Virus record (IMG/VR): IMGVR_UViG_3300036792_000058 | Coordinates: 1-55,069 of that record | Source: a virus | Direction: 5' to 3' (one strand) | Length of the DNA: 55,069 nucleotides | Shown here: positions 1-55,069 of the stretch, in pieces | How positions within the stretch are numbered: position 1 is the stretch's first letter | Layout: every line of letters begins with the position of its first letter | Notes under the pieces: generated by a model | The model's input: the letters and a program-made list of their open reading frames with translations, nothing else | The model's database searches: none | Told to the model about the DNA's origin: nothing | Translations under genes and position numbers: made by a program

Positions 1-527
1 ACGGCGGTACGGCCAGCCAGGTGAACTACGGCGGCAGCGGGGGCAACGTGACCTCCCTGGACGCTACCAGCGGCGGCAACGGGACGGTCGTCTCCCTCGA
101 CACCACCAGCGGCGGAACAGAGACAACCGCTGCACTGGGCGGTACCGTTACATATGGAAACACCCTTGGCGGAACTGCGACGGGATGGACAATGCAGCAG
201 GTCAGTATCCAGCTCGCGGAGAACAACGACGAGACCGTTGACTTCGCCCTGACCAGCAACAGCTCGGCGCTGAACCTGACCGGGGCGACCGTGAACATGT
301 ACCTCAAGACGGCGGCCGGAACTCCTGACGGATCGGCCCTGTTGCTGTCTTCCGCTGGCGGTTCCCCCGCGATCACGATCACCAGCACCTCGGCGGGCAC
401 GATTGCCGTGGCTATCCCGCACAGTGACCTGACGGCTGAGACCTACCTGTTCTACAGGATCGACGTGGTATTCAGCGGCCTCCAGAACACCTGCGTCTAC
501 GGGCCGATTACGTGGGTGACGCTCTGA
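1..527 (+). CDS. BppU-like Ig-fold tail/baseplate protein, 5'-truncated by window edge
   Basis: The frame is open from base 3, so the start lies upstream of the window. The first ~55 visible residues are a low-complexity Gly/Thr/Ser region with GGT and TSGG repeats. After it comes a ~110-residue beta-rich domain starting near QVSIQLAENNDETVDF and ending in GPITWVTL. That pattern resembles the N-terminal Ig-like domain of phage BppU upper baseplate proteins. The stop overlaps the next start (TGATG), and the next gene begins with a related Ig-like domain. Likely a virion surface or neck appendage; exact role unknown. Confidence 0.7.
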   Translation, partial: GGTASQVNYGGSGGNVTSLDATSGGNGTVVSLDTTSGGTETTAALGGTVTYGNTLGGTATGWTMQQVSIQLAENNDETVDFALTSNSSALNLTGATVNMYLKTAAGTPDGSALLLSSAGGSPAITITSTSAGTIAVAIPHSDLTAETYLFYRIDVVFSGLQNTCVYGPITWVTL

Positions 528-1561
528 TGGGCGCGGAACTTGTCTATGACAGCCCGACTGAGGCCGTAGCAGTAACCAGTGTTACCTTCACGAACTTCAC
601 GGGTACCGTCGCTGACCCCAGTTCCATCACTGCGGTAATCATCGACCCGACCGGCACGATCACGAACTACACCTACTCGGCCGGCTCCGGGCTCAACAAC
701 ATCGTCAAGGTCTCTGCCGGGAACTACAGCCTGACGATCGACGGCATTACCGTTCCCGGCCTGTACATGTACACCTGGGTCGGCTCCGGCAACAATGTCC
801 AGCAGGTCACTCCCGGCACGTTCCGGCTGATCCCGCTGACCGATGTCGGCTACGGCATGCAGTACTGGTACACGGGCATGGAAGAGCTGAAGTCGCACCT
901 GGCCCTGCCTGTCGGTGACAAGAACTACCACACGTTCGACTACGAGATGCAGATCGCTATTCACGCCGTCTCGAACTGGATCAACCGCTACTGCGGCAGG
1001 CATTTCTACCAGCTTCAGGAGACCCGGACGTACGTGCCGTACAGCATCTGGGAACTGGCCATCGACGACCTCGCCCCGTCCCAGGCAGCGAACACGCTGG
1101 TCAACCTGGACTACGACGGCGACGGCATTTACGAGACCGCATGGGGACACCCTGTAGCGCCCGTGGGCACCGGGGCGAATTACGCCCTGAAGCTGGGCAA
1201 CTCCTCGAACTACGAGGACAACTACAACCCGAACGCGGCAGGCGGCGTAGGCCGTCCGTACATGCAGCTCCAGGCAATCATGAACGCCCCTGGTACAGGA
1301 GCCGGCGAGTGGCTGCCTTTCGTGTGGCCATATTCTCACTTGAACCGGGTTGAGATTATCGGCACATGGGGCTGGGACTACGTACCGCCGGAAGTTACCC
1401 AGGCTTCCCTGATGCTGTGCACGGACATTTACAAGTCGAAGGACACGCCCTGGGGAATGGCAGGCACTGCCGCAACCGGCCTGGTCAGGGTACAGTCGAA
1501 CCCGATGGTTGTAGAGCTTCTGCGGCCTTACATCAACTTCAGGCGAAAGGTCGGTGTGTGA
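527..1561 (+). CDS. Head-tail connector (gp6-like) with N-terminal Ig-like domain
   Basis: 344 residues. Residues ~1-105 form a beta-rich Ig-like domain resembling the preceding gene. The rest reads like gp6-type head-tail adaptors: GMEELKSHLALP, then a helical stretch ending in WINRYCGRHFYQ, and a late helix near EVTQASLMLCTDIYK. Such proteins sit under the portal and join head to tail. The ATG at 527 overlaps the upstream TGA; a GTG at 512 is possible but less likely. The fused Ig domain is unusual for this family. Confidence 0.75.
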   Translation: MGAELVYDSPTEAVAVTSVTFTNFTGTVADPSSITAVIIDPTGTITNYTYSAGSGLNNIVKVSAGNYSLTIDGITVPGLYMYTWVGSGNNVQQVTPGTFRLIPLTDVGYGMQYWYTGMEELKSHLALPVGDKNYHTFDYEMQIAIHAVSNWINRYCGRHFYQLQETRTYVPYSIWELAIDDLAPSQAANTLVNLDYDGDGIYETAWGHPVAPVGTGANYALKLGNSSNYEDNYNPNAAGGVGRPYMQLQAIMNAPGTGAGEWLPFVWPYSHLNRVEIIGTWGWDYVPPEVTQASLMLCTDIYKSKDTPWGMAGTAATGLVRVQSNPMVVELLRPYINFRRKVGV

Positions 1562-1767
1562 TGGCAGAGGGACCGATGAATGTTGACCCGCTGTTCGAGG
1601 TGGACGGCGCGGACGCGGAGAAGGCGACTGTGGAGGAAGTTCACGGCACCGTGGACCCGCAGGCGGAAATCGTACCGCCCGGTACCACCGTGCACTTTCC
1701 CCAGCACCAGCCGCGCCTTACCACGGGCGGGCAGAAGGTGTTCAACGCGCTCCGTACCCAGAAGTAG
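1561..1767 (+). CDS. Small hypothetical protein in neck module
   Basis: 68 residues, with start ATG overlapping the connector stop (TGATG). Acidic N-terminal half (FEVDGADAEKATVEEVHG) and a basic, Gln-rich end. No domain recognised. The tight coupling to the connector gene and lack of other coding in the interval support it as real. Likely a small structural or assembly factor. Confidence 0.65.
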   Translation: MAEGPMNVDPLFEVDGADAEKATVEEVHGTVDPQAEIVPPGTTVHFPQHQPRLTTGGQKVFNALRTQK

Positions 1768-1769
1768 CC

Positions 1770-2174
1770 GTGTGGTGGATCTACACCTACTGGTGGCTGG
1801 AGAACAATAACTTCTGGAAGGCGCAGGTGGCCTTCTGGGTGACGATTCTCCTGAGTGCAGCCCTGGCGGCGTGCCTTCGCCCCTGGCAGGCGTGGAAGCG
1901 CCATCGCGAGACGCAGGAGAAGATCGCTGACCGGCTGGACACCAAGACTCCCGGCGGCCTGGCTGACCTGGTTAAGGCGCTACAGGAGATAACGGGCGAC
2001 TTGCAAGGCGGCGACGCGCCGGACGACAATGGCACCGACGTGCCAGACGAAGACAAAGACGAGCCGCGCAGGCAGCACGACGGCTTGCACCTTGAGCACG
2101 TAGAGCACGACAAGGGTAATGTCATCCAGGAGATTATCCACGGGCACGGAGGCAGTAGTGCGGGTCATCGTTGA
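1770..2174 (+). CDS. Small membrane protein, single TM, acidic/His-rich tail
   Basis: 134 residues from GTG two bases after the previous stop. An aromatic N-terminus (WWIYTYWWLENN) is followed by one hydrophobic segment (~residues 20-37) and a charged cytoplasmic-looking helix. The end is rich in Asp, Glu and His. Membrane proteins of this shape often occur between connector and tail genes of actinophages. No function recognised. Confidence 0.65.
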   Translation: MWWIYTYWWLENNNFWKAQVAFWVTILLSAALAACLRPWQAWKRHRETQEKIADRLDTKTPGGLADLVKALQEITGDLQGGDAPDDNGTDVPDEDKDEPRRQHDGLHLEHVEHDKGNVIQEIIHGHGGSSAGHR

Positions 2175-2373
2175 AGTTTTCGGCCGGGCGTACGTCCTCC
2201 AGTTCCTTCAGGGCACAGTGGCAACTGACGACGGCGAGCAGGAAGAGTTCGAGCGCGCCCCCGTTGACCCGCACAGTGTCGGCGGCGGCCAGGTAGAGCG
2301 CGGGCCCGGCGCGGATGCCTTCGTAAGTGACGTGGTAGCGGGCAGGAAGTTCGGCTTCGGCCATGGCCGCTAA
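2158..2373 (+). CDS. Hypothetical protein
   Basis: 71 residues from GTG 2158, with a good GGAGG about six bases upstream. Overlaps the preceding gene by 17 bases and the next by 11. N-terminus MRVIVEVFGRAYVLQFLQG looks like a short beta-sheet protein; the rest is Gly-rich. No domain recognised. Confidence 0.55.
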   Translation: MRVIVEVFGRAYVLQFLQGTVATDDGEQEEFERAPVDPHSVGGGQVERGPGADAFVSDVVAGRKFGFGHGR

Positions 2374-3439
2374 GGCAAGGACCCCGCGAGCCCGCCCAAG
2401 GGCAACTGCTGCCAATGCCCCGCGCCGGGGGCTACAGCAGCAGGCCAGGGCCGTCGCTACCTCGTCTAAGCTCCTGAGCGTACAGGCGACGCAGGCAGCT
2501 CGCCGGCTGGCCAGCACGAACGCGGCCCGGACCCAGCGGCGGCGGTTCCTGGTGACCGCCCCGGCCATCTTGTCCCGCGCGGCGCGAACGTCAGTTCAGG
2601 CTGCCGCCGTAGCTACCCAGGCCGCTCGCGCTACCTACGCCCAGTCACGGCTGGCGCACCAGAATTCCGCCCTCCAGTCGCGCATCGAGAACAACATGTA
2701 CAACCACCTGCGCGTCTCCCAGACCCAGCAGTACACTCAGGCCGTCGCCCACACGTCCTACGCTGCCGTCGCCATCCTGAGCCGGGTTAAGCTCGCGGCC
2801 ACCAGGGCGGCCAAGTCGGTACTGCCCCCGGCCAAGAACTCCCAGTACGCCCCGTCAGTCAGCGCTCCCGCCCGGCCCGTCCGTCCTCGTGCGACCAGGG
2901 CCCGCAAGCCGCGCACCGCGCCGCTGTTCCCTGACGGCAGCCCTAACTACGCTGCGGCGGCATCAGCTTGCGCGGCGGGGTACGCGGCGGCCATGTACGC
3001 AGCTCACACCCGGACGGTAGCGCCGATCAAGCAGACCGCAGCGCAGTCCAAGTGGGTGGGGGACGAGTTCACGCCGAACTGCGTGGTGGTGGCCATCGCC
3101 AACAGCCTGCTGCGGGACAAGGGCGTGCGGCCTACTGAGCACCACATGCGGGAACTGACTGAGGCGTGCCTGGAGAAGCCGACCATCGAGGAAGTGCTGT
3201 GGACCACCTGGCTGATCGGCTGGCCTGGCGGCGGCGTGCACCTGCGGATGTACCGGCCTGTTACGGGCCCGGCAATGGAGGACGAGCTGCTGGTGATCGG
3301 CTACGAGGCCAAGACGGACGCGGGGATGCAGCCTCATGCCGCTCTTTCCCTGGGCGAGGGCAAGGCCGTATCGTGGGGGTCAGTCACGGAAATCGACACG
3401 CCCGTTGAGGAAGCCTGGGAACTGGAATGGCAATCCTGA
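2363..3439 (+). CDS. Basic Ala/Arg-rich protein with C-terminal papain-like (C39-like) cysteine peptidase fold candidate
   Basis: 358 residues. Residues 1-~225 are Ala/Arg-rich, positively charged and mostly helical, suggesting DNA or capsid contact. The last ~130 residues look like a papain-fold domain: a Cys starting a helix (FTPNCVVVAIANSLL), then strands with LVIGYE, a His (MQPHAALSLGEG) and AVSWGSVTEID. The Cys helix followed by a strand-borne His matches C39 or NlpC-like order. In the head-tail region it could be a maturation protease, scaffold or minor virion protein. The domain call is by pattern only. Confidence 0.55.
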   Translation: MAAKARTPRARPRATAANAPRRGLQQQARAVATSSKLLSVQATQAARRLASTNAARTQRRRFLVTAPAILSRAARTSVQAAAVATQAARATYAQSRLAHQNSALQSRIENNMYNHLRVSQTQQYTQAVAHTSYAAVAILSRVKLAATRAAKSVLPPAKNSQYAPSVSAPARPVRPRATRARKPRTAPLFPDGSPNYAAAASACAAGYAAAMYAAHTRTVAPIKQTAAQSKWVGDEFTPNCVVVAIANSLLRDKGVRPTEHHMRELTEACLEKPTIEEVLWTTWLIGWPGGGVHLRMYRPVTGPAMEDELLVIGYEAKTDAGMQPHAALSLGEGKAVSWGSVTEIDTPVEEAWELEWQS

Positions 3440-3984
3440 AGAGGCTCTGGCCGTACCTGCTCGCTGTCATTGTGGTCTTCATAACTGTCACGGCTGTGTA
3501 CTGGTATCACACCTGGCAGCCGTGGGCAGCCATCCACAGCGGCAGCGCCAGCGGCCACGAGTCAGAGGGCTTCTACGCGTACTGGTCAGGATTCGGGTCT
3601 GTCTTCCCCTGGGAACTGGGCATCATCTCCGGCGTCCTCGGGCTCGTGTACCAGCACGGCAGGAAAGCGAACTGCCACGCTCACGGCTGCTGGAGGATAG
3701 GATCGTACCCGGCAGGAGACTACAGGGTATGCAAGAAGCACCACTACGAAGTTCACGGTACACACCCGACGATCGAGCACCTGAAGGCGCACGTGGAAGA
3801 GGTTCGCAATGGCCGACTTGGTAGCGATCAGGGCGTCGATAGCAGCTCAGGTGTCAGCGAATGCGCTGCCGTCATTGTCAACGTCGGCGGAGTACCTGGA
3901 CACGATCAACCCGCCGATGCTGCTGGTGATCCCGAGGGCCCCGGTAGCGAAGGTGGGAGTGTGCATGGGGGAGGGCCTGCTTGA
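3427..3984 (+). CDS. Conserved phage membrane protein with His/Cys-rich motif
   Basis: 185 residues as read. One TM segment (~7-27), then a WSGFGSVFPWELG region and a metal-binding-like motif (CHAHGCWRIG...YRVCKKHH). This arrangement recurs in membrane proteins near the neck genes of actinophages. After ~residue 127 the reading frame overlaps the next gene by 176 bases and turns Gly/Ser-rich, as expected of out-of-frame read-through, so the ancestral stop was probably near 3810 and has been lost. Confidence 0.65.
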   Translation: MAILKRLWPYLLAVIVVFITVTAVYWYHTWQPWAAIHSGSASGHESEGFYAYWSGFGSVFPWELGIISGVLGLVYQHGRKANCHAHGCWRIGSYPAGDYRVCKKHHYEVHGTHPTIEHLKAHVEEVRNGRLGSDQGVDSSSGVSECAAVIVNVGGVPGHDQPADAAGDPEGPGSEGGSVHGGGPA

Positions 3985-4276
3985 CACCCACGGTAAGCCG
4001 GTAAGCCCCACTGAGTTCACCCTTGCGGGTTACCTGGTAGTTGCGCGCGCGGACACGATGGCGAACGTCCAGGACAACCTCGATGCGTGGCTGGGCTTCG
4101 AGAACATTCCCGGCACCGGCCCGGTATCAGTGGCAATGGCCATCGCGATGGACCCCACGCTCGGCGGCACCGTCGAATGGTGTGAGACAACCACCGTGGA
4201 CGGGTACGGCCCGATAGAATGGGCTGGCTCCCTGTACTTCGGGGCACGGATCAACTGGAATGTGAGCGCACGGTGA
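3809..4276 (+). CDS. Tail terminator / tail-completion protein
   Basis: 155 residues beginning MADLVAIRASIAAQVSANAL. The order of features matches tail terminator proteins of long-tailed phages: helical start, INPPMLLVIPRAP strand, YLVVARADTMANVQDNLDAWLG helix, MAIAMDPTLGGTVEWCETT, and a final strand LYFGARINWNV. These proteins cap the tail tube at the head-proximal end. It lies where a terminator is expected, between connector and major tail genes. Confidence 0.7.
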   Translation: MADLVAIRASIAAQVSANALPSLSTSAEYLDTINPPMLLVIPRAPVAKVGVCMGEGLLDTHGKPVSPTEFTLAGYLVVARADTMANVQDNLDAWLGFENIPGTGPVSVAMAIAMDPTLGGTVEWCETTTVDGYGPIEWAGSLYFGARINWNVSAR

Positions 4277-4422
4277 GCGTAGTCAGTGGCCATAAGGGAA
4301 AGCTGTACATTCACGATCCCGTCCTGCACGACTGGATACTGATCGGGGAAGTAGAAGACTGGGACATCAGCTACGTGCCCGGCTCATTCAGGATCATCCC
4401 GGCGGGAGAAGACCGTGGCTAA
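4273..4422 (+). CDS. 49-residue protein resembling the N-terminus of the major tail protein
   Basis: GTG start overlaps the upstream TGA (GTGA). The sequence (SGHKGKLYIHDPVLHDW, then DWDISYVPG) lines up with the first ~40 residues of the major tail protein at 6005 (RIHGRNGMVYLGQVG, then DWTINFTVAKVD): a small basic turn, a Tyr strand, then Asp-Trp-Ile. It may be a truncated paralogue or tail-tube accessory. The ORF ends eight bases inside the glycosyltransferase start. Confidence 0.55.
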   Translation: MSVVSGHKGKLYIHDPVLHDWILIGEVEDWDISYVPGSFRIIPAGEDRG

Positions 4423-5488
4423 GATCCTGCTCGTTCACCCAGGCCCGGACTTCAGTGTTCACGACGTGTTCCGGGGCTGGAAGAAGGCACTCATAAAGCA
4501 GGGCCACGAGGTCTTCGTCTACAACACCAATGACCGGCTGACCTTCTACGGGCAGGCAGTTTTCGAGGACGTGAACGAGGCCGCCTGCGAAACCTGCGGG
4601 CAGCACCCGGTGCGCAAGGCCGTTCCCGAACCGTCGATGATTGCCCGGCTATCGACGGCCGGGCTACTGGAAGACTGCATGCGTCATAAGCCGGACATCG
4701 TGTTCTTCGTCTCGGCGTTCTTCTTCCGCGCAGACGTTTTCAGGATCATCCGTGAGGCCGGCAGCAAGATCGTCATCCTGCACACCGAGAGCCCGTACCA
4801 GGATGGCGAGCAGATGAAGCGCGGGCAGTTCGCCAACCTCAACCTGCTCAACGACCCGACCAACCTCCAGTTGTGGTCACAGCTCGGGCCCGTCGCGTAC
4901 GTCCCCCACTCCTATGACCCGGAGATTCACTACCCGGCTGACCCGAGGAACTACGAGCTGGACTTCGCGTTCGTCGGTACCGCGTTCCTGTCCCGCCTGA
5001 AGTTCTTTGACGCGATGAACTTCGACGGCATGGACGTGGCGTTCGGTGGTAACTCCTGGAACAGCGCCCCGGAAGAGTACCAGCACCTGTGGAAGTACCT
5101 CGGGCACTCCCCCGACCACTGCGTGGACAACGAGGAAACCGCCCGTGTCTACCGCATCGCCAAGACCGGCCTGAACTTCTACCGGCGCGAGGCCGAGGAA
5201 GAGCAAAAAGGCAGGGGCTGGGCCATGGGACCGCGCGAAGTGGAGATGGCGGCCTGCGGCCTGTTTTTCATCCGCGACTCGCGCCCGGAATCTGACGAGA
5301 TGTTCCCGATGCTGCCTACCTTCAGCACGCCAGCCGAGGCCGAGGAGCTGATTCGCTACTACGTAGCGCACGACGAGGAACGAGAAGACCTCACGGCGCA
5401 GGCGCTGTACGCCGTTCAGGACCGTACGTTCGACAACCAGGCCGATTCCGTCTGCCGTCTCATGAAGAACCTGGAGATCCTGAAGTGA
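4415..5488 (+). CDS. Glycosyltransferase, CgeB-like (GT-B fold)
   Basis: 357 residues. The start AKILLVHPGPDFSVHDVFRGWKKAL and the body (DIVFFVSAF, KIVILHTESPY, YVPHSYDPEIHYP, LDFAFVGTAF, then AMGPREVEMAACGLFFIRDSRPES) are typical of CgeB-type glycosyltransferases. These transfer sugar from a nucleotide-sugar donor; residues near PREVEMAACG form the C-terminal nucleotide-sugar site. Position inside the tail operon suggests glycosylation of virion proteins, though DNA or host targets cannot be excluded. GTG start overlaps the previous gene by eight bases. Confidence 0.8.
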   Translation: MAKILLVHPGPDFSVHDVFRGWKKALIKQGHEVFVYNTNDRLTFYGQAVFEDVNEAACETCGQHPVRKAVPEPSMIARLSTAGLLEDCMRHKPDIVFFVSAFFFRADVFRIIREAGSKIVILHTESPYQDGEQMKRGQFANLNLLNDPTNLQLWSQLGPVAYVPHSYDPEIHYPADPRNYELDFAFVGTAFLSRLKFFDAMNFDGMDVAFGGNSWNSAPEEYQHLWKYLGHSPDHCVDNEETARVYRIAKTGLNFYRREAEEEQKGRGWAMGPREVEMAACGLFFIRDSRPESDEMFPMLPTFSTPAEAEELIRYYVAHDEEREDLTAQALYAVQDRTFDNQADSVCRLMKNLEILK

Positions 5489-5631
5489 TCTGCCCGCCGT
5501 GCCGCGCTGCCGGAAAGTACCTGGCCGCTGGTAATACTCACGCCGCCGAGATGCATCACGAGGCATGCAAGGGCGGTTCCTGGTGCGACTGCGCCCACAA
5601 GACCGAGCCACTGGTGAGGAAGAATGCCTAA
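5485..5631 (+). CDS. Small Cys/His-rich protein, putative zinc ribbon
   Basis: 48 residues, GTG overlapping the glycosyltransferase stop (GTGA). Metal-ligand pattern CPPC near residue 3, then HxxxxxxHH, C, and CDC with a His near the end (WCDCAHKTE). Similar tiny Cys-rich proteins are common between actinophage structural genes. Function unknown. Confidence 0.65.
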   Translation: MICPPCRAAGKYLAAGNTHAAEMHHEACKGGSWCDCAHKTEPLVRKNA

Positions 5632-5887
5632 CCCTAACGCCCGTCCGCAGGTTCCCGGCAAGGTGAGTATCGACGTAACACCTGGCGCGGGCTCTGTCAT
5701 TATTGACGACTACGACATCGGCCAGCACGTTAGCGCCATGCAGCTCCGGTTCGACGCCGCGAAGCGCAAGCCCGTGCTAATGCTCGACCTGCTGCCGTCC
5801 GCTATTAACGTAACCGGCGAGGGCGTGGAGATGACCGGGCCTTTTCGCGATTTTCTTATCGCACACGGGTGGCGTCCGCCCGAGTAG
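5624..5887 (+). CDS. Hypothetical protein upstream of major tail gene
   Basis: 87 residues from ATG 5624, overlapping the previous stop. Beta-rich (GKVSIDVTPGAGSVIIDDYDIG, then RKPVLMLDLLPS) and ending FRDFLIAHGWRPP. No family recognised. Small genes like this recur just before the major tail gene in actinophages and may assist tail assembly. Confidence 0.65.
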   Translation: MPNPNARPQVPGKVSIDVTPGAGSVIIDDYDIGQHVSAMQLRFDAAKRKPVLMLDLLPSAINVTGEGVEMTGPFRDFLIAHGWRPPE

Positions 5888-5893
5888 CAGGTG

Positions 5894-5922
5894 TTGAACA
5901 TCTTCACATAGCCGCCTACTCT
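5894..5922 (+). promoter_or_regulatory. Candidate promoter for major tail gene
   Basis: TTGAAC at 5894 and TACTCT at 5917 are separated by 17 bases. The same -35 hexamer occurs in the minus-strand promoter at 46250-46277 with TACTGT as -10. The leader that follows contains a GGCGC/GCGCC hairpin and a GAGAGGG ribosome site before GTG 6005. Confidence 0.5.
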
Positions 5923-6004
5923 TAGGATTGAGCAACCGAGGTCTGGCGCACCCGCGCCGGGAGCCGGCACGACCACACTCACCGTAATGAGAGGGTGACT
6001 GTAC

Positions 6005-6454
6005 GTGTCGCGTATCCACGGTCGCAACGGCATGGTGTACCTGGGCCAGGTTGGTCCCGGTGGGCCCACTGGCAACTATGCCTCCCCGCTGGCGTTCGTC
6101 GCTGACTGGACCATCAACTTCACAGTCGCCAAGGTGGACGTTACCTGCCTGGGTGACAACAACCTAGTCTGGGTCTCCGGCCTGCCGGACGCCTCGGGTG
6201 ACTTCTCGGGCTTCTACGACACCGCGACGGGCCAGACCTACGCGGCTTCGGTTGACGGACTGTCCCGGAACTTCTACCTGTACCCGTCGCTCCTGGGCCT
6301 TGAGGGCGCGAACCCCGGCCAGTACTTCTTCGGTACGATCCTGCCCGACTTCAGCTCCGCTGGTGGTGTGGCTGCGGCTGTCACCTTCAAGTCGGCCTGG
6401 AACGCCGCGTCGCAGGTTCAGCGCTACCCGGCCGGCGGTATCGCCGGCACCTGA
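6005..6454 (+). CDS. Major tail (tube) protein
   Basis: 149 residues. N-terminus SRIHGRNGMVYLGQVG, then DWTINFTVAKVDVTCLGD, DASGDFSGFYDTATGQTY and NFYLYPS: the alternating beta pattern of phage tail tube subunits. Preceded by its own candidate promoter and followed by a strong hairpin terminator, as expected for a highly expressed structural gene. Lies directly before the tail chaperone pair, the normal order in siphoviruses. Confidence 0.8.
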   Translation: MSRIHGRNGMVYLGQVGPGGPTGNYASPLAFVADWTINFTVAKVDVTCLGDNNLVWVSGLPDASGDFSGFYDTATGQTYAASVDGLSRNFYLYPSLLGLEGANPGQYFFGTILPDFSSAGGVAAAVTFKSAWNAASQVQRYPAGGIAGT

Positions 6455-6465
6455 TCGGTGCAACA

Positions 6466-6499
6466 GCAAAGGCCCTGGCCGCCAAACCAGGGCCTTTGC
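6466..6499 (+). terminator. Hairpin terminator after major tail gene
   Basis: A perfect 13-bp inverted repeat (GCAAAGGCCCTGG and its complement) with an eight-base loop, just after the major tail stop. There is no clear T-tract, which is common for actinobacterial terminators. It probably attenuates transcription into the chaperone genes. Confidence 0.75.
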
Positions 6500-6562
6500 C
6501 CGATCTCTGTAGAAAGGTGCCTCAATCGCGCCTAATCTATCACAGAGATCGGAAGACACAAG

Positions 6563-6973
6563 ATGCCACCTGTCCGCAGGACCACAGGGGACACCCGCGC
6601 TGCGCGCTCGCAGATGAAGACGGCTGACCAGAGCGCCCGCGTGAGCAAGGAAACCCGCTCCGACGAGGGCAAGGGCGGCATCCTTACCGCTCCGCTTCGC
6701 GACCGCGAGTTCCGCCTTGCCGACGACGTTGGAATCATGCCGCTCATGGAGTGGGCGGCTGCCTCTGACCAGGACGTTGCGAGCGCGGCCGGCCTGCGGG
6801 CTGTCTTCTACGTTCTCCAGGACGCCGTGCACGCGGACGACTGGCACGAGTTCAAGCGGTACTCCCGCGAGGAAAAGCTGGACGCCACCGAGCTTCTGGA
6901 GTTCGCCAACGCTGCCCTGGAGGCCCTGGCGGGACGCCCTACCGAGGCTGCCACTGGCTCCTCAACTGGCTGA
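6563..6973 (+). CDS. Tail assembly chaperone (gpG-like)
   Basis: 136 residues. Basic start, then a helical body (GIMPLMEWAAASDQDVASAA, VFYVLQDAVHADDWHEFKRY, TELLEFANAALEALAGRP) typical of the first tail assembly chaperone of siphoviruses. It lies between major tail and tape-measure genes. The frame one base back is open across its 3' end and continues into the second chaperone, so a longer fusion is likely made by -1 frameshifting. Confidence 0.75.
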   Translation: MPPVRRTTGDTRAARSQMKTADQSARVSKETRSDEGKGGILTAPLRDREFRLADDVGIMPLMEWAAASDQDVASAAGLRAVFYVLQDAVHADDWHEFKRYSREEKLDATELLEFANAALEALAGRPTEAATGSSTG

Positions 6974-7473
6974 TCTCCAACCAGGGTTACCTAGACGGCG
7001 GCTCGCTAGCCGAGGGCAGCGGCAGGCAAGTGCACCAGATGACGGTGCGCGAGGCGCTGAACTTCGCGTACTTCCACGTCATCAAGGACATGCGCGAGGA
7101 AGACCGGGCTGCACGCATGGCCGGGCACAGGTTCGACGAGTCACTGGACGACCGGATCTGCTACTTCGAGGAGAAGATCGGGCTGCGCGCCGCGCACGAA
7201 GACCTTGCGCTGTGGATGCACAAGCACGTCATGCTTCCTGCCCAGGGCTATACCGAAGAGCAGATTGCTGAGATGTTTGAAGAGGAATCCATGAGCGCCC
7301 TGCCACGGGGGGTCAGCGAAGAGGACCGCTGGCGGTTCGAGGACAAGGAATGGGACGGCCTGGCGGACTTCAAGGGCAATCCCTGGGAGCTTGAGGGAAT
7401 GGACAAGATCCGGAAGCTGGAAGCGAACAAGGCGCGGGAACAGCGCGCTGAGGAAGCTCGCGATACTTTGTGA
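6935..7473 (+). CDS. Tail assembly chaperone C-terminal part (gpGT-like frameshift extension)
   Basis: This frame (-1 relative to the gpG-like gene) is open through the 3' end of that gene and has coding character before any good start: CHWLLNWLISNQGYLDGGS, then TVREALNFAYFHVIKDM. A GTG at 7030 is the first start in track. I infer a -1 slip in the overlap; GCG-GGA at 6929-6934 is one candidate, since Gly-tRNA could re-pair on GGG. The C-terminal half is helical and acidic (YTEEQIAEMFEEE) with a Lys/Glu-rich end. Confidence 0.65.
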
Positions 7474-7485
7474 GGCGGTGAAACA

Positions 7486-7857
7486 GTGGCTGGTGTCGAG
7501 TGGGACGACGCGGCGCTGTATGACCTGCTGCACAGCATCGACGGGCCTGTCGGCCGGTGGCTGTCGGAGAAGGTTGGGGAGATGACGGCCATTGCGGAGG
7601 CCACCGCGCCCATTCAGAAGCAGAAGAACTGGTCCTGGGGCAAGGACTCCACGTCCTACCTGCCGCGCTCGCTCGGCTACCTGAAGGGCAGCGTCCGGCC
7701 GCACATCGGTTACACCGTGCACGGTGACCTGTTCGGTGGTACTGACGCGGCCTACGGCCCCACCCTGTTCCTGGAGGAAGGCGGCGGCAGGTACGGCCAC
7801 GCGCAGCGCATTCCCTTCCTGAGCGAGGCCCTGTACGCTGCAATAGCAGACCTGTGA
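7486..7857 (+). CDS. HK97 gp10-like neck/tail completion protein
   Basis: 123 residues. Central part LSEKVGEMTAIAEATAPI, then GYLKGSVRPHIGY, FGGTDAAYGPTLFLEEG and the end HAQRIPFLSEALYAAIADL resemble the HK97 gp10 family, in which a helix is followed by strands and a C-terminal FL..AL helix. Its position between chaperones and tape measure is not the usual one for gp10. Start GTG 7486 follows a GAGGCGG. Confidence 0.6.
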   Translation: MAGVEWDDAALYDLLHSIDGPVGRWLSEKVGEMTAIAEATAPIQKQKNWSWGKDSTSYLPRSLGYLKGSVRPHIGYTVHGDLFGGTDAAYGPTLFLEEGGGRYGHAQRIPFLSEALYAAIADL

Positions 7858-7870
7858 GGGGAGTAAACAG

Positions 7871-10800
7871 ATGTCGCGCCTTATCGGCGAAGCCTACATC
7901 TCCCTGCTCCCAGACGCGTCGCTATTCCGGACAATGGCCACGTCCGAGGTTAACAAGGCGACAGCAGGCATCCGGGGCGACATCAAGCTGACGGCTGATG
8001 CCTCCGACGTTGACAAGAAGGTCGCTGCCATCGCCGCCGCCCTGAAGGGGCTGAAGGGCAACGCGGACCTGAAGTTCAACGCGCGCAGCGCGATCACCAC
8101 CCTGTCGCAACTGGACGCGGCCCTCACGGCGCTGCGCGAGCGGGCGGACAACATCCCGCTCGACATGAACGACACCAAGGGCCTCGCCAAGCTGTACACG
8201 CTCCTCGCGGGCATTGATGACCTGGAGAAGCGCGCGGGGAACGTAGACGCGGACTTCAACATCAACCGCGCCATCGGCAAGCTCTACAGCATGGAGACCG
8301 GCGTCAAGGCGCTGGAGGACGCGGCAAAGAGCATGCGCGCGGACTTCAACACCGCTGAGGCCCAGGCGGCACTGGCTGAACTCGGCGCGGGAGTTGGCAA
8401 GGTCTCCGAGGCCCTGGACAAGATGCGGGCTGACGTTAACGACTCGGCATACCTGGCCAAGATCGTCGCCATGCAGGCCCAGGCCCTGAAGCTCGCGCAC
8501 CAGCTCAAGGACATGCCGGTTACGGCTGACACGCTGCCTTTCCAGGCGTCCCTGTTCAAGCTGGCGGCCGAAGTCGAAGCCTTCCAGAAGAAGCTGGAAA
8601 GCCTCACCGTCAACGCCAGGGTCACGCTTCCGGTAACGCCTGGTGCGTACCAGACGCTTAACACAGGCGGCCTGAATAACTCCGAAGCCCTGCTGATGGA
8701 CCAACTGGCGGCCAAGACCCTTGACGCCATGACCGCGTTCCGGTCCTTCAACAAGGAAATGGACAATACCGTCACGCTGACGCCTATTGTCGCGGCCGGG
8801 CTCGGCAGGATTCTTGCCACTAACCGCATGATCATCGGGGACATGAACCCGTTCTCGGCGGGCTGGTCCTCGCTGACTGCCAAGATGCGGCTGTTCGGCG
8901 GCGCGCTGGACTCTATCCTCCCGCACTGGGCGGCTTCGGTATCCCTGTGGCACCTGGGCGCGGACGCGATCCTGGAATTCGCGGCAGCCTGGGGCCCGGC
9001 TCTTATCGCTGTCGGTGCTTTCGCCGCGTACGCCTATCCCGTGGCCGAGAAGATCTACGGCCAGTGGAAGAACATCAACACCATCCTCGACGGCGTTGGC
9101 GGGAAGCTCCCTGACCTGGGAAGGGGCTTCGACACCATCCAGCGCGCCATTGAGCCTTCCATCATGGAAGCGTTCGGCGAGTACATGCTGATCATCGGCC
9201 GCAATGCCGCGCCGCTCGGCGCTGCGCTGGCTAAGGTCGGAGCGGTTGTTGACGTATGGGGTGCGAAACTGGTCGGCTGGGCTGGCAGTGCCCAGAAGAG
9301 CTTCGACAACATCGTGTCTGTCGGCGCTAAGGACTTCGCCGAGATCGGGTACGGGTTCGAGCAGGTATTCCGGATCATCGGCTCCCTGATTAAGGACCTT
9401 CCCGGCTACGTGCACATCCTGCTGCTAGTCGGTGACGCCATCCTGACAATGACCGCTGACGTGGTGCAGGCTGCCGCGCCGTTCCTCAAGGTCGGCCTGG
9501 CAATTCACGGGTTCCTCATCTACGTCGGCCTTGCGGTTACCGCCGTGCTGGCACTCGGCCGCGCGATGGCCGTGGGAGCTGTCACCAAGTACGCCGACGC
9601 CATGGGAATTGCCCTGGTCGGTATCGGCGGCGACGCTGAGGCGTCCACCAACAAGTTCACCAGGTTCGGTACCGCCATCGGCGGCTTCGTGGGGGTCCTG
9701 GCGGCAGGCGCGGTTAAGACAGGCAGCTACGCGACCAGCATCGGCAAGATAGCGGGCAGCGCCGGCCCTGCTGCGGCCGGGTCCAAGCTACTCGGGGACG
9801 CTGTTGGCCTCATCCCGTTCGGCGCGGAGGGCGCGGCGGCTATCGGCTTCGCTGCGGTACTCGGCGGCGCGGTCTACCTCGGCCTGAAGCTGGTCACGGA
9901 CAACACGGTCAAGTTCAACCAGGCGATGCAGAAGCTGATCTCTACTTCTAACTCAGCGAACATCGGGCAGAACCTGACCGTTGCCCTGGAGAAGACCACG
10001 CGCCAGCTCAACGTGAGCCTCCAGGGCAACGTCAACGCGCAGGAGCAGTACAACAAGGCCGCTGCGAACATTCCGGTGAACGTGTCCGACGCGCAGGCTC
10101 AGTCGGTTAAGAACATCCTGAAGAACCAGCAGCAGCTTACCGACGCACAGAACACCGGCAACAAGCAGTTCCAGACGGCGGCGGCCAACACCACCAGCGT
10201 GTACCACCAGCTCTCTGCTGCGCAGCTACAGGTCATCAGCGAGGGCACCACGTACGGCTCCCGCCTGTCACAGCTCGCCGGGATCTTCGGCAGCGTGGGC
10301 GCGGCGCAGAGCGCCATGAACCTGGTGGGCATCTCCGCTGGCCAGATCGCCACTGAGAACAACGGGACGTTCAAGACGCAGTATGTCGAGCTGGAGGCGC
10401 TGGCCAAGGGCTACGGCTACATGGGCTCGCAGTCTGGCGCGGCCGGCGCGCAACTCGCTGCCCTGAACATCTCCACGGGCACCACGACCAAGAACATCCA
10501 GGCCCTGACGCAGGCAGAGTCCGCATGGGTCAACATGGTCACCAGCGGCGAGTCCGGCTTCGTCGCGTTCGAGCAGGGCTTCCAGGGGCTTTCGGCAGCC
10601 ATGGGCAAGACCGCTGCGGCTGCGCCCCAGGTTACCGTGACGGTGGGCAAGCTGACCGAGCGGTTTAGCGCCCTCGGCGGCACGATGAGCGGCACCTCCA
10701 ATGCGTCCCTCGCCGTGCGCCAGGCGTTCGACTCCCAGCTCACTGCGGGCACCACTCTGTTCGGGAACCTTCAGACCCTGGCCGCAGCGTCCGGTAATAC

Positions 10801-13414
10801 CAGCAAGGCGCAAAACGAGCTGGCTAAGTCCGGCAAGGACATCATCGCCCAGCTTCTCCCGTTCGCGGCGGGCAGCAAGCAGGCGACGGCTGAGGTCAGC
10901 TCCCTCGCGCAGCTCATGGGCGGCCCGGCCACCGACAGCTTCCAGACCCTTGCCAAGTGGGTAGGCAACACCAAGGGCGCTGAGGCTGACCTGAACACCG
11001 AGCAGGGCAAGCTGACCATTTCCGCCGCCAACCTGACCACGGCGGAGAAGAACCTCGGCAACGCGATCCTGACCTCGATCACCAACGCCGAGTCCGCCGC
11101 GATCATCAAGACCGCGAACTTCGGCAACGCGCTTAACGGGCTGGCGCAGGCGGCGTCCAACTCCAAGGGACAGGTCACCCAGGCTGCCCTGGCTTACTCT
11201 GGTGAGTTCTACCAGGCGATGCTGAAGACCGGGGAAGGCACCTCGGCTGCCAAGCAGCAGCTCAACGCCTACCTGAAGCAGCTCGGGTACGGCCCTGCCG
11301 CCATTGCCTCTATTGACTCCCAGCTCGGCGCTTCTACTGCCGCACTGAACAAGTACGTCGCGGTTCAGGCTCAGAGCGCTACGGCGGCTAAGAACTTCCA
11401 GAAGGCCACGTCGGCTAACGCCTCTGCCGTCCAGCAGCTCACGTCGGTAATGCCCGGCACCATTAACGAGCAGAACCTCATGTGGAATGCGCTGGTCAAG
11501 CAGGATGCAGCGATGGTCACCTCGGGCAGGGACGCGACCGGGGCCAAGGGGCAGTTCGTGAGCTTCGCGGTCCAGGGCCTTCAGCTCACCACGCAGCAGG
11601 CGCAAGCACTGTGGTCGAAGTTCGGCAACCAGAACCTCGATCAGATAGCAGGCAAGGCCGGCGCTACCAAGGCCGCGTTCCTGAACATGGCCGAGAACGG
11701 CCTGCACATCTCCACGCACGAGGCGCAGACCCTGTGGGGCGAGTTCGCCTTGCAGAACCTGGACATGATCGTTACCAAGGGTAACAGCGCCAAGTCCATG
11801 TTCGTCAACCTGGCGCGCAACGGCCTGGACCTGACTACCTCGCAGGCGAATGCCCTGTGGGCGGCGATGGAGAAGCAGTACCTCGACACCCTCGCGCACA
11901 AGGCGGGCGAGACCGAGGCGCAGTTCATCAAGACCGCTGCGCAGTTCGGGGAAACGGCTGCCCAGGCCAAGATCCTGTGGGAGCAGCTTCACCAGGTGGC
12001 GGGCAACTACGCCGCGAACATCGCCTTCAAGGTGTCCGGCGGCGGCAGCGTCACGGTCAACGGCACCGTGTCTGTCTCGGCTGGCACCCTCGCGCCCGGC
12101 GCTTCGGTGGCTAACCCGCCGCCCAACGCCGCGCAGAAGGCGCAGGCAACGGCGTCCGCCCTGACGCACAAGTACATGGGCGGCCCGATCCCGGAGCTGG
12201 CCGGCGGCGGCAAGGTGCCCGGCTGGCACAACGGCGGCGACGACACGCTGGCTGTCTCACCGAAGGGCCCTGTCGCGCTCCAGGGCGGCGAGGCCATCGT
12301 TCCCAAGAACCTGGCTACCCACCCGTCGTTCACCAGCTTCGCCAAGGGCCGCATTCCCGGCTACGCCAGCGGCGGCATCCTCGACTCCACCGTGGCCGGC
12401 TTGCCCATCGACCCGTCTGCGGGCTCCAAGCTGATGGACAAGTACCAGGAACCGGGCTTCGCTGACAAGACTGCCTCGCAACTTACCACCCAGCTTTCCA
12501 AGGCCCTCGGGCCGGCCCTGAACAGCGCCATCAACAACGCGAAGCAGGCCGCGCTGCTCGCAGGCAGCAACTACACGGGCGGCATCGCGGGCGGCGGCTT
12601 CGAGTCCATCGGCAACCTGCTGAACTTCGCCCGTTACTTCATGCAGAACGGCCTGAACCGTGCGGCGGCAGCGGGCATGGCCGCTACCATCTCTGGCGAG
12701 GAGAACTCCCTCGGCCCTGAGTCGGTGGGTTCCGGAGGCTTCGGCCTCATCGGCTGGACCGGCAACACCATCGGCCTCCCGCCCGGCTACCACGGCCCGA
12801 CCGGCAACGTGGCCTACGACCTTGCCGCCCAGCTCAAGGGCGTCATCGGCTACATGAACTCCCGTGGCGGCGCTGGCCCGCTGAACGCGGCTGGCAACCC
12901 GGTCCTGGCCGGCGACGTGTGGTCGCGCTACGAGGCTCCGCTGGTGCCGCTGTCCGACACGCGGCCCGCCATTGCCCAGGAGCTGTACGCCCTGCTCGGC
13001 GGCCCGGCTACCTCCGGTGCGCAGGTTGTCAACGGCGCGGTGAACGGCGGTGTGACCTCCGGTAACGGCGGCGGGGTTATCGCCAACGGCTACAGCTACG
13101 CAAAGGGCGGCCGGATCAAGGCGTACAGCACGGGCGGTGCCATCAACGAGCCTGTCTACGGCCAGGGAGCCTACACCGGGATGCCGTACAGCTTCGCGGA
13201 GAACGGCCAGCCGGAGTACGTGAGCAACGCCGGGCAGGCAGCGGCCGGGTCGAACATGATGCAGCCGATAACCACCTACCAGGGCCAGGACATCGTGTCC
13301 GCGCTGAACTACATGATCACGCTGTGGAAGCAGTTCCCGCAGGCTATCGGGTCGGCTATCGGAACCGGGACCGGCAACGGGGTCAAGCACGGTTACTACA
13401 CAGGCCAGAACTAA
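7871..13414 (+). CDS. Tape measure protein with C-terminal lysozyme-like domain
   Basis: 1847 residues, the longest tail-operon helical protein, in the expected place. Residues ~1-280 are helical with repeated Ala/Leu heptads. Hydrophobic, possibly membrane-inserting segments lie at ~357-395, ~515-535 and ~543-575. A four-fold ~41-residue repeat spans ~1228-1375. Near 1573-1710 a domain with the context MAATISGEENSLGPESVG and GFGLIGWT resembles phage tail lysozyme domains, with Glu in SGEEN as probable catalytic acid; it would cut peptidoglycan at DNA entry. The size predicts a tail well above 200 nm. Confidence 0.9.
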   Translation: MSRLIGEAYISLLPDASLFRTMATSEVNKATAGIRGDIKLTADASDVDKKVAAIAAALKGLKGNADLKFNARSAITTLSQLDAALTALRERADNIPLDMNDTKGLAKLYTLLAGIDDLEKRAGNVDADFNINRAIGKLYSMETGVKALEDAAKSMRADFNTAEAQAALAELGAGVGKVSEALDKMRADVNDSAYLAKIVAMQAQALKLAHQLKDMPVTADTLPFQASLFKLAAEVEAFQKKLESLTVNARVTLPVTPGAYQTLNTGGLNNSEALLMDQLAAKTLDAMTAFRSFNKEMDNTVTLTPIVAAGLGRILATNRMIIGDMNPFSAGWSSLTAKMRLFGGALDSILPHWAASVSLWHLGADAILEFAAAWGPALIAVGAFAAYAYPVAEKIYGQWKNINTILDGVGGKLPDLGRGFDTIQRAIEPSIMEAFGEYMLIIGRNAAPLGAALAKVGAVVDVWGAKLVGWAGSAQKSFDNIVSVGAKDFAEIGYGFEQVFRIIGSLIKDLPGYVHILLLVGDAILTMTADVVQAAAPFLKVGLAIHGFLIYVGLAVTAVLALGRAMAVGAVTKYADAMGIALVGIGGDAEASTNKFTRFGTAIGGFVGVLAAGAVKTGSYATSIGKIAGSAGPAAAGSKLLGDAVGLIPFGAEGAAAIGFAAVLGGAVYLGLKLVTDNTVKFNQAMQKLISTSNSANIGQNLTVALEKTTRQLNVSLQGNVNAQEQYNKAAANIPVNVSDAQAQSVKNILKNQQQLTDAQNTGNKQFQTAAANTTSVYHQLSAAQLQVISEGTTYGSRLSQLAGIFGSVGAAQSAMNLVGISAGQIATENNGTFKTQYVELEALAKGYGYMGSQSGAAGAQLAALNISTGTTTKNIQALTQAESAWVNMVTSGESGFVAFEQGFQGLSAAMGKTAAAAPQVTVTVGKLTERFSALGGTMSGTSNASLAVRQAFDSQLTAGTTLFGNLQTLAAASGNTSKAQNELAKSGKDIIAQLLPFAAGSKQATAEVSSLAQLMGGPATDSFQTLAKWVGNTKGAEADLNTEQGKLTISAANLTTAEKNLGNAILTSITNAESAAIIKTANFGNALNGLAQAASNSKGQVTQAALAYSGEFYQAMLKTGEGTSAAKQQLNAYLKQLGYGPAAIASIDSQLGASTAALNKYVAVQAQSATAAKNFQKATSANASAVQQLTSVMPGTINEQNLMWNALVKQDAAMVTSGRDATGAKGQFVSFAVQGLQLTTQQAQALWSKFGNQNLDQIAGKAGATKAAFLNMAENGLHISTHEAQTLWGEFALQNLDMIVTKGNSAKSMFVNLARNGLDLTTSQANALWAAMEKQYLDTLAHKAGETEAQFIKTAAQFGETAAQAKILWEQLHQVAGNYAANIAFKVSGGGSVTVNGTVSVSAGTLAPGASVANPPPNAAQKAQATASALTHKYMGGPIPELAGGGKVPGWHNGGDDTLAVSPKGPVALQGGEAIVPKNLATHPSFTSFAKGRIPGYASGGILDSTVAGLPIDPSAGSKLMDKYQEPGFADKTASQLTTQLSKALGPALNSAINNAKQAALLAGSNYTGGIAGGGFESIGNLLNFARYFMQNGLNRAAAAGMAATISGEENSLGPESVGSGGFGLIGWTGNTIGLPPGYHGPTGNVAYDLAAQLKGVIGYMNSRGGAGPLNAAGNPVLAGDVWSRYEAPLVPLSDTRPAIAQELYALLGGPATSGAQVVNGAVNGGVTSGNGGGVIANGYSYAKGGRIKAYSTGGAINEPVYGQGAYTGMPYSFAENGQPEYVSNAGQAAAGSNMMQPITTYQGQDIVSALNYMITLWKQFPQAIGSAIGTGTGNGVKHGYYTGQN
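11553..11990 (+). repeat. Four ~41-residue repeats inside the tape measure protein
   Basis: Successive units share the pattern F-x3-A-x2-GL-x-[LI]-[TS]-x3-A-x2-LW, then QNLD or QYLD and a KAG/KGN turn. The fourth is shorter. Tape-measure length sets tail length, so unit gain or loss would change it. Confidence 0.6.
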
Positions 13415-13423
13415 TGCTTCCCT

Positions 13424-13446
13424 GTGAAGTCCCTTCACTGTAGGCT
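13424..13446 (+). promoter_or_regulatory. Inverted repeat and -10-like element upstream of collagen-like gene
   Basis: A perfect GTGAAG-TCC-CTTCAC palindrome (13424-13438) is followed by TAGGCT (13441-13446), about 30 bases before the GTG start at 13477, which has an AGGAGG site. The palindrome lies where an operator would overlap a -35/-10 spacer. This suggests separate regulation of the collagen-like gene from the tail operon. Confidence 0.4.
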
Positions 13447-13476
13447 GACCCCGAAAGCGAACTACCAGGAGGATTT

Positions 13477-14103
13477 GTGATCAGGAACCTCGGCTCTACT
13501 GTCAGGCGCATTCCCCGGCGCATGCTGTTCATCGGCGTAGGTGTCCTGGTCCTCATAGGCATAGCCGTCCCGTCTGCCCTCGCGTCCATCCCGGATTCCG
13601 GCGGCGTCATCCACGGTTGTTACCACCCTCAGGCCAACGGAGCTAGCACTCCGCTCGGTGTCATCGACACGGCTCTTCCCAGCGGGCACTGCCCCGGCGG
13701 CTGGACAGAAATTGACTGGGGCCAGACCGGACCCGCAGGCGCTACTGGACCCGCAGGTCCGGCTGGGCCCTCTGGTCCGCAGGGTGATACAGGGATGGAA
13801 GGCCCGGCCGGAAATTACACCTTCTACACTGCACAAACCAACGACTACGTACCGCCTGCAACGTCAACCTACGATGTCCTCGCGCAATGCAATAGCGGCG
13901 GGGATATTGCAACAGGCGGAGGATTTGATATAAACGCGGGGGGCGGGTTCCCCGGCGTCACGGTGGCCAGTAGTGTGCCGTTGACACCCAGTAACGGGCA
14001 ACCTCCGTATGGCTGGGAAGCCATATTCAACAATACTAACAGCTCAGGGGAAGTAGAAGTTCACGTGTACGCCGTATGCGAACACGCGAACTCGCAGCCT
14101 TAG
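13477..14103 (+). CDS. Secreted collagen-like protein (signal peptide, GXY repeats)
   Basis: 208 residues. Arg-rich N-terminus, hydrophobic segment (~16-33) and an AxA-like cleavage region: a signal peptide or anchor. Then IHGCYHPQ...VID...CPGGWTEIDWGQ, the motif that precedes collagen repeats in many secreted actinobacterial proteins. About ten Gly-X-Y triplets follow (GPAGATGPAGPAGPSGPQG), then a C-terminal beta domain with two Cys. Strong AGGAGG site. The host-type architecture inside a tail operon suggests acquisition from an actinomycete, either as a virion component or a secreted moron. Confidence 0.75.
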   Translation: MIRNLGSTVRRIPRRMLFIGVGVLVLIGIAVPSALASIPDSGGVIHGCYHPQANGASTPLGVIDTALPSGHCPGGWTEIDWGQTGPAGATGPAGPAGPSGPQGDTGMEGPAGNYTFYTAQTNDYVPPATSTYDVLAQCNSGGDIATGGGFDINAGGGFPGVTVASSVPLTPSNGQPPYGWEAIFNNTNSSGEVEVHVYAVCEHANSQP

Positions 14104-14115
14104 TGTGGAGATGTA

Positions 14116-17100
14116 GTGTCAGCGTATAGCGGCCCAGGGAATTTCCCGTACTGGATGACGATCGCCAACACAGCAGGCGGCAGCGGCACGCTTACTGAGT
14201 CGGAGAACATTCCGGTTAATGGTAACGGCACCTCCCAGTACCAATTCCAGATCGTCTGCTCGTACGCGACAACATGGGCTTCCGGCGCGGCCATTTACGT
14301 CTCCTGGTATAACGCCACCGGGACGCTGATCAGCTCTAGCTCTGTGATCACGCAGACGAACATGACCGGCGGGGTCCTCTACACGATTAACACCGGCCTG
14401 ATTACCGCTCCTGCCCTGTCGGTTTACGCCGTTGCGCAGATAGAGCTGGTCGGCAACCCGTCCTCGGTCAACCCGCTTTCGGTCTACCAGGCCGAAATGG
14501 ATAACATCCCCACTTCCCTGCCGGTCAACATAAACTACGCATTCACGTACACGACCTGGCCTTGGTCGTCGGCAAGCGCAGGCGTGGTGCTCGGCTGGAA
14601 CTCCAGTCCTTTCCTGGCCGGTGACACTGACTCCCTGGTACTCGACGGGCAGATCGAGCTGATGGGCGGCGGCCAGGGCATCCCGAGCACGATCCCCGAG
14701 CTGCTTGACTCCAACGGCCAGGGGCCGACGTTCCGCATCCTCGCGCCGCCCTCGCTGAACTCCGCAGCTTACGGCTACGAGTCGTCGTATGACCTGAATG
14801 CGCCCCAGCCGACGCAGGACGTGGTGGCTTCCATGCTGCTGGACGGGGAACGTCCCTTCGGCTACCGCGCGAGCAACCGCACCATCAGCCTGCCAGTCAT
14901 GATCTTCGGTACCCAGGCGGGCGGCATGGCCCAGGTGCTGAAGGCGCGCGAGATGCTGATGGCTCTCATCGACCAGCAGTACTGGCAGATCAAGTGGACC
15001 TCCGCCGACACTGGCCTGCCCATGCTCCTCGACGCGTTCCGCGCCCTGGCCTCGGCCCCGGTGTACGGCTTCAACTACTCCGCTGGCGGCAGCGCGACAG
15101 GCGCGACCATCGGCAGGGCGAACTACCCCATCGCCCTGGTCACGCTGGAGATCCAGGCCCTGCCGTACGGCCGGAGCGACGTTGACGGCGTGCAGAACCT
15201 GACCATGGCCAACCCGATCATCGGGGGCGTCCAGTCAAGCGGCTCGTCAACTATCGACGGCTTCGCCACGGTGTTCAGCCCGCCGCCGATCATCAACGCT
15301 CCCACCTGGACCTCGCTGAACGTCAGCAACCCGACCACCACCAGCTCGTTCACCATCGCCTACGGCGTCACCATGACATCCGGTAGCCACACCGTTGTCG
15401 TGCAGTTCCAGACTTCCGCCAACAACATCACGGGCGTCACCGACACGCAGGGCAACCCGTTCACCCTCGCCTCTGTCCAGCGGAACGGCTCGGCCAGCCA
15501 GTACAACTTCGTGTACACCGCGCCAATCGTTAACGGCGTCGGGGCTACCGACCACGTGACAATTACCTCGTCCACGACGCAGAACTTCCAAGCCGACCTG
15601 CTCGCCGTATCCGGCGCGTGGACTCCGCTGGCTGCCTCGGTATCTGAAACAGGCACCGCAACCAGCTACGGCGCTAACATCACCGGCCTTTCCGACTACG
15701 ACCAGATGTTCAGCGTCTCGTTCGGCGCGGGGAGTTCCGGCGCACTGCCAACGGGATTCAACTCAATTGCCACGCCATCGGGTAACGGCTGGAACGCCAC
15801 CATTTCCTGGTTCGCGCAGCCCATTAACCAGACTGCGCTGACGTACAACATCGCCAGCGGCTTGCCTAACCCCTCGGGCGTCGTGGTCATCCCGATGCAG
15901 CCCACCAACAGGTACTGGAACTGGGACACTACCACGCCGCCGCCGGGTTACGTGGGCCACAGTGCGCACTACGCGGCTCCCCGGCCTATCAAGACGCCGT
16001 ACCCGGCCGCGAACTTCCAGCAGACTCTTGCGGTACCCGCGAGTATTGTCGGCTGCCCTGTGCTGTCTGTGTGGTTCGGGCAGAGCTATGACACCCAGTG
16101 GCCGGCAAACCCGTCGTTCATCTCCAACGTCAACCTGCAATGGACGCTGATCGATAACATCGGGCGCTCCATCTCGTTTTCCACATCGTCCAAGAAGGTT
16201 ACCTGGGGAGCAAATCCCACCGCTCCCAAGTGGACGAAGATCAACGCGGCAATCCCGCAGGGCAAAGCGTTCAGTTACAACGCAATTACGGGTTACAACG
16301 TCACGATTACCAACTGGTCGGCCTCCGGCCACACCGGCTACGTACGCATGCACTGCTGGCTGAATGACATCGTGGCAACCCCGAACACCGTGCAGAACCA
16401 GGTCTCGGCGCGCGGCTCGCTGTACAACCTGTTCGCCCTGCCGGGCTCGGCGCGCTCTCCGATCAGCGTTCAGTGCCAGATGCCAGCCTCGGCAAACATC
16501 GTCAAGGAAATCACCACGCCGGCCACCGGCACCTGGGTTGTCCCGCCGGGTGTGTACTCAGTTCAGGCTGAAGCGTGGGGCGCTGGCGGCGCGGGGTCCT
16601 CGACCAACCTGTCCCGCACCATTGCGGCGGCCGGCGGAGGCGGCGGTGAGTTCGCGGAGGAGCTTGCCCTGAACGTGCTGCCCGGTACCAACGTGCCGTG
16701 GTCCATCGGCGCGGCGGGTCTTCCCGGCCAGCTCACTAACACCGTCGTGCAGTTCACCACAGCCGGGCTCGCGCACTGGACCTGCCCGGTCGGCGTTACC
16801 ACCGTACTCATGGAAGCGTGGGGCGGCGGAGGCGCGGGAGCAGCCGGAGGCGGCGGTGGCGGTGGCGGAGGCTACGGGTCTAAGCAGCAGGCAGTCACAG
16901 CGGGCGTCACCTATTACATCTGGGTGGGCAAGGGCGGCAAGGCCGACACCGGAACCTCCAGCGCCCAGAACGACGCCCGTATCGGCGGTGCTTCCTACAT
17001 GGCCAGCGGCCCTGGCCTCACCTACACCGCCTCACTGTGCTCGGCGTCCGGTGGTAACACCGCCCTGACAGGCGGCAGCTCCGGCGGCCACGGCGCGACC

Positions 17101-20016
17101 AATACCTCAGCTCCCGGTACCACTCACTACCCCGGCGGTCGCGGTGGCAACGCCCCTGGCCCCTCTGGTGGCGGTGGCGGAGGCGCTGGCGGCGCGTCTG
17201 GCCCCGGTGGCGTGGGCGGTGACTCCCTGCCGTATGTTTCCAGCGTCGGTCACTGGCAGCAGGGCGGCATCGCGGGCACCGGCACGGGACAGGGAGGTAA
17301 CGGCGGGCCTGGCGCGAACACCCCAGGCTTCCCCGGCGCGGGAATCCAGCCAGGCGGTGGCGGTGGCGGAGGCTACCAGGCTTCCCCGCTGTACAACGCG
17401 TCCAACCCGTCGAACACCAAGCCCGGTACCCAGCAGACCAACTACCTGGGCGGCAACGGCGGCAACGGGATGGTGCAGTTCACCTACGCCATCGGCAGCG
17501 GCTCCCCCGTTAACGGCGGTAACACCACCTTCGGGTCCACGGCCACCACAGGCACCATCGTGTCGGCGCACGGCGGTCAGTCAGCGGCGAACAACAGCGC
17601 CCTGGGCGTGATCGGCGGCACCGGCAGCAGCAACGCGATCCACAGCCCCGGCGGCGCGGGCGGCCTGCTGACCAGCACTTCCATGGCCTCGTACATGGCT
17701 GCCCCGTCCGTCACCACCATGTTCTCTTACCTGAACTCTGCCGCCTACAGCAGCACCACGCACACCACAGGTGTGTCCGGAGCCTCTGTTGCGCAGGGAA
17801 CTGCCGTTGCCGTAATTGAGTCCACGGCTGAGGTAGCCGACCTGCTGGTCACGGACTCGGCGGGCAATATCTACCAGCTTTCCGGGCAAAGCCAGGCCGG
17901 CTCCGGTGGCAACGGCGTCACCCTGTACGCCTACGTGGCCAACATCGAGTTCTCGATCACCACCTCCACCACCCTGACGGTTACCTCCGCTACCAGCCAG
18001 GAATACGGCGTGCTGTGGATGGCGTCGCCGTGGCTCTCGGGAGGTGTTACTTCAGGTAACAGCGGATCGGGCAACGGCACCGGCACGGCATTCAGCGGAA
18101 CGTTCGGCATCGCTGACAACCAGTCCGTCGAGCTTGAGCTGGGCATCCTGCTGAGCGACGGCAGCACCACGGTCTCCAGCTACGGCGGCTCGACCAAGAC
18201 CTGGTTCCCGGCAGCGTCCACTTCCACCCTGGCCGCAGGCAGCATGAGCATGTCCGCGTACGTCATGGAAAACCAGGGCGGTGGCAACGGCGTCACGGGT
18301 GACGTGTTCTCCGGGGTCATCTCCGGCTCTGCTAACTGGGCAACCCTGTGCGTGCCGCTGACGATGATCAACCAGCAGGCCGCCCTGATCCCGATCGACT
18401 GGCGCTCTGGAACCACGCCCGGCGCGCAGACCACATGGGCCACGGAAGCGGCCATCTCCGCCAACGGCATGATCATGGTGATCGGCCAGTGCGGCTCCGG
18501 TTCAACTATCACCTCCGGGCCGAGCGCCATGGCTGATGCCTCAGGTAACACCTACACGTTCAAGAAGACGCAGGTGATCTCCGCTTCCGGCGGCGCGCTG
18601 TGGGTGGCTACCGCCCCGGTCACGCACGCCCTGGCAGCGGGCACCACGGGAACTTACAACTGGGGAACGGCCTCGGCAGCGCCGGAGTACACGACTGCTA
18701 CCTACTGGATTCCCAACGCCGCCTCAGTCGGCCTGGACACCAACGGCGTGACCGCCGTAACCGGCAGCAGCACCACTGTCGCAGGATCGTACACTCCCGC
18801 TGACCCCAACGACATGGTGATCGCGGCGGCCGGCGCGGTGAATACCTCCGCGCTGACGTTCGGCGCTCCTGCGGCCCCGTGGAATGCCATCGACAACACG
18901 ACGCAGAGCTACGTCCAGAACATGGTCTACGCCGCGCAGGCAACTGACCTGACAGCCGTGTCTATCTCTGAGTCCCTGTCGTCTACATCTCCGTGGGCCC
19001 TGCTGCTCATCGGCGTGCAGATGACACTCGCCGGAACGGGCGGCGGCGCGGCCGGAGGCCAGGGGTGCGTGGGTTACCCCGGTGTCTGGCAGTTCGGCGG
19101 TCCCGGCTTCGCGGGAGGTAACTCCGGCAAGGGAGGCGCGGGCGGCTTTGCCCCGGCAGGACCAGGCGGCGGCGCGAGCCTGCCCGGCGGAGGCGGCGGC
19201 GGAGCGTTCGGCACCTCTGCGGGCACGCAGGAAGGCGGCCAGGGAGCCCAGGGCATGGTGAGGCTGACGTGGACACCCCCGCTCCAGCCGTTCAACACGC
19301 TGATCGTGCACAGCCTCGGCATCGGGTCCAACCCCAACGTCAACCCGTGCTGCACCATCCCGCTCACAGATTCACCGAACAACACTGAGTACCCCATCCC
19401 GTCTGTGAACGGCATCCAGCCCGCTGCGTTCAGCTCGACGTACACCGTGATCCTGGCAGCGTGGGCGTGGAACTCCTCGACCGCCTCCAAGGCGCGGCAG
19501 ATTACCGTCACTGTCAACCAGTACGAGTACCCCGGCGGCCCGCGCTACGCGGTCCAGGCGTCCCGCGCGGTCACGCCCTCCACCGACATCATCAACGGCC
19601 TGGTGAACATGGGCGAGGTCACGCTGCCCGTGAAGGACTACACGCGCTATAACGACCAGTCCTACTTTACAGTTTCGATCAACGATACTGACCTGTCTGA
19701 CGTGTTCATGGACGTGCTGTTCCTGGACACCCTCGGCCAGACGGTGCTGATCAACGTGGCTCCTGGTAACCCCGGCTACGGGAACTACGTCAACTACTTC
19801 ATTGACGAGGCGACGCCCGACAGGGACCTCGGCTTCGTGGGCGCGAGCTTCCAGGACCGGCAGCACTCAGTGTCCGTGCTCGACTCCGCGCAGATCGGCG
19901 GCGGCCCGCTTTACATCGGCCCTGGCGACAACCTGTTCTTCGTCTACTCGACGCAGGGTGCGCCGAACCTCGCGGTGAATTACAACCCGCGCTGGTACCT
20001 GGACAGGACGGTCTGA
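14116..20016 (+). CDS. Giant minor tail protein with Dit-like region and Gly-rich domains
   Basis: 1966 residues. N-terminal ~160 residues are beta-sandwich-like. Residues ~170-390 read like a distal tail (Dit) protein: SLVLDGQIELMGG, SYDLNAPQPTQDVV and VMIFGTQAGGMAQVLKAREM. Gly-rich tail domains starting with WxVPxGV patterns lie at ~805-960 and ~1640-1710. The last ~250 residues are again beta-rich. Probably a tail-tip hub extended with fibre-like, receptor-facing domains. GTG start; the stop overlaps the next ATG (TGATG). Confidence 0.75.
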   Translation: MSAYSGPGNFPYWMTIANTAGGSGTLTESENIPVNGNGTSQYQFQIVCSYATTWASGAAIYVSWYNATGTLISSSSVITQTNMTGGVLYTINTGLITAPALSVYAVAQIELVGNPSSVNPLSVYQAEMDNIPTSLPVNINYAFTYTTWPWSSASAGVVLGWNSSPFLAGDTDSLVLDGQIELMGGGQGIPSTIPELLDSNGQGPTFRILAPPSLNSAAYGYESSYDLNAPQPTQDVVASMLLDGERPFGYRASNRTISLPVMIFGTQAGGMAQVLKAREMLMALIDQQYWQIKWTSADTGLPMLLDAFRALASAPVYGFNYSAGGSATGATIGRANYPIALVTLEIQALPYGRSDVDGVQNLTMANPIIGGVQSSGSSTIDGFATVFSPPPIINAPTWTSLNVSNPTTTSSFTIAYGVTMTSGSHTVVVQFQTSANNITGVTDTQGNPFTLASVQRNGSASQYNFVYTAPIVNGVGATDHVTITSSTTQNFQADLLAVSGAWTPLAASVSETGTATSYGANITGLSDYDQMFSVSFGAGSSGALPTGFNSIATPSGNGWNATISWFAQPINQTALTYNIASGLPNPSGVVVIPMQPTNRYWNWDTTTPPPGYVGHSAHYAAPRPIKTPYPAANFQQTLAVPASIVGCPVLSVWFGQSYDTQWPANPSFISNVNLQWTLIDNIGRSISFSTSSKKVTWGANPTAPKWTKINAAIPQGKAFSYNAITGYNVTITNWSASGHTGYVRMHCWLNDIVATPNTVQNQVSARGSLYNLFALPGSARSPISVQCQMPASANIVKEITTPATGTWVVPPGVYSVQAEAWGAGGAGSSTNLSRTIAAAGGGGGEFAEELALNVLPGTNVPWSIGAAGLPGQLTNTVVQFTTAGLAHWTCPVGVTTVLMEAWGGGGAGAAGGGGGGGGGYGSKQQAVTAGVTYYIWVGKGGKADTGTSSAQNDARIGGASYMASGPGLTYTASLCSASGGNTALTGGSSGGHGATNTSAPGTTHYPGGRGGNAPGPSGGGGGGAGGASGPGGVGGDSLPYVSSVGHWQQGGIAGTGTGQGGNGGPGANTPGFPGAGIQPGGGGGGGYQASPLYNASNPSNTKPGTQQTNYLGGNGGNGMVQFTYAIGSGSPVNGGNTTFGSTATTGTIVSAHGGQSAANNSALGVIGGTGSSNAIHSPGGAGGLLTSTSMASYMAAPSVTTMFSYLNSAAYSSTTHTTGVSGASVAQGTAVAVIESTAEVADLLVTDSAGNIYQLSGQSQAGSGGNGVTLYAYVANIEFSITTSTTLTVTSATSQEYGVLWMASPWLSGGVTSGNSGSGNGTGTAFSGTFGIADNQSVELELGILLSDGSTTVSSYGGSTKTWFPAASTSTLAAGSMSMSAYVMENQGGGNGVTGDVFSGVISGSANWATLCVPLTMINQQAALIPIDWRSGTTPGAQTTWATEAAISANGMIMVIGQCGSGSTITSGPSAMADASGNTYTFKKTQVISASGGALWVATAPVTHALAAGTTGTYNWGTASAAPEYTTATYWIPNAASVGLDTNGVTAVTGSSTTVAGSYTPADPNDMVIAAAGAVNTSALTFGAPAAPWNAIDNTTQSYVQNMVYAAQATDLTAVSISESLSSTSPWALLLIGVQMTLAGTGGGAAGGQGCVGYPGVWQFGGPGFAGGNSGKGGAGGFAPAGPGGGASLPGGGGGGAFGTSAGTQEGGQGAQGMVRLTWTPPLQPFNTLIVHSLGIGSNPNVNPCCTIPLTDSPNNTEYPIPSVNGIQPAAFSSTYTVILAAWAWNSSTASKARQITVTVNQYEYPGGPRYAVQASRAVTPSTDIINGLVNMGEVTLPVKDYTRYNDQSYFTVSINDTDLSDVFMDVLFLDTLGQTVLINVAPGNPGYGNYVNYFIDEATPDRDLGFVGASFQDRQHSVSVLDSAQIGGGPLYIGPGDNLFFVYSTQGAPNLAVNYNPRWYLDRTV

Positions 20017-23000
20017 TGGCTAGCGTCCCCCCGAATCCGAATCTCGGTAAGTCCCAGGCGCTCAACATCGCGCAGACTACCGTCCAGCGCCTGGCCACGA
20101 TCGTCCCCTCACTCACCACGGCGCTGTCTCCGGTCACGGTTTACCAGCCAGGGCCGGGTACAGGCGTCGGCAACGAACTGACTGCATACCCTGGCGCTCC
20201 GGTAACGGTCAGCGCATCTTACGGTATCTGGATTGCCCCTGACCTGAACGGCGACGGCTCCGCGTACTACGTGCAGGTGGAGTGCTTCGGTGCTGGCGGA
20301 GGTGCCGGAGGCGGTAGCGCGGCTGCGGGCGGCGGTGGCGGAGGCGGCGGCGAGTATGCCTGTGAAACTCAGTACCTGGTCAAGCCCGGTGTCTCCTACG
20401 GATACGTCGTCGGCCTTCCCGGCACGGGCGGCGCGAACAACAGCACCGAGGTCAACCCAGGCTCGGCCGGCACTGACGGCGGCAACACCATCTTCGACAT
20501 CGCGGGCCTCGCGCGGGCCGGCGGCGTGCTGGCCAACGGCGGTGAGGGCGGTGACCAGACCGCAGTAGGCATCGGCGGGCCCGGCGGCACGGGCAGCGAC
20601 AACTCGATTCACTTCGACGGCGGCAACGGCGGCACCAACAGCTCGCACAACGGCTCGGACAACCCGCTAACCCTGGCTGTGGTCAGCGGCATGTTCGCAG
20701 GTAACACCCTGAACAAGAACATCATCCCCGCCTGGTACATCTTCAACGAGACCGGCCCAACGGGCGGGAAGTTCAACGACAGCTCCCTGCACGGCAACAG
20801 CGGCACGGTCACGAACTACACAGGCGGCTACGGCCTGGACTCTACCGTCACGCCGACACAGGTTCCCGCGTTCGCTGAAGCGGCTAACCCTCCCCTGCTG
20901 CCCGTCGCGCAGGCCAAGGCCATCTGCGGTGAGATCAAGATCGGCGCGCTTACCTCGCCGGCCGCCAAGATCACCGCACCCACGTTCTCCTACAGCGGCA
21001 CCCGGCTAACCATGTCCATGTGGGTGCAGTGCGACCCGTCCGGAGTCTGGGGAAACTCCGCCGCCGGCTCTATCGCGGTCCTGTCCGCCAACACCCAGAA
21101 CTACACCGGCAACACTATGAGCGGGTACGCGCTCTTCCTGGAGAACCAGGGGACCGCCCCGAGTCCCAACTGGGTACTGAACGCCGCAGTGGGCAACGGC
21201 AGCAGGCAGACCCTGGTCACCTCCTCAGCGCTGACGCCGACGCCTAGCACCTGGTACTACGTCGTGATGACGTACAACTCAGGCACGCTCACGCTGTACG
21301 TCAACGGCACCTCCGCTGGCACTGCAACTTCTTCCGGCTACACTTCTGTTCCCTCGGGCGCGTTCGCCCCCACCCTAGCGATGGACCCCGGCTCCTCCAC
21401 CAACTGGTTCTTCGGGTCGATCACGAACGCCTGGTGGGCGACCGACGCCGCTACTTCCTCCCTCGTCGCACAGGCGTACGGCCTTACCCCGCCCACGGGT
21501 GGTGCCGGCGGCGGTGCCTCAGGCGGCCCGAGCGCTAACGGCGGCGCAGGTATCTCTGCCTCGGGCGGCACGGGCGGCGCGGCCGGAACCCCGGCTACCC
21601 AGCCTGCCAGCCTCGCGTCCACTACCACGCCCGCCATGAGCGGTTACCCCGGCGCGAACGCGGGAGTTGCCGGCCGTGCTCCCAGGCGGCTGGGCGTCAG
21701 CACCACAACGGTAACGCAGACCGTCGCCGGGACGTACACGCAGGAACTTCCGCAGGGCGTGACCCAGATCACCGCCGCTGCCTGCTGGGGCGCGGGCTCG
21801 GGCGGTTCCGGTGGCACCACGTCAGTGGGTGGCCAGGGTGGCGCTGGCGGTGAGTACGCCGCAGAGGCAACCTACACGCCCAGTACTAACCCGTTCACTT
21901 ACGTTGTCGGTTCCGGCGGTAACAACTCCTCCACCGGGAACGGCAACGGCGGCGACGGCAACGACTCGTTCATCGACGGCACCGGGGTCTACGCCAACGG
22001 CGGCAGTTCCAGCGGCGGCGGCACCGGCTCGACAAACACCACCCACCACAACGGCGGTAACGGCGGCGCGGTGAGCGCATTCGGCGGCGGTGCCTCCGGT
22101 GGTAACTCAGGAGCCCCGGCTGCGGCGGGCAACGCCGGCCTGTCCTCTGCCAGCAACACGCACGCCAGCGCACCCGCTGCGCAGACCGGAGGCGGCCAAG
22201 GCGGAGCCGGCGGGGACTCGGCCTCTGTTAACACTAACGACGCGTCCACAGGCGCTTCCCCCGGCGCAGGCGGTGGCGGAGCCGGAAACGGACTGGCCGG
22301 CTCTGGTGGCACTACCACCTTGACCAAGACCTACGAGGCTGTCTACACGGCGTCGTATTACGGCCCGGACGCGACTGGCGGCAACGGCAACCGGCTCCGG
22401 TCAACGTCAACCATGTACCAGGGCGGCGAGACTGCCAGCGGCGGCTCGTACAACGGCAACCAGCGCTCCGTCATGACGTTCAACATCGACCAGATCGGTT
22501 CGGACTTCGCCGGCTACACGCCGACCGGCCTGTCCCTCAAGCTCACCAACCAGCACTCCTGGTACAACTCCGGGATGACGGTTGAAATAGACGTGGGCTC
22601 GACCAAGTACCCGCCTAGCGCACCGGGAACCTGGCTGGGAAACCAGAACTATCTGGCAACGGGAACCATCGGCGAAGGCAGTACGCACACCTATGACCTG
22701 GGCGCTACTGTTGCCGGGTACTTCATCAACGGCCAGACGAACTTCCTCGGGCTGGGCGCGTTCGTCGCCGCCGACCACCCGTACAACCTGAACTACTACG
22801 GGTACTTCACCGGCGGTCACGGGACCGCGCTTGAGATCACCATCACCGGGCAGATAACCACCAGCGGTACTGCCGTCAACAAGAACTCCGGGTACGGCAG
22901 CGACGGCCAGGTACAGTTCACCTACGAGACCTCGGCTCCGTACGTTCCCCCGGCCGGAACTACCGGCGGTCCCTACGGCGGCGGTGGCGGCGGCTCCGGC

Positions 23001-24347
23001 AACATGGCCTCCAGCCCTGCCCTGACGGTGCTCACAGTTCCGTTCAGCTCAGCCGCTACCTACTGCGGCACAGACGCCACCAGTAACGCCACCGCCGCGT
23101 ACAGCCTCAACCTCCAGAACAACCCGGCCAGCGGCGTCAACTCCGTGCTGTTCGCCGGCGGCCAGGCTGTCGATGCCGCCTCCGGTACCAAGAACTCCGT
23201 GCTCCTGCTCCCCGCCAACCTCCAGTCCCTGCTGGGCAACGGCGCGTATACGGTCGAGCAGGTGTTTCTTACCTTCACGAACGCCAACCCGAGCAGCGAC
23301 CAGCAGTCTGTCCTCGAAGTCGGCTACTCGGGTGACACCACGCTGCCGCAGCTCTACTACGGCACGACGCTGGCCGGGTACATCGGTGCCATTCCCGTTC
23401 CCTCGGGCGCGACCACAATCACCTACGACTTGTCGCAGAGCGACATCGGGGCCCTCATCCAGAACGGCACGGCTACTGCCCTGATCCTGGGCCCCGGTGC
23501 CAATCCGACGTTCGACGCGTACAACACCCCGAGCGGGCCTGACTTCTACTGCGCGCTGTACGGCCCTGGTGCCTACGACGCATTCGGCAACGCGCAGTAC
23601 CCGTACCTGACGATCGTGCTCCAGAAGACCCTGACCGTTCAGCAGGCAGGCAGCGGCTCGGGCGGCGCGATCCTGATCACCGCGATCGACAACGAGGACA
23701 CCTTCGTCAGCTCGGTCCAGCCGTACACCACCACAGACGACAGCGGCAACCTGATGGCCGCCGGGTTCACAGGCCCGGTCTCGGCCATTAACCAGAGCAC
23801 GGGCGCAGTTGTCGGCACTATCCAGCCTGTTGACGGTACTGCCGCTGACGGGAGCACGGTGGCTGCCGGGTACACGGGGCCGGTCACGGTCTTCGACCCC
23901 GGCACCCCGGTCGGAACGATCCAGCCCGTCGCGGGCACCGATTCGCTCGGGAACCACTTCGCCGCCGGCTACACCGGCCCGGTCAGCGTCTACCACCCTG
24001 GCAGCAGCCCCCTGACGGTGGAGTCCTGGACCAACCTGTCGCTTCTTAACGGCTGGACGGCTAACAGCGTCGCCCGGTACAAGCTAGTCGGCTACAACAT
24101 GCTGCTGGTCCAGATAGACCTCCTGGATAGCAGTGCCACGTCGGGCACGATGTTCAGCGTGCCGACCATTTACGGCAGCGCGATTACCGGACATTTTATC
24201 TCCGGCGTGTCTTTTTACAACGCCACCCTGACACCGACTCCGGTCCTCCTCCAGGTTGGTGCCGGGTCCGGCGCGAATGTCACAGTTGTTTTGTGGGCTA
24301 AGCAAAGCAAGCGGTTTCTCGGCAGCTTCTACGTAACCCTCGACTAG
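20016..24347 (+). CDS. Tail fibre protein with Gly-rich, LamG-like and repeat domains
   Basis: 1443 residues. A Gly-rich domain (~80-225) is followed by a concanavalin/LamG-like domain (~240-490: AWYIFNETG, TMSMWVQCD, TWYYVVMTYNSGTLTLYVNG). A second Gly-rich stretch spans ~570-770, and two jelly-roll-like segments (~770-950 and ~1000-1205) carry Tyr/Asn-rich strands. Three ~34-residue repeats occupy ~1233-1328, and a C-terminal beta domain ends in FYVTLD. LamG-like folds bind glycans, so this is a candidate receptor-binding protein. Coupled to the preceding gene by a one-base overlap. Confidence 0.75.
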   Translation: MASVPPNPNLGKSQALNIAQTTVQRLATIVPSLTTALSPVTVYQPGPGTGVGNELTAYPGAPVTVSASYGIWIAPDLNGDGSAYYVQVECFGAGGGAGGGSAAAGGGGGGGGEYACETQYLVKPGVSYGYVVGLPGTGGANNSTEVNPGSAGTDGGNTIFDIAGLARAGGVLANGGEGGDQTAVGIGGPGGTGSDNSIHFDGGNGGTNSSHNGSDNPLTLAVVSGMFAGNTLNKNIIPAWYIFNETGPTGGKFNDSSLHGNSGTVTNYTGGYGLDSTVTPTQVPAFAEAANPPLLPVAQAKAICGEIKIGALTSPAAKITAPTFSYSGTRLTMSMWVQCDPSGVWGNSAAGSIAVLSANTQNYTGNTMSGYALFLENQGTAPSPNWVLNAAVGNGSRQTLVTSSALTPTPSTWYYVVMTYNSGTLTLYVNGTSAGTATSSGYTSVPSGAFAPTLAMDPGSSTNWFFGSITNAWWATDAATSSLVAQAYGLTPPTGGAGGGASGGPSANGGAGISASGGTGGAAGTPATQPASLASTTTPAMSGYPGANAGVAGRAPRRLGVSTTTVTQTVAGTYTQELPQGVTQITAAACWGAGSGGSGGTTSVGGQGGAGGEYAAEATYTPSTNPFTYVVGSGGNNSSTGNGNGGDGNDSFIDGTGVYANGGSSSGGGTGSTNTTHHNGGNGGAVSAFGGGASGGNSGAPAAAGNAGLSSASNTHASAPAAQTGGGQGGAGGDSASVNTNDASTGASPGAGGGGAGNGLAGSGGTTTLTKTYEAVYTASYYGPDATGGNGNRLRSTSTMYQGGETASGGSYNGNQRSVMTFNIDQIGSDFAGYTPTGLSLKLTNQHSWYNSGMTVEIDVGSTKYPPSAPGTWLGNQNYLATGTIGEGSTHTYDLGATVAGYFINGQTNFLGLGAFVAADHPYNLNYYGYFTGGHGTALEITITGQITTSGTAVNKNSGYGSDGQVQFTYETSAPYVPPAGTTGGPYGGGGGGSGNMASSPALTVLTVPFSSAATYCGTDATSNATAAYSLNLQNNPASGVNSVLFAGGQAVDAASGTKNSVLLLPANLQSLLGNGAYTVEQVFLTFTNANPSSDQQSVLEVGYSGDTTLPQLYYGTTLAGYIGAIPVPSGATTITYDLSQSDIGALIQNGTATALILGPGANPTFDAYNTPSGPDFYCALYGPGAYDAFGNAQYPYLTIVLQKTLTVQQAGSGSGGAILITAIDNEDTFVSSVQPYTTTDDSGNLMAAGFTGPVSAINQSTGAVVGTIQPVDGTAADGSTVAAGYTGPVTVFDPGTPVGTIQPVAGTDSLGNHFAAGYTGPVSVYHPGSSPLTVESWTNLSLLNGWTANSVARYKLVGYNMLLVQIDLLDSSATSGTMFSVPTIYGSAITGHFISGVSFYNATLTPTPVLLQVGAGSGANVTVVLWAKQSKRFLGSFYVTLD
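23716..23994 (+). repeat. Three tandem repeats in the tail fibre
   Basis: Three units with consensus QP-x3-T-x-D/A-x-x-G-x3-AAG-[FY]-TGPV-[ST], one every ~100 bases. They separate the carbohydrate-binding-like part from the C-terminal domain and may form a shaft or spacer. Confidence 0.6.
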
Positions 24348-24359
24348 AAAGGCAGCTCG

Positions 24360-24647
24360 ATGGCAGCCAACGTCCCTAACCCAGGCAATTATCAGCAGCA
24401 GCTCGGACAGCACTGCGTTGACGCGCGGAAGGCGATGCAGCAGCTACTGACCGATTGCGTCTACGTCAATGCGATGGGCGGTGCCGCGTTCCTCACCGGC
24501 GACATCTCCGCCGGGGGCATGGGCATTTCCGCTCCGGACGCAGCCATAATCATGGCGACGATCGGCTCGCTCACTCCGGACAGCGCCGACGTGCAGCAGA
24601 TTCAGGCGCTGATCGCGGGCACCGCGACGCTGTGGGGCGGGCAGTAA
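24360..24647 (+). CDS. Hypothetical tail-module protein
   Basis: 95 residues. Helical N-terminus (NYQQQLGQHCVDARKAMQQLLTDCVYV) with two Cys, then Gly-rich, then two helices (SAPDAAIIMATIGSL, ADVQQIQALIAGTATLWGG). No family recognised. A site AAAGG lies upstream. Position suggests a tail-fibre assembly or minor structural role. Confidence 0.7.
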   Translation: MAANVPNPGNYQQQLGQHCVDARKAMQQLLTDCVYVNAMGGAAFLTGDISAGGMGISAPDAAIIMATIGSLTPDSADVQQIQALIAGTATLWGGQ

Positions 24648-24661
24648 ACCTGTAAGCTGCG

Positions 24662-24678
24662 GTGTGAAGGGAGGTAAC
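24662..24678 (+). promoter_or_regulatory. Conserved leader motif (GTGTGAAG..AGGTAAC)
   Basis: The sequence GTGTGAAGGGAGGTAAC ends one base before ATG 24680. Near-identical leaders precede genes at 46233, 51042 and 53919 on the other strand. It includes the ribosome site (GGAGG) and may include the transcription start. Confidence 0.5.
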
Positions 24679-24679
24679 G

Positions 24680-26485
24680 ATGGCTCTAGAGAAGATCCAA
24701 GGCACCCAGGTCGTATCCTGGGCACCGCCGTTGCCTCAGCGTGCCTTCAAGATCACCGCCGCAGGTGTTTCATCAGATAACGGCAACATCGGCGGGCTCG
24801 CCACTGACGGCCAGCGCTACGGGTACTACGTCCTGGACACCTCCCAGTGGCAGGTAATCCAGGGGCTGCACACGCCGCCGGTATCGGTGGGCGAGTCGTT
24901 CCAGCTCTGGACCTCAACGTCCGGGGGATCGTTCTGGTACCCGCCGCCCTTCCAGAACGGCAACGCCGGCCCGCAGACAGCAGGAGCAGCGCCGACCGCG
25001 CCCCCGGCAGCCACCTGGGCCAGCGACTCCTACCACACCACCTACGCCGCCCCCGACCTGTTCAACGTGTATGCCCTGACGCAGACCCGCGAGATGGGGA
25101 ACAACGGCGGCAAGGCCATCTACACGATCAAGAACTCCCAGGTCTGCGTTGTCGTAGCGGTGCAGCAGTCCGCGTCGAACCAGTGGTATGTGTACTTCTC
25201 CCCGCCGCTGGACAACACCGTGATCAACACCACCACGGACGGCATCATTACCGTCCCGAGGCCGTACAATCCCCGCTACCTCGGTCAGATCGGGCACGTC
25301 TCCGGCATCAACTACACCTACACGATCCCCGGTGGCCCCAACCAGCTCACGTGCGTGCTCCAGATCGAGCCGAACTACCGCACCGACGCCATCAACCCCG
25401 GCCGCGTCATCACCGCGCACCGTGGCGGCTCGTGCATCTGGGAAGGCCAGCTCACGGAACCCGTGCCCGCCGCGAACGGCTGGACCCTGACGGCTAACGG
25501 CTGCGGCACGTACGGCACGAACTTCGGTGCCTGGTACCAGCCCAACCTCGGGCCGACCAAGAACTCCAACGGCTGGACGCCGGACGTTCCCGTGGACCTG
25601 GCCATCGCGCGCGGGCTGCGCTGGAGTAACCGTGGCATCGGGAGTCCCGTCGGCATCTACACCGGCCCGCTTCAGAACCCAGGCTCGCTGACGATCACGG
25701 ACTTCATGAACCTGCTGGTGACCGGCGGCTCCCTGCTGTGGGAACTCACCCAGCCTACGAGCGCGTCCACCTGGCCGCCCGGCCCGTGGGAAGTGACGCT
25801 CTACCAGATCCCCACAGACGAGAGCGGCAACCCGCTGGTGAACGGGCCTACCACCCAGACCCAGACGCAGCTCCTGGTCGGCGGGAAGTGGAAGCGCACG
25901 GACATGCTCACCAGCTCGGGCAGGCGTCCCCCGGACCTGATGCTGGTTAACACCTCGCCCGTGGCGCGCACCATCGTCGCGGATTACAACACGATCATCT
26001 TGTACTACCAGATCACGGCTGACACCACAGCCACGTCCACGGTGAAGGCCACCTCCGCCACGTACGGCACGACGTTCGTTGACTCGCCGGGGTCAGTGGC
26101 CGCGCACGGGCGAATGGAGTACTACCTGGACATCTCCAACGCCGGGGCCATGACTACCGCTGCGGCGCAGGCGATCGGCGTCAACGTCCTGACCAAGTAC
26201 ATCCGCGCGAACTTCTCGAACGCGTTCTCAGTCATGCCCGGCCAGCTTCTCAACCCCGGCGGCGTGCCCGTGGACCTCGGCCTGAACTGGAACGGCGCGG
26301 TGGTTACCGTACAGGGTGTGAACGCGGCACAGGGCGGCGAGGTAGGACTGTCCCCGGTGACGTTCATCATCGGCCAGTACGAGTTCGACGACGACACCCA
26401 GACCGCCACCATCACGCCCTACCAGAACGCGCTGAACGACATGGGATCGGTTATCGCCTCGCTCTATCCAGGGAAGTTCGCATGA
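24680..26485 (+). CDS. Minor tail protein (tail-tip, Tal-like)
   Basis: 601 residues. Beta-rich with sections such as YLGQIGHVSGINYTYTIPGG, DFMNLLVTGGSLLWEL and NPGGVPVDLGLNWNGAVVTVQG, followed by FIIGQYEFDDDTQTATITPY. The last is typical of the end of phage minor tail proteins. Last large gene of the tail operon. Probably part of the tail-tip complex; no enzymatic motif seen. Confidence 0.65.
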   Translation: MALEKIQGTQVVSWAPPLPQRAFKITAAGVSSDNGNIGGLATDGQRYGYYVLDTSQWQVIQGLHTPPVSVGESFQLWTSTSGGSFWYPPPFQNGNAGPQTAGAAPTAPPAATWASDSYHTTYAAPDLFNVYALTQTREMGNNGGKAIYTIKNSQVCVVVAVQQSASNQWYVYFSPPLDNTVINTTTDGIITVPRPYNPRYLGQIGHVSGINYTYTIPGGPNQLTCVLQIEPNYRTDAINPGRVITAHRGGSCIWEGQLTEPVPAANGWTLTANGCGTYGTNFGAWYQPNLGPTKNSNGWTPDVPVDLAIARGLRWSNRGIGSPVGIYTGPLQNPGSLTITDFMNLLVTGGSLLWELTQPTSASTWPPGPWEVTLYQIPTDESGNPLVNGPTTQTQTQLLVGGKWKRTDMLTSSGRRPPDLMLVNTSPVARTIVADYNTIILYYQITADTTATSTVKATSATYGTTFVDSPGSVAAHGRMEYYLDISNAGAMTTAAAQAIGVNVLTKYIRANFSNAFSVMPGQLLNPGGVPVDLGLNWNGAVVTVQGVNAAQGGEVGLSPVTFIIGQYEFDDDTQTATITPYQNALNDMGSVIASLYPGKFA

Positions 26486-26643
26486 TCTCGCGCAAGATCC
26501 AGATACTCGGGGCGATCATCGGGTCAGGTAACGCTGCGTCCATACTCCAGAAGCAGTACGGCATTCCCTTCTCAGTGATCCAGGCTGCCAATCACGGCGG
26601 CGTCTGGAACGTCACGAGTCTGCTGCCTTACATCACGTTCTAG
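26482..26643 (+). CDS. 53-residue LysM-like / tail protein X-like protein
   Basis: ATG overlaps the preceding stop (ATGA). The centre, ASILQKQYGIPFSVIQAAN, fits the LysM core (helix, YGI, then a second helix ending in AAN), as also found in tail protein X of contractile phages. It could bind peptidoglycan or sit at the tail tip. It ends the plus-strand tail operon, three bases before the converging minus-strand gene. Confidence 0.6.
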   Translation: MISRKIQILGAIIGSGNAASILQKQYGIPFSVIQAANHGGVWNVTSLLPYITF

Positions 26644-26646
26644 CGG

Positions 26647-27042
26647 TCACTTCTTCTTGCAGGAGTCCGCAGTCTCCCAGTAGATCAGGGCCTCGTAGAA
26701 CTGGTACGTCGCTTCCCGCGACGGGTTCTTCGCAGCGGTAGCACCCGGATTGGGAATCGGGGTAGCGGTCAGTAGTTCCAGGGCGTTGCACGCGTGCTGC
26801 TCCTCAGCGGTCGCGAATGTCTTGGCAGTAGTTGCGTTGCGCTGCACCTGGCCGACGAGGTTGTTCAGCCGCTGGGTGTTGAAGGCACCGATGACGATCA
26901 CCACGACAAGCGCGACGATGGCGACGCTCTGGGCAATGAGCCACCACTTGCGCCGCTGGTTAGCCTTGACCAGGGGCTCGACAACCTTCTGGGCGAGGAC
27001 GAGCAACTTGTCTTCGGCGGGCAGACCGGACTCTGGGATCAC
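26647..27042 (-). CDS. Membrane protein with external Cys pair, possible lysis protein
   Basis: 131 residues. Cytoplasmic-looking N-terminus, one TM segment (~34-54: WWLIAQSVAIVALVVVIVIG), then an external domain with two Cys (HACNALE and ADSCKKK). GTG start overlaps the stop of the upstream minus-strand gene. One-TM proteins paired with another membrane protein are often holin or spanin candidates; nothing here proves it. Confidence 0.6.
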   Translation of the reverse strand: MIPESGLPAEDKLLVLAQKVVEPLVKANQRRKWWLIAQSVAIVALVVVIVIGAFNTQRLNNLVGQVQRNATTAKTFATAEEQHACNALELLTATPIPNPGATAAKNPSREATYQFYEALIYWETADSCKKK

Positions 27043-27626
27043 TTTTGCTCCTGCTGCTTACGGCGGATTCGCGTAAGGTCCATTGTAGCGAGCACGATGG
27101 CAGCGGAAGTAGGGTCTCCAGGGTCTACGTGGAAGCCCACGTCCTGCCCTGGTATCCAGTCCTTGATGATCCTCAGGTAGTGGCGGAGGCGCATCTCCTG
27201 GTCAGCGCCGAACGGGCCGCGACCGTCAACGTACGCGTAGTACGCGTCGTACAGGGCGTCCAGCTCGGCGTTTTCAGGGTGCGGCTTGTGAAGTACCTGA
27301 ATGTTGGAGACGGCCAGCGCCTCGATCGCTTTCCACAAGGGCTCGACCTTAGTGTTCAGGGTGCTGAGCTGGTCCTTTACCGGCTCCAGCGCTTCAGCTA
27401 TCGCGATCTTCGTGGAGGCGTCCTGGTGAGAGCTTTCCGCGTCCAGTTTCGCGTGAATGCTCTGGAGGTCTGCCTTGATAGGCGCGAGGGCGGTGGCCAG
27501 GCGGGCGTCCATAGCCGACTTGCGCTCGGTCCTGCGCCTTCCGAAGCGCGTTTCCAGGTAAAGGAAGAGGGTGCCGAGACCGCCGATGACTGTGCCTACG
27601 ATAAGCGCAATCGTCCCTGCGTCCAC
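27039..27626 (-). CDS. N-anchored coiled-coil membrane protein, holin-like candidate
   Basis: 195 residues. One TM at ~5-23 (TIALIVGTVIGGLGTLFLYLE), then a basic stretch, a long helix (DARLATALAPIKADLQSIHAKL and on) and a folded C-terminus (YAYVDGRGPFGADQEMRLR). GTG start with AGGAG upstream. It forms a two-gene operon with 26647. Topology is like some actinophage holin-pair members, but function is unproven. Confidence 0.55.
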   Translation of the reverse strand: MDAGTIALIVGTVIGGLGTLFLYLETRFGRRRTERKSAMDARLATALAPIKADLQSIHAKLDAESSHQDASTKIAIAEALEPVKDQLSTLNTKVEPLWKAIEALAVSNIQVLHKPHPENAELDALYDAYYAYVDGRGPFGADQEMRLRHYLRIIKDWIPGQDVGFHVDPGDPTSAAIVLATMDLTRIRRKQQEQK

Positions 27627-27688
27627 GGGCCAGCTCCTGAATCCTGGGTGAAAACGACTACCTCACTCAAGAATAGGGGAGCTGGCCC
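27627..27688 (-). promoter_or_regulatory. Inverted repeat framing a candidate minus-strand promoter
   Basis: An 11-bp perfect inverted repeat (GGGCCAGCTCC at 27627-27637, complement at 27678-27688) encloses a minus-strand TTGAGT and CAGGAT pair about 18 bases apart. The start codon at 27626 follows directly. The repeat could be an operator or a terminator for the upstream minus-strand gene 27702-28571. Confidence 0.4.
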
Positions 27689-27701
27689 GGCGAACCTAGA
27701 G

Positions 27702-28571
27702 CTATGCGCGCACTAGCCTGACAGGGTTCTGGCCTGGCACGACCGCAACGACCCATCCGTCCTGAACAGTGAGGTACCGGCCGTCTGAAAGATTGACGCG
27801 GAGCCCGAACTCAGGCAGGCTGTTACCTGACATCACACCCTTGAGCGGCGCGGCATTCGGGCCTCCGGCGATCGAGCTGAAGTGCCCGTACTCCTCAACC
27901 TCTTCCAGCCCGAGGTCTTCCGCGAGCGCTCCCGTGCCCTTGCCCCGGATGATGTGCTGGGTGGTCTGGTCCTGAAGGTGCCGGCCGAAGGCGGTAACGT
28001 GATCAGCGCCGCCCTCAGCTTCTGCCCATGCGGCTTGCGCTTCCGCCTGGTACGCGCTGTTCGCGAACTGGCCCTGGGCTTTTTCCTCGTCCCGCGCGAT
28101 CTCTTCCTCACGGCGGGCGCGGTGACGCTGGATGGCTTCCCACTCCTCGCGGGTGCGGCGGTGCACGGGGCGCTTCGGCTGGTTCTTGCGTGCCTCGGCC
28201 TCGGCCCGCGTCTGCACGTCGGCCCGGACTCGCTTGTTGGCCTCGGCCACCATCTCACGGCCAAGCCGCTGGAACGCACGGCCCTGTGACATCAGCTCAC
28301 CAGTCAGCGGGTCGTACACGTCACCCTGCTCGCGCTTGGCGGCCTCGCTGACCTCGAACTTGTACTCCGGCTCCCAGCCGAGCTTGTTCCAGTCGTTCTT
28401 GATGACGGTGACCTTGGCGACCGACGCGTTCTTGGCCTGGAGCGCCTGGACGATGACCTGGGGCGCGGCTGGCGGGTACTGCTGCGGCTGCGGTGTCACG
28501 GGCACGGGATAGGGGGCATAGGGGACGGGCTGCGGGTACTGGCTAACTGCACGACGGCGGCCTTTGGGCAT
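27702..28571 (-). CDS. Unknown protein with Pro-rich N-terminus and charged coiled coil
   Basis: 289 residues. N-terminus rich in Pro, Tyr and Gln (~10-38). It then has a small domain (KVTVIKNDWNKLGWEPEYKFEVSE), a long charged helix (~110-185: RTREEWEAIQRHRARREEE), a mixed region (HVTAFGRHLQDQTTQHIIRG), and a C-terminal beta domain (FGLRVNLSDGRYLTVQDGWVV). No family recognised. Two bases separate it from the upstream gene. Confidence 0.65.
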   Translation of the reverse strand: MPKGRRRAVSQYPQPVPYAPYPVPVTPQPQQYPPAAPQVIVQALQAKNASVAKVTVIKNDWNKLGWEPEYKFEVSEAAKREQGDVYDPLTGELMSQGRAFQRLGREMVAEANKRVRADVQTRAEAEARKNQPKRPVHRRTREEWEAIQRHRARREEEIARDEEKAQGQFANSAYQAEAQAAWAEAEGGADHVTAFGRHLQDQTTQHIIRGKGTGALAEDLGLEEVEEYGHFSSIAGGPNAAPLKGVMSGNSLPEFGLRVNLSDGRYLTVQDGWVVAVVPGQNPVRLVRA

Positions 28572-28573
28572 GG

Positions 28574-28801
28574 TTACATCTTCTCCTGGATCTTGAGGTG
28601 CTTGTCGTAGGTGAGGAAATGCTCGTACGGCAGCCTGCCCAGCCTCTTCAGGGCACCGTTCTTGGCTGCGCCGCGCAGAGCAAGTGCATGACCGTAAGCG
28701 CGGTTGAAGTCATGCCTCAGTCGCCGCCAGCGAGCGGGGGTGGGCGACGCTTCCCAGCGTTGCACCCGCTCTTCGAGCGTCAGGGGCTTAGTTTGGCTCA
28801 T
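28574..28801 (-). CDS. Small basic hypothetical protein
   Basis: 75 residues from ATG at 28801 (SQTKPLTLEERVQRWEASP), rich in Arg and Lys and probably all helical. A longer reading from 28888 would cross the promoter of the divergent nuclease gene and is rejected. First gene of the minus-strand run 28801-26647. Confidence 0.6.
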   Translation of the reverse strand: MSQTKPLTLEERVQRWEASPTPARWRRLRHDFNRAYGHALALRGAAKNGALKRLGRLPYEHFLTYDKHLKIQEKM

Positions 28802-28821
28802 GCATCCCTTAACACGTCTAG

Positions 28822-28849
28822 GTGACGGATGATTCCCGGCGGGTAGAAT
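28822..28849 (+). promoter_or_regulatory. Candidate promoter for HKD nuclease gene, probably leaderless
   Basis: GTGACG (28822) and TAGAAT (28844) with 16 bases between. The expected transcription start, ~7 bases past the -10, falls on the ATG at 28857, so the mRNA may lack a 5' leader. No ribosome site is visible. Confidence 0.45.
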
Positions 28850-28856
28850 GTCCGTT

Positions 28857-29411
28857 ATGTCCATGAAGAATTTCCCCGATCTCGCCAAGTTCGCGGCGCG
28901 GCCGGTGCCTGTCGGCTACCCGGTTGAAGAGCATATAACGCTCTACGCGCCCGATGACAACCTCCACGGCGCGCTCGGGGCCTTCATCGACTCCGTTGAG
29001 CACTCGCTTTCCCTTGCGATGTACGGCTTTGACGACGACACGCTGGCCACCGCAGTGCTGCGCAAGCTCCAGGACCCGAAGGTCTTCGTCCAGCTCTGCC
29101 TTGACTCCACCCAGGCGGCCGGCGTGCACGAGAAGGCCCTGCTGGCGACGGTGAACTACCCGAGCAACGTCGTGGCCTTCGGGCACAGCGAGGGCGGCGC
29201 GATCATGCACCTGAAGACGGGAGTCATGGACGGGCTCGACTGCTTCTCCGGCTCTACCAACTGGAGCGAGTCCGGCGAGAGCAAGCAGGACAACGAGCTG
29301 AGCTTCACCCGCCACCCGATGATCGCCTTCCGGCTGCGCCACAAGATCGACCTGATCCACGCGAGCATGCTCACCCAGATGGACGCCAAGCGGGTGGCCG
29401 GTGGCCAGTAG
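28857..29411 (+). CDS. Phospholipase D-like (HKD) nuclease
   Basis: 184 residues from ATG 28857; in-frame ATGs at 28848 and 28863 are alternatives. One HxKxxxxD motif (H118, K120, D125 in MHLKTGVMDG) followed by FSGSTNWSES matches the Nuc/phospholipase D fold. Proteins with one HKD motif are usually dimeric endonucleases of the Nuc type. It may degrade host DNA or process RNA. First gene of the plus-strand run 28857-32619. Confidence 0.75.
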   Translation: MSMKNFPDLAKFAARPVPVGYPVEEHITLYAPDDNLHGALGAFIDSVEHSLSLAMYGFDDDTLATAVLRKLQDPKVFVQLCLDSTQAAGVHEKALLATVNYPSNVVAFGHSEGGAIMHLKTGVMDGLDCFSGSTNWSESGESKQDNELSFTRHPMIAFRLRHKIDLIHASMLTQMDAKRVAGGQ

Positions 29412-29682
29412 CAAGGGCCGCAACAAGCGTCACACGCACAGGTTCAAGAGGCCCGCCAACGACGGCTTCGTACCGTACATGGCGAGTAAGCTGTGCGAGG
29501 TATGCGGGAAGCAGTGCTACCCCACCCGCGAGGACGCCAAGCACTCTGCTAGGGTGAATCATCCCGGTAAGGTGATGCACGTCTACTACTGCACCGAGCC
29601 CTCGGGGATTGTATGGTGGCACCTGTCGTCCATCCCCGCCGACAAGCTCACGCAACTGAGGGACAGGAATCATGATCAGTAA
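29401..29682 (+). CDS. Small zinc-finger-like protein
   Basis: 93 residues, GTG start overlapping the nuclease by 11 bases. Basic start (SSKGRNKRHTHRFKRP), then CEVCGKQCYPTREDAKHSA, VNHPGKVMHVYYCTEP and WWHL. Such small Cys/His proteins with a reading like a zinc ribbon are frequent in phages. Possibly nucleic-acid binding. Confidence 0.65.
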   Translation: MASSKGRNKRHTHRFKRPANDGFVPYMASKLCEVCGKQCYPTREDAKHSARVNHPGKVMHVYYCTEPSGIVWWHLSSIPADKLTQLRDRNHDQ

Positions 29683-29899
29683 ACTACTCAACTGGCTCAT
29701 GGGCTGGTACACCACCCGCCACATCAAGAAGCACAGCCCGGAGCTGTACAAGTTCCTGAAGGGCTACGAGTACCGGGACGAGGACTTCGTAGAAGTCGAG
29801 CGCCCTGAAGGCGGGACCAAGCTCCGCATCCACAAGGACGCGATGGAGAACCTGCGCAAGCTCGGCATCGACGAGAACAACATCCTCGACGACGAGTGA
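29672..29899 (+). CDS. Small hypothetical protein
   Basis: 75 residues. Trp-rich start (ISKLLNWLMGWYTTRHI), then a charged body and acidic end (LGIDENNILDDE). Overlaps both neighbours (11 and 4 bases). No family recognised. Confidence 0.6.
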   Translation: MISKLLNWLMGWYTTRHIKKHSPELYKFLKGYEYRDEDFVEVERPEGGTKLRIHKDAMENLRKLGIDENNILDDE

Positions 29900-30060
29900 T
29901 CTTCTGGAGCTGCCAGCGGTGCGGGCTGAAGATGTGGCCCGAGGAACTGCTGGAGCACGTCCGGCTGCTGCATCCTGACTTCGACAAGGACATTGAGCGC
30001 TGGGCGGACGGCGAGCTAGCCGTCTACGACGAAACCATCGACGAGGAGTTCAGGACGTAG
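29896..30060 (+). CDS. 54-residue C2H2 zinc-finger protein
   Basis: GTG start overlaps the previous TGA (GTGA). CQRCGLKMWPEELLEH then VRLLH gives Cx2C-x11-Hx4H, a classical C2H2 spacing starting at Cys6. The tail is acidic. The fold is small enough for one zinc finger; DNA, RNA or protein binding is possible. Confidence 0.65.
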   Translation: MIFWSCQRCGLKMWPEELLEHVRLLHPDFDKDIERWADGELAVYDETIDEEFRT

Positions 30061-30064
30061 CGCC

Positions 30065-30847
30065 ATGCCCAAGACCAGGGCCCCTGAGACCAGGGGCAGG
30101 CACCGCATCGACCGTGCACCGGGGCCGGTTACCTCGGCCTACAAGATCATGTCCTTCAAGCCGAAGCACAAGCTCTCTGACCTGATGCTCCGGCTCTGGC
30201 CGCTCCTGCCGCTCATACCCCTGGCCTACGCCGCCGCTCACGGCAAGCTGATGGCCTATGCCGATGACACCCTCGGCTACGACGCGGTACTGGCACTGGT
30301 TGCCTGCCTCGCGGTCACCCCTGTCATCACCGCCGTCAAGATGCCCATCGCCAAGCTCCGGTGGTGGTACGGGAACTGGGTGTTCTTCCTCGGCGCTACC
30401 GGCCTGGTCCTGCACCTGGCCTACCCTCCGGGAACCCTCGCGGCCCGCGCCGCCGGGAACTCAGTGGACTGGACGGGCACCCTGATCATCGCCCTGCTGC
30501 TGCCCATGACCGCAACCTCGTCCGTCATCGCCCAGAAGCTGCTGGGACCGGAGTGGAAGCGCTGGCAGCGCGGGCTGGTGTGGGTGGTGTGGGCCGTCAT
30601 CGCGCTGCACCTGTACCTCATGCACGCCCCGGTCACCCTCGCGGCCTACTTCGCCGCCACCCTGCCCGCCATCGTCATCAGGCAGTCCTCGATTCGCAAG
30701 AGCGTCAAGGACTGGCGGGCTGACCACTACGAGAACGGCCACTGGTGGGTAGTGATGGGAACACTCGCTACCCTCGCCATCGCCGGCGTCACGGTCCTGA
30801 TGTCAGAGGAGATTCGCGTTGCCATCCACGCCGTCCTCCTCACGTAA
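30065..30847 (+). CDS. Ferric-reductase-like heme membrane protein (MsrQ/YedZ type)
   Basis: 260 residues, basic N-tail then about six TM segments. The body follows MsrQ/YedZ and the ferric reductase-like transmembrane family: TLGYDAVLALVACLAVTPV, WWYGNWVFFLGATGLVLHLAY (H117), LLLPMTATSS, then WKRWQRGLVWVVWAVIALHLY (H182). MsrQ proteins bind b-type heme and pass electrons across the membrane. The His of the usual WQRLHR motif is Gly170 here, so one heme ligand may be missing or supplied by H187. A very unusual phage gene. It starts the cassette 30065-32252. Confidence 0.7.
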   Translation: MPKTRAPETRGRHRIDRAPGPVTSAYKIMSFKPKHKLSDLMLRLWPLLPLIPLAYAAAHGKLMAYADDTLGYDAVLALVACLAVTPVITAVKMPIAKLRWWYGNWVFFLGATGLVLHLAYPPGTLAARAAGNSVDWTGTLIIALLLPMTATSSVIAQKLLGPEWKRWQRGLVWVVWAVIALHLYLMHAPVTLAAYFAATLPAIVIRQSSIRKSVKDWRADHYENGHWWVVMGTLATLAIAGVTVLMSEEIRVAIHAVLLT

Positions 30848-31001
30848 GCCAGCTATATCCAGACGGGGAATACAGCTAGCAACCGCAACGGTTCTAGGTG
30901 TTGTAACCATCTCCCTGATCCTCGGCATCCTTGCCCTCGGTGCCTGGGAAATTCACCTCAGCGGATTCACGCTGTGGCTACACGCAATGACAGGAAGGTA
31001 A
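30819..31001 (+). CDS. Small membrane protein, one TM
   Basis: 60 residues from TTG 30819, overlapping the reductase-like gene by 29 bases. Ser/Arg-rich start, then TM ~20-45 (ATATVLGVVTISLILGILAL), and end SGFTLWLHAMTGR. Three bases separate it from the secreted-protein gene, so it is likely co-translated. Possible partner or chaperone of the heme protein. Confidence 0.55.
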   Translation: MPSTPSSSRKPAISRRGIQLATATVLGVVTISLILGILALGAWEIHLSGFTLWLHAMTGR

Positions 31002-31004
31002 GGT

Positions 31005-32252
31005 ATGTCATCTCACAGGCGCACGAGCAGGAAGAAGGCGTGGGCTGTAGCAGCCTGCATCGCCACTGCCGTCGGAACAGGGGCAGGCATCGCATACGCC
31101 TCGCCCGGAGACCACCCGCAAGGCGAGCACTCGTTCTCCGACCCGTTCCGGTACGTCAGCCACCAAGGACTGCACAATCTGACCAGCGCACCCGACTGCA
31201 CGCTGAAGGTGCCCTCTGACCCGCTGTCCGCTCGCGGACTGGCAACCCCCTACGTGCTGCACAGCGCCGGGGCCATGTGCAACGAAGACGAGACGACCGG
31301 CGCGTTTGTCCAGGCCACCATCCTCGACCCGGCTACCGGCGTGGTCAGCGTCTACGACCCCGAGGTAGTCACACCAGGCGAGAGCGCGCCCACACCTCCC
31401 GTGGTGAAGCTGCCACGCGATGCTGTGGTGTCCATCTGGACCGGCTTCAACGGCAACAAGCTGAAGCTGACCGGGGAAGGCGCTGGCGAGTTCGTGAACT
31501 TCGCCCAGCAGTCCTACGACAACAGCCCGCAGATGTTCACCGCACTCAACCGTGCAGTGCGCGCAGGGAAGCTGACGGTTCCTCCTGTCGGCATGGGCAT
31601 GGACAACCTGGCCTGCCCGACCACCCGCGACGCATCGGTCACCGACCAGGACCCGAACGACAACGTGCCGGTCACCTACCCGTACGCGTCTAACGCCTCC
31701 AACGGCTCTGACGAACAGCTCGTCAACCTGATTCAGGGAGCGCTCGGGTGCAAGGAATGGACGGTGCCGCTGCTCGACCCAGGCGTTGCCATGGGCTCTG
31801 GGATGGGAACTTCCACCTCCGGCGTGCTCCAGGAACTCCAGGCGGCGACCGACCAGCAGGTTCCGGTCCAGCTCGTGCCTGGTAACGACGAGTTCACCAC
31901 CACCAACGGTGACTTCGTTCCGCCCACGGGAACAGGCAAGTACGACATGTTCCGCAACAACCTGTACCGCGAGCAGGTTGATCAGCCCCCGGCGTTCTCC
32001 AACCAGACGGCGCAGTTCTGCACCAACCTGAAGGAAGGCGCAGCCCGCCTCGGGCAGGACCAGTCACTGGACGCGATGCAGCCGGCTCCGGCGTTCGCGA
32101 ACATCGGCACCAACCTCGCCAACGTCCTGGCCGGGCGGTTCGTGGCTACCTGGCAGTTGCTTGACTGCACAGGTATCTCACCGATCACAGTGACTACGCA
32201 GAACCCTGACGGCACGGGCCTCGTGGTCAGCGCGACTTACCCGTCACCGTGA
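31005..32252 (+). CDS. Secreted protein of actinomycete type
   Basis: 415 residues. Signal peptide (SSHRRTSRKK, then hydrophobic ~12-30, cleavage near AYA/SPG). The mature part begins with DCTLKVPSDPLSARGLATPY and has repeated landmarks (FVQATILDPATGVVSVYDP, VVSIWTGFNGNKLKL, ALGCKEWTVPLLDPG, and FCTNLKEGAARLGQ). Its cysteines would form disulfides. I recall similar large secreted proteins in actinomycetes and fungi; no enzyme is assigned. Transfer from the host, along with the reductase-like gene, is likely. Confidence 0.65.
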   Translation: MSSHRRTSRKKAWAVAACIATAVGTGAGIAYASPGDHPQGEHSFSDPFRYVSHQGLHNLTSAPDCTLKVPSDPLSARGLATPYVLHSAGAMCNEDETTGAFVQATILDPATGVVSVYDPEVVTPGESAPTPPVVKLPRDAVVSIWTGFNGNKLKLTGEGAGEFVNFAQQSYDNSPQMFTALNRAVRAGKLTVPPVGMGMDNLACPTTRDASVTDQDPNDNVPVTYPYASNASNGSDEQLVNLIQGALGCKEWTVPLLDPGVAMGSGMGTSTSGVLQELQAATDQQVPVQLVPGNDEFTTTNGDFVPPTGTGKYDMFRNNLYREQVDQPPAFSNQTAQFCTNLKEGAARLGQDQSLDAMQPAPAFANIGTNLANVLAGRFVATWQLLDCTGISPITVTTQNPDGTGLVVSATYPSP

Positions 32253-32283
32253 GGAACCATCACAGTCAGCTACATTAGGGTGT

Positions 32284-32619
32284 GTGGCCCGTACTCACCA
32301 TGCAACCCGAACGTGGCGTCTTAGCTGCGGCTGCCTGCGTGACTACCCCGGAATGCCGCTCGGGAAAGTGCACCAGGTTCTGTGCGTGGCATGCCGCACC
32401 GCCGTGACCACCTTGTACGCGTACGAGGAGCGGCGGTGCGGCTACACCACAACGGCCGGGCGGCCGGAAGACGGCAAGCTGATCCACGTGAGCTGTACCA
32501 ACACCGAGGGAAGCAAGGACTGTGGCAAGGGCCTCCACTTCGACAGGTACGTGCAGCTCAGGTTCACGCAGCGCGGCAAGCTGAAGGCAACCCGGACTGG
32601 CTCGACAGGTCGCCCCTAG
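32284..32619 (+). CDS. Cys-rich small protein, putative zinc ribbon
   Basis: 111 residues from GTG. Ligand-like pattern: SCGCL, then VLCVACRT, RRCGYTT and SCTNTEGSKDCGK. Two CxxC-like knuckles suggest one or two zinc sites. Basic end (QRGKLKATRTGS). Last protein gene before the RNA array. Confidence 0.55.
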   Translation: MARTHHATRTWRLSCGCLRDYPGMPLGKVHQVLCVACRTAVTTLYAYEERRCGYTTTAGRPEDGKLIHVSCTNTEGSKDCGKGLHFDRYVQLRFTQRGKLKATRTGSTGRP

Positions 32620-32630
32620 CGTGTGATACA
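32602..32630 (+). promoter_or_regulatory. Candidate promoter of the Y RNA array
   Basis: TCGACA (32602) and GATACA (32625) are 17 bases apart. The predicted start (~32637) falls at the outer helix of the first Y RNA (32640). No clear promoter was seen between the later units, so one processed transcript is plausible. Confidence 0.4.
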
Positions 32631-32639
32631 GTCGGAACC

Positions 32640-32760
32640 TGGAGCCGGAAGGTACCTGGTTATCCTTCTGAACAAAGGCCCGTAGGTGGTGGAACTCCAC
32701 TGAACCCGCAAGGGTGTGCTCACTAAGCAGGGTAAACGGTCAGGTCCGTACTACGCCCCA
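32640..32760 (+). ncRNA. Y RNA 1 (Ro-binding stem plus tRNA-like insert)
   Basis: Short outer helix TGG/CCA. The 5' strand AGCCGGAAGG is followed by inner helix ACCTGG (32654) with TCAGGT (32740), then TTATC; the 3' strand is TACTACGCC. The insert holds a T-arm-like hairpin (GTGG, loop TGGAACT, CCAC at 32686-32700), a GCAA-capped hairpin (32704-32715) and TGCT/AGCA (32717-32729). This is the same arm order as in units 3, 6 and 7. The outer helix is weaker than in other units. Confidence 0.65.
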
Positions 32761-32775
32761 ACAACTACATACTTC

Positions 32776-32875
32776 GAGCGAGCCGGACAAGTGCCGGTTA
32801 TCTGCGGGAGATCGGAGGCGGCCCAGATACTTGCTGGGTGCGCACGTAAAACCCGGAACTTCCTTACGCCCGCTC
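32776..32875 (+). ncRNA. Y RNA 2
   Basis: Outer helix GAGCG/CGCTC (32776 and 32871). 5' strand AGCCGGAC; inner helix AAGT-G-CCGG with CCGG-A-ACTT (one mismatch); then TTATC. 3' strand CTTACGCC. The insert has CCCAG/CTGGG with a seven-base loop, closed by TGCG/CGCA, and lacks a clear T-arm. The outer helix differs in sequence from the other units but still pairs. Confidence 0.75.
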
Positions 32876-32878
32876 ACA

Positions 32879-32950
32879 TGCCAGGTAGCCCAAGTAGAGG
32901 CAGCCTCCAATAAGAGGAACTAAGTGGCGGTGTCGAATCCGCCCCTGGCA
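32879..32950 (+). tRNA. Degenerate tRNA or tRNA-like RNA
   Basis: 72 bases with a perfect 7-bp acceptor (TGCCAGG/CCTGGCA), TA at 8-9, and arms in normal tRNA order. It departs from a working tRNA in three places: the D-loop lacks the GG pair, the CCTC/GAGG anticodon hairpin has only six loop bases (CAATAA), and the T-loop has an extra base (TGTCGAAT). No anticodon can be assigned. Either a decayed tRNA between Y RNA genes or a tRNA mimic. Confidence 0.5.
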
Positions 32951-32970
32951 CTAGACAACTAAACAGCGTG

Positions 32971-33101
32971 ACAGTGAGCCGGATGTTGCCCGGTTATCAA
33001 TGGTTCGATTCCACTACCAGGCTCCGCTTCGGCGTACGCCTGGTGCGCAAGGCGCGCATCCCTCGCAAGAGGGAGACCCGGACACGCCTTATGCCCACTG
33101 T
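32971..33101 (+). ncRNA. Y RNA 3 with permuted tRNA-like insert
   Basis: Outer helix ACAGTG/CACTGT. 5' strand AGCCGGAT; inner CCGG/CCGG with outward pairs; TTATC; 3' strand CCTTATGCC. The insert shows T-arm TGG-TTCGATT-CCA (33001-33013), a 7-bp acceptor-like helix ACCAGGC/GCCTGGT (33016 and 33038) capped by CGC-TTCG-GCG, then a D-arm-like GCGC/GCGC hairpin (33045-33057) and a GCAA-capped hairpin. T-arm, acceptor, D-arm is the order of a circularly permuted tRNA. Confidence 0.8.
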
Positions 33102-33109
33102 GCCTCTTC

Positions 33110-33176
33110 GGTGCGAGCCGAATGCGAGCGTTATCCTTCTAAGATAAAATGCTCAAAGTAGTCTTACGCCCGCACC
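33110..33176 (+). ncRNA. Y RNA 4, short form without tRNA-like insert
   Basis: Outer helix GGTGCG/CGCACC (6 bp). 5' strand AGCCGAAT, TTATC and 3' strand CTTACGCC are kept. Inner helix GAGCG/TGCTC. Only about 20 bases lie between the two inner strands, so this 67-base RNA has the Ro-binding stem but no tRNA-like module. Confidence 0.7.
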
Positions 33177-33188
33177 TACAACTTCAGA

Positions 33189-33267
33189 GCAGAGCCGGAA
33201 CAATGGGGTTACCCTTACCAAGGTCGAAAGATCAAGGATATTTCCCCGCCGTGACCTTACGCCCTGC
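33189..33267 (+). ncRNA. Y RNA 5, short form
   Basis: Outer helix GCAG/CTGC. 5' strand AGCCGGAAC, inner GGGG/CCCC, TTACC in place of TTATC, and 3' strand CCTTACGCC. The small insert has a CCTT/AAGG hairpin and GGTC-GAAA-GATC, a GNRA-capped hairpin. Weaker pairing than the others, but all signature blocks are in register. Confidence 0.6.
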
Positions 33268-33286
33268 CCACTAACTCAATAGCGTT

Positions 33287-33437
33287 GCGGAGAGCCGGAG
33301 TTGTCCGGTTATCACTTGTTAAACTGGGTGTTGCGGGTTCAAATCCCGTCCGGGAGCCTCAGAACTTCCGGTAGCTCAAGCTGGCAGAGCACTAGTCTGA
33401 GTCCCGAAAGGGAGCCGGCGGCATCTACGCCCTCCGC
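33287..33437 (+). ncRNA. Y RNA 6 containing a full circularly permuted tRNA module
   Basis: Outer helix GCGGAG/CTCCGC, 5' strand AGCCGGAG, inner CCGG/CCGG, TTATC, 3' strand CTACGCC. The insert folds as a permuted tRNA: ACTGG (33323, anticodon-stem 3' strand), T-arm GCGGG-TTCAAAT-CCCGT (33333-33349), acceptor 3' strand CCGGGAG (33350), an eight-base linker, acceptor 5' strand CTTCCGG (33365), TA, D-arm GCTC/GAGC with GG in its loop (33374-33390), and CTAGT (33392), which pairs with ACTGG. A TCCC-GAAA-GGGA hairpin follows. The Ro stem joins at the open anticodon end. Confidence 0.85.
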
Positions 33438-33449
33438 GCCCACAGCAGC

Positions 33450-33563
33450 GAGACGAGCCGGATGTACCTGGTTATCCTTGCGAAGAATGTGGTTCGAATC
33501 CACCGGGCCTTCGGGCTTAGGGAGTGTGGCTTCTCCAGTTCCAGGTATGCTTACGCCCGTCTC
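33450..33563 (+). ncRNA. Y RNA 7, nearest to the Ro gene
   Basis: Outer helix GAGACG/CGTCTC, 5' strand AGCCGGATG, 7-bp inner helix TACCTGG/CCAGGTA (33465 and 33541), TTATC, 3' strand GCTTACGCC. The insert has T-arm GTGG-TTCGAAT-CCAC (33489-33503), a shortened acceptor hairpin capped by TTCG (33507-33516) and D-arm GGAG/CTCC with GG in the loop (33521-33536). It has the cleanest pairing and lies 26 bases before the Ro start codon. Confidence 0.85.
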
Positions 33564-33589
33564 AACTAACACACAGGAAGGAACACCCG

Positions 33590-35197
33590 ATGGCCGACGC
33601 ACTCCGCTCGTTCAGGCACGGCGTTACCCCGCAGACCGAGCAGGCCCGTCCCGACGAAGTGAAGAACAACGCCGGCGGCTACGTGTTCGAGGTTGACGAC
33701 CGCACCCGGCTCAACCGCTTCCTGACCCTCGGCACCGAGGGCGGCACGTACTACGTGGACGAGCAGAAGCTCACCCGTGACAACGCCAAGCTCGTCGTCA
33801 AGATGAGCGAGGGCAGCGACCGCAAGCTGATCATGGACACCGTGATGGTGTCGCACGACGGGCGTGCCCCGCGTAACCAGCCTGCCCTGTTCGCCATGGC
33901 GGCTGCGGCCGGACTCGGCGACACTGCCTACCGGCACGAGGCGCTGGACTTCCTGCCCCAGGTCGCGCGCACCGGCTACCACTTCCTGGTCTGGGCCGAG
34001 TACATCGAGATGTTCCGTGGCTGGGGCCCGCAACTCGTCAAGGGCGTCGCGAACTGGTACAAGATCCAGTCGCCGGAAGACCTCGCCTACCAGGTGCTGA
34101 AGTACAAGCAGCGCGAGGGCTGGTCGCAGCGCGACCTCATGCGGCTGGCCAATGGTGCCGGCGGCCTCAAGCACGGGGCCACCTCAGCGCAGGCGGCTGT
34201 GTTCGATTACGTCATGAAGGGCCACTTCGACCCTGACGCGCTGCCGCCGGTCATCGAGGCCGCCCACAAGGCGCACGAGACCCGCGACGTTCGTGAGTGG
34301 GTACGGCTGATCGAGCGCAACCGCTCGCTGTCGTGGGAGATGCTGCCCTCCGAGGCGCTGGCCAAGGCTGAGGTGTGGGTCGCGCTGATCGACAACGGGA
34401 ACCTCCCGCTCGGCGCGCTGCTGCGCAACCTGTCGCGGCTGACCCGGCTGGGTGTCATCGCCCCGATGTCCACGTACAACGCGTGGATCGCGGCCCTGCT
34501 CACTGACAAGACGGCGATCCTCAAGGCGCGCATCCACCCGATCCAGGTGCTGCTGGCGCTCAAGACCTACGCCCTGGGGCACTCAATCCAGGGCACCTCA
34601 CGGTGGCTGCCGGTCCCGCAGGTCACTGACGCGCTGAACGAGATGTTCTACCTCGCGTTCGGCAACGTGGTGCCCTCGGGCAAGCGCACGCTGATCTGCC
34701 TGGACGTGTCCAGCTCGATGAACAACACCGTCTCCGGCTACGCGTTCAAGGCGCGGGAGATCTCGGCTGCCATGGCCCTGATCACGATGAAGACCGAGCC
34801 GCAGTACGCGGCGATGGCCTTCTCCCACCAGTTCGTGCCGCTAGGCATCTCCCCCGCGCAGCGCCTGGACGACGTGGTGAACTCGATCTCCAACCTGCCG
34901 TTCGGCCGGACTGACTGCGCGCTGCCCATGGCGTGGGCCCAGTACAACAACCTGGCGGTGGACACCTTCCAGGTCTGGACGGACAACGAGACCTGGTACG
35001 GGCCCAACGGCCACCCGCACGAGGCGCTGAAGAGCTACCGCCGGGCCACCGGCATCAACGCCCGGCTCCAGGTGGCTGCGGTCACCCCGACGCAGTTCTC
35101 GATCGCGGACCCGCTGGACCCCGGTCAGCTCGACGTGTCCGGGTTCGACGCGGCGGTGCCGAAGCTGATGGCCGACCACGCTCGCGGAGACATCTGA
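33590..35197 (+). CDS. rsr: Ro60/Rsr homologue (TROVE and vWA domains)
   Basis: 535 residues from ATG 33590 with AGGAAGGAA upstream. The N-terminal ~360 residues have the Ro HEAT-repeat ring pattern (LNRFLTLGTEGGTYYVDEQ, YHFLVWAEYIEMFRGWG, WSQRDLMRLANG). A von Willebrand A domain follows with an intact MIDAS (LDVSSSMN, Asp372). Ro binds misfolded RNAs in its central hole and Y RNA on its outer face. In bacteria Rsr works with Y RNA and exoribonuclease. The adjacency to a Y RNA array fits an Rsr ribonucleoprotein. Confidence 0.95.
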   Translation: MADALRSFRHGVTPQTEQARPDEVKNNAGGYVFEVDDRTRLNRFLTLGTEGGTYYVDEQKLTRDNAKLVVKMSEGSDRKLIMDTVMVSHDGRAPRNQPALFAMAAAAGLGDTAYRHEALDFLPQVARTGYHFLVWAEYIEMFRGWGPQLVKGVANWYKIQSPEDLAYQVLKYKQREGWSQRDLMRLANGAGGLKHGATSAQAAVFDYVMKGHFDPDALPPVIEAAHKAHETRDVREWVRLIERNRSLSWEMLPSEALAKAEVWVALIDNGNLPLGALLRNLSRLTRLGVIAPMSTYNAWIAALLTDKTAILKARIHPIQVLLALKTYALGHSIQGTSRWLPVPQVTDALNEMFYLAFGNVVPSGKRTLICLDVSSSMNNTVSGYAFKAREISAAMALITMKTEPQYAAMAFSHQFVPLGISPAQRLDDVVNSISNLPFGRTDCALPMAWAQYNNLAVDTFQVWTDNETWYGPNGHPHEALKSYRRATGINARLQVAAVTPTQFSIADPLDPGQLDVSGFDAAVPKLMADHARGDI

Positions 35198-35349
35198 TGA
35201 CCACCGTCATCTGGCGCAATTCCGAAACGCGCGAGGAATCGGTTCAGCGCCCCGGCGACCCGGTGTTCGTGGAGAGCCAGTCGGTCACCCAGGCAGGCAG
35301 CGGCAGCACGGTCATCATCTCGTACCGGCCATTCGAGTTCGCCTTTTAG
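35197..35349 (+). CDS. 50-residue hypothetical protein downstream of Ro
   Basis: ATG overlaps the Ro stop (TGATG). Begins TTVIWRNSETREESVQRPG and ends with a strand (STVIISYRPFEFAF). Beta-rich, no family recognised. Translational coupling suggests it is produced with Ro and could be a partner. Confidence 0.65.
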   Translation: MTTVIWRNSETREESVQRPGDPVFVESQSVTQAGSGSTVIISYRPFEFAF

Positions 35350-35351
35350 GA

Positions 35352-36173
35352 GTGACCGTGCAGCTACGGGTGCTAGTCGCCTGTGAGTGCAGCGGCCGGG
35401 TGCGCGAGGCGTTTGCGAAGCGCGGGTGGCAGGCGTGGTCGGCAGACCTGCTGCCCAGTGAACTGCCCCCGCGCCTGCTCGCCACCCGTGACATCGCCAG
35501 GGTCCTGGTTAACAAGAGCGCCCCCATGAACGCGGGCGGCCACTACCAGGGCGACGTGCTCGACCTGTTCAACTGGAACCACCCGGTCAACGACGGGCGC
35601 AGCAACCTGAACCGTCACTGGCCGGTATGGGATGCTACCCCGTCGCCGCCCCTGTGGGACCTGATCATCGCCCACCCGCCGTGCACTGACCTGAGCTACG
35701 CCGGGGCCCGGTGGTTCAAGCTCAAGGACGCCCGGCGCGGCGGTGACGGCCGGATGCAGGCGGCTGCCGCGTTCTTCATGGAGATGCTGACCGCGCCCAG
35801 CCCGCTGATAGCTGTGGAGAATCCTCACAGCATCATCCAGGAGGAGGGCTGGGCCGGCAGGTCCGATCAGGTTGTCCAGCCGTGGTGGTTCGGTGACCCG
35901 TACGTCAAGGACACGCACCTGTGGCTCAAGGCACTGCCCGAGCTGAACCCGGACAAGCCTGTCACCCCCGAGTGGCGGGTGACGACCGGCGGTGGTAGCT
36001 GGCGAACTGACAAGGCCGCCCAGCGCAAGGCGATGTCCTCCTACGAGGACTCCGAGGGCAGGATCAACCGCGCTAAGGTGAGGTCACGGACGTTCCCCGG
36101 CTTCGCCCGCGCGATGGCGGACCAGTGGGGCTCGTTCGCGGAGAAGTACTACGCCGATCTCGGACGACACTAG
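35352..36173 (+). CDS. DNA (cytosine) methyltransferase-like protein
   Basis: 273 residues. LRVLVACECSGRVREAFAKRG resembles the SAM-binding start of C5 methyltransferases. IIAHPPCTDLSYAG (~106-120) has the PPC catalytic motif, and AVENPHSIIQ (~154) corresponds to motif VI. The later FGDPYVKDTHLWLKALPEL is typical of a phage subfamily annotated as cytosine methyltransferase. GTG start. Could protect phage DNA from host restriction. Confidence 0.7.
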   Translation: MTVQLRVLVACECSGRVREAFAKRGWQAWSADLLPSELPPRLLATRDIARVLVNKSAPMNAGGHYQGDVLDLFNWNHPVNDGRSNLNRHWPVWDATPSPPLWDLIIAHPPCTDLSYAGARWFKLKDARRGGDGRMQAAAAFFMEMLTAPSPLIAVENPHSIIQEEGWAGRSDQVVQPWWFGDPYVKDTHLWLKALPELNPDKPVTPEWRVTTGGGSWRTDKAAQRKAMSSYEDSEGRINRAKVRSRTFPGFARAMADQWGSFAEKYYADLGRH

Positions 36174-36182
36174 GCTGGAGCC

Positions 36183-36785
36183 ATGGCCGACAGCAACGAC
36201 GTTCTCCAGCAGTACTACCCGTGGCTGCGGAAGACGGCAGGTAACCTGATCGGCTTTGACGACCCGTGGCTGGACGACCTGATCCAGGAGGGGTACATCG
36301 CCATGTGGCGGGCCTACCAGGACTACGACCCGGACAGGGGCCCGCTGGTGCCGCGCCTGCTGTACTGCGCCCGCAAGCGCATGGTGAACGTCGCCTACGG
36401 GGCGCACAGGTACACGGGCCACGAGCCGGCACGCGGCCATGCGGAGGCGAAGTCTCCCCTGCACTATGACGAACTCCCAGACCGCGAGTACGTGATGCCC
36501 GTGACCAGGGACGACCCGTACGTTGAGCCGTCGCTGACCGATGCCCTGGCAGCCCTGCCGCCGAAGCAGCGCGCGTACGTGTTCCTGCGGTTCTGGATAG
36601 CCAACGGCGCGTTCGGCCGCACTCCCTCGGTCATGAGGCTGCGCGAGCAGTACCCGCTGCTGGGTAACGACAAGCTCTGGCTCAGGGCCCGCGACGCACT
36701 CCGTAAAGACCCACGGGTGCGGGTGCTAGCGGGACTTCCGCCAGTAGAAATAGATGAAGACACTGCGGCGTTAGGAATAACATGA
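36183..36785 (+). CDS. Sigma-factor-like transcription regulator
   Basis: 200 residues. The N-terminus (YYPWLRKTAGNLIGFDD, LDDLIQEGYIAMWRAYQDY, PRLLYCARKRM) fits sigma-70 region 2. A central DALAALPPKQRAYVFLRFW could be region 4 start, but the usual helix-turn-helix after it is divergent (TPSVMRLREQYPLLGNDKLW). Probably redirects host RNA polymerase to phage promoters. Confidence 0.7.
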   Translation: MADSNDVLQQYYPWLRKTAGNLIGFDDPWLDDLIQEGYIAMWRAYQDYDPDRGPLVPRLLYCARKRMVNVAYGAHRYTGHEPARGHAEAKSPLHYDELPDREYVMPVTRDDPYVEPSLTDALAALPPKQRAYVFLRFWIANGAFGRTPSVMRLREQYPLLGNDKLWLRARDALRKDPRVRVLAGLPPVEIDEDTAALGIT

Positions 36786-37057
36786 CTGATTACATCGAGG
36801 GGCCCGCCAAGGGCAAGGTCCAGTTCATCAAGAACGCGGGCGGCATCCAGCTTGAGATGGTGCCCAGTCGCACGGCACCCACCGGCACGTACGTCTGCGT
36901 GGTGGACAACGGGCACTTCGAGGCCGCCGCCATAGCCAAGACCGCAGACGACCTGCAAGCGTTCAACGTTCCCACGGACGACCGCCCCAAGTGGTGGCTG
37001 CACGTGGACGACGAAACCCTCAAGAAGCTCCTGTACGAGGGAGGCAGTGCCCCGTGA
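36782..37057 (+). CDS. Hypothetical protein
   Basis: 91 residues, ATGA overlap with the previous stop. Basic start (GKVQFIKNAGGIQLEMVPS), a central strand-turn (YVCVVDNGHFEAAAIAKT) and an acidic Trp-containing end (KWWLHVDDETLKKLLYEG). No family recognised. Confidence 0.6.
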   Translation: MTDYIEGPAKGKVQFIKNAGGIQLEMVPSRTAPTGTYVCVVDNGHFEAAAIAKTADDLQAFNVPTDDRPKWWLHVDDETLKKLLYEGGSAP

Positions 37058-37146
37058 AGCACATCACCGAGCTGATCGCGTTCATCGCGGTCCTGACATT
37101 CGTCTTCCTGCTGGTCTTCCTGGCCCACAATCACTGGCACTTCTGA
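37054..37146 (+). CDS. 30-residue membrane peptide
   Basis: GTG overlaps the previous stop and its own TGA overlaps the next ATG. Almost all one TM segment (~6-24, LIAFIAVLTFVFLLVFLA) with a His/Trp end (HNHWHF). Coupling at both ends supports it being translated. Confidence 0.55.
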   Translation: MKHITELIAFIAVLTFVFLLVFLAHNHWHF

Positions 37147-38006
37147 TGAAGGAACACTACCGCCCGAAGCAGGAGAAGCGGTCGCTGGACAAGCACGCTA
37201 CCCCGTGGCACAAAGAGGTAGCCGAGCGGGGGACGATCCTGCTCACCGAGGTGGGCTCGGGCCTGCACGGCACGTCTGTCTCTGACCAGGACGACCGCGA
37301 CGAGATGGGCGTGTGCATCGAGCCGCCGGATGCCGTGATCGGCTTCAAGAGCTTCGAGCAGTACGAGTGGAAGACCGCCTGGGAGCGCGAGGGGATGCGC
37401 GCCAACCGCTCCGGTCCCGGTGACGTGGACCTGGTGGTCTACAGCCTCCGCAAGTGGATGCGGCTGGCGATGAACGGCAACCCCACCGTGCTGCTGATGC
37501 TGTTCGCCCCCAGTAACAAGATCGTCCGGCAGTCGGTCGAGGGCATCGAGCTGCGCCGGATGATGCCGCAGTACATCCTGAGCCAGCTCGCGGGCCAGCG
37601 CTTCATCGGCTACCTGCACAAGCAGCGTGAGAACCTGCTGTCTCACAATGGCAAGGGCCGGGACTGCACGCGGCCGGAGCTGATCGAGAAGTACGGCTTC
37701 GACACCAAGTTCGCCGGGCACATGATCCGGCTGGGCATCCAGGGGCTGGAACTTCTGAACACGGGCAAGATCACGCTGCCGATGACCTCGGCCGACGCCT
37801 ACCTGATCAAGGCGATCCGCACCGGGAACTACAAGATGGACGAGTGCCTGGCCATGGCAGAGATCCTGGAGGAAGACCTGGTTACCCTGATGGCCTCCGG
37901 CAAGTCCCCGCTGCGGCCGGAACCTGCCTACGAGGAGATCGACAAGTGGCTGGCGGCCATCTACCAGTGGCGCTGGACAACGGACGCAATCAACCAGGAG
38001 GAATGA
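37146..38006 (+). CDS. RlaP-like nucleotidyltransferase (DNA polymerase beta superfamily)
   Basis: 286 residues from ATG 37146. GSGLHGTSVSDQDDRDEMGV (~37-56) matches the GS...D-x-D nucleotidyltransferase motif as seen in the RlaP family, where the name means RNA ligase-associated protein. DVDLVVYSLRKWMRLAMNGNP and the HMIRLGIQGLELLNTG helix also fit that family. It lies 2 kb after the Ro gene, so a role in RNA end repair or tailing is an inference. Confidence 0.7.
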   Translation: MKEHYRPKQEKRSLDKHATPWHKEVAERGTILLTEVGSGLHGTSVSDQDDRDEMGVCIEPPDAVIGFKSFEQYEWKTAWEREGMRANRSGPGDVDLVVYSLRKWMRLAMNGNPTVLLMLFAPSNKIVRQSVEGIELRRMMPQYILSQLAGQRFIGYLHKQRENLLSHNGKGRDCTRPELIEKYGFDTKFAGHMIRLGIQGLELLNTGKITLPMTSADAYLIKAIRTGNYKMDECLAMAEILEEDLVTLMASGKSPLRPEPAYEEIDKWLAAIYQWRWTTDAINQEE

Positions 38007-38380
38007 TGGTCTACGTCGCGTCCCTCTGTCACCACATAGAAGAGGGCACTACCGTCCGGATCGAGGAAGTCAGCCTCTGGCACCTGTACAAGGAACACCT
38101 GGGCGACTGGGTGTTCGGTGCGATGTCGCGTATCCAGTACGACTGGATGTACGAGGTGCGCTGGGGACGCAAGGACCCCGACTGGGGGCTAGCCGACCAC
38201 AGCCTGGGGCACCTGCTGTTCGCCTTTTCCCAGTGGTGCGGCAACGGCTTCGGGCACTGGCACGACCGGAAGCTGATTGCTTCCTTCCCGGTGACGCCTG
38301 AATGGGTGCGCGAGCACATGCCTGAGCTAGGATGGCCTTGGGACGGCAGCGAACTTGACTGTGAGGAGGGTTCACAGTGA
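38003..38380 (+). CDS. Hypothetical protein rich in His and Trp
   Basis: 125 residues from ATG-ATG at 38003 or 38006, overlapping the previous stop. Contains LWHLYKEHLGDWVFGAMSR, LGHLLFAFSQWCGNG and HWHDRKL. Frequent aromatic and His residues suggest a metal or hydrophobic core, but no family is recognised. Confidence 0.6.
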   Translation: MMVYVASLCHHIEEGTTVRIEEVSLWHLYKEHLGDWVFGAMSRIQYDWMYEVRWGRKDPDWGLADHSLGHLLFAFSQWCGNGFGHWHDRKLIASFPVTPEWVREHMPELGWPWDGSELDCEEGSQ

Positions 38381-38832
38381 CGGCCCTGACTGAGCACCTG
38401 ATGCCGTGGTACCCGTTCGAGGACGCGAGCATCATCATCCCGTCGCGCGTCTACTGGAGATCTGAGCACCCGCTGGAGATCGTCATCGTCTTCGGCACCA
38501 CCGTTGACGAGGCAGACAACCCGGACTACAACGACCCGGACGCCAGCCACATCAGGTGGGTGTTCAGCCGGGAGCTGCTGACCGAGGCGCGGATGAAGGG
38601 CAAGGCGGGCATCGGGGACGTGCACGTGGAGATCACCCGCGACACGATGTTCCTCACCCTCACCAGCCCGTTCGGCGAGGTCAAGCTTCGAACGGTGTCC
38701 CGGCTCATGGAGGAGTTCATCAGGCGCACGTACGAGGTGACGAACTCCGAAGCCGAGGAAGGGGCCATGCCGCTGACGGACATCGAGCTTCAGTTGATCG
38801 TGCGCGAGTGGGAGGGCAAGAGCTTTGATTGA
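38377..38832 (+). CDS. SsgA-like protein (SALP)
   Basis: 151 residues. The pattern IIPSRVYWRSEHPLEIVIVF, IRWVFSRELLTEARMKG, GIGDVHVEIT, FLTLTSPFGEVKL and MEEFIRRTYEV matches the SsgA family. SsgA-like proteins control septum placement and sporulation in streptomycetes and relatives. Length is normal for the family. A phage copy could delay sporulation, relocate division proteins, or aid release from mycelium. Confidence 0.8.
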   Translation: MTALTEHLMPWYPFEDASIIIPSRVYWRSEHPLEIVIVFGTTVDEADNPDYNDPDASHIRWVFSRELLTEARMKGKAGIGDVHVEITRDTMFLTLTSPFGEVKLRTVSRLMEEFIRRTYEVTNSEAEEGAMPLTDIELQLIVREWEGKSFD

Positions 38833-39316
38833 CGGGCTGGTTGACAGCGTAATCGGCGTTGACCCCGGCCCGAGCACCGGCATCTCGTTCATCGACTACA
38901 TCGGTGACCGCATCGAGGGGTCCGCGCACATCCAGGTGGACGGCAAGTCCGCGTACGTTGTCCTGGAGGCGATGCTAGCCCGCTACTACAGCGACGCCAC
39001 GGTCTTCCGCGTCCGCGCCGCCCAGGTCGAGGCGTTCGTCCACGCGCAAAGCGCCGGGTCCAAGGGCGAGGACGCTGAAGTTACCCGGCAACTGGCGTTC
39101 AAGCTCGCTGAACTCCTCCAGCTCTGGGGCTACAACGTAGAGATGCGCAAGAAAGCAGACATCTACAAGAAGGACGGCACCGGCTGGGCCAACGACAAGC
39201 GCCTGGAGCGAGCCGGCCTGCTCCGGCCACCTGAGAACCGCCACGCCAACGACGGCACCCGCCACGCCCTGTACCGCGCCGTCCACGACCTGCACAAGCC
39301 CGACCCCCTGAGGTGA
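38825..39316 (+). CDS. RuvC-like Holliday junction resolvase
   Basis: 163 residues from TTG, overlapping the SsgA-like gene. IGVDPGPSTGISFI carries the first catalytic Asp (D13). A central VRAAQVEAFVHAQSAG likely carries an acidic residue, and the C-terminus has HANDGTRHALY with the usual Asp. This matches the RNase H fold of RuvC-type resolvases. Would trim branched phage DNA before packaging. Confidence 0.75.
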   Translation: MIDGLVDSVIGVDPGPSTGISFIDYIGDRIEGSAHIQVDGKSAYVVLEAMLARYYSDATVFRVRAAQVEAFVHAQSAGSKGEDAEVTRQLAFKLAELLQLWGYNVEMRKKADIYKKDGTGWANDKRLERAGLLRPPENRHANDGTRHALYRAVHDLHKPDPLR

Positions 39317-39319
39317 GAG

Positions 39320-39556
39320 ATGCCGCAACCAGTCGTGTACATCTACGAGGTCAAGATCACGGGCCAGCCTTCGGCCTATTTCACCTGGCCTAACCCCGCG
39401 AAGAAGTTCATCCGGGACGTGTACACCACCTTTGACGGCGCGCTCGCCCTGCCTCCCAGGGACAGGCTGAAGGTCACCCGCCACAAGGTCAATCCCCGTG
39501 CGAGCCACGCCATGATCGAGGATGTTATCGACGTGGAGGAGTGGCTTGCTGCCTGA
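39320..39556 (+). CDS. Hypothetical protein
   Basis: 78 residues. Beta-like start (PQPVVYIYEVKITGQPSAYF), then a helical end (SHAMIEDVIDVEEWLAA). No family recognised. The next gene starts inside its last codons. Confidence 0.6.
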   Translation: MPQPVVYIYEVKITGQPSAYFTWPNPAKKFIRDVYTTFDGALALPPRDRLKVTRHKVNPRASHAMIEDVIDVEEWLAA

Positions 39557-39740
39557 GGGCGCGTTCTGGGTGCACAGGACCAAGGTCTACAAGGACGGGC
39601 CCGCGTGGGCGTGGAAATGCACGTCCTGCGAGGCCCCGCGAACTCTTCCCTTTGTAGGGGATCACACGCAGCTTCAGGCGTACGTGCGTGCCTGGAACCA
39701 CACGTCACTAGGAGGTTACAGCTATGCCGGACCTGACTGA
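39546..39740 (+). CDS. Small zinc-knuckle protein
   Basis: 64 residues from TTG 39546, with GGAGGAG just upstream; an ATG at 39522 would give 72. Contains WKCTSCEAPRTL and a later AWNH, so a CxxC plus His arrangement. Probably a small nucleic-acid or protein binding factor. Confidence 0.5.
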   Translation: MLPEGAFWVHRTKVYKDGPAWAWKCTSCEAPRTLPFVGDHTQLQAYVRAWNHTSLGGYSYAGPD

Positions 39741-40182
39741 CTACACAGACAACGAGATCGCGGCGGAGAACGGCCGGCGCTACAAGATCCAGCGCGCACG
39801 GGTAGAGCGAGAGAACGAGGCACGACGGCTGGCGTACGAGGAGAAGATCACCCAGAGGCTGCGCGGGGACATAGCTATCGCGCTCGGCCTGCCCGGCATC
39901 ACCGATGCCCAGCTTGACGGCATCCTGGCGGCGGTGCGGGAATATAACGAGAGCACCTGGGACTTATACCAGGCGACAGCAAACTTCTGGAGGAAGCATG
40001 CGACAGCCAGTGCTCGTGGTCCTGGACGTGGACCCGGACACCGACATGGACCAGCTAGGCCGTGGGATCGAGATGGAACTCCGCGACGCGGGCCGCAAGG
40101 TGCAGTGGGCAGTCCCCGTGCAGCGCACGGACGGCGTTCCCGCCGGAATGGTGGTGGCTCCCCGTGGGTAGGCCCGCCATGA
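39724..40182 (+). CDS. Coiled-coil hypothetical protein with read-through tail
   Basis: 152 residues as read. Residues 1-~92 are a charged helical protein (IAAENGRRYKIQRARVEREN, ITQRLRGDIAIALGLPG). From ~93 the frame overlaps the next gene and becomes Gly/Arg/Pro-rich, like an out-of-frame reading. Its stop overlaps the ATG at 40179. The original end was probably near 40000. Confidence 0.5.
   Translation: MPDLTDYTDNEIAAENGRRYKIQRARVERENEARRLAYEEKITQRLRGDIAIALGLPGITDAQLDGILAAVREYNESTWDLYQATANFWRKHATASARGPGRGPGHRHGPARPWDRDGTPRRGPQGAVGSPRAAHGRRSRRNGGGSPWVGPP
39998..40171 (+). CDS. 57-residue hypothetical protein
   Basis: ATG 39998 with AGGAAG upstream. RQPVLVVLDVDPDTDMDQLG, then RDAGRKVQWAVPVQ and GVPAGMVVAPRG. 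Strand-helix-strand pattern. Lies wholly inside the overlapping frame of the preceding ORF. No family recognised. Confidence 0.6.
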   Translation: MRQPVLVVLDVDPDTDMDQLGRGIEMELRDAGRKVQWAVPVQRTDGVPAGMVVAPRG

Positions 40183-40364
40183 CGCGCATCGCCCAGATCA
40201 CCGGCACCCGGCACAACGAGCACGCCCTGGGGATTATGACCAAGATCAGGGAGAACGCGCCGGAGAAGGAACTGGGCAAGGGCGTCTTCATCCGCGTCTC
40301 CAAGCGTGACCTGCCCGGCCTGCGCGCCCTGGTGACGTACCTGGAAGCCCTGGACGACTGCTGA
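40179..40364 (+). CDS. 61-residue hypothetical protein
   Basis: ATG 40179. TRIAQITGTRHNEHALGIMTKI, then KGVFIRVSKRDLPGLRALVTY. Small alpha/beta protein; the last base of its stop is the first of the next ATG. No family recognised. Confidence 0.6.
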   Translation: MTRIAQITGTRHNEHALGIMTKIRENAPEKELGKGVFIRVSKRDLPGLRALVTYLEALDDC

Positions 40365-40840
40365 TGGAATCCTGGTGGGCACTCGTCCTGTGGTCGCTGG
40401 CCGGCTACCTGCTGGTGGGGTCATTCATCTCCCGGTTCGTCTACCAGCAGGTGGAGTTCGAGGGCTTCAAGCGCATTCCAGCCAGCGGCAACCGCTACTA
40501 CGACTACGACAGCGGCTACAAGTACACATCGACCAAAGAGCGGAACGCCGGCAAGGCATGGTGGCTCTCCCAGACATGGGGCCTGTGGGTAACACTCGGC
40601 CCGCCTGCTGCGGTGCTGGCCGGCGTCGGCGCTGCGTTCTTCTTCACCGGCGTGGGTGTCGGCAAGGCGGTCGAGTGGTGGATCAAGTCTGACTCCATCA
40701 GCGTCAAGCCGCTGGTGCCGCACCGCCCTTCCCTGGCCTCGGCTGAGGAGAAGCTGGACAGCGTGACGAAAGAACTCGCCGGGCTGCAAAAGGACAACGC
40801 GGTACGGTACGAGTGGGACAAGGGGACGGGCGATGAATGA
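40364..40840 (+). CDS. Membrane protein with two TM segments
   Basis: 158 residues. TM1 ~5-25 (ALVLWSLAGYLLVGSFISRF) and TM2 ~75-98 (LGPPAAVLAGVGAAFFFTGVGVG). Between them a Tyr/Asp-rich loop (SGNRYYDYDSGYKYTS). The end is a charged helix (ASAEEKLDSVTKELAGLQKD). No family recognised. Confidence 0.65.
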   Translation: MESWWALVLWSLAGYLLVGSFISRFVYQQVEFEGFKRIPASGNRYYDYDSGYKYTSTKERNAGKAWWLSQTWGLWVTLGPPAAVLAGVGAAFFFTGVGVGKAVEWWIKSDSISVKPLVPHRPSLASAEEKLDSVTKELAGLQKDNAVRYEWDKGTGDE

Positions 40841-41420
40841 CGCCATGCTCAGGTGGATAGCCGCCAAGAGCGACGACGAGCGCGAGTCCCTTACCCCCTA
40901 CCTCAGCGCGCATGACATGCTGAGGATCGTCGAGATGCAGACGCCAAAATGGGAACGAGAGAAGCAGGAGAAGCAGATGACAGACCTGGGAATCACCAGC
41001 GGGGCAAGAGCCGGGGACGCTGACCGGAACAAGTACGTGGATCACCTGTCCAAGTCGGTATCGACCGGGCACCTGACCTCCGAGGAGTTCGACGTGCGAT
41101 CCTCGCGGGCCCTGACGGCGAAGACGATCAAGGACCTGGACGCCCTGATCCCTGACCTGCCCTCGATGAAATCGGTGGCTAAGCAACCCTCGCGCTTCGC
41201 GGGGATGACCGAGGAATGGAACTGGCCTGCCGTTGGCTGGCTGGGCGGTATCGTGGGGTCCTTGTGCCTGGCGGTCTGCACGCCCATAGGCATCATCAGC
41301 GGGGAAAACGGGACGAACCACCTCGGGCCCATCCTGCCTGCGGTCATAGCCCTGGCGATCATCATCGGCGTCGTCGGCTTCATCGTCAGCCTTATCAGCT
41401 TCGTCGTCGAAATAGACTGA
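40833..41420 (+). CDS. DUF1707-domain membrane protein
   Basis: 195 residues. Residues ~58-107 (GARAGDADRNKYVDHLSKSV, TGHLTSEEFDVRSSRALTAK, IKDLDALIPDLP) match DUF1707, a small domain found almost only in actinobacteria. Two hydrophobic segments follow (~130-152 and ~165-192). The domain is thought to be regulatory or SHOCT-like. Likely acquired from an actinomycete host. Confidence 0.75.
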   Translation: MNDAMLRWIAAKSDDERESLTPYLSAHDMLRIVEMQTPKWEREKQEKQMTDLGITSGARAGDADRNKYVDHLSKSVSTGHLTSEEFDVRSSRALTAKTIKDLDALIPDLPSMKSVAKQPSRFAGMTEEWNWPAVGWLGGIVGSLCLAVCTPIGIISGENGTNHLGPILPAVIALAIIIGVVGFIVSLISFVVEID

Positions 41421-41668
41421 TGTACCAGTGCTTCATCCGCATGAGCGAGTCCCGCTACGGCGCGATGACCGGGCCGCTGTCGTTCGTCTCCGCGCAGGAG
41501 AGACTGAAGTTCGTCACGACCGACGTGCGGGTGTACTGGTATCATTTCGCGGAAGAGGACGACTGGTTCGACTGGCGGCGCGGCGGCGCGTGGGCGGCTA
41601 CTGCGGAGCCCGGCAGGGCAGATGTGGTGCCCGAGCCGCCGGAAATCACCGAGGAAGACCGGCTGTGA
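41420..41668 (+). CDS. Hypothetical protein
   Basis: 82 residues, TGATG overlap with the previous gene. YQCFIRMSESRYGAMTGPLS, RVYWYHFAEEDDWFDW, then an acidic end. Aromatic-rich; no family recognised. Confidence 0.6.
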   Translation: MYQCFIRMSESRYGAMTGPLSFVSAQERLKFVTTDVRVYWYHFAEEDDWFDWRRGGAWAATAEPGRADVVPEPPEITEEDRL

Positions 41669-41952
41669 GTACCGCGACCGAACTGTTTACTGACATCACA
41701 GAGCTGCCTGACTTCGAGGCGTCGCCGCCTTGCGGCACCATGTTCGTGAACAGGGTCACCAAGCACGAGTTCCCCTGCGGCAAGCCGGCTGTGATCCGGA
41801 TGCACATGAGGTGCCCGAGCTGCGCGCGTGCCCGGACGGTGTTCCTCTGCCAGTTGTGCTACGACGACCTTCACAGGCAGAAACTCACCTGCTGGTACTG
41901 TTACACGCAAGGGGTGAGCAAGCCCGTAGTCGGTACCGTCAGGGAGATGTGA
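41665..41952 (+). CDS. Cys-rich zinc-binding-like protein
   Basis: 95 residues from GTG (GTGA overlap). Cysteines in PPCGTM, FPCGK, CPSC, CQLC and CWYC give up to two zinc sites with spacing like a zinc ribbon. Start TATELFTDITELPDFEAS is acidic. Probably a small regulator or adaptor. Confidence 0.65.
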   Translation: MSTATELFTDITELPDFEASPPCGTMFVNRVTKHEFPCGKPAVIRMHMRCPSCARARTVFLCQLCYDDLHRQKLTCWYCYTQGVSKPVVGTVREM

Positions 41953-42224
41953 TGAAGGGTCGCGAGCTTTACATGCGCTGCGTCAAGGCACGCATCGTGT
42001 CCTGGCTGAACTCCAGTCAGGTGGGCGCGATCCTCCCGGCGGGTGACAGCTTCGTAGTCCTTGCCGTGTACGACAACGGGCGGTACGTCGAGCCCGAGAC
42101 AATACGAATCCCGAATAGCCCCGCTGACCTGTGGGGACCAGACGGCCCCGTGAACATGGGTCCTGTTCCCCCGGCCGGCTCTGAAGACAACCCGGAGGAA
42201 CCACCTGATGGCCCTGAAGAGTAA
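41952..42224 (+). CDS. Hypothetical protein
   Basis: 90 residues, ATG overlapping the previous TGA. KGRELYMRCVKARIVSWLNS, then SFVVLAVYDNGRYVEPETIR and an acidic Pro-rich end. Small alpha/beta protein; no family recognised. Confidence 0.6.
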   Translation: MKGRELYMRCVKARIVSWLNSSQVGAILPAGDSFVVLAVYDNGRYVEPETIRIPNSPADLWGPDGPVNMGPVPPAGSEDNPEEPPDGPEE

Positions 42225-42447
42225 GCAAGTACGCAGACTGTCGTTCTGGATAACCATGCAGTTCCTGTTCACGCTCTTCTTGCTTGTAGACCTGCGTGCA
42301 GGGGACTACCTGTGGGTAGGACTCAACACGCTGCTCGTCCTGTGGGTCTCCTGGGAAGTCTTCGGGCTGCTGAACGACTGGGACCAGCCCGGCCGTACCC
42401 GCGAGCAGCTACTGGCGTGGGTAACCAAGAAGAAAGACGTGAACTGA
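42208..42447 (+). CDS. Small membrane protein, two TM
   Basis: 79 residues. Basic start, hydrophobic ~12-28 (FWITMQFLFTLFLLVDL) and ~33-50 (YLWVGLNTLLVLWVSWEVFG), then a charged tail (QPGRTREQLLAWVTKKKD). Might act at the membrane during lysis, since a lysin gene is close. Confidence 0.6.
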   Translation: MALKSKQVRRLSFWITMQFLFTLFLLVDLRAGDYLWVGLNTLLVLWVSWEVFGLLNDWDQPGRTREQLLAWVTKKKDVN

Positions 42448-42659
42448 TGTCACACAGGTCAGATGCCGCGCGAATGCGAGACAAGCTGCGCCAGGAAGGA
42501 TTCTCGGTCGAGCTGACTAACGGCGGCCACTGGGAAGTCCGTGGGGAGAACGGCCGGAGGGTTACCACCTTTCCGCAAACTCCCAGCGACAGGCGATGGA
42601 AGCTGAATGCGGAAAGCGAAGTCAAGCGCTGGAAACGTGAGCAGGGAATAGCTGTATAG
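42447..42659 (+). CDS. Small protein, HicA-like or dsRBD-like fold candidate
   Basis: 70 residues. RDKLRQEGFSVELTNGGHWEV, then GRRVTTFPQTPSDRRWKLN and EVKRWKREQ. Helix-strand-strand-strand-helix order with a GGHWEV turn resembles HicA mRNA-interferase-like proteins and their double-stranded RNA binding fold. Catalytic His would be in GGH. Call is weak. Confidence 0.45.
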   Translation: MSHRSDAARMRDKLRQEGFSVELTNGGHWEVRGENGRRVTTFPQTPSDRRWKLNAESEVKRWKREQGIAV

Positions 42660-42735
42660 TCAATTGTGTTACCCATTGCGCAAGCACGAGAGGAACTGGC
42701 CCTGACCCCGCCGCCTCAACCCCATGGCGTTGAGT
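42655..42735 (+). promoter_or_regulatory. Candidate -10 box and leader hairpin before lysin gene
   Basis: TATAGT at 42655 is the best -10 match nearby; no good -35 was found. Downstream a 6-bp hairpin CTCAAC/GTTGAG (42716-42735, eight-base loop) lies before the GAGAGG ribosome site of the gene at 42769. It could regulate lysin expression. Confidence 0.35.
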
Positions 42736-42768
42736 CACTAGGACGCGCCGGAAGCCGAGAGGCCAATC

Positions 42769-43260
42769 ATGCTCGCAATCACCATCAAGCCTGGCGACAC
42801 CATGTCCGGGATCGCGGCGGCACACAACATCAGCCTGAGTGCTCTTGAAGCTGCCAATCCACAGGTCACCGACCCGGACCTGATCTACGCCGGCACGAGG
42901 CTCAACGTCCCAGGCGGCAGCTACAGCTCGTGGACGCCCTCCAGGCCGGAGGCACAAGCTCCAGCGCCCGTGAAGGCGGCAGCGGCCAGCTCCGGCCCGA
43001 GCAGCATCGTCCCCGCGTGGGCGACCTGCATCACGTTCAGGGAGTCCAGCAACAACCCCCGTGCGGTCAACTCGATCCCCGGCTACATCGGCAACGGCGG
43101 CGGCCTGTTCGGTGACCTGACCTCCACGTGGGGCGGGTACGACGGGTACGCTCAGCCGTTCGACGCCCCTGTCGCGGTGCAGATCGCGTTCAACGACGCG
43201 CTGTCTCACAACGGGGCCGACCTCCAGCCGTGGGCAGCCGATGGATGCCCCGGCACCTGA
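42769..43260 (+). CDS. LysM plus transglycosylase-like lysin (Rpf-like)
   Basis: 163 residues. Residues ~3-50 are a LysM domain (ITIKPGDTMSGIAAAHNISLS, LEAANPQVTDPDLIYAGTRLNV). A Pro/Ala linker is followed by a lysozyme/Rpf-like domain, WATCITFRESSNNPRAVNS and GGGLFGDLTSTW, with Glu in FRESS as likely catalytic acid. Would bind and cut peptidoglycan. No signal peptide seen, so export probably needs a holin. Confidence 0.75.
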   Translation: MLAITIKPGDTMSGIAAAHNISLSALEAANPQVTDPDLIYAGTRLNVPGGSYSSWTPSRPEAQAPAPVKAAAASSGPSSIVPAWATCITFRESSNNPRAVNSIPGYIGNGGGLFGDLTSTWGGYDGYAQPFDAPVAVQIAFNDALSHNGADLQPWAADGCPGT

Positions 43261-43354
43261 GTTCAGCGACCCGGACCCGATCTTCGGTCCCCGGCTGATC
43301 AACACCATGCCGGAGCCGTGGGTGCTCGTCTTGTACGCTGATGTCTTCGAGTAG
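43241..43354 (+). CDS. 37-residue hypothetical peptide
   Basis: ATG 43241 overlaps the lysin gene by 20 bases. DAPAPEFSDPDPIFGPRLIN, then MPEPWVLVLYADVFE. Acidic and Pro-rich. Last gene before the converging minus-strand run; supported only by position. Confidence 0.4.
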   Translation: MDAPAPEFSDPDPIFGPRLINTMPEPWVLVLYADVFE

Positions 43355-43486
43355 TTAAGCGGGGCCCTGATCGTCCTCTTGCGAGGTGTTCAGGGCCTCG
43401 ACCACTTCTATCACGAGGCATTCCTTCTCGTCGCTCATTGCTCCCAGGTCAAGCACCCAGTACCCGTTAGCATCCAGCTTCATCAT
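43355..43486 (-). CDS. 43-residue hypothetical protein
   Basis: Begins MMKLDANGYWVLDLGAMSDE, then ECLVIEVVEALNTSQEDDQ. Coupled to the upstream minus-strand gene by a four-base overlap. Shares no clear family; a small acidic alpha/beta protein. Confidence 0.55.
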   Translation of the reverse strand: MMKLDANGYWVLDLGAMSDEKECLVIEVVEALNTSQEDDQGPA

Positions 43487-43662
43487 GAGATCATCCTAAC
43501 CTCGAACGGGTATTCCTGGCTGGTGTCGGGGCTGCACTCGTCGGGAGCGAAGTCCAGCGACAGGAGCGCGTTAAGCGCCTCCAGGGCACGCAGCCACTCC
43601 TGCATGGTGACACCAAGCTCGGTCAGGCACGTGCCTACGTCCTTCAGGCTCTCACTTGACAT
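43483..43662 (-). CDS. 59-residue hypothetical protein
   Basis: ATG at 43662, overlapping the helicase-gene stop. SSESLKDVGTCLTELGVTMQ, then LEALNALLSLDF and an acidic end. Probably helical. An alternative GTG start lies at 43680. Confidence 0.6.
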   Translation of the reverse strand: MSSESLKDVGTCLTELGVTMQEWLRALEALNALLSLDFAPDECSPDTSQEYPFEVRMIS

Positions 43663-45514
43663 GTATGGGCTGTCCACCAAGAAGCTCCTCTACGATCCTC
43701 GGGTCGCGCACCAGCTCCGCGAGCTGGCCGGCCTTCTTCTTCAGGGCCTCGCGCATGCGGCTCTCTACGCTGTTGCGGGCAACGATGTCGATCGCGTACA
43801 CCTGCTTGGCGTTCACGATGTCGTCGGCCCTGGACTCGCTCTGCTGGCGCTGCCAGAACGCCCACGTCGGCTCGATGAACACGATCGTGCTGCCCCGGTT
43901 GAGTGTAAGGCCCACCCCGCCGGCTGTCACGTTGCAGCACAGCAGGTCCAGCTCGCCAGCCTGGTACGCGTGACGGTAGGCGTCTTTCCTCTTCGCGGTC
44001 TGCTGGCCGGTGATGTACCCGACCCGGTAGCCGGCGGCGGCGGCGCGAGCGCCCGCGATGTTCAGGAGCTGGGTGTGCGGGGTGAACACCAGCAGCGGGT
44101 CGTCCTCGGTGTTGTGCTCGTCCATGATCGCCATCAGCTCGTCCACTTTCCAGGACGGCTCGCGCATGGTGACGTGGTACCTGGGGATCATCTCGCCGAA
44201 CAGCGGGTTCTTCTCCCGCGTCTCCAGTACCATCTCGATCTCAACGTCGCACGCGGAGCTGGCGAGCTGGGACAGGCGCTGGAGCTGGGCGAGGGTGCTC
44301 ATGACCTCCAGCGGCTCGTCGGTGTCAGGTATGTGCGCGATCATGTCGGCGGCCATCTCGTCGTAGGCCGCCCGGAAGGCCGGAGGGATATCCACGGCGC
44401 GCGTGGAGTAGCTGACCGGCGGCAAGTCGGGGTTCACGTCCCGCTTGGCTGTGCGGCGGTGTGAGCCCTGGAGGAGGGTGTAGAACTCCTCGCGGGTCTC
44501 CGGCTTCAGCCCGTCGATCTCGTCGCGGTACTCACCGTGGAAGCGGTCGGTGTACATGTCCTTGTAGCGGTCCTCGTCAGGGAAGGACCGCACGTCGAGC
44601 ACGCCCATTGCCCGCCAGAAGCCGCCCACGTCACGGGTGATGGGGGTGCCAGACATGGGGAAGACGTAATCGGTGACCCGCGCTACCTTGCCCGCCGCGA
44701 CCGACTGCGCCGTGGTGGTGTTGCACAGGGCGTGGGCCTCGTCCATGACGATCGTCTTCGGGACCATGAACTTCAAGAGCGCGGGCAGCTCGTCGTGCGC
44801 GTGCTTCATGTCCGTGCGGAAGGTGTTCCAGCTCGCGACGTAGACCTTGTACCTGGACGAGAGGTTCTTGCGCTTAGTACCACGGTAAGCCGCAGCCGGC
44901 CAGTCTGGAAATGCAGCTTCCAGCTCCTCCAGCCAGGAGCCGACAACGGAAGCCGGGCACACCACCAGTGCGGGAAACGGGTTCTCACCTCGGGCCTCCA
45001 GCTCGGCCAGGGTCAGCAGGGCGGTGCGGGTCTTGCCGGTCCTCATGTCGTCGCAGAAGAAGAACCGCTTGTTGAGCGCGCCGACGAACATCCCCGAGAG
45101 CTGGTGGGGCATGGGCGTCCAGTCGAGCTGGCTCACGTCGAACTTCAGGTCAGAGACCGACCCGTAGGCCGCGAACCGCCGCTCTACCTCGTCCGCGATC
45201 CACCTGTTGAGGGGCGGGTCCGGCCGCCAGCCGTAGTCCTTGTCCGCCATCAGCCGGGAGACCTGCGTGACGATCGCCCACGTCAGCGGTACCTTCACGT
45301 CGCCCGTGCCGTCCTTGGTCTTGGCAGGCAGGGCGGTCAGTCTACGGAGCTGGGCCATGACCTCGGACGCCTGCCACTCGTAGCCGTCCACGTGCAGGCG
45401 CATGTAGCGCGGGTGATCGCAGTTGCCGGTGGGGTGGTAGGCCGCGCACTCGATCTTGGCGTCCAGCACCGCCCGGGCGTAGCGCCCGTCAGACAGGTCT
45501 ACCACTGCCACCAC
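43652..45514 (-). CDS. SNF2-type DNA helicase/translocase (SF2)
   Basis: 620 residues. Walker A MRTGKT at ~157-162, DEAH box at ~258-261 (IVMDEAHAL), motif III-like SGTP, and the second RecA-like half with VFTPHTQLLN, GGVGLTLNRGSTIVFIEP and QQSESRADDI (Arg fingers). The first ~130 residues are a variable domain. Phage SNF2 proteins act in replication or remodelling of bound proteins. Confidence 0.85.
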   Translation of the reverse strand: MVAVVDLSDGRYARAVLDAKIECAAYHPTGNCDHPRYMRLHVDGYEWQASEVMAQLRRLTALPAKTKDGTGDVKVPLTWAIVTQVSRLMADKDYGWRPDPPLNRWIADEVERRFAAYGSVSDLKFDVSQLDWTPMPHQLSGMFVGALNKRFFFCDDMRTGKTRTALLTLAELEARGENPFPALVVCPASVVGSWLEELEAAFPDWPAAAYRGTKRKNLSSRYKVYVASWNTFRTDMKHAHDELPALLKFMVPKTIVMDEAHALCNTTTAQSVAAGKVARVTDYVFPMSGTPITRDVGGFWRAMGVLDVRSFPDEDRYKDMYTDRFHGEYRDEIDGLKPETREEFYTLLQGSHRRTAKRDVNPDLPPVSYSTRAVDIPPAFRAAYDEMAADMIAHIPDTDEPLEVMSTLAQLQRLSQLASSACDVEIEMVLETREKNPLFGEMIPRYHVTMREPSWKVDELMAIMDEHNTEDDPLLVFTPHTQLLNIAGARAAAAGYRVGYITGQQTAKRKDAYRHAYQAGELDLLCCNVTAGGVGLTLNRGSTIVFIEPTWAFWQRQQSESRADDIVNAKQVYAIDIVARNSVESRMREALKKKAGQLAELVRDPRIVEELLGGQPIHVK

Positions 45515-45669
45515 CTCCGGGGCAGGTAAAGCAGGCCCTTAACGGCAGACCTGTAGACGCGGGCACCGGGACTCCGGTTCCACCACTTCGGCCGCGCCGC
45601 GCACGGTCCCTCGTGCCCCGGAGTCCGGCTGCACCACCAGCCGCGCGGCGGCATCTTGCACTCAGGCAT
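45499..45669 (-). CDS. 56-residue Cys/Trp-rich basic peptide
   Basis: MPECKMPPRGWWCSRTPGHE, then GPCAARPKWWNRSP. The CxxxPxGHxGPC motif recurs in small actinophage proteins. Overlaps the helicase gene start by 16 bases and the GGQ gene by 8. Possible zinc knuckle. Confidence 0.6.
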   Translation of the reverse strand: MPECKMPPRGWWCSRTPGHEGPCAARPKWWNRSPGARVYRSAVKGLLYLPRRWWQW

Positions 45670-46027
45670 CTTCCACCGCCCACTTGCCGTCCACCTTGAC
45701 CTCGACCTTCAGGTTGTCCGGGATCATGTCCTTGGCGGCACGCTCCTCGGGCGAGGGAATGCCGCGACGCCTGTGCATCTCGCGCGTCAGCCAGATGCCG
45801 AACTTCACGTGCTCCGTCATGCGCCTGAACGCCAGCTTCTTGTTCTGGAGCTGTGACCTGTGCTCACGGCTCTCGCCTGTCGCACCTGACTCACGGTGGA
45901 TGATGCGCACGCCGCTCTCGGTCTTGTTCTGGTGCTGCCCGCCGGGCCCTCCCGACCGGAACGTCTGCACCGTGCAGTCCGCCAGGGTGACCGAGAACCA
46001 CGGCGTCTCCGAGTCCCGGCGGCCCAT
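45662..46027 (-). CDS. GGQ release-factor-like protein (ArfB/PrfH type)
   Basis: 121 residues. RSGGPGGQHQNKTESGVRII carries the GGQ motif (29-31), which hydrolyses peptidyl-tRNA. HRSQLQNKKLAFRRM and the basic rest match class I release factor catalytic domains without a codon-recognition domain, as in ArfB and PrfH. The C-terminus, however, is acidic (KVEVKVDGKWAVEDA), unlike the basic ArfB tail. A role in rescuing stalled ribosomes or damaged-ribosome repair is likely. Confidence 0.8.
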   Translation of the reverse strand: MGRRDSETPWFSVTLADCTVQTFRSGGPGGQHQNKTESGVRIIHRESGATGESREHRSQLQNKKLAFRRMTEHVKFGIWLTREMHRRRGIPSPEERAAKDMIPDNLKVEVKVDGKWAVEDA

Positions 46028-46233
46028 CACATGCCCCCGACGTGCCAGCTCTGGTCGATGTCGGCCGCGAACCGCCCCTGTGCGCTCACGTACTCGACAA
46101 GCCAGAAGCGGTCAGGCTCCTCGCTGTTCTTCAGGGTGAGCTTGTCGCCTACCTTGACGTGCTTGTCCACCCAGCAGTGCCGCCGGGTCGGGCCGTCCGT
46201 CAGCATGACGAACCACCGCAGGCTGTCAGCCAT
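46027..46233 (-). CDS. Hypothetical protein
   Basis: 68 residues from ATG 46233, preceded by the conserved leader. ADSLRWFVMLTDGPTRRHCW, VDKHVKVGDKLTLKNSEEP, then FWLVEYVSAQGRFAADIDQ. A small SH3-like or beta-barrel protein. First gene of the operon with the GGQ and helicase genes. Confidence 0.65.
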   Translation of the reverse strand: MADSLRWFVMLTDGPTRRHCWVDKHVKVGDKLTLKNSEEPDRFWLVEYVSAQGRFAADIDQSWHVGGM

Positions 46234-46236
46234 GGT

Positions 46237-46277
46237 GTTACCTCGTTTCACAGTAGGGGCCGCCGTCCCAGGTTCAA
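46237..46277 (-). promoter_or_regulatory. Minus-strand promoter plus conserved leader
   Basis: On the minus strand TTGAAC and TACTGT are separated by 16 bases, followed by TGTGAAACGAGGTAACACC and ATG at 46233. The -35 matches the plus-strand promoter at 5894; the leader matches those at 24662, 51044 and 53922. This should drive the operon 46233-43355. Confidence 0.6.
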
Positions 46278-46327
46278 CCCCCTGGGGAGTGTCAGTTCTC
46301 GCGGTACGGCGGCGTCCTACAGCTTAC

Positions 46328-46621
46328 CTACAGGCCGTACCTGTGGTTACCGGGGTCGAAGCGGTGCCTGGCGGTCATCGCGCCCAGCTCGCGGGCGTAC
46401 CCTTCCAGGAACGCCAGCCAGCACTTGTCACCCTTCAGGCCGGTAGCTGCCTCGAACTCGTCGTGCGAAGGGCACGCGGTCTTCGGCTTCGGCGGCTGGA
46501 GGGATTCAATTGCCTGCCGCAGCTTCATGTCGAGCGTTGACCCGATCAGCCCCTGCCGCAGCGCCTTCAGCTCCTCCGCCGATAGCTGCATGAGCACCTG
46601 GCCGAAGGACGCGTCGGTCAC
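46328..46621 (-). CDS. Hypothetical protein
   Basis: 97 residues from GTG 46621, overlapping the previous stop (GTGA). TDASFGQVLMQLSAEELKAL, a Pro/Lys linker (LQPPKPKTACPSH), then AATGLKGDKCWLAFLEGYA. Two helical parts. No family recognised. Coupled to the proline-rich gene upstream. Confidence 0.6.
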   Translation of the reverse strand: MTDASFGQVLMQLSAEELKALRQGLIGSTLDMKLRQAIESLQPPKPKTACPSHDEFEAATGLKGDKCWLAFLEGYARELGAMTARHRFDPGNHRYGL

Positions 46622-47670
46622 TGCTGCTGGCCCTGGAGCCGCTGGAGCAGCGCCGACATCTCCGGGGTCATGGTCGTCGCGCCCTGTGGTGCCGGGGGAG
46701 CCGGTGGCTGCTGACCGTAACCGGGGACGGGCGGCGGAACGGGTCCAGCACCAGGCTGCGGCTGCGCATACCCCTGGGGTGGTGCAGGAGGGGCAGGCTG
46801 CTGCTGCGCCGCGACCCACGCCTGGTACTGCGGGTCATAGGCAGGCGGCGTCGTTGGCGGCGCAGAAGGCGCAGGGGGCGGGCTCGCCGCAGGGGCAGGC
46901 GGAGGGGTAAAGACGGCGGCAGGCGCAGGTGGCGGGGCAACTGCCGGGGCACCGCCCTGGGTAGGGTCCGCAGAGGTAGCGGTCGGTGCGTGGACAGGCT
47001 CCACGGGCACCGCGTTGTTCTCCCGGCCGTTCGGCGTGTACCTGAAGTCGAACAGGTTGGTCGGGTTGCCGTTGCCGTACTGCTTCTGGCCGGCCGAGAT
47101 CATGTAGAACTCAGCGCCGCCGAGCTGGCCGGACGCGAACGCCTTCGCGGGGTCCGCGATGCCCGCCGCCGCCATGGCCGCCTTGAACGCGTCGAACGGC
47201 ACGCCCTTGAGGTAGACGGTCACGTTGCCGTCCGAGAACGACTGCTGGGTGGCCGCCGGGTCGCTGCTGTTCACGAGCTGGCACGGCACCAGCGTCTGGA
47301 ACTTGGGCTTGCCCGTGGACTTGAACGTCAGCGGGGTGTTGAACTTGTCCGTCTGCTGGCGCACGTCCGTGGCGTTGATGTCGCGGGCGACGCGCAGGTG
47401 CAGCCACGATCCCTGGGGGCGCTGCGGGGTGAAGAACTTGGAGGTAGCAGCCCCGCCCCCGCCCGACGGCTGGTCTACGAAGTCCTCCAGTGACCCTCGT
47501 GCGAGGGCCGGCTGAGGCGGTGCCTGCTGGGCGTACTGCTGGGGCGGGGACTGCGGTGGGTAGCCCGGCTGAGGCTGGTAGTAAGTCTGAGGCGGGTAGT
47601 AAGTCGGCGCAGGAGTCTGAGGCGGGTAGCCGGGCTGAGGAGGATACGGAGGCTGGGCTGGGTAAGTCAC
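46618..47670 (-). CDS. Proline-rich protein with central folded domain
   Basis: 350 residues from GTG 47670, with AAGGGA upstream; a longer start near 47808 is less likely. N-terminal ~65 residues and C-terminal ~110 residues are Pro/Gln/Ala-rich and probably unstructured. A core (~65-230) has WLHLRVARDINATDVRQQTD, FQTLVPCQLVNSSD and GGAEFYMISAGQKQYGNGN. Single-stranded DNA binding or replication roles are possible, but not shown. Confidence 0.6.
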   Translation of the reverse strand: MTYPAQPPYPPQPGYPPQTPAPTYYPPQTYYQPQPGYPPQSPPQQYAQQAPPQPALARGSLEDFVDQPSGGGGAATSKFFTPQRPQGSWLHLRVARDINATDVRQQTDKFNTPLTFKSTGKPKFQTLVPCQLVNSSDPAATQQSFSDGNVTVYLKGVPFDAFKAAMAAAGIADPAKAFASGQLGGAEFYMISAGQKQYGNGNPTNLFDFRYTPNGRENNAVPVEPVHAPTATSADPTQGGAPAVAPPPAPAAVFTPPPAPAASPPPAPSAPPTTPPAYDPQYQAWVAAQQQPAPPAPPQGYAQPQPGAGPVPPPVPGYGQQPPAPPAPQGATTMTPEMSALLQRLQGQQQ

Positions 47671-47785
47671 GGTGCTAGTTCCCTTCGCGGGAGGCGCGAT
47701 TCGAGTGGCAAGTCCGTTGGGGAGCGTCATCCTCGCACGCTCCGGGGTGGTCTCCCCGCCACCACTTCCCAGCGGGGCAAACCCC

Positions 47786-47814
47786 ACTATACACACCAAC
47801 CCGGACATTTCAGC
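47786..47814 (-). promoter_or_regulatory. Candidate minus-strand promoter of 47670-46328 operon
   Basis: A minus-strand TATAGT (47786-47791 on plus) is the only good -10 upstream of the proline-rich gene. TGAAAT or GCTGAA lie 15 to 17 bases further up. The start codon is ~115 bases away, so a long leader is implied. Confidence 0.35.
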
Positions 47815-47889
47815 CGGAACGAGCTGTTACCTCAATCCACATGCGCGGGCGCGGAATAACCCCCGCCCAGGGGTGTTGTACAAGATGGC

Positions 47890-47994
47890 GCGGGGCCGGG
47901 CCTAGCCGAGACCTCCAACTCGGTGAAGGACTCCCTCGGCAAGGGCCCATAGGACATACATGACGATCCCTGAAGGGAGTCCGGCTGGCCCCGC
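47890..47994 (+). ncRNA. Structured RNA A of a tandem pair
   Basis: Terminal helix GCGGGGCC/GGCCCCGC (47890, 47987). After a six-base 5' bulge, AGCC (47904) can pair with GGCT (47983) on the continuous 3' side. A short hairpin follows, then a perfect 9-bp helix GGACTCCCT/AGGGAGTCC (47928, 47974) with a 37-base loop. Strand is uncertain because pairings are symmetric; plus is assumed. No known riboswitch family recognised. Confidence 0.6.
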
Positions 47995-48005
47995 TCCCCA
48001 CAGAC

Positions 48006-48104
48006 GCGGTAGCCGGGCCTAGCCTGATTAACCCCGGTTGAAGGGTGACCTGCCACGCGGGCAGACGACGCACGAGTCCGAAAGGTCACCCGGCTGGCTA
48101 CCGC
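48006..48104 (+). ncRNA. Structured RNA B of a tandem pair
   Basis: Same plan as RNA A: terminal helix GCGGTAGCC/GGCTACCGC (48006, 48096), shared 5' block CCGGGCCTAGCC (48013), AGCC/GGCT, hairpin TTAAC-CCCG-GTTGA, and 9-bp helix GGGTGACCT/AGGTCACCC (48043, 48083) with a 31-base loop containing TGCC/GGCA. Helix sequences differ from A but pairing is kept. It ends ten bases before the AGGAGG site of gene 48124, so it could act as a leader. Confidence 0.6.
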
Positions 48105-48123
48105 CCCCTAAACAGGAGGACAC

Positions 48124-48354
48124 ATGGCGAACTGCGAGCTGGGCAAGCACAGCAGCGACCACCGCAAGACGGAGCTGTACTGGGTGTGCCCGGCGTGCGT
48201 GAGCGCGTTCCACGGAGAGACGGCTAAGCTCACTGAGCTTGAGCTGCTGAAGGCTGAGCAGGCACTTGACACGCGCCGCCCGTGGTTCACGTTCGTCCCG
48301 TACGCGGCTATCGCAACCCTGGCCCTGGTGATAGTGCTCCTGGTGGCCCTGTGA
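48124..48354 (+). CDS. Small membrane protein with zinc-knuckle-like start
   Basis: 76 residues, AGGAGG upstream. ANCELGKHSSDHRKTELYWV and CPACVSAFHGE suggest a Cys/His metal site; TM ~54-75 (FVPYAAIATLALVIVLLVAL). First gene after the structured RNA pair. Confidence 0.6.
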   Translation: MANCELGKHSSDHRKTELYWVCPACVSAFHGETAKLTELELLKAEQALDTRRPWFTFVPYAAIATLALVIVLLVAL

Positions 48355-48647
48355 ACTACGACGAGCTGATGCGGATGGTATCCAGCTTCCCGAGGCCGAA
48401 GCGGTACGAGCTGCACTGCCACCCGAGCGTGATCGCGGCGATGAAAGACGCCTTCAAGTACACGGACGGCGTGCACCTCTTCCTGCGCAGCAACATGGTG
48501 TCCAGCATCGACGTGTTCAAGCACGATGACATGATGCCGGGCTGGTACGAGATCCGGTGCGACGGCGTAACCGTCAACGGCGGCTGCCTTACCCTGCCCG
48601 TCGAAGACTCGTCCCCGGACAGCCCTGATTCGTCCCCTCGCCCATAG
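48351..48647 (+). CDS. Hypothetical protein
   Basis: 98 residues from GTG (GTGA overlap). NYDELMRMVSSFPRPKRYEL, HPSVIAAMKDAFKYTDGVHLF, then YEIRCDGVTVNGG and a Ser/Asp/Pro end. Its 3' end overlaps the convergent exonuclease gene by 59 bases. No family recognised. Confidence 0.6.
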   Translation: MNYDELMRMVSSFPRPKRYELHCHPSVIAAMKDAFKYTDGVHLFLRSNMVSSIDVFKHDDMMPGWYEIRCDGVTVNGGCLTLPVEDSSPDSPDSSPRP

Positions 48648-49434
48648 CAGCGGGGTTGTAGAAGGGACAATATTGACAATCATCTTCTGACGGGATGGCC
48701 GGCACGTCCCAGAACGACATCGACCCGTCGATGATGAACTTCGCAAGCTGCTCGCGGATCACGGTCTTGGCCAGCACCTGCTCGACCTCACGCAGGTCCG
48801 ATATGGTGAGAGGCTTCTCCCACACGTACATGTCGTTGAGCGTGGACTGGGTGCGCGGCCAGGAGATCAGCACGATGCGCTGCACGTCGAAGCCCTTGTG
48901 CATGTACCCGAGGGCGTACAGCAGCATCTGGACATAGTAGTGGTAGGGCGGCCCGTGGCGTCGCAGCCTGGTCCTGATGGCCTCGGACTGCATCTTGTGG
49001 TCCCCGAGCGTCGCCGTCATGGTGTCGAACAGGTCAGCCGTGCCGGGGTGCGGAGAGACAGCCCCTGGGTCCGGGCAGACACGCTGCTCAGAGATCCACC
49101 GGCCCTGGCTCTTCCACTGACTGTGCCACTTAAACGCGTCGTCCATGAACGAGTGAAGCGCAGTACCAACGATTGAGGGCCAGGAGTCGTGCAGGCGGTT
49201 GCCACCGTGGCCGAACGTGACTCCAGCCATCTTCCCGACGAGCTGGCGGTCACAATGATGACCGAGTTCCGAGGGTCCGAGGTGGCGCTGGGTGTTGCGG
49301 GGCAGCCGGTCTGCGTACTCAAGGACGGCCTCTCTCAGCTCCTGGGCGTACCGCTGGGCCCACGGGGTGTTACCGTTCTGCACATACACGGGCGAGACGG
49401 TAGGCTGCGCCGCGAACTCTTCCAGCTTGTTCAC
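48589..49434 (-). CDS. Cas4/RecB-like exonuclease (PD-(D/E)XK, Fe-S)
   Basis: 281 residues. GPSELGHHCDRQL (Cys61), H94 in TALHSFMDDAF, D134 in TADLFD, D145-x-K147 in LGDHKMQ, and YYVQMLLYALGYM are the RecB-family nuclease motifs. Three late Cys (253, 256, 272 in CQYC and GCPG) with Cys61 can hold a 4Fe-4S cluster, as in Cas4 and AddB. Probably processes DNA ends in replication or recombination. No CRISPR seen nearby. Confidence 0.8.
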   Translation of the reverse strand: MNKLEEFAAQPTVSPVYVQNGNTPWAQRYAQELREAVLEYADRLPRNTQRHLGPSELGHHCDRQLVGKMAGVTFGHGGNRLHDSWPSIVGTALHSFMDDAFKWHSQWKSQGRWISEQRVCPDPGAVSPHPGTADLFDTMTATLGDHKMQSEAIRTRLRRHGPPYHYYVQMLLYALGYMHKGFDVQRIVLISWPRTQSTLNDMYVWEKPLTISDLREVEQVLAKTVIREQLAKFIIDGSMSFWDVPAIPSEDDCQYCPFYNPAAMGEGTNQGCPGTSLRRAG

Positions 49435-49448
49435 ACCGTGAGTCTAGC

Positions 49449-49718
49449 TCACAGCGGCGTAACTTCCCTGACCCGGAGCGGATGGTGCCCGAGCAGGCAC
49501 TCGATCCTGTCCACGTGGTCGTGCACGAAGTCAGTGCAGCCGTCGCACAGCAGCCAGTTGACACTGCGGCACTCGCACGCGACCACCACCCGGTGCGTGG
49601 CGTACTTCTTGCACCAGCCCCTTGACGTGTCACTCCACCACTCGTAGAACCGGCAGGGGATCGTCTCGTCAAAGTCATCGAGCAGGTCAAAGTCCAGGTC
49701 AGGTTCCGTCGCGTTCAA
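49449..49718 (-). CDS. Cys-rich zinc-binding-like protein
   Basis: 89 residues from TTG 49718. Acidic start (ATEPDLDFDLLDDFDETI), then PCRFYEW, GWCKKYATH, ACECRSVNWLLCDGCTD and HDH. At least six Cys and several His could bind two zinc ions. Coupled to the upstream minus-strand gene. Confidence 0.55.
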   Translation of the reverse strand: MNATEPDLDFDLLDDFDETIPCRFYEWWSDTSRGWCKKYATHRVVVACECRSVNWLLCDGCTDFVHDHVDRIECLLGHHPLRVREVTPL

Positions 49719-49872
49719 CTAGGTCGCCTCCCTCGATCCTTCCCTCACCCCAGTAGAGGCCGGCCCCGAGGACGGTGATGCCCACCAGGTGCGGCTTCGC
49801 CGGCTCCCCGTACCACGCCCACCACCTGTGGAAGAGGCACGACGGCGGGCAGTGCCTGGGCAAGAACTGCAT
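49699..49872 (-). CDS. 57-residue hypothetical protein
   Basis: ATG at 49872. QFLPRHCPPSCLFHRWWAW, then PHLVGITVLGAGLYWGEG. Cys/Trp-rich first half and a short hydrophobic stretch. Overlaps the next gene by 20 bases. No family recognised. Confidence 0.5.
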   Translation of the reverse strand: MQFLPRHCPPSCLFHRWWAWYGEPAKPHLVGITVLGAGLYWGEGRIEGGDLVERDGT

Positions 49873-49875
49873 GAG

Positions 49876-50217
49876 TCACCTCACCTTAGCGCCGGCACCA
49901 GGCCGGGGCACGTCGTCAACGGCAACGCAGATACCGAACACGCGGTCGTGACTGGTCCAGCCGTTGACGTGGCCGTGATTGTTGCTGATCTGCACCCGCT
50001 TCCTGGCCTGGTCCACAGCCGACACCAGGTGCAGGCGGACTGTGCCGGCGACGCGCGCGAGAACGATGTCGCCTACCTCGACCTTCGCCGGGTCTACCGG
50101 GGCGAGAAGGACGCGCTGCTTACTGCGGATCAGCGGGACCATCGACGAGCCCGTGGGCTTCAGCTCAACGGTCGTGCCCGCGAGCACACGGCTGGCCGCC
50201 GCGTCAAGCATTCCCAT
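49876..50217 (-). CDS. S24/S26-like peptidase fold protein
   Basis: 113 residues. TGSSMVPLIRSKQRVLL (Ser25), then VEVGDIVLARVAGTVRLHLV and a strand-rich end match the LexA/signal-peptidase core. No convincing catalytic Lys follows, so it may be inactive or use another residue. Could be a remnant repressor domain or a processing enzyme. Three bases after the NlpC/P60 gene. Confidence 0.6.
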   Translation of the reverse strand: MGMLDAAASRVLAGTTVELKPTGSSMVPLIRSKQRVLLAPVDPAKVEVGDIVLARVAGTVRLHLVSAVDQARKRVQISNNHGHVNGWTSHDRVFGICVAVDDVPRPGAGAKVR

Positions 50218-50220
50218 ATC

Positions 50221-51042
50221 TCAGCTCACGTAGTAGTAGGCGGTCGGCACGTAGCCGGTGCCGTAGTCGTGGAACCCTACCAGCGTGCCGGTCTGCTGCG
50301 CCCCGAAGAACACGCCGGGGCTGACGTACAGCTCCACGTGCTCGCTGCCGAAGAACGCCAGGTCGCCTGGCTCGGGGGTGTCCGTCTGCACCAGCAGGCC
50401 GCCGGCCGCCGCGAGCATGCTGTAGGTGTCCCGTGGCATGTTCTGAACTCCCAGAGCCATGGCCGCCCAGTAGATCAGGCCGGAGCAGTCGAACCCTCCC
50501 GGCGCGGCACCGCCCCACACGTACGGCGTTCCGGCTTGCGTCTCCGCCTTGGCAAGCAGCATCTGACTGAACGACTGGCCCGAGGAGTTAACGGATGTCG
50601 CGGCGGGAGTCTGGGTCGCGGTGGTAGTTACCGGCGCAGCGGGTGTGACAGGGGCAGGAGCGGACGCAGGGGTGTACGACGGCTTCGCTGTGGTGACGGC
50701 TGGCATGACCGCCGTCTCGGCCTCCAGGCGGGCTGTGTGCTCCGTGTGGGCCTGGTGCTCGGCTGCCGCGACCTGGCTGCTGAAGTGGTGGTAGTGCACG
50801 GCTTGCCTGGCCTCGTTACGCGCCACGTCATCCGACAGTGCGAGAGACGGGATCGTGACGGGCCCGGTGGGGTGCTCAGACAGCTTGGGCAGCGAGCCCG
50901 TGGTGGCGTCGGCCAGGGATGACGTGCTATTAGCCGGGGCCAGCGTCGCGGCGATGGCGATAGCAGTGGGCACGGCGGTCACTGCGGCCAGCCTGGGTCT
51001 GCTGTCGTACCACCGCCGCTTGCGGTGCCTTCCCTTGCTCAC
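50221..51042 (-). CDS. NlpC/P60 cell-wall hydrolase
   Basis: 273 residues. Basic start, signal-like hydrophobic ~18-36, a Pro/Ala/Thr linker, then an NlpC/P60 domain (~160-273): YVWGGAAPGGFDCSGLIYW with Cys186, and EHVELYV with His235. These enzymes cut the D-gamma-Glu to diamino acid bond or related bonds in peptidoglycan. Likely a lysin exported by the host. GTG start behind the conserved leader. Confidence 0.85.
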   Translation of the reverse strand: MSKGRHRKRRWYDSRPRLAAVTAVPTAIAIAATLAPANSTSSLADATTGSLPKLSEHPTGPVTIPSLALSDDVARNEARQAVHYHHFSSQVAAAEHQAHTEHTARLEAETAVMPAVTTAKPSYTPASAPAPVTPAAPVTTTATQTPAATSVNSSGQSFSQMLLAKAETQAGTPYVWGGAAPGGFDCSGLIYWAAMALGVQNMPRDTYSMLAAAGGLLVQTDTPEPGDLAFFGSEHVELYVSPGVFFGAQQTGTLVGFHDYGTGYVPTAYYYVS

Positions 51043-51043
51043 T

Positions 51044-51060
51044 GTTACCTCACTTCACAC
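51044..51060 (-). promoter_or_regulatory. Conserved leader motif before NlpC/P60 gene
   Basis: Minus-strand GTGTGAAGTGAGGTAAC, one base before GTG 51042 and directly after the stop of the upstream gene. Same motif as at 24662, 46237 and 53922. Confidence 0.5.
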
Positions 51061-51290
51061 TAGAACAGGCACGAGCAGAACAGCGGGTGCCAGCGGGGGT
51101 CTGTGCAGTGCACGAGCTTCCAGTGCCGTCGCACCTTGGCCTGCCTGCGGTTCCGGTACACGCAGTCCTGCACGCCCTCGGTCTGGTGACGGCAGTACCA
51201 GAACGTGCCGCCCTGATTGATGCGGGACTTGCGCAGGAAGGCCGCCAGCGACCGGCCCGAGGGAGTGGGTACCCACCTGACGTGCTGCAT
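51060..51290 (-). CDS. Cys/His/Trp-rich small protein
   Basis: 76 residues, ATG overlapping the upstream TAA (TAATG). QHVRWVPTPSGRSLAAFLRK, TFWYCRHQTEGVQDC, then HWKLVHCTDPRWHPLFCSC. Basic, aromatic, with five Cys. Possible zinc binding; no family recognised. Confidence 0.55.
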   Translation of the reverse strand: MQHVRWVPTPSGRSLAAFLRKSRINQGGTFWYCRHQTEGVQDCVYRNRRQAKVRRHWKLVHCTDPRWHPLFCSCLF

Positions 51291-51619
51291 TACGGCTTCC
51301 CCCACGCTTCGGCGGTCTCGATGAACGGGAAGTCCTCGATGCTGAACAGCACCTCGTCAGCGTTCCCGCCCGTGACGCAGTAGATAAGCTGGCCGAGCCG
51401 GAGCTTGGGGTTGCGCTTCCAGGCGTCCAGCAGGCGGTCCATGACCTGCTTCTTCTGCTCGTCGGTCTGCGCCCTGCCCTCGACGGGCTGTGATGATCGC
51501 ATAGGGTGCTCGTCCATCCATCGGTCTATCTGCGAGGTGTCCAGCATCGGGATTTCTTCCCACTTGATGTGGTGCCTGGCTGTGAAGTCGTCGAACTCCT
51601 CCGGCGTCATGGATGTCAC
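51290..51619 (-). CDS. Hypothetical protein
   Basis: 109 residues from GTG 51619 (GTGA overlap). TSMTPEEFDDFTARHHIKWEE, DTSQIDRWMDEHP, QKKQVMDRLLDAWKRNPKLR, then GQLIYCVTG and VLFSIEDF. Helical with two short strands. No family recognised. Confidence 0.6.
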   Translation of the reverse strand: MTSMTPEEFDDFTARHHIKWEEIPMLDTSQIDRWMDEHPMRSSQPVEGRAQTDEQKKQVMDRLLDAWKRNPKLRLGQLIYCVTGGNADEVLFSIEDFPFIETAEAWGKP

Positions 51620-52014
51620 CGTCGCCTCCCCTGCTGGCTCTCCCGCAGCTCCCACGTCGGGGTGATCTCCACCTCGTAGCGCTGGTACAGCGCCTCGCCC
51701 GCGTCTTTCAGGAACAGCTTCTGGTCGAATCGCTTGCCGCTCTTGAGCGTCATGCTGTAGCCAGGGTACCGGCCGTGCGGGTCAGCGGCGATGTCGAAGC
51801 CGTCAGGCAGCCCCTGGCCGTCCGGGAACAGTCCCAGGAGGAACGCCTTGATGGCCCGCTTGAACTCGCCCTCACGCTCGTTGGCCTGCTCGGCGTCGTC
51901 GTGGGCCTTCTTGTTCTCGATCAGGTACTGCTCAAGCTGGCCGCCCGGCTCGGGCTCGACCTTGACTCGCCTCTTGGCGGGCTTGGCGGGACGCTCGTGC
52001 ACCTGGTCAGTCAT
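51616..52014 (-). CDS. Hypothetical coiled-coil protein
   Basis: 132 residues. Basic, Pro-rich start; helix ~28-62 (QLEQYLIENKKAHDDAEQAN, EFKRAIKAFLLGLF); then PDGFDIAADPHGRYPGYSMT and a beta-like end. No family recognised. First gene of a run that starts after the terminator at 52037. Confidence 0.6.
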   Translation of the reverse strand: MTDQVHERPAKPAKRRVKVEPEPGGQLEQYLIENKKAHDDAEQANEREGEFKRAIKAFLLGLFPDGQGLPDGFDIAADPHGRYPGYSMTLKSGKRFDQKLFLKDAGEALYQRYEVEITPTWELRESQQGRRR

Positions 52015-52036
52015 GCAGTAATCCTATCAAGACAGC

Positions 52037-52073
52037 GAAGCCGGAGACCGTCATGACAACGGGCTCCGGCTTC
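52037..52073. terminator. Strong hairpin terminator
   Basis: A perfect 10-bp inverted repeat (GAAGCCGGAG/CTCCGGCTTC) extended inward by CCGT/ACGG. It lies 15 bases beyond the stop of the secreted-protein gene, so it likely ends minus-strand transcription from 53024. T-tracts are weak on both sides. Confidence 0.7.
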
Positions 52074-52088
52074 ACTAGGTGGGCTCCC

Positions 52089-53024
52089 CTAGCTCACGAA
52101 GTAGATGGTACCTGACTTGGCACCAGCCACAGGCGAGCCGTTCTTGGCGGTGTAGGGGGTGATGGTGACCCCGTAGCCGTGCTTGAAGTGCAGGCCGGTG
52201 TAGGCCCCGAGGTTACCGCTGCCCGCGTGGCCGTCAACCCACCCGACCTGACCGGCGAAGCCCGGCCCGTTGATGACCAGCTTGTCCCAGGACGCGAGGC
52301 TCTGGGTCCAGGTCACGTTCTCGCGGTTGTTGGTCACGAAGACCGCCTTGCCGCCAGACAGGACCGGAACCGCCGCAGGGGGCGGGCACATGTTCACCCC
52401 GGTGATGTCGCCGCTGGTGGCCTTGGTGCCGTTGAGCGCGTCCACCCAGGTCTGGCAGTTGGCGGTGTCATCGTAGGTCCACGACCAGTTGGTGAGCACA
52501 GGACCCGAGCCGAACGTGGTGCCGGACGGGAAGAACTGCTCGACCCAGTTGGTGGTGGACTGCATGGCGTCGCCCGAGCCCGTCAGCGAGGTTGGCACCA
52601 GCGTGGCGTCGGGTGAGCTGGAGCTGGCGTGGAACGTGACGGTGGCGTTGCCCTTGACCGCAGCCGATGGCGTCCCCTTGATGGGAACCGCCTGGCTGCC
52701 AGGGGAGGTCGCCCCTGTGATGGCGTAGGCGGTGCCCGCGTCAGAGATGGTCGCGGAGTAGTTGTAGCAGGATGCCGCCGCCGCGCCGCAGTCCGTGAGG
52801 GTGAAGTCAGCCCCGTTGAGGGTGACGACAGCCTGCCGGGACAGCGAGTCGTTCGCCCAGGTATTGCCTCCGTAGCCGGAGTCCGGGCGGGCGTGCAGCG
52901 CCGTGGTAGCGCTGACGGTGGTGGTCGCGGCGTGAGCCGAGCCCGAGGCGAGAAGCCCCGCCGCCCCGGTTCCGATGGCGATCGGTACGGCTGCCATGGC
53001 GGCTAGCCGCTTGAGCTTGTTCAT
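52089..53024 (-). CDS. Secreted protein of actinomycete type
   Basis: 311 residues. Signal peptide (NKLKRLAAMAAVPIAIGTGA, cleavage near SAHA/ATT). Mature part starts ALHARPDSGYGGNTWANDSL, then VVTLNGADFTLTDC, YNYSATISDAGTAYAITGA and a Trp-rich middle. Four Cys likely form disulfides. The N-terminal pattern is common in streptomycete secreted proteins. No catalytic motif recognised; probably host-derived. Confidence 0.65.
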   Translation of the reverse strand: MNKLKRLAAMAAVPIAIGTGAAGLLASGSAHAATTTVSATTALHARPDSGYGGNTWANDSLSRQAVVTLNGADFTLTDCGAAAASCYNYSATISDAGTAYAITGATSPGSQAVPIKGTPSAAVKGNATVTFHASSSSPDATLVPTSLTGSGDAMQSTTNWVEQFFPSGTTFGSGPVLTNWSWTYDDTANCQTWVDALNGTKATSGDITGVNMCPPPAAVPVLSGGKAVFVTNNRENVTWTQSLASWDKLVINGPGFAGQVGWVDGHAGSGNLGAYTGLHFKHGYGVTITPYTAKNGSPVAGAKSGTIYFVS

Positions 53025-53032
53025 GAGAATCC

Positions 53033-53491
53033 TTACGTGGTATCGGGTCTTGGGTGTGGTCGTGCCCGGTGAGCGCTTTCCCGCGCCCGCTGGACCGTCC
53101 TGAACTCGGCAGGCGTTACCTGCTGCCCGTCCAGGTCCACGGTGCCCATTTGCTGTACCTCGAAATGCTCAAGCACATCGGCTATGCGCTCCAGTGCGTT
53201 AGCTATACGGGTTGAGGATACCTCAGCCATTTTCTGAACTCCTAAGTCTTCATCCTTGTAGCAGCTCTGGCAGCACACACCGGACTGCTTGCCGGGTCCG
53301 TACCACTCGGTCCACTTGTGCCGCCCGACCCGGCAGAGGGTCAGTTCGTGCAGCTTGTCCTTCCACTGGAACTGCCAGCGGTACTCCAGGTGCGTGCGCC
53401 GTCCGCCCGGATAGTCCCGGCATTCCCAGAGGCTGTGGTCGAGCGGGTGGAACTCCGAGAAGTCAAGCTTCTTGATCTCCGGCGGCTCCAT
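53033..53491 (-). CDS. Hypothetical protein with Cys motif and C-terminal helix
   Basis: 152 residues. EPPEIKKLDFSEFHPLDHSL, YRWQFQWKDKLHELTLCRV, then GVCCQSCYKDED (possible zinc ligands) and a helix (TRIANALERIADVLEHFEVQ). Basic C-terminus. No family recognised. Nine bases separate its stop from the secreted-protein start codon. Confidence 0.6.
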   Translation of the reverse strand: MEPPEIKKLDFSEFHPLDHSLWECRDYPGGRRTHLEYRWQFQWKDKLHELTLCRVGRHKWTEWYGPGKQSGVCCQSCYKDEDLGVQKMAEVSSTRIANALERIADVLEHFEVQQMGTVDLDGQQVTPAEFRTVQRARESAHRARPHPRPDTT

Positions 53492-53734
53492 CTACAGGTC
53501 TCCGTCGTAGGCTCTGTTGAAGACGTGCCATCCCTCGGGCAGGTCGCTCGTGTGCAGTCCCTTGTTCTCCGGGTCGAGCTTCTTCACCTGCACCAGCGCC
53601 CGCCGCGAGCACGCACGCGCATCGTCCGGGTCAGGGTGCTCTTCCGAGCAGACGTACCAGGGGTAGCTGTCGTTGCGGATCACGCCCCGGAAGCGCGGCC
53701 GGCTGGCGTCGTACATTCCTGCTCGCAGCGTCAT
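53492..53734 (-). CDS. Hypothetical protein
   Basis: 80 residues from ATG at 53734. TLRAGMYDASRPRFRGVIRN, WYVCSEEHPDPDDARACS, then LPEGWHVFNRAYDGD. Overlaps the upstream stop by four bases and abuts the next gene. A similar VKKLDPE phrase occurs in the next upstream protein (VKKIDPE), which suggests distant paralogy. Confidence 0.6.
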   Translation of the reverse strand: MTLRAGMYDASRPRFRGVIRNDSYPWYVCSEEHPDPDDARACSRRALVQVKKLDPENKGLHTSDLPEGWHVFNRAYDGDL

Positions 53735-53919
53735 GTGTCCTCCGGGTCGATCTTCTTGACGAGGATCATGTACGAGCCGTCGCCGGTGATCACCTGGAAC
53801 CACTTGTTCCCCTTGCCGGTGGTCACCACCCTGGACACGTACGAGCAGTTGTCAACCCGCGCGTCCATGTGCTGGCGCAGGTCCACAGCGATGCTGATCA
53901 GTTCTGAGTCGTTTGGCAT
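53731..53919 (-). CDS. Hypothetical protein
   Basis: 62 residues. PNDSELISIAVDLRQHMDAR, SYVSRVVTTGKGNKWFQVI and ILVKKIDPEDT. Small alpha/beta protein. Preceded by the conserved leader and coupled to 53734 by a four-base overlap (ATGA). Confidence 0.6.
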   Translation of the reverse strand: MPNDSELISIAVDLRQHMDARVDNCSYVSRVVTTGKGNKWFQVITGDGSYMILVKKIDPEDT

Positions 53920-53921
53920 GT

Positions 53922-53938
53922 GTTACCTGTCTTCACAC
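53922..53938 (-). promoter_or_regulatory. Conserved leader motif
   Basis: Minus-strand GTGTGAAGACAGGTAAC, two bases before ATG 53919. Shares 15 of 17 positions with the copy at 51044. Confidence 0.5.
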
Positions 53939-53985
53939 TGGGTAGCGGGCCTACTGCCTCCCGGCGATGGCCCTTGCCCAGTTGG

Positions 53986-54909
53986 TTATTCCGGGGTCTT
54001 GACCTCGCCGCCGATGATCTTCGGGAAGTCCTTGATCCGGGCCAGGTGGTCGTGAGCGTAGACCTTGACCTGAGTCCTGTCCTCGCCCAGCCGGTAGGCG
54101 TTCCACGCCGTGATCAGCATGTGCGCCACCTGGAGGCCGGTCAGGTGCTCGTGGTCGGACTTGGCCTGGATCAGCCGCTCGCGCAGTGACTTGACCGGAG
54201 ACCCGTGGCGAAGCTCCTCGCCGGTACGGAGCTGGGTGAAGAACTCCTGGGCCGAGGCCACCGGAACTCCCGCGTCGAGCATGTGCAGGTAGACCAGGCC
54301 GAACATGACCGTGGTCCGGAACACGTACGGGTTGGGCGCGATGCCCCGGTGGTAGAAGGACGCCGCCTCGCGCAGGAGCTGGGCCCGCTCGGGGTGACTG
54401 TCCAGGTAGGCCGCGATGGCAGACTTGGAAACAGCCCACTGCCCCGCGTTCCGCACCCCGTAGCCGGCCGAGGAGTTCTTGAAGATCAGCTCGGAGCTGG
54501 CGAGTGCGGTGTAGGTGGTGGCGTTCGCCTCGCCGTTCATGCCGGCGTCGTCAGCGGCAGTTCGCTTGCCGCCCTGGTCCATGTCGCGTATGACAGCCGG
54601 GTCCGCTCCCGAGATGACGAAGGTAGTGAACGTGGTGCCGTACTTGACCGAGGCACGGAAACGGTGCTGCCCGTTGAGCAGGTCGCCGTTGCTGTCGAAG
54701 ACGACAGTCTCGCCCGTCAGGGTCCAGAGACCGAACTGCATGTCCTGGGCGTACCGGCGGACGAGGTTTTCCTTGAGCTTCCGCTGCTTGCCGTTGTTGT
54801 GGTAGTCCAGCATGGTCCGCGAGCGATCCGGGTCGAAGGTCTCGACCGAGATGGTGTACACGCGGCCATCGTGCTTCAGCTCCGTGAACGGAGCGCTGTG
54901 AATGGTCAT
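53986..54909 (-). CDS. ParB/sulfiredoxin-like domain protein
   Basis: 307 residues from ATG 54909, overlapping the upstream stop (ATGA). LVRRYAQDMQFGLWTLTGE, VFDSNGDLLNGQHRFRASV and MDQGGKRTAADDAGMNGE are typical of the ParB-like nuclease-fold proteins found in many actinophages, with the NGQHR signature. The C-terminal ~180 residues are helical. May bind or nick DNA, or use nucleotides. Confidence 0.75.
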   Translation of the reverse strand: MTIHSAPFTELKHDGRVYTISVETFDPDRSRTMLDYHNNGKQRKLKENLVRRYAQDMQFGLWTLTGETVVFDSNGDLLNGQHRFRASVKYGTTFTTFVISGADPAVIRDMDQGGKRTAADDAGMNGEANATTYTALASSELIFKNSSAGYGVRNAGQWAVSKSAIAAYLDSHPERAQLLREAASFYHRGIAPNPYVFRTTVMFGLVYLHMLDAGVPVASAQEFFTQLRTGEELRHGSPVKSLRERLIQAKSDHEHLTGLQVAHMLITAWNAYRLGEDRTQVKVYAHDHLARIKDFPKIIGGEVKTPE

Positions 54910-55067
54910 GCTGTGTGTAACCCAGGAGGCGCGAGAAGTATTCCCAGCCACTGAACGAGGGTGCACGCGGTCTCGTCTATGCAGACGGTTCCCTCGTCGT
55001 CAGCGATCTTCAGGTCCGTCAGCTCGCCGCCGCAGCGCACGCACAGCAGCACTCCCTCTAGCTTCAT
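54906..55067 (-). CDS. 53-residue zinc-ribbon-like protein
   Basis: Complete within the window (ATG 55067). KLEGVLLCVRCGGELTDLKI, then VCIDETACTLVQW. One CxxC and two later Cys suggest a small zinc site. Its stop overlaps the ParB-like start. Confidence 0.6.
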   Translation of the reverse strand: MKLEGVLLCVRCGGELTDLKIADDEGTVCIDETACTLVQWLGILLAPPGLHTA

Positions 55068-55069
55068 GC

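Follow-up and report, generated by a model that had tools for sequence, protein, structure and literature searches.

We describe a compact three-gene cassette that five divergent phages keep in the same order. Its products are a divergent homologue of MsrQ, a membrane protein with one helix, and a secreted protein with invariant cysteines. The window analysed is a 55,069-nucleotide stretch of IMGVR_UViG_3300036792_000058, a 55 kb uncultured virus record from a tailed soil phage. The cassette is likely to modify the infected cell's surface. The reading that we prefer, with somewhat less than even confidence, is that it is one surface cassette of soil actinobacterial phages, in which the MsrQ-derived pair passes electrons outward through heme to the secreted partner. 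If true, the cassette would point to a phage-encoded transmembrane redox function. No precedent for phage ferric reductases, or for phage-encoded surface systems like this one, was found in the literature.

The original prediction had placed three linked genes at 30065-32252, and three plus-strand ORFs are present there. Upstream lie three small ORFs that overlap or nearly touch:

29401-29682, + strand, small ORF
29672-29899, + strand, small ORF
29896-30060, + strand, small ORF
30065..30847, + strand, divergent MsrQ/ferric-reductase-domain homologue with six membrane helices, 260 aa
about 30819..31001, + strand, small membrane protein with one helix, at most 60 aa when started at TTG 30819
31005..32252, + strand, secreted protein, 415 aa

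The six-helix ORF begins 4 bases past the preceding gene, the one-helix ORF overlaps the 3' end of the six-helix ORF, and the secreted ORF begins 3 bases past the one-helix stop; the spacing of the three is as in a single transcript. The small ORFs at 29401..30060 are probably on the same transcript as the cassette; they were not recognised beside the cassette in other phages. The last of them (29896-30060), adjoining the cassette, encodes a small zinc-finger-like protein with a weak match to PF18439, below the cut-off. No ATG around the cassette is preceded by a strict Shine-Dalgarno pattern. For the one-helix gene, the codon that aligns with the ATG of the related contig L002 is ATA (at 30855), so that either TTG 30819 or a non-standard start must be used. 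The predicted one-TM gene is supported by equivalents in four other phages: an RGxQLAxATVLG motif is conserved in L002 and L003, and L005 and L017 have a one-helix ORF at the same place.

Relatives of the six-helix protein were found in four IMG/VR contigs, L002 (143 kb), L003 (140 kb), L005 (98 kb) and L017 (190 kb), at identities of 54%, 57%, 52% and 39%; those for the secreted protein are 51%, 48%, 53% and 41%. In all five cassette phages the trio keeps the same order and is tightly packed, the genes overlapping or touching, at about 40-58% identity to the window, and a secreted gene lies 3' of every phage six-helix gene found (5/5). Because relatives occur in these contigs with constant order and packing, the cassette ORFs are genuine genes. 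GenBank phages held no relative of the six-helix or the secreted protein and PHROGs gave no convincing match for either, in agreement with the earlier statement that no known phage function is represented here. Just upstream of the L002 cassette, at L002 41-2239, is a gene for a 732-aa protein of SDTDSGHGTDAGE-type repeats.

When the same gene pair was sought in bacteria, as had been suggested originally, none of 80 secreted-family loci, kept from relatives in 147 genome contigs, had a six-helix gene linked to the secreted gene; the pairing is thus seen only in phages. The six-helix profile likewise gave no trio arrangement in the sets of 396, 70 and 394 actinobacterial genomes searched with it. 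Its matches were only distant chromosomal MsrQ-like proteins, and L121, the strongest of those whose surroundings were examined, lies near no secreted-family gene. These counts bear on whether the genes are host-derived accessory cargo, the membrane and secreted genes co-travelling by chance. The secreted family occurs widely in bacteria resembling the hosts, and two phage loci, L007 and L011, carry the secreted gene without the membrane genes, as cargo would allow, but the close packing of the trio in five divergent phages and its absence from the bacterial loci and genomes largely contradict this origin, which we regard as very improbable.

Scans with the secreted family gave further phage copies lacking a six-helix gene: L007 (the second copy of the L002 phage), L011, L012, L013, L014/L015 and L016. 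Two of these, L007 and L011, fall in the secreted clade of the cassette phages and have no six-helix neighbour, so that the six-helix partner is dispensable. That the cassette arose only once is not established by the secreted-protein tree, since L007 and L011 nest inside the cassette clade, and loss or paralogy must be allowed.

The six-helix protein has no name in Pfam or NCBIfam, and querying family collections directly with the window proteins was unhelpful. Its relatives are more informative. In family searches, those of L017 and L005 match the MsrQ model at E values of 5e-7 and 2.4e-6. When the MsrQ model NF003831 was run record by record, it picked out the cassette gene in every one of the five records (E values: window 2.7e-4, L005 8.6e-7, L017 6.3e-7, L002 8e-4, L003 0.02), and its match in the window record is exactly the cassette locus; the scores, 15.3 bits for the window and 24-26 bits for L005 and L017, are all under the curated cut-off of 130 bits. 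In a profile-profile comparison (hhalign) against an alignment holding genuine MsrQ, the match had a probability of 98.8% across 191 columns (E 9e-17). The sequences compared had been collected with this six-helix profile, but the independent model NF003831 agrees with the result. Conversely, the six-helix family profile retrieves genuine MsrQ from bacterial genomes (L102/L103), L102 scoring 185 bits to the MsrQ model. PF01794 gave no hit in the window; its best sub-threshold values among the cassette relatives, per record, were 2.7e-4 for L003 and 7.8e-4 for L005. FAD/NAD-type ferric reductases gave no match in a profile comparison, which places the link in the MsrQ branch. The structural model of the six-helix protein is weak (pLDDT 61), and its matches to SpNOX (Z 6.4), NOX5 (5.5) and STEAP4 (5.2) stand among unrelated helical matches, within noise. 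A sequence search of solved structures gave nothing for the six-helix or the secreted protein. Judged by profiles, the six-helix protein is genuinely homologous to the MsrQ/ferric-reductase-domain family, though divergent, and the predicted MsrQ/YedZ-like ancestry stands, including in the MsrQ comparison that had been proposed as a check.

Two of the three heme-ligating histidine positions of MsrQ have been lost. In the MsrQ alignment, Gly113 occupies the position of the helix-3 ligand and is Gly in 5/5 phages, Gln168 occupies that of the inner helix-5 ligand, and, once a one-residue insertion is allowed for, His182 matches the outer helix-5 ligand. His117 is one turn further along the helix than the lost helix-3 ligand, at the place of NOX2 position 119. 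R99, Q168 and His182 are each kept in 5/5 members, and His117 in four of five, being Ala in L017. The original prediction had named His117 and His182, which are present, and had Gly170 in place of a usual ligand; residue 170 varies across the family (G/S/W/G/P) and is not a ligand position, the replaced ligands being those at Gly113 and Gln168. Short proteins of the YedZ/STEAP branch with a ferric-reductase domain have Arg and Gln instead of the inner-heme histidines and are thought to keep the outer heme (PMC3591440), and R99 and Q168 match this Arg/Gln signature. Heme binding by the six-helix protein is plausible from these residues. Since L017 has a single His, bis-His heme is possible in four members and is not general.

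The ligand losses can also be taken to mean that, within the same surface cassette, the six-helix protein is a degenerate, non-redox member of the MsrQ fold that serves the secreted protein as a membrane scaffold, an exporter or an anchor. The canonical helix-3 and inner-heme ligands are gone in 5/5, L017 retains only His182, and the family has acquired new conserved features, including the N-terminal stretches RGRH and PGPVT. A pure scaffold, however, sits less easily with the retention of R99, Q168, His182 and the LLPxAxTS core, as in the single-heme relatives (PMC3591440), and with the redox proteins found among the neighbours of other secreted-family copies. Because of the ligand losses this possibility is nearly as likely as electron transfer, and we give it roughly a third of our belief.

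With MsrQ (YedZ), the heme subunit of MsrPQ methionine-sulfoxide repair, the six-helix protein shares homology over about 190 residues, six helices, the outer helix-5 His, the LLPxAxTS motif and the W-K-R loop, but the window protein reaches 15 bits against a cut-off of 130 and has Gly113 and Gln168 where MsrQ has the helix-3 and inner helix-5 histidines. Unlike MsrPQ, the cassette has no adjoining MsrP-like gene, its partners being the one-helix and secreted proteins; no MsrP molybdopterin enzyme domain was found in the neighbouring ORFs scanned. STEAP and short bacterial PF01794 proteins have the same helix-3 Arg and helix-5 Gln replacing inner-heme histidines (PMC3591440), but the outer helix-3 ligand of the phage protein is off the canonical position and the protein falls below the PF01794 cut-off. 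Actinobacteria also have systems in which an MsrQ-like membrane protein is combined with an exported partner that is flavinylated outside the cytosol (PMC8238504), whereas the secreted protein of the cassette has no FMN-binding domain by Pfam and no D-x-x-[ST]-G-A-[TS] motif. The nearest bacterial six-helix relatives found, the chromosomal actinobacterial proteins L101/L118 and L119/L121, lack the helix-3 His too; they differ in keeping both helix-5 histidines, and no secreted gene adjoins in L121 or in the short stretch L101.

The secreted protein has a signal peptide at about residues 1-35, by inspection, and a globular domain from about residue 63. By sequence comparison it is a member of an unnamed six-Cys family of soil bacteria, with taxa in Actinomycetota, Ktedonobacteria, Acidobacteriota and a few Proteobacteria MAGs, and the description of it as an actinomycete-type protein holds. 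It shares with that family homology over the whole domain, six cysteines (65, 92, 204, 249, 339 and 388) invariant in 62/62 sequences, and the motifs VDQDxSDN and N(G/P)SD. A further Cys pair has both members present in 55 sequences and both absent in 7, and never occurs singly; being always present or missing together, it gives strong evidence of a disulfide, and the secreted protein is probably disulfide-bonded. The seven sequences without this fourth pair are exactly the actinophage sequences, the window's included, and they form a separate group: six make a fully supported clade, which L017 joins with weaker support. The structural model is confident (pLDDT 84, pTM 0.82), and a fold search in PDB and BFVD, a viral structure library, gave no match; the model, of more than 400 residues, was searched unsplit, so that a fold may have been missed. 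The protein has no flavinylation or twin-arginine motif and no recognisable redox cofactor motif. The cassette draws attention to a widespread unnamed secreted family of soil bacteria whose confidently predicted fold is without match in these libraries.

The bacterial relatives appear to be surface proteins. They have anchor-like N-termini and long linkers, members from Streptacidiphilus have a sortase-like C-terminal tail, and one (L027) has a weak MAM-like domain. The surface location that our best explanation gives the secreted protein follows these anchor-like segments, linkers, sortase-like tails and extra surface domains, and the NlpC/P60 domain fused to the secreted domain in L017 is further surface context. 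Two phage loci give further context:

L007 7205-8709, fn3 protein with sortase-like tail, and sortase (PF04203, 6e-21), beside the second secreted-gene copy of the L002 phage
L012 4413-6380, ferric reductase with FAD and NAD domains, on a phage contig, directly before a secreted-family gene

L007 also has a 4Fe-4S ferredoxin ORF before the secreted gene, and in two Geodermatophilaceae MAGs a ferric-reductase-like gene is divergent to the secreted-family gene. A ferric reductase lies close to the secreted gene at only 2 of the 80 bacterial loci. A redox theme recurs around secreted-family genes; the cases are few and may in part be due to chance.

Some of the phage neighbourhoods raise the question of whether the cassette instead has a role in lysis or in releasing virions, with the secreted protein acting on the cell wall late in infection and the small membrane proteins making up part of a lysis or holin-like module. 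The secreted gene of L005 is beside tail-like genes, that of L017 is near an endolysin and is fused to an NlpC/P60 domain, and those of L012 and L113 adjoin holin-like genes, by inspection, L012 having a LysM-type gene as well. Yet the secreted domain has no recognised hydrolase match and stands alone as a surface-type protein in many bacteria, the L003 cassette sits among replication genes, and an MsrQ ancestry is not that of a holin. We consider a role in lysis quite unlikely.

Under the electron-transfer reading, the three genes would be one functional cassette acting outside the infected cell. The secreted protein would be exported, folded with three disulfides and located at the cell surface, with the six-helix and one-helix proteins as its membrane partner. 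The membrane pair would most likely send electrons outward via a single outer-leaflet heme, held by His182 with His117, to an acceptor that could be the secreted partner or its thiols. The outcome would be a changed envelope of the infected cell, whether for exclusion of competing phages or in preparation for lysis. We infer that the trio works together at the infected-cell envelope, a picture that would comprise complex formation, heme, electron flow, a surface location in the phage case and a benefit to the phage. A bolder version, in which these are non-integrating phages whose MsrQ-derived redox pair, with its relocated heme ligand, powers or matures a surface protein of possibly new fold, for example in rival-phage exclusion, strikes us as doubtful but not far-fetched. 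Actinobacterial phage genes acting outside the host cell are poorly known.

The original prediction spoke of a lysogenic or infected host; for lysogeny we found no support: a tyrosine or serine integrase was found in none of the five cassette records (window, L002, L003, L005 and L017), which may be incomplete, while both integrase models gave matches in control genomes. Lysogenic conversion is likewise unsupported. Other features of the window are:

512-1561, head-tail adaptor
14116-24347, tail-fibre-assembly-like proteins
28848-29411, phospholipase D-like protein (PF13091, 4e-9), a short distance upstream of the cassette
33587-35197, Ro60/TROVE protein with vWA domain (PF25045 E 5e-57, PF05731 2e-37)

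No annotated Y RNA was found, and no Rfam RNA family reached threshold across the whole window. Downstream are genes for a methyltransferase, a sigma-factor-like protein and a nucleotidyltransferase. At 37249-37368 the nucleotide sequence matches the Gordonia phage nucleotidyltransferase gene over a short length (78-85%); across 24000-42000 no other DNA similarity to GenBank phages was found.

What the first reader, a model, noticed from the sequence alone, without database searches (positions are those of the whole stretch)
32640..33563. Array of seven Y RNA genes upstream of a phage Ro60 gene
Seven times in ~920 bases the same plan recurs: outer helix, AGCCGGA (once AGCCGAA), inner helix, TTATC (once TTACC), insert, inner helix, a TTACGCC-like strand, outer helix. 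Outer helices differ (for example GAGCG/CGCTC, ACAGTG/CACTGT, GGTGCG/CGCACC, GCGGAG/CTCCGC, GAGACG/CGTCTC) yet always pair. That is covariation, seen directly. Established: animal Y RNAs carry a similar CCGA...GTTATC strand in the Ro-binding stem, and bacterial Y RNAs lie near rsr. Inference: this is a Y RNA multigene array serving the downstream Ro. Bacterial operons usually have one or two Y RNAs, so seven diverse units is unusual to my knowledge.
Basis: partly seen in the sequence, partly recalled or inferred. Interest (0 to 1): 0.96.

Follow-up and report, generated by a model that had tools for sequence, protein, structure and literature searches.

The report
Phage Y RNA array beside Ro
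An actinobacterial phage carries a tightly packed row of six clear small-RNA genes, plus one worn one, of the Y RNA type just ahead of its Ro60-like gene; the arrangement is real, but arrays of three to nine such RNAs turn out to be normal in related phages and bacteria.

Summary
Between 32640 and 33563 seven units share one plan: outer helix, AGCCGGA strand, inner helix, GGTTATC, insert, inner helix, TTACGCC strand, outer helix. Outer strands pair unit by unit: only 1 of 5040 orderings reaches the observed score. A covariance model built from 66 units of other phages and bacteria, window held out, finds six units (E 1.9e-10 to 0.059 over 55 kb). Unit 1 is marginal (16.2 bits, 3-bp outer helix). 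The next gene (33590-35197) is Ro60 (Pfam vWA_Ro60 4.9e-57, TROVE 2e-37; best solved relative D. radiodurans Rsr, 5.2e-105). Some inserts carry a tRNA-like T-arm, as in YrlA; unit 6 hits Rfam YrlA below threshold.

The Y RNA reading is therefore supported. The claim that seven is exceptional is not: one viral contig has nine, Mycobacterium abscessus prophages have seven, and two Anaerolineae genomes have seven. Y RNAs in bacteria and mycobacteriophages are already published. This is a large, diverse member of a known kind. Expression, Ro binding and function are untested.

Side lead: a TGTA-N6-TACA palindrome ahead of Y-Ro operons goes with a ~70-aa HTH gene behind Ro (26 of 27 bacterial loci with the gene, 0 of 46 without). 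The window lacks both.

The parts
32627..32632 (+). -10-like TACAGT just before unit 1 (possible promoter of the array)
   Evidence: TACAGT lies within 60 nt upstream of the first Y unit in 22 of 78 loci against 0.33% of random positions; the sigma-70 consensus scan itself found nothing. Inference.
32640..32760 (+). Y RNA unit 1, probably degenerate (outer helix 3 bp; T-arm-like hairpin 32686-32700 with loop TGGAACT)
   Evidence: 5' core and CTACGCC strand present; held-out model 16.2 bits, E 0.027 in 5 kb unfiltered; not found by the default search
32776..32875 (+). Y RNA unit 2 (outer helix GAGCG/CGCTC; no T-arm seen)
   Evidence: held-out model 32.8 bits, E 1.5e-4
32879..32950 (+). tRNA-like cloverleaf between units 2 and 3 (7-bp acceptor-like stem, 5-bp T-like stem, 8-nt loop), probably a decayed tRNA
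   Evidence: minimum-energy fold is a cloverleaf, z -1.95; not called by ARAGORN or Rfam
32971..33101 (+). Y RNA unit 3 (outer helix ACAGTG/CACTGT; T-loop TTCGATT at 33004-33010)
   Evidence: held-out model 44.2 bits, E 7.5e-7
33110..33176 (+). Y RNA unit 4, short form (outer helix GGTGCG/CGCACC, AGCCGAA variant, no tRNA-like module)
   Evidence: held-out model 19.7 bits, E 0.059; fold z -2.91
33189..33267 (+). Y RNA unit 5, short form (outer helix GCAG/CTGC, TTACC variant)
   Evidence: held-out model 28.1 bits, E 0.0013
33286..33438 (+). Y RNA unit 6, long YrlA-like form (T-arm 33333-33349, D-arm 33374-33390)
   Evidence: held-out model 62.1 bits, E 1.9e-10; Rfam YrlA 35.2 bits, E 1.1e-5, below gathering score 69
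33450..33563 (+). Y RNA unit 7 (outer helix GAGACG/CGTCTC; T-arm-like hairpin 33489-33503)
   Evidence: held-out model 47.9 bits, E 1.4e-7
33590..35197 (+). Ro60/Rsr protein gene (535 aa), 26 nt after unit 7, with GGAAGG ribosome-binding site at 33576-33581
   Evidence: Pfam vWA_Ro60 4.9e-57 and TROVE 2e-37; PHROG RNA-binding protein 9e-79; PDB 2nvo Rsr 5.2e-105 and 1yvp Ro 9e-105
37047..38006 (+). RlaP-type nucleotidyltransferase (RNA repair family), downstream neighbour
   Evidence: Pfam RlaP 2.9e-28; also near Ro in L041, L066, L137, L160, L170, L173

Best explanation
The region is a phage Y RNA gene array that works with the Ro60 protein encoded just downstream. Shown by sequence: six clear units and one worn unit with a covarying Ro-type stem, tightly packed and in the same direction as ro. 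Inferred: they are made as one precursor from a promoter before unit 1, probably cut in the short linkers, and each mature RNA binds the Ro ring through its lower stem. The insert of each unit then acts as a gate or adaptor. In the long units the tRNA-like insert would recruit a host enzyme, most likely polynucleotide phosphorylase as in the Deinococcus Ro/Y RNA/PNPase machine, while the short units may only close or stabilise Ro. The phage would use this to steer decay or quality control of structured RNA during infection. The stated confidence is for the Y RNA/Ro partnership; for the PNPase-type mechanism it is about 0.5.
For: Unit-specific pairing; held-out covariance model finds six units and all seven unfiltered; wide covariation in 66 units from other loci, 95% of cells paired, 18 of 23 pairs with double changes, score 0.477 against 0.146 shuffled; all matches listed in 178 Ro-bearing loci lie on the Ro-sense strand, mostly next to ro; Ro60 gene adjacent; T-arm and D-arm in unit 6 match Rfam YrlA, and relatives match YrlA over its full length (L035 51.3 bits); no terminator-like site in the array. 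Literature: the basal stem of YrlA binds Rsr and the tRNA-like domain binds PNPase (PMC8394870); Y RNAs reported in bacteria and mycobacteriophages (PMC12282133); Ro60 RNPs with Y RNAs immunoprecipitated from P. propionicum (PMC11277228), now Arachnia propionica (from memory), two strains of which (L035, L039) are recognised by the model (one L039 unit was among its seeds).
Against: No expression or binding data. Unit 1 is barely supported. Only units 1, 3, 6 and 7 show a T-arm-like hairpin and only unit 6 a clear D-arm, so PNPase recruitment by most units is doubtful. In the window Ro, residue 188, in the segment aligned with the usual RLxH, is N instead of the common H, with a 5-residue insertion after it; from memory, the vertebrate histidine here (H187) matters for Y RNA binding. 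Mycobacterial Ro proteins with S or G there still have Y RNA units nearby, so this does not exclude binding. No phage PNPase was found in the genes checked.
Confidence: 0.85

Rival explanations
1. The units are not separate RNAs but tandem Ro-binding sites in the long 5' leader of the ro mRNA, through which Ro controls its own translation or mRNA stability.
For: The array ends 26 nt before the ro start codon with no terminator between; tight head-to-tail packing.
Against: In relatives the same units also lie downstream of ro (L091, L095, L098) and between tRNA genes away from ro (L012, L020, L009); tRNA-like modules are not needed for a leader site.
Confidence: 0.08
2. The array is a decayed tRNA cluster whose remnants resemble Y RNAs.
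For: A degenerate cloverleaf lies between units 2 and 3; T-loops remain in several units; relatives have tRNA genes beside the array.
Against: The conserved part is the Ro-type stem, not the cloverleaf; its covariation is maintained; ARAGORN finds no tRNA.
Confidence: 0.03
3. The Y RNAs are decoys: their tRNA-like inserts soak up host anticodon nucleases or other tRNA-targeting defence enzymes, with Ro as stabiliser and the neighbouring RlaP acting in RNA repair. This accepts the Y RNA identity but gives it a different function.
For: T-arm and D-arm mimicry; RlaP neighbour here and in six other loci; competitive inhibition of an anticodon nuclease by the YrlA tRNA-like domain was raised in PMC7790460.
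Against: Three units show no T-arm; no direct evidence; RlaP-like genes are widespread in phages (468 records), so the neighbourhood may be chance.
Confidence: 0.15

Closest known systems
Bacterial Y RNAs of the YrlA type (Rfam RF02553; Salmonella YrlA, mycobacterial Yrl RNAs)
   Same: Ro-type basal stem; insert with T-arm and D-arm in unit 6; encoded next to a Ro60 ortholog
   Different: Scores below Rfam's gathering threshold; seven tandem units of varied length, several with a partial tRNA-like module or none
Actinophage and prophage Y-Ro loci (Mycobacterium phages Sparky and Tonenili, Gordonia phages BearBQ and Sixama, M. abscessus prophages)
   Same: Same 5' and 3' strands and helices, same position before ro; two to nine units
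   Different: Window units are more divergent from the consensus; no small HTH gene or TGTA-N6-TACA operator; no tRNA gene called in the window
Vertebrate Y RNAs (hY1 and others)
   Same: From memory: CCGA strand, then a stem, then GUUAUC in the Ro-binding stem
   Different: Different upper domain, not homologous with the bacterial ones according to PMC4726728; no Rfam Y_RNA match here
Deinococcus radiodurans RYPER (Rsr, Y RNA, PNPase)
   Same: Rsr is the best solved relative of the window Ro protein
   Different: Whether phage Ro pairs with host PNPase is untested

Membership tests
Bacterial Y RNA (Ro-partner RNA) | Encoded next to a Ro60/Rsr gene | tested here: met
   Ro60 gene starts 26 nt after unit 7
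Bacterial Y RNA (Ro-partner RNA) | Basal stem formed by 5' and 3' ends with conserved internal strands, supported by covariation | tested here: met
   unit 1 only weakly
Bacterial Y RNA (Ro-partner RNA) | Binds the Ro protein | not testable with these tools
   needs pull-down or gel shift
Bacterial Y RNA (Ro-partner RNA) | Transcribed as a small RNA | not testable with these tools
   no RNA data for this metagenomic virus
YrlA (RF02553) | At least one unit with a tRNA-like domain (T-arm and D-arm) | tested here: met
   unit 6 33325-33394, positions 23-85 of 114 of the model, E 1.1e-5
YrlA (RF02553) | Reaches Rfam's gathering score (69 bits) | tested here: not met
   35.2 bits; in a sample of 14 actinobacterial and phage Y loci none reached it either, so the curated model looks too narrow for this branch
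Ro60/Rsr protein | TROVE ring plus vWA domain with DxSxS metal-site motif | tested here: met
   (LDVSSSM)
Ro60/Rsr protein | Histidine after RLx in the segment corresponding to the vertebrate Y-RNA contact (H187, from memory) | tested here: not met
   N188 in the window with a 5-residue insertion; H in most relatives, but G or S in mycobacterial loci that keep Y RNA units, so it is not an obligatory feature
RYPER-type machine | Y RNA tethers PNPase | not testable with these tools
   inference from the tRNA-like module only

The most novel reading that the evidence does not exclude
The array is a diversified adaptor set: one phage Ro ring served by six or seven Y RNAs with selectively different inserts (full tRNA-like, T-arm only, none), so that Ro can be coupled to different host enzymes or substrates in one infection, or evade a host factor that recognises one of them.
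Probability: 0.25. Interest if true: 0.65.

Novelty: new member of a known kind. Interest (0 to 1): 0.4.

Why it matters
It shows that multi-copy Y RNA arrays are common rather than exceptional in actinobacterial viruses and hosts, that Rfam's current models miss them, and it gives a calibrated model to find them. Phages with many divergent Y RNAs per Ro are a natural experiment on what the Y RNA insert does, an open question in Ro biology.

Tried and rejected
Rfam at gathering threshold: no match in the window, and no Y RNA in 14 relatives. A home-made motif scanner gave too many chance matches at loose settings and was kept only for picking seeds and a rough tally. The first genome scan with a single protein found nothing; the alignment query worked. 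Sigma-70 promoter and terminator scan: none. A second Y-like core at 47812 was not found by the model. Rejected: group II intron and RNA-thermometer matches (below threshold). Chen et al. 2014 and Sim & Wolin 2018 are not held, so their counts of Y RNAs per genome could not be checked.

Full report
Observation. The seven units described are in the sequence at the stated place. Defining the 5' strand only by AGCCG(G/A)A and the 3' strand only by (T/C)TA(C/T)GCC gives seven of each between 32643 and 33557, strictly alternating. The six bases flanking them form 37 of 42 possible pairs in the true order; of all 5040 ways of matching 5' to 3' strands only the true one reaches 37. Inner helices are also best with their own partner (7 of 5040 orders as good). 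Unit 1 is the exception: three outer pairs only. Its outer strand ACCTGG repeats its own inner strand and could pair six bases with CCAGGT at 32881-32886 instead (direct reading), so it looks worn.

Relatives. The window is an IMG/VR virus record. A tblastn search with the Ro protein finds 344 phage records, mostly Mycobacterium and Streptomyces phages, at under 60% identity. With an alignment query (A1), 80 bacterial and 80 viral loci were fetched. The same 5' and 3' strands occur near ro in most of them.

Independent test. 66 units from other loci, none from the window, were aligned. Seven outer, seven inner, five T-arm and four D-arm pairs were counted: 95% of cells pair, 18 of 23 pairs show double changes, covariation score 0.477 against 0.146 for shuffles and at most 0.104 for slid partners. 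Seeds had been picked with an outer-helix requirement, so helix 1 is favoured by selection there; the window test is free of that. The covariance model R1 then found six window units over the whole 55 kb (62.1, 47.9, 44.2, 32.8, 28.1 and 19.7 bits; E 1.9e-10 to 0.059) and nothing else up to E = 10. Unfiltered over 5 kb it also gave unit 1, at 16.2 bits, beside a 15.8-bit minus-strand match. Aligned to R1, the seven window units themselves show 14 of 23 pairs with double changes (2 of 500 shuffles as high); that alignment is fitted to the structure and leans towards it.

How unusual is seven? In R1 searches of 178 loci all listed matches are on the Ro-sense strand. Counted by eye from those tables as full-length matches near ro: L109 nine; L145, L146 and L127 seven; L095 and L098 (Anaerolineae) seven; L018, L091, L102, L121, L158, L169 and L171 six. 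Seven is therefore high but inside the normal range. Y RNAs in bacteria and mycobacteriophages are published; the primary paper (Chen et al. 2014) is not held, but PMC12282133 states it, and that paper also proposes Y RNAs near an Rsr-like gene in a Listeria phage.

Anatomy. Unit 6 has a T-arm and a D-arm and hits Rfam YrlA at 35.2 bits, below its threshold of 69; relatives do likewise, L035 over the full model length at 51.3 bits. Units 3 and 7 keep a T-loop (TTCGATT, TTCGAAT). Unit 1 has a 7-nt TGGAACT loop that recurs in L105. Units 2, 4 and 5 show none. A degenerate cloverleaf lies between units 2 and 3. Spacing between units is 8-18 nt except for that gap; unit 7 ends 26 nt before the ro start codon, with a ribosome-binding site between, and no terminator-like site lies in the array. 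This fits one transcript carrying Y RNAs and ro, cut in the linkers (inference).

Ro protein. Pfam, PHROG and PDB matches are unambiguous. The metal-site motif DVSSSM is present. At residue 188, where most relatives have H (RLxH), the window has N followed by a 5-residue insertion; G or S is found in mycobacterial and M. abscessus prophage loci that keep Y RNA units, so the change is notable but does not exclude binding.

Function. From the literature, the basal stem of YrlA binds Rsr and the tRNA-like part binds PNPase, giving a machine for structured-RNA decay (PMC8394870). By analogy the phage would tune RNA decay or quality control; a role as a decoy for tRNA-cutting enzymes is a serious rival, favoured by the RlaP neighbour. 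Neither was tested.

Side finding. Upstream of the first unit, 21 of 78 loci have TGTA-N6-TACA within 90 nt (0.37 expected), usually overlapping TACAGT. A small protein of about 70 aa with weak HTH similarity lies just behind ro in many loci. Looking up to 1.3 kb upstream of ro, the palindrome is present in 26 of 27 bacterial loci with this gene and 0 of 46 without (all loci: 42 of 58 against 5 of 100). Related genomes are not independent, but the pattern points to a regulator and its operator. The window lacks both.

Verdict. A real and well-supported phage Y RNA array; a new, divergent and large member of a known kind.

Noticed in passing
L007 5586-5798, L008 5634-5840, L025, L035, L041, L047, L066, L072, L107, L108, L111-L113, L115, L117, L119, L126, L128, L132 and others; up to 1.3 kb upstream of ro and just downstream of ro: Palindrome TGTA-N6-TACA before the first Y unit co-occurs with a ~70-aa HTH-like gene right behind ro (bacterial loci 26/27 with the gene against 0/46 without; all loci 42/58 against 5/100). 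Candidate regulator and operator of Y-Ro operons, shared by phages and hosts; absent from the window.
   Followed up: partly
L012 6430-7180, L020 5390-6026, L009 6187-6350: Y RNA-like units sit between tRNA genes downstream of ro in Gordonia phages Sixama, Forza and GMA2, and a tmRNA gene lies in GMA2 and Sixama.
   Followed up: partly
L009 6491-6547: Pistol ribozyme above Rfam threshold (56.8 bits) inside the tRNA array of Gordonia phage GMA2.
   Followed up: no
window 37047-38006: RlaP-type RNA-repair nucleotidyltransferase near ro; also near ro in six other loci, in Nocardioides L041 and L066 just before the Y array.
   Followed up: partly
window 38377-38832: SsgA-like protein (Pfam PF04686, 1.8e-12), a family of sporulating actinomycetes, which hints at a Streptomyces-like host.
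   Followed up: no
window 36183-36785: Small sigma-70 region 2 protein downstream of ro; may direct phage transcription.
   Followed up: no
L035 3342-3475: Arachnia Y RNA also scores 35 bits with the nematode small-RNA family RF01656, just below its threshold of 38, a hint of how far the Ro stem is conserved.
   Followed up: no

What the first reader, a model, noticed from the sequence alone, without database searches (positions are those of the whole stretch)
33287..33437. Y RNA 6 carries a complete circularly permuted tRNA cloverleaf
Anticodon-stem 3' strand ACTGG, T-arm GCGGG-TTCAAAT-CCCGT, acceptor 3' strand CCGGGAG, an eight-base linker, acceptor 5' strand CTTCCGG, TA, D-arm GCTC/GAGC with GG in the loop, then CTAGT, which pairs with ACTGG. 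All four tRNA helices form, but the gene starts and ends at the anticodon, where the Ro stem is attached. Bacterial YrlA RNAs are known to contain tRNA-like domains; a near-intact permuted tRNA suggests how such domains arose.
Basis: seen in the sequence. Interest (0 to 1): 0.92.

Follow-up and report, generated by a model that had tools for sequence, protein, structure and literature searches.

The report
Phage Y RNA with permuted tRNA
Next to its Ro60 gene this phage carries a small RNA whose body is a complete tRNA with its order rotated, and comparison with some 160 relatives shows this is the normal build of a known RNA family (YrlA-type Y RNAs) rather than a one-off, with a hint that many members also keep a tRNA anticodon loop.

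Summary
At 33323-33396 all four tRNA helices pair in the permuted order described, between Ro-binding strands, in the sixth of seven Y RNAs upstream of a phage Ro60 gene. Re-joined at 31/32 with nothing added, ARAGORN calls tRNA-Asn(GUU); in native order it finds nothing. It is not chance: a covariance model built from 40 other Y domains finds it at 60.9 bits (E 1e-17). But it is ordinary for its family: about 160 distinct domains beside Ro60 genes share the build, and Y6 ranks 44th and 63rd among viral and bacterial matches. The permuted tRNA-like fold of YrlA RNA is published. Y6 resembles other Y RNAs more than any tRNA, so it does not show how such domains arose. Going further, the tertiary 15-48 pair covaries (92% versus 50% shuffled), and many relatives keep a 7-base anticodon-type loop in exact tRNA register, with the anticodon stem split between nt 28 and 29. 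That arm rests on covariation only (folding gives it about 0.1 probability), and I could not read the primary YrlA papers to see whether it is described. Most likely function: tRNA-mimic effector end of a Ro60 RNP. New member of a known kind.

The parts
33287..33313 (+). Ro60-binding 5' strand of Y6: GCGGAG-AGCCGGA...CCGGTTATC
   Evidence: Sequence; GCGGAG pairs with CTCCGC 33432-33437 in the folds; a GTTAYC-type motif recurs upstream of the domain in 143 of 156 relatives; the Ro stem of a related phage Y RNA (L012) weakly matches the nematode Y-type RNA family RF01656
33316..33322 (+). TTGTTAA: seven letters in the register of tRNA positions 32-38 (anticodon loop, U33, A37, A38) kept on the 3' half
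   Evidence: YTNNNRA at this exact offset in 75 of 156 relatives, 8 or fewer at any other offset; re-joined at 31/32 ARAGORN reads tRNA-Asn(GUU)
33323..33327 (+). Anticodon stem 3' strand (39-43) ACTGG
   Evidence: Pairs with CTAGT 33392-33396, 5/5
33333..33349 (+). T-arm GCGGG TTCAAAT CCCGT
33350..33371 (+). Acceptor stem, 7 bp (CCGGGAG / CTTCCGG), closed by the 8-nt linker CCTCAGAA
   Evidence: acceptor pairs 2-7 are 80-89% paired versus 42-61% shuffled in 133 domains picked without using pairing
33374..33390 (+). D-arm GCTC AAGCTGGCA GAGC with G18G19; A15-U48 tertiary pair
   Evidence: 15-48 covaries, 92% GC/AU versus 50% shuffled in 157 domains
33392..33396 (+). Anticodon stem 5' strand (27-31) CTAGT
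33402..33413 (+). TCCC-GAAA-GGGA hairpin between the anticodon stem and the 3' Ro strand
   Evidence: Read from sequence; four pairs form in the cloverleaf-enforced fold
33425..33437 (+). Ro60-binding 3' strand CTACGCCC-TCCGC
   Evidence: Sequence and fold
32640..33566 (+). Array of seven Y RNAs: 32640-32757, 32779-32875, 32967-33108, 33110-33178, 33186-33269, 33285-33438 (Y6), 33448-33566; ends approximate
   Evidence: Shared GAGCCG(G/A)A ... GTTAYC ... acgcc-type motifs; the third lacks an anticodon arm and the seventh keeps T-arm, acceptor-like and D-like hairpins
33590..35197 (+). Ro60 protein gene (TROVE + vWA_Ro60); ATG at 33590
   Evidence: Pfam PF25045 E 4e-57 and PF05731 E 2e-37; 344 phage records hold a homologue

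Best explanation
Y6 is a YrlA-type Y RNA. Its ends form the stem that the co-encoded phage Ro60 protein should hold. Its other end is a circularly permuted tRNA, opened at the anticodon (31/32) and closed at the acceptor, which should fold into a tRNA-like L. Shown by sequence and comparison: identity, helices, tertiary 15-48 pair, and that this is the standard build of the family. Inferred from the literature: the RNA sits on Ro60 and the tRNA-like elbow is the effector end that recruits or competes for tRNA-binding proteins, as D. radiodurans Y RNA tethers Ro60 to the exonuclease PNPase. During infection the RNP probably redirects structured-RNA turnover; a decoy role against tRNA-cutting host enzymes is the main alternative. 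Confidence below is for identity and architecture; the tether function alone I would put near 0.45.
For: Ro60 gene directly downstream. Rfam YrlA matches in the same order, 35.2 bits, E 1.2e-5. Model R1 built without the window: 60.9 bits, E 1.3e-17, next best match in the window 15.3 bits. 163 matches of at least 45 bits (some near-duplicate loci left out) in 121 sequences, nearly all Ro60 loci. Covariation: 217 two-sided changes versus 62.6 shuffled; acceptor and T-stem pairing holds in 133 domains chosen without using pairing. Tertiary: A14 157/157, GG in D loop 155/157, 15-48 GC 91 / AU 54 of 157, 0 of 2000 shuffles. Literature: YrlA has D-, T- and acceptor-like arms, is modified by DusA and TruB, and is part of the Rsr-PNPase machine (PMC8394870); permutation (PMC11472068).
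Against: Y6 is below Rfam's gathering score (35.2 versus 69), but so are all 11 Ro-phage records tested. Thermodynamic folding of the whole RNA prefers another fold by 6.5 kcal/mol and gives the Y6 T-arm and acceptor only about 6% probability. No expression, binding or probing data. No promoter or terminator of simple type was seen.
Confidence: 0.9

Rival explanations
1. Decoy or sensor: the permuted tRNA, with its anticodon-type loop, draws or blocks host anticodon nucleases during infection, and damage is dealt with by the co-encoded RNA-repair nucleotidyltransferase RlaP.
For: Many relatives keep a 7-nt YUNNNRA loop and a covarying split anticodon stem; an RlaP gene lies 2 kb downstream of Ro60 and RlaP is predicted to restore bases lost to anticodon nucleases (PMC7824862); competitive inhibition by YrlA was proposed in PMC7790460.
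Against: Salmonella YrlA is reported not to be a substrate of the anticodon nuclease (PMC7790460); in Y6 the loop letters are not closed into a loop; no RtcB or RNA_ligase-domain protein found in the window; also present in bacterial Ro60 loci, so not only a phage matter.
Confidence: 0.2
2. A tRNA gene captured recently into a Y RNA, so that Y6 is a fresh intermediate showing how such domains arise.
For: Re-joined, it is read as tRNA-Asn(GUU), and its best tRNA matches are tRNA-Asn.
Against: Y6 is closer to other Y domains (best 58, median 50) than to tRNAs (best 50, median 40); equally complete domains are the rule.
Confidence: 0.05
3. A permuted tRNA gene that is processed into a working tRNA, as in some algae and archaea.
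For: Same order (3' half, linker, 5' half), full cloverleaf.
Against: Flanked by Ro-binding strands, one of an array of seven Y RNAs, no CCA in the linker CCTCAGAA; family linkers as short as 3-4 nt.
Confidence: 0.02
4. Chance or an alternative fold: the cloverleaf is not formed and the minimum-energy fold is the real one.
For: MFE -68.0 versus -61.5 kcal/mol with cloverleaf enforced.
Against: Covariation in relatives, slid controls drop from 97% to 35-49% paired; conserved tertiary pair; held-out model hit.
Confidence: 0.05

Closest known systems
YrlA, bacterial Y RNA-like A (Rfam RF02553; Salmonella structure PDB 6CU1)
   Same: Same order T-arm, acceptor, loop, acceptor, UA, D-arm between Ro-binding strands; next to a Ro60 gene
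   Different: Scores below the Rfam gathering score; 5-bp anticodon stem with nt 26 and 5-nt variable loop, where the Rfam model has a 4-bp closing stem; anticodon-loop letters kept in register
Circularly permuted tRNA genes (red algae, some archaea; from general knowledge)
   Same: 3' half precedes 5' half with a linker joining the acceptor ends
   Different: No sign of processing to a tRNA; carried on a Ro stem
tmRNA and other tRNA mimics
   Same: tRNA-like fold in a non-coding RNA, modified by tRNA enzymes (for YrlA, PMC8394870)
   Different: No open acceptor end, no reading frame; permuted
D. radiodurans Y RNA (Rsr-PNPase machine)
   Same: Ro60 partner RNA with a Ro stem and an effector end
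   Different: Its PNPase tether was shown by experiment; here it is only inferred

Membership tests
YrlA-type bacterial Y RNA | Encoded beside a Ro60/TROVE gene | tested here: met
   Ro60 gene at 33590-35197, PF25045 and PF05731
YrlA-type bacterial Y RNA | Ro-binding stem motif at the two ends | tested here: met
   GCCGGA...GGTTATC / ACGCCC, shared with other units of the array and relatives; binding itself not tested
YrlA-type bacterial Y RNA | tRNA-like effector end in permuted order | tested here: met
Rfam RF02553 | Reaches the curated gathering score of 69 bits | tested here: not met
   35.2 bits; none of 11 Ro-phage records reaches it. So not a formal RF02553 hit; filed as a YrlA-type RNA by architecture
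YrlA-type bacterial Y RNA | Modified by DusA/TruB; effector end bound by PNPase or similar | not testable with these tools
   Reported for YrlA in PMC8394870
tRNA | Cloverleaf with conserved core residues | tested here: met
   After re-joining, ARAGORN calls tRNA-Asn(GUU); A14, A21, G18G19, A15-U48
tRNA | Open acceptor end that can take CCA | tested here: not met
   Acceptor closed by an 8-nt linker without CCA
Permuted tRNA gene | Processed and ligated to a tRNA | not testable with these tools
   No RtcB or RNA_ligase domain in the window; Ro strands argue against

The most novel reading that the evidence does not exclude
In many Y RNAs of actinobacteria and their phages the mimic is a whole tRNA including the anticodon arm: a 5-bp anticodon stem with a 7-nt YUNNNRA loop, assembled across the chain break between nt 28 and 29 (two outer pairs from the D side, three inner pairs local), so that the Ro60 stem is inserted into the anticodon stem. 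Window Y6 is a variant opened at 31/32. Such RNAs could serve as complete tRNA decoys or sensors for anticodon nucleases.
Probability: 0.35. Interest if true: 0.65.

Novelty: new member of a known kind. Interest (0 to 1): 0.42.

Why it matters
It settles that a complete permuted tRNA is common, not an oddity, in Ro60-associated Y RNAs of actinobacteria and phages, and it adds tertiary-pair covariation as sequence evidence for a tRNA-like L. If the anticodon arm is real and undescribed, it makes testable whether these RNAs engage anticodon nucleases or tRNA-reading enzymes, a possible reason why so many phages carry Ro60. It also explains some tRNA annotations in phage records that are really Y RNAs.

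Tried and rejected
Rfam gathering-level scan and ARAGORN on the native window (nothing). Recent capture from a tRNA (rejected on identities). Working permuted tRNA gene (rejected: Ro strands, linker, no CCA). Anticodon-loop letters as a plain artefact of the Ro motif: not fully excluded, since window Y4 has such a hairpin without a tRNA domain, but the exact register and covariation argue against it. Thermodynamic folding as proof of the anticodon arm: fails, mean probability about 0.1 for inner and outer pairs in 92 domains, while T, acceptor and D arms reach 0.56-0.69. Primary papers on YrlA (Chen 2014, Wang 2018, Sim and Wolin 2018) are not in the library. No named phage is close to the first 24 kb of the window. 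Relatives by taxonomy could not be drawn for a virus record.

Full report
What is there. The window is a 55,069-base IMG/VR virus record. A Ro60 gene (TROVE and Ro60 vWA domains) runs from 33590 to 35197. Upstream, 32640-33566, lie seven units that share GAGCCG(G/A)A, GTTAYC and ACGCC-type motifs, the Ro-binding strands of Y RNAs. A related Y RNA of Gordonia phage Cashline matches Rfam YrlA over its full length (42 bits) and, below threshold, the nematode Y-type RNA family RF01656 through its Ro stem. The finding concerns the sixth unit.

Check of the observation. All four helices are present at the stated places with 21 of 21 pairs (three G-U). In native order ARAGORN finds nothing in the window. 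Re-joined at 31/32 with no letter added inside the domain, Y6 reads as tRNA-Asn(GUU). A scanner for permuted cloverleaves gave 111 hits scoring at least 44 on the Ro strand of 181 sequences (1.42 Mb, mostly Ro60 loci) against 0 on the reverse strand and 0 in Markov sequence; Y6 scores 61, the best 65.

How ordinary it is. I collected Ro60 loci from 19 named phages, 83 viral loci and 80 genome loci (a few duplicate one another). Of the 111 domains, 99 pass ARAGORN when de-permuted, 0 in native order, 11.8 on average with mismatched halves. A covariance model R1 from 40 domains, window left out, finds Y6 at 60.9 bits, E 1.3e-17, with the next window match at 15.3 bits. In viral loci Y6 is 44th of the listed matches, in genome loci 63rd; the weaker matches in these lists include ordinary tandem tRNAs. 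Leaving out some near-duplicates, 163 matches of at least 45 bits lie in 121 sequences, 156 of them distinct. Rfam's own YrlA model has the same order of elements, and circular permutation of Y RNA against tRNA is published (PMC11472068). So Y6 is an average member of a known kind.

Is it a real tRNA core? In 133 domains chosen only by T-loop and D-arm sequence, acceptor pairs 2-7 are 80-89% paired against 42-61% when shuffled, and pair 1 is 92% against 87%. On the 40-domain alignment, chosen with pairing and so biased, two-sided changes number 217 against 62.6 shuffled, and sliding the partners drops pairing from 97% to 35-49%. A test that played no part in choosing the domains: the tertiary pair 15-48 is G-C in 91 and A-U in 54 of 157 domains, 92% against 50% shuffled, 0 of 2000 shuffles; A14 is 157/157, A21 154/157 and GG in the D loop 155/157. 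Y6 has A15-U48.

The anticodon arm. Immediately before nt 39, relatives carry YTNNNRA in 75 of 156 cases at the exact register of tRNA 32-38, and 8 or fewer at every other offset. In 92 domains chosen only by U33, R37 and A38, nt 27 and 28 of the D side pair with 43 and 42 in 99% and 97% (48% and 52% shuffled), while local nt 29, 30 and 31 pair with 41, 40 and 39 in 87%, 79% and 85% (64%, 46% and 43% shuffled). Local 27 and 28 are at chance. D-side 29-31 are only modestly above chance (67%, 41%, 54% against 50%, 26%, 47%). The simplest reading is a 5-bp anticodon stem with a 7-nt loop whose chain is broken between 28 and 29. Sixty-four domains have all 2+3 pairs (36 phage and 22 genome loci), and 35, including Y6, have all five pairs from the D side. 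An alignment of 54 such domains gives the inner hairpin 86% and the outer pairs 98% paired, with slid controls at 28-44% and 18-65%. Re-joined at 28/29, 84 of 92 are called tRNAs with varied anticodons; mismatched halves give 36 of 92, and other joining points do about as well, so this is weak evidence alone. Against: ViennaRNA gives the inner and outer pairs only about 0.1 mean probability, and an alternative hairpin with a 10-nt loop is possible in 43 cases. The sequences are related, which makes shuffle controls lenient. I therefore treat the arm as likely but unproven, and I could not read the primary YrlA papers to see whether it is known.

Origin. Y6 shares up to 58 of about 66 positions with other Y domains (median 50) and at most 50 with the tRNAs among 343 collected from the loci (median 40). 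It belongs to the Y lineage; it is not a fresh capture, and it does not show how the domain arose.

Function. From the literature, YrlA is modified by DusA and TruB, and Y RNA tethers Rsr to PNPase in D. radiodurans (PMC8394870, PMC7790460). I commit to the same role here: Ro60 RNP with a tRNA-mimic effector end. A decoy role is the main rival, made interesting by the RlaP gene at 37047-38006 and the prediction that RlaP restores bases lost to anticodon nucleases (PMC7824862). No RtcB or RNA_ligase domain was found in the window. Only the architecture is shown; expression, binding and function are inferred.

Noticed in passing
L007:2717-2795 (Mycobacterium phage prophiGD43A-5) and L011:3162-3228 (Microbacterium phage SM23): Annotated tRNA-Thr(tgt) and tRNA-Asn overlap Y RNA domains (R1 matches L007:2759-2826, L011:3196-3263); the annotated tRNAs appear to be Y RNAs, called through their anticodon-type hairpin CTTGTAA / CTGTTAA.
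   Followed up: partly
L019:2137-2345 (Rhodococcus phage Trina): A pseudo 'tRNA-OTHER' feature just upstream of Ro60 covers Y RNA-like sequence.
   Followed up: no
window 32879-32950: A decayed tRNA-like element in normal order between Y2 and Y3: acceptor TGCCAGG/CCTGGCA 7/7, TA, GCCC..GGC and a T-arm-like GGCGG..CCGCC; not called by ARAGORN or Rfam.
   Followed up: no
window 33131-33147: Y4, which has no T-arm, holds TTATC-CTTCTAA-GATAA, a 5-bp hairpin with an anticodon-like 7-nt loop.
   Followed up: no
window 37047-38006: RlaP-family RNA-repair nucleotidyltransferase (PF10127, E 2.9e-28) about 2 kb downstream of Ro60; no RNA ligase domain found in the record.
   Followed up: partly
L017:450-600 (Streptomyces phage Phredrick): A Y RNA about 1.9 kb from Ro60, among tRNA genes, whose minimum-energy fold shows the Ro stem and the whole permuted cloverleaf directly.
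   Followed up: partly
L012:3301-3428 (Gordonia phage Cashline): The Ro stem of this phage Y RNA scores 31.8 bits (cut-off 38) against a nematode stem-bulge RNA family, RF01656.
   Followed up: no

Follow-up and report, generated by a model that had tools for sequence, protein, structure and literature searches.

Two related elements in tandem that look like structured RNAs ahead of a small phage operon

An intergenic region of a phage genome carries two related elements of about 100 nt, E1 and E2, which lie in tandem just ahead of two short genes of the same strand. The window, meaning the whole stretch of DNA analysed here, is the IMG/VR virus record IMGVR_UViG_3300036792_000058 at its full length of 55,069 bases, which is classed as linear and whose gene content resembles that of actinobacterial phages. 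In this line, the exonuclease encoded at 48589-49434 finds matches in 353 phage records, all of them with actinobacterial host names (e.g., Mycobacterium, Arthrobacter or Gordonia). The features of the locus are the following:

47876-47883, plus strand: TTGTACAA, unique in the window, ending 6 nt before E1; possible part of a promoter
47890-47994, plus strand: E1, predicted three-way-junction RNA (P1 of 8 bp, P2 of 6 bp, P3 of 9 bp)
47896-47907, plus strand: conserved 5' core of E1, CCGGGCCTAGCC (the full repeat has 13 nt, from 47895)
47981-47988, plus strand: 3' core of E1, CCGGCTGG, exact repeat
48006-48104, plus strand: E2, paralogue of E1, recovered by a model built from E1 alone
48013-48024, plus strand: conserved 5' core of E2, CCGGGCCTAGCC
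48090-48097, plus strand: 3' core of E2, CCGGCTGG, exact repeat
48105-48119, plus strand: small predicted hairpin (CCCCT/AGGAGG) directly after P1 of E2, covering the Shine-Dalgarno sequence at 48114-48119
48124-48354, plus strand: operon gene 1, 76 aa, scores as coding; Cys-containing N-terminus and one hydrophobic segment, as read from the sequence
48351-48647, plus strand: operon gene 2, 98 aa, scores as coding; its start overlaps the end of gene 1

Both elements contain GCCGGGCCTAGCC and CCGGCTGG at the same place in each folded unit, and exact copies of CCGGGCCTAGCC occur at 47896 and 48013 only, on either strand. An earlier note on this DNA had described two related structured RNAs arranged in tandem between genes, and the description holds. 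The outer helices are perfect, with 8 bp in E1 (GCGGGGCC/GGCCCCGC) and 9 bp in E2 (GCGGTAGCC/GGCTACCGC), and each element has an inner helix of 9 bp (GGACTCCCT/AGGGAGTCC in E1, GGGTGACCT/AGGTCACCC in E2), the sequences differing between the copies as the note had said. As a control, exact repeats of 10 nt or more lying within 250 nt of each other were collected throughout the window (67 per strand). Among these, E1/E2 alone adjoin perfect helices of 8 and 9 bp; for the others the helix minimum is at best 5 bp. A protein-coding reading was also considered and rejected. The minus-strand open reading frames that cross the elements (47810-48073 and 47832-48089) are not called genes by their coding score, and the repeats do not keep one frame, the first pair being spaced in frame (117 nt) and the second out of frame (109 nt), so a protein repeat is no explanation.

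In a structure-guided alignment of the two elements all 48 cells form standard pairs. From the 24 shared pairs, eight differ between the copies on both sides, 16 are the same and none is broken, which bears out the covariation between the copies proposed earlier. These eight double changes were matched by 2 of 500 shuffles, a count that is not a probability, the alignment having two rows and being fitted to the structure; sliding the structure by one to three columns leaves at most one double change. Moreover, when 107,510 bases were searched with a covariance model made from E1 alone and its fold, E2 was recovered with 40.4 bits (E 1e-6) and no further match appeared at E <= 10. The covariation is strong but not decisive, since in the absence of a found homologue it rests on the two copies. 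Altogether, E1 and E2 look like real structured RNA.

The minimum-energy folds of the plus strand agree for both elements on a three-way junction, where P1 continues through GG/CU, a bulged G and CC/GG, and GCC/GGU closes P2, the three paired steps being conserved. A conserved UA precedes P2, a conserved GAA joins P2 to P3 and no linker is found between P3 and P1; in the minimum-energy fold of E2 the UA pairs too, making P2 longer. Within the ensemble of the leader (47890-48150), P1, P2, P3 and CC/GG reach pairing probabilities of about 0.9 or more, the weaker pairs being one end pair of P3 in E1 (0.73) and those of GG/CU, which run from 0.38 to 0.68 (0.67-0.68 and 0.38). The shared core on this strand amounts to -38.8 kcal/mol in E1 and -39.5 kcal/mol in E2. 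An alternative core advanced previously, with AGCC/GGCT stacked on the outer helix and a bulged GGGCCT, reaches -34.0 and -34.5 kcal/mol, i.e. 4.8-5.0 kcal/mol worse than the three-way junction, and is not retained. On the minus strand the core built from these pairs weakens to -33.4 kcal/mol for each element, as each loses two conserved G-U pairs. The full minimum energies point both ways: for E1 the minus strand is slightly lower (-54.7 versus -53.5 kcal/mol on the plus strand), and for E2 it is the plus strand (-49.4 versus -44.2 kcal/mol). Folding z-scores against shuffles were -2.89 and -3.02 for the plus strand and -1.91 and -0.95 for the minus strand. The plus strand is thus favoured, without certainty.

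Downstream of E2, the AGGAGG lies 9 nt past the end of the element and 4 nt ahead of the ATG of gene 1, and its six bases have predicted unpaired probabilities of 0.15, 0.01, 0.01, 0.99, 0.01 and 0.03. Neither product of the operon has a relative in PHROGs, NCBIfam or phage records, nor, in the case of gene 1, in Pfam. The fold model of the gene 2 protein is too poor to use (mean pLDDT of 45.7), and its best match to a solved structure has an E of 0.14. On both sides, the genes flanking this plus-strand operon run on the minus strand. The sole close relative of the phage that was found is a 115,256-base contig (loci L027 and L028), with identities of 59% for the exonuclease and 63% for the helicase; protein searches with other queries gave no further relative. 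In L027, the flanking genes have counterparts that follow one another on a single strand, collinear and separated by small open reading frames; neither E1/E2 nor the two plus-strand genes are present, and the element models find no copy anywhere in the relative contig. Being absent together from L027 and opposite in orientation to their surroundings, operon and elements look like one cassette. One minus-strand frame across the elements ends in IEVT and resembles a 44-aa open reading frame of L027, suggesting that the frame is a leftover of the ancestral order next to the cassette and not a gene over the elements.

As to its promoter, a scan for sigma-70-like sites on the plus strand at the leader recognised none, so that a start site near E1 can only be inferred. 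The phage encodes a protein with sigma-70 region 2 (36183-36785, plus strand), and phage promoters may therefore differ from ordinary sigma-70 sites; that TTGTACAA may be part of a promoter upstream of E1 is a guess. A separate observation concerns GCCCCGCTGGGAAG, which is common to both phages (47758-47787 here and 9324-9353 in L027), lies downstream of a TATAGT promoter-like site and precedes the minus-strand gene at 46618-47730.

In agreement with the earlier statement that the elements match no known riboswitch, Rfam release 15 gave no match at the gathering threshold in the window, and the best permissive match in the region (18.2 bits) was to a microRNA family with a gathering score of 68. 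Pattern scans returned 25, 17 (second pattern) and 46 (third pattern) stretches from viral contigs and 35 from genome contigs. When 77 of these loci (25 + 17 viral, 35 from genome contigs) were scored with two element models, the best results were 21.9 bits (E 0.089) with model R1 and 23.6 bits (E 0.027) with model R2, both at one locus of a Caulobacteraceae MAG. This locus had been selected for carrying the motif, so its E-value is flattered, and the match is taken as chance, with 23.6 bits as against the 40.4 bits of E2 with the E1-only model. The 46 third-pattern loci together with six Ro-gene loci gave a best R2 score of 17.9 bits (E 0.44). Searches of whole records yielded two matches among 17 other phage or virus records (E 0.56 and 1.1) and one among four bacterial genomes (E 3.6). 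Across 394 genomes of one bacterial class none was found at E <= 0.01, a weak negative with 10 candidates scored per listed genome, and Blast against phages and plasmids gave short, weak matches only. These searches started from exact cores or from loci collected beforehand, and would miss relatives with changed cores. No description of the motif was found in the openly licensed literature; its string occurs in an unrelated synthetic oligo, according to an excerpt of PMC8058046. At present, E1/E2 are an orphan element with no convincing homologue found. Elsewhere in the genome, a 9-bp hairpin within 45506-45661 (GGACTCCGG/CCGGAGTCC) followed by GGCTG recalls the P3-GGCTGG of E1, and is reported by neither element model.

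A phage gene at 33590-35197 codes for a Ro60-type protein (Ro60 vWA domain, 4.9e-57; TROVE, 2e-37), which scores 456 bits with the NCBIfam Rsr model, under the curated cut-off of 900; asking whether Ro binds E1/E2, as had been proposed, is therefore fair. Directly upstream of this gene lie seven Y RNA-like units (32640-33563, plus strand). In each, an outer helix of 3-7 bp leads straight into AGCC[GA][GA], GUUAYC comes 14-16 nt later, and UAYGCC immediately precedes the returning arm. The array region has eight AGCC[GA][GA] sites, one of which (AGCCGG at 33413) is without the other features and was left out, the count of seven being partly set by the features tested. AGCCGG is found in six of the seven units and AGCCGA in the other. 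Against Rfam YrlA one unit gives a weak match (35.2 bits, threshold of 69), and MAFFT could not align the unit bodies. Seven such units in one phage may be unusual. Several carry T-arm-like pieces (e.g., GGTTCGAATCC), and a tRNA-like stretch between two of them (32882-32955, plus strand; TGCCAGG...CCTGGCA and a T-arm-like piece) is not reported by ARAGORN. A Y RNA-like unit is also seen in the relative phage contig, on the minus strand of L028 near 120 (GAGACGAGCCGGAGCAACCCGGTTATC).

The earlier note was right that the minus strand of E1/E2 contains AGCCGG, which follows the outer helix P1 directly in both elements, and that TTATC is absent from them. Its hint at Y RNAs fails against the phage's own units: GUUAYC is found 14-16 nt after the AGCC start in neither element, versus seven of the eight AGCC[GA][GA] sites of the array, and UAYGCC immediately ahead of the 3' arm of P1 in neither, versus the same seven units. 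The 3' side of the minus strand, CUAGGCC(C), is partially like the CUACGCC of two units. E1 and E2 are thus rejected as ordinary Y RNAs. Bacterial and phage Y RNAs (YrlA, Ro ligands) share with them an outer helix formed from the ends, the adjoining AGCCGG (on the minus strand in E1/E2) and Ro in the same genome; on the other hand, the shared core of E1/E2 folds better on the opposite strand.

From the computed fold, the covariation between the copies and the position, we infer transcription of a leader, its binding by a factor and control of translation. It is with middling confidence that E1 and E2 are proposed to be the tandem folded 5' leader of the two-gene plus-strand operon, a leader whose junction would bind a factor and so set translation. 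Operon and leader would form a small cassette inside an oppositely oriented gene cluster, and transcription would start just upstream of E1. A protein or a small molecule probably binds at the conserved junction, and the Shine-Dalgarno hairpin directly following P1 of E2 would relay this binding to the translation of gene 1. The leader ensemble shows no plain switch; the 3' strand of E2, once freed, could pair with the start region, with no sign that this pairing competes. As the operon products have no known function, they suggest no ligand.

The main rival holds that E1 and E2 are released as stable noncoding RNAs, acting as small RNA, as sponge or as an element that binds RNA polymerase, like put of phage HK022. 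Free-standing RNAs would look much the same as a leader, and the closed P1 helices at the borders and the unstructured spacer between the copies suit separate units; against this, no terminator was found after E2 and a Shine-Dalgarno sequence follows within 9 nt, so this rival is judged unlikely. Its put-like form has a precedent in putL and putR, which, according to an excerpt of PMC9378689, are phage RNA elements of ~70 nt each, placed near promoters and present as two related copies per genome, as E1/E2 are. In the same excerpt each put RNA consists of two stem-loops and the two lie behind different promoters, whereas E1/E2 are two predicted three-way junctions in one presumed leader; moreover, an operon of 0.5 kb would have little need of antitermination. 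The two tandem stem-loops of a put element are thus not predicted in E1/E2.

Considerably smaller is the chance that E1/E2 act through their minus-strand transcripts, as divergent Ro ligands that would give this phage Y RNAs of a second kind. The Ro gene, the seven units and the reading P1-AGCCGG, as in six of these, speak for it together with the partial likeness at the 3' side, but the missing GUUAYC and UAYGCC and the less distinctive folding of the minus strand do not, and AGCCGG has a frequency of about one per 1,000 bases on each strand of the window, making the match modest evidence. The least likely explanations are two. The long inverted repeats, lying between divergent genes, could be hairpins acting at the DNA level in replication, in recombination or as target of a DNA-binding protein, but conserved G-U pairs in a junction are more in keeping with RNA and no recombinase gene was recognised next to the elements, which makes this reading improbable. 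Finally, a chance fold coinciding with a chance repeat might be suspected from two copies with no homologues found in G+C-rich DNA; the uniqueness of E1/E2 among the 67 repeats, the eight compensatory pairs with none broken and the specificity of the E1-only model leave it very improbable.

The proposed leader resembles tandem riboswitches or tandem leader aptamers, a kind more than one family, which also place two related domains of ~100 nt in series, each closed by P1. A Shine-Dalgarno hairpin follows directly here, in a presumed 5' leader. Unlike them, E1/E2 have no family match at permissive thresholds, no ligand clue and no homologues found. A conserved fold does lie upstream of a gene, with conservation between the two copies. 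More tentatively than the leader itself, E1 and E2 may be the founding members of a phage RNA class not described so far, a tandem three-way junction that would serve as a cassette leader recognised by a phage or host factor, with CCGGGCCUAGCC / GAA / CCGGCUGG as its invariant core. To our knowledge, few structured leader RNAs have been described for actinobacterial phages. A covarying tandem RNA with no relatives found offers a small, concrete target for structure probing and reporter tests, and its presence in a phage that has Ro and arrayed Y RNA-like units as well contributes to the view of phages as investing in control by RNA.

The phage is rich in RNA-handling genes, with a RlaP and a release-factor-like protein in addition to Ro and the Y RNA-like units. 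The short RF-1 domain protein (45662-46027, minus strand) has the release factor PrfH as its top NCBIfam model, below the cut-off of this model. The RlaP-type RNA-repair nucleotidyltransferase (37146-38006, plus strand; PF10127, 1.9e-28) shows DNA similarity to genes of Gordonia phages.
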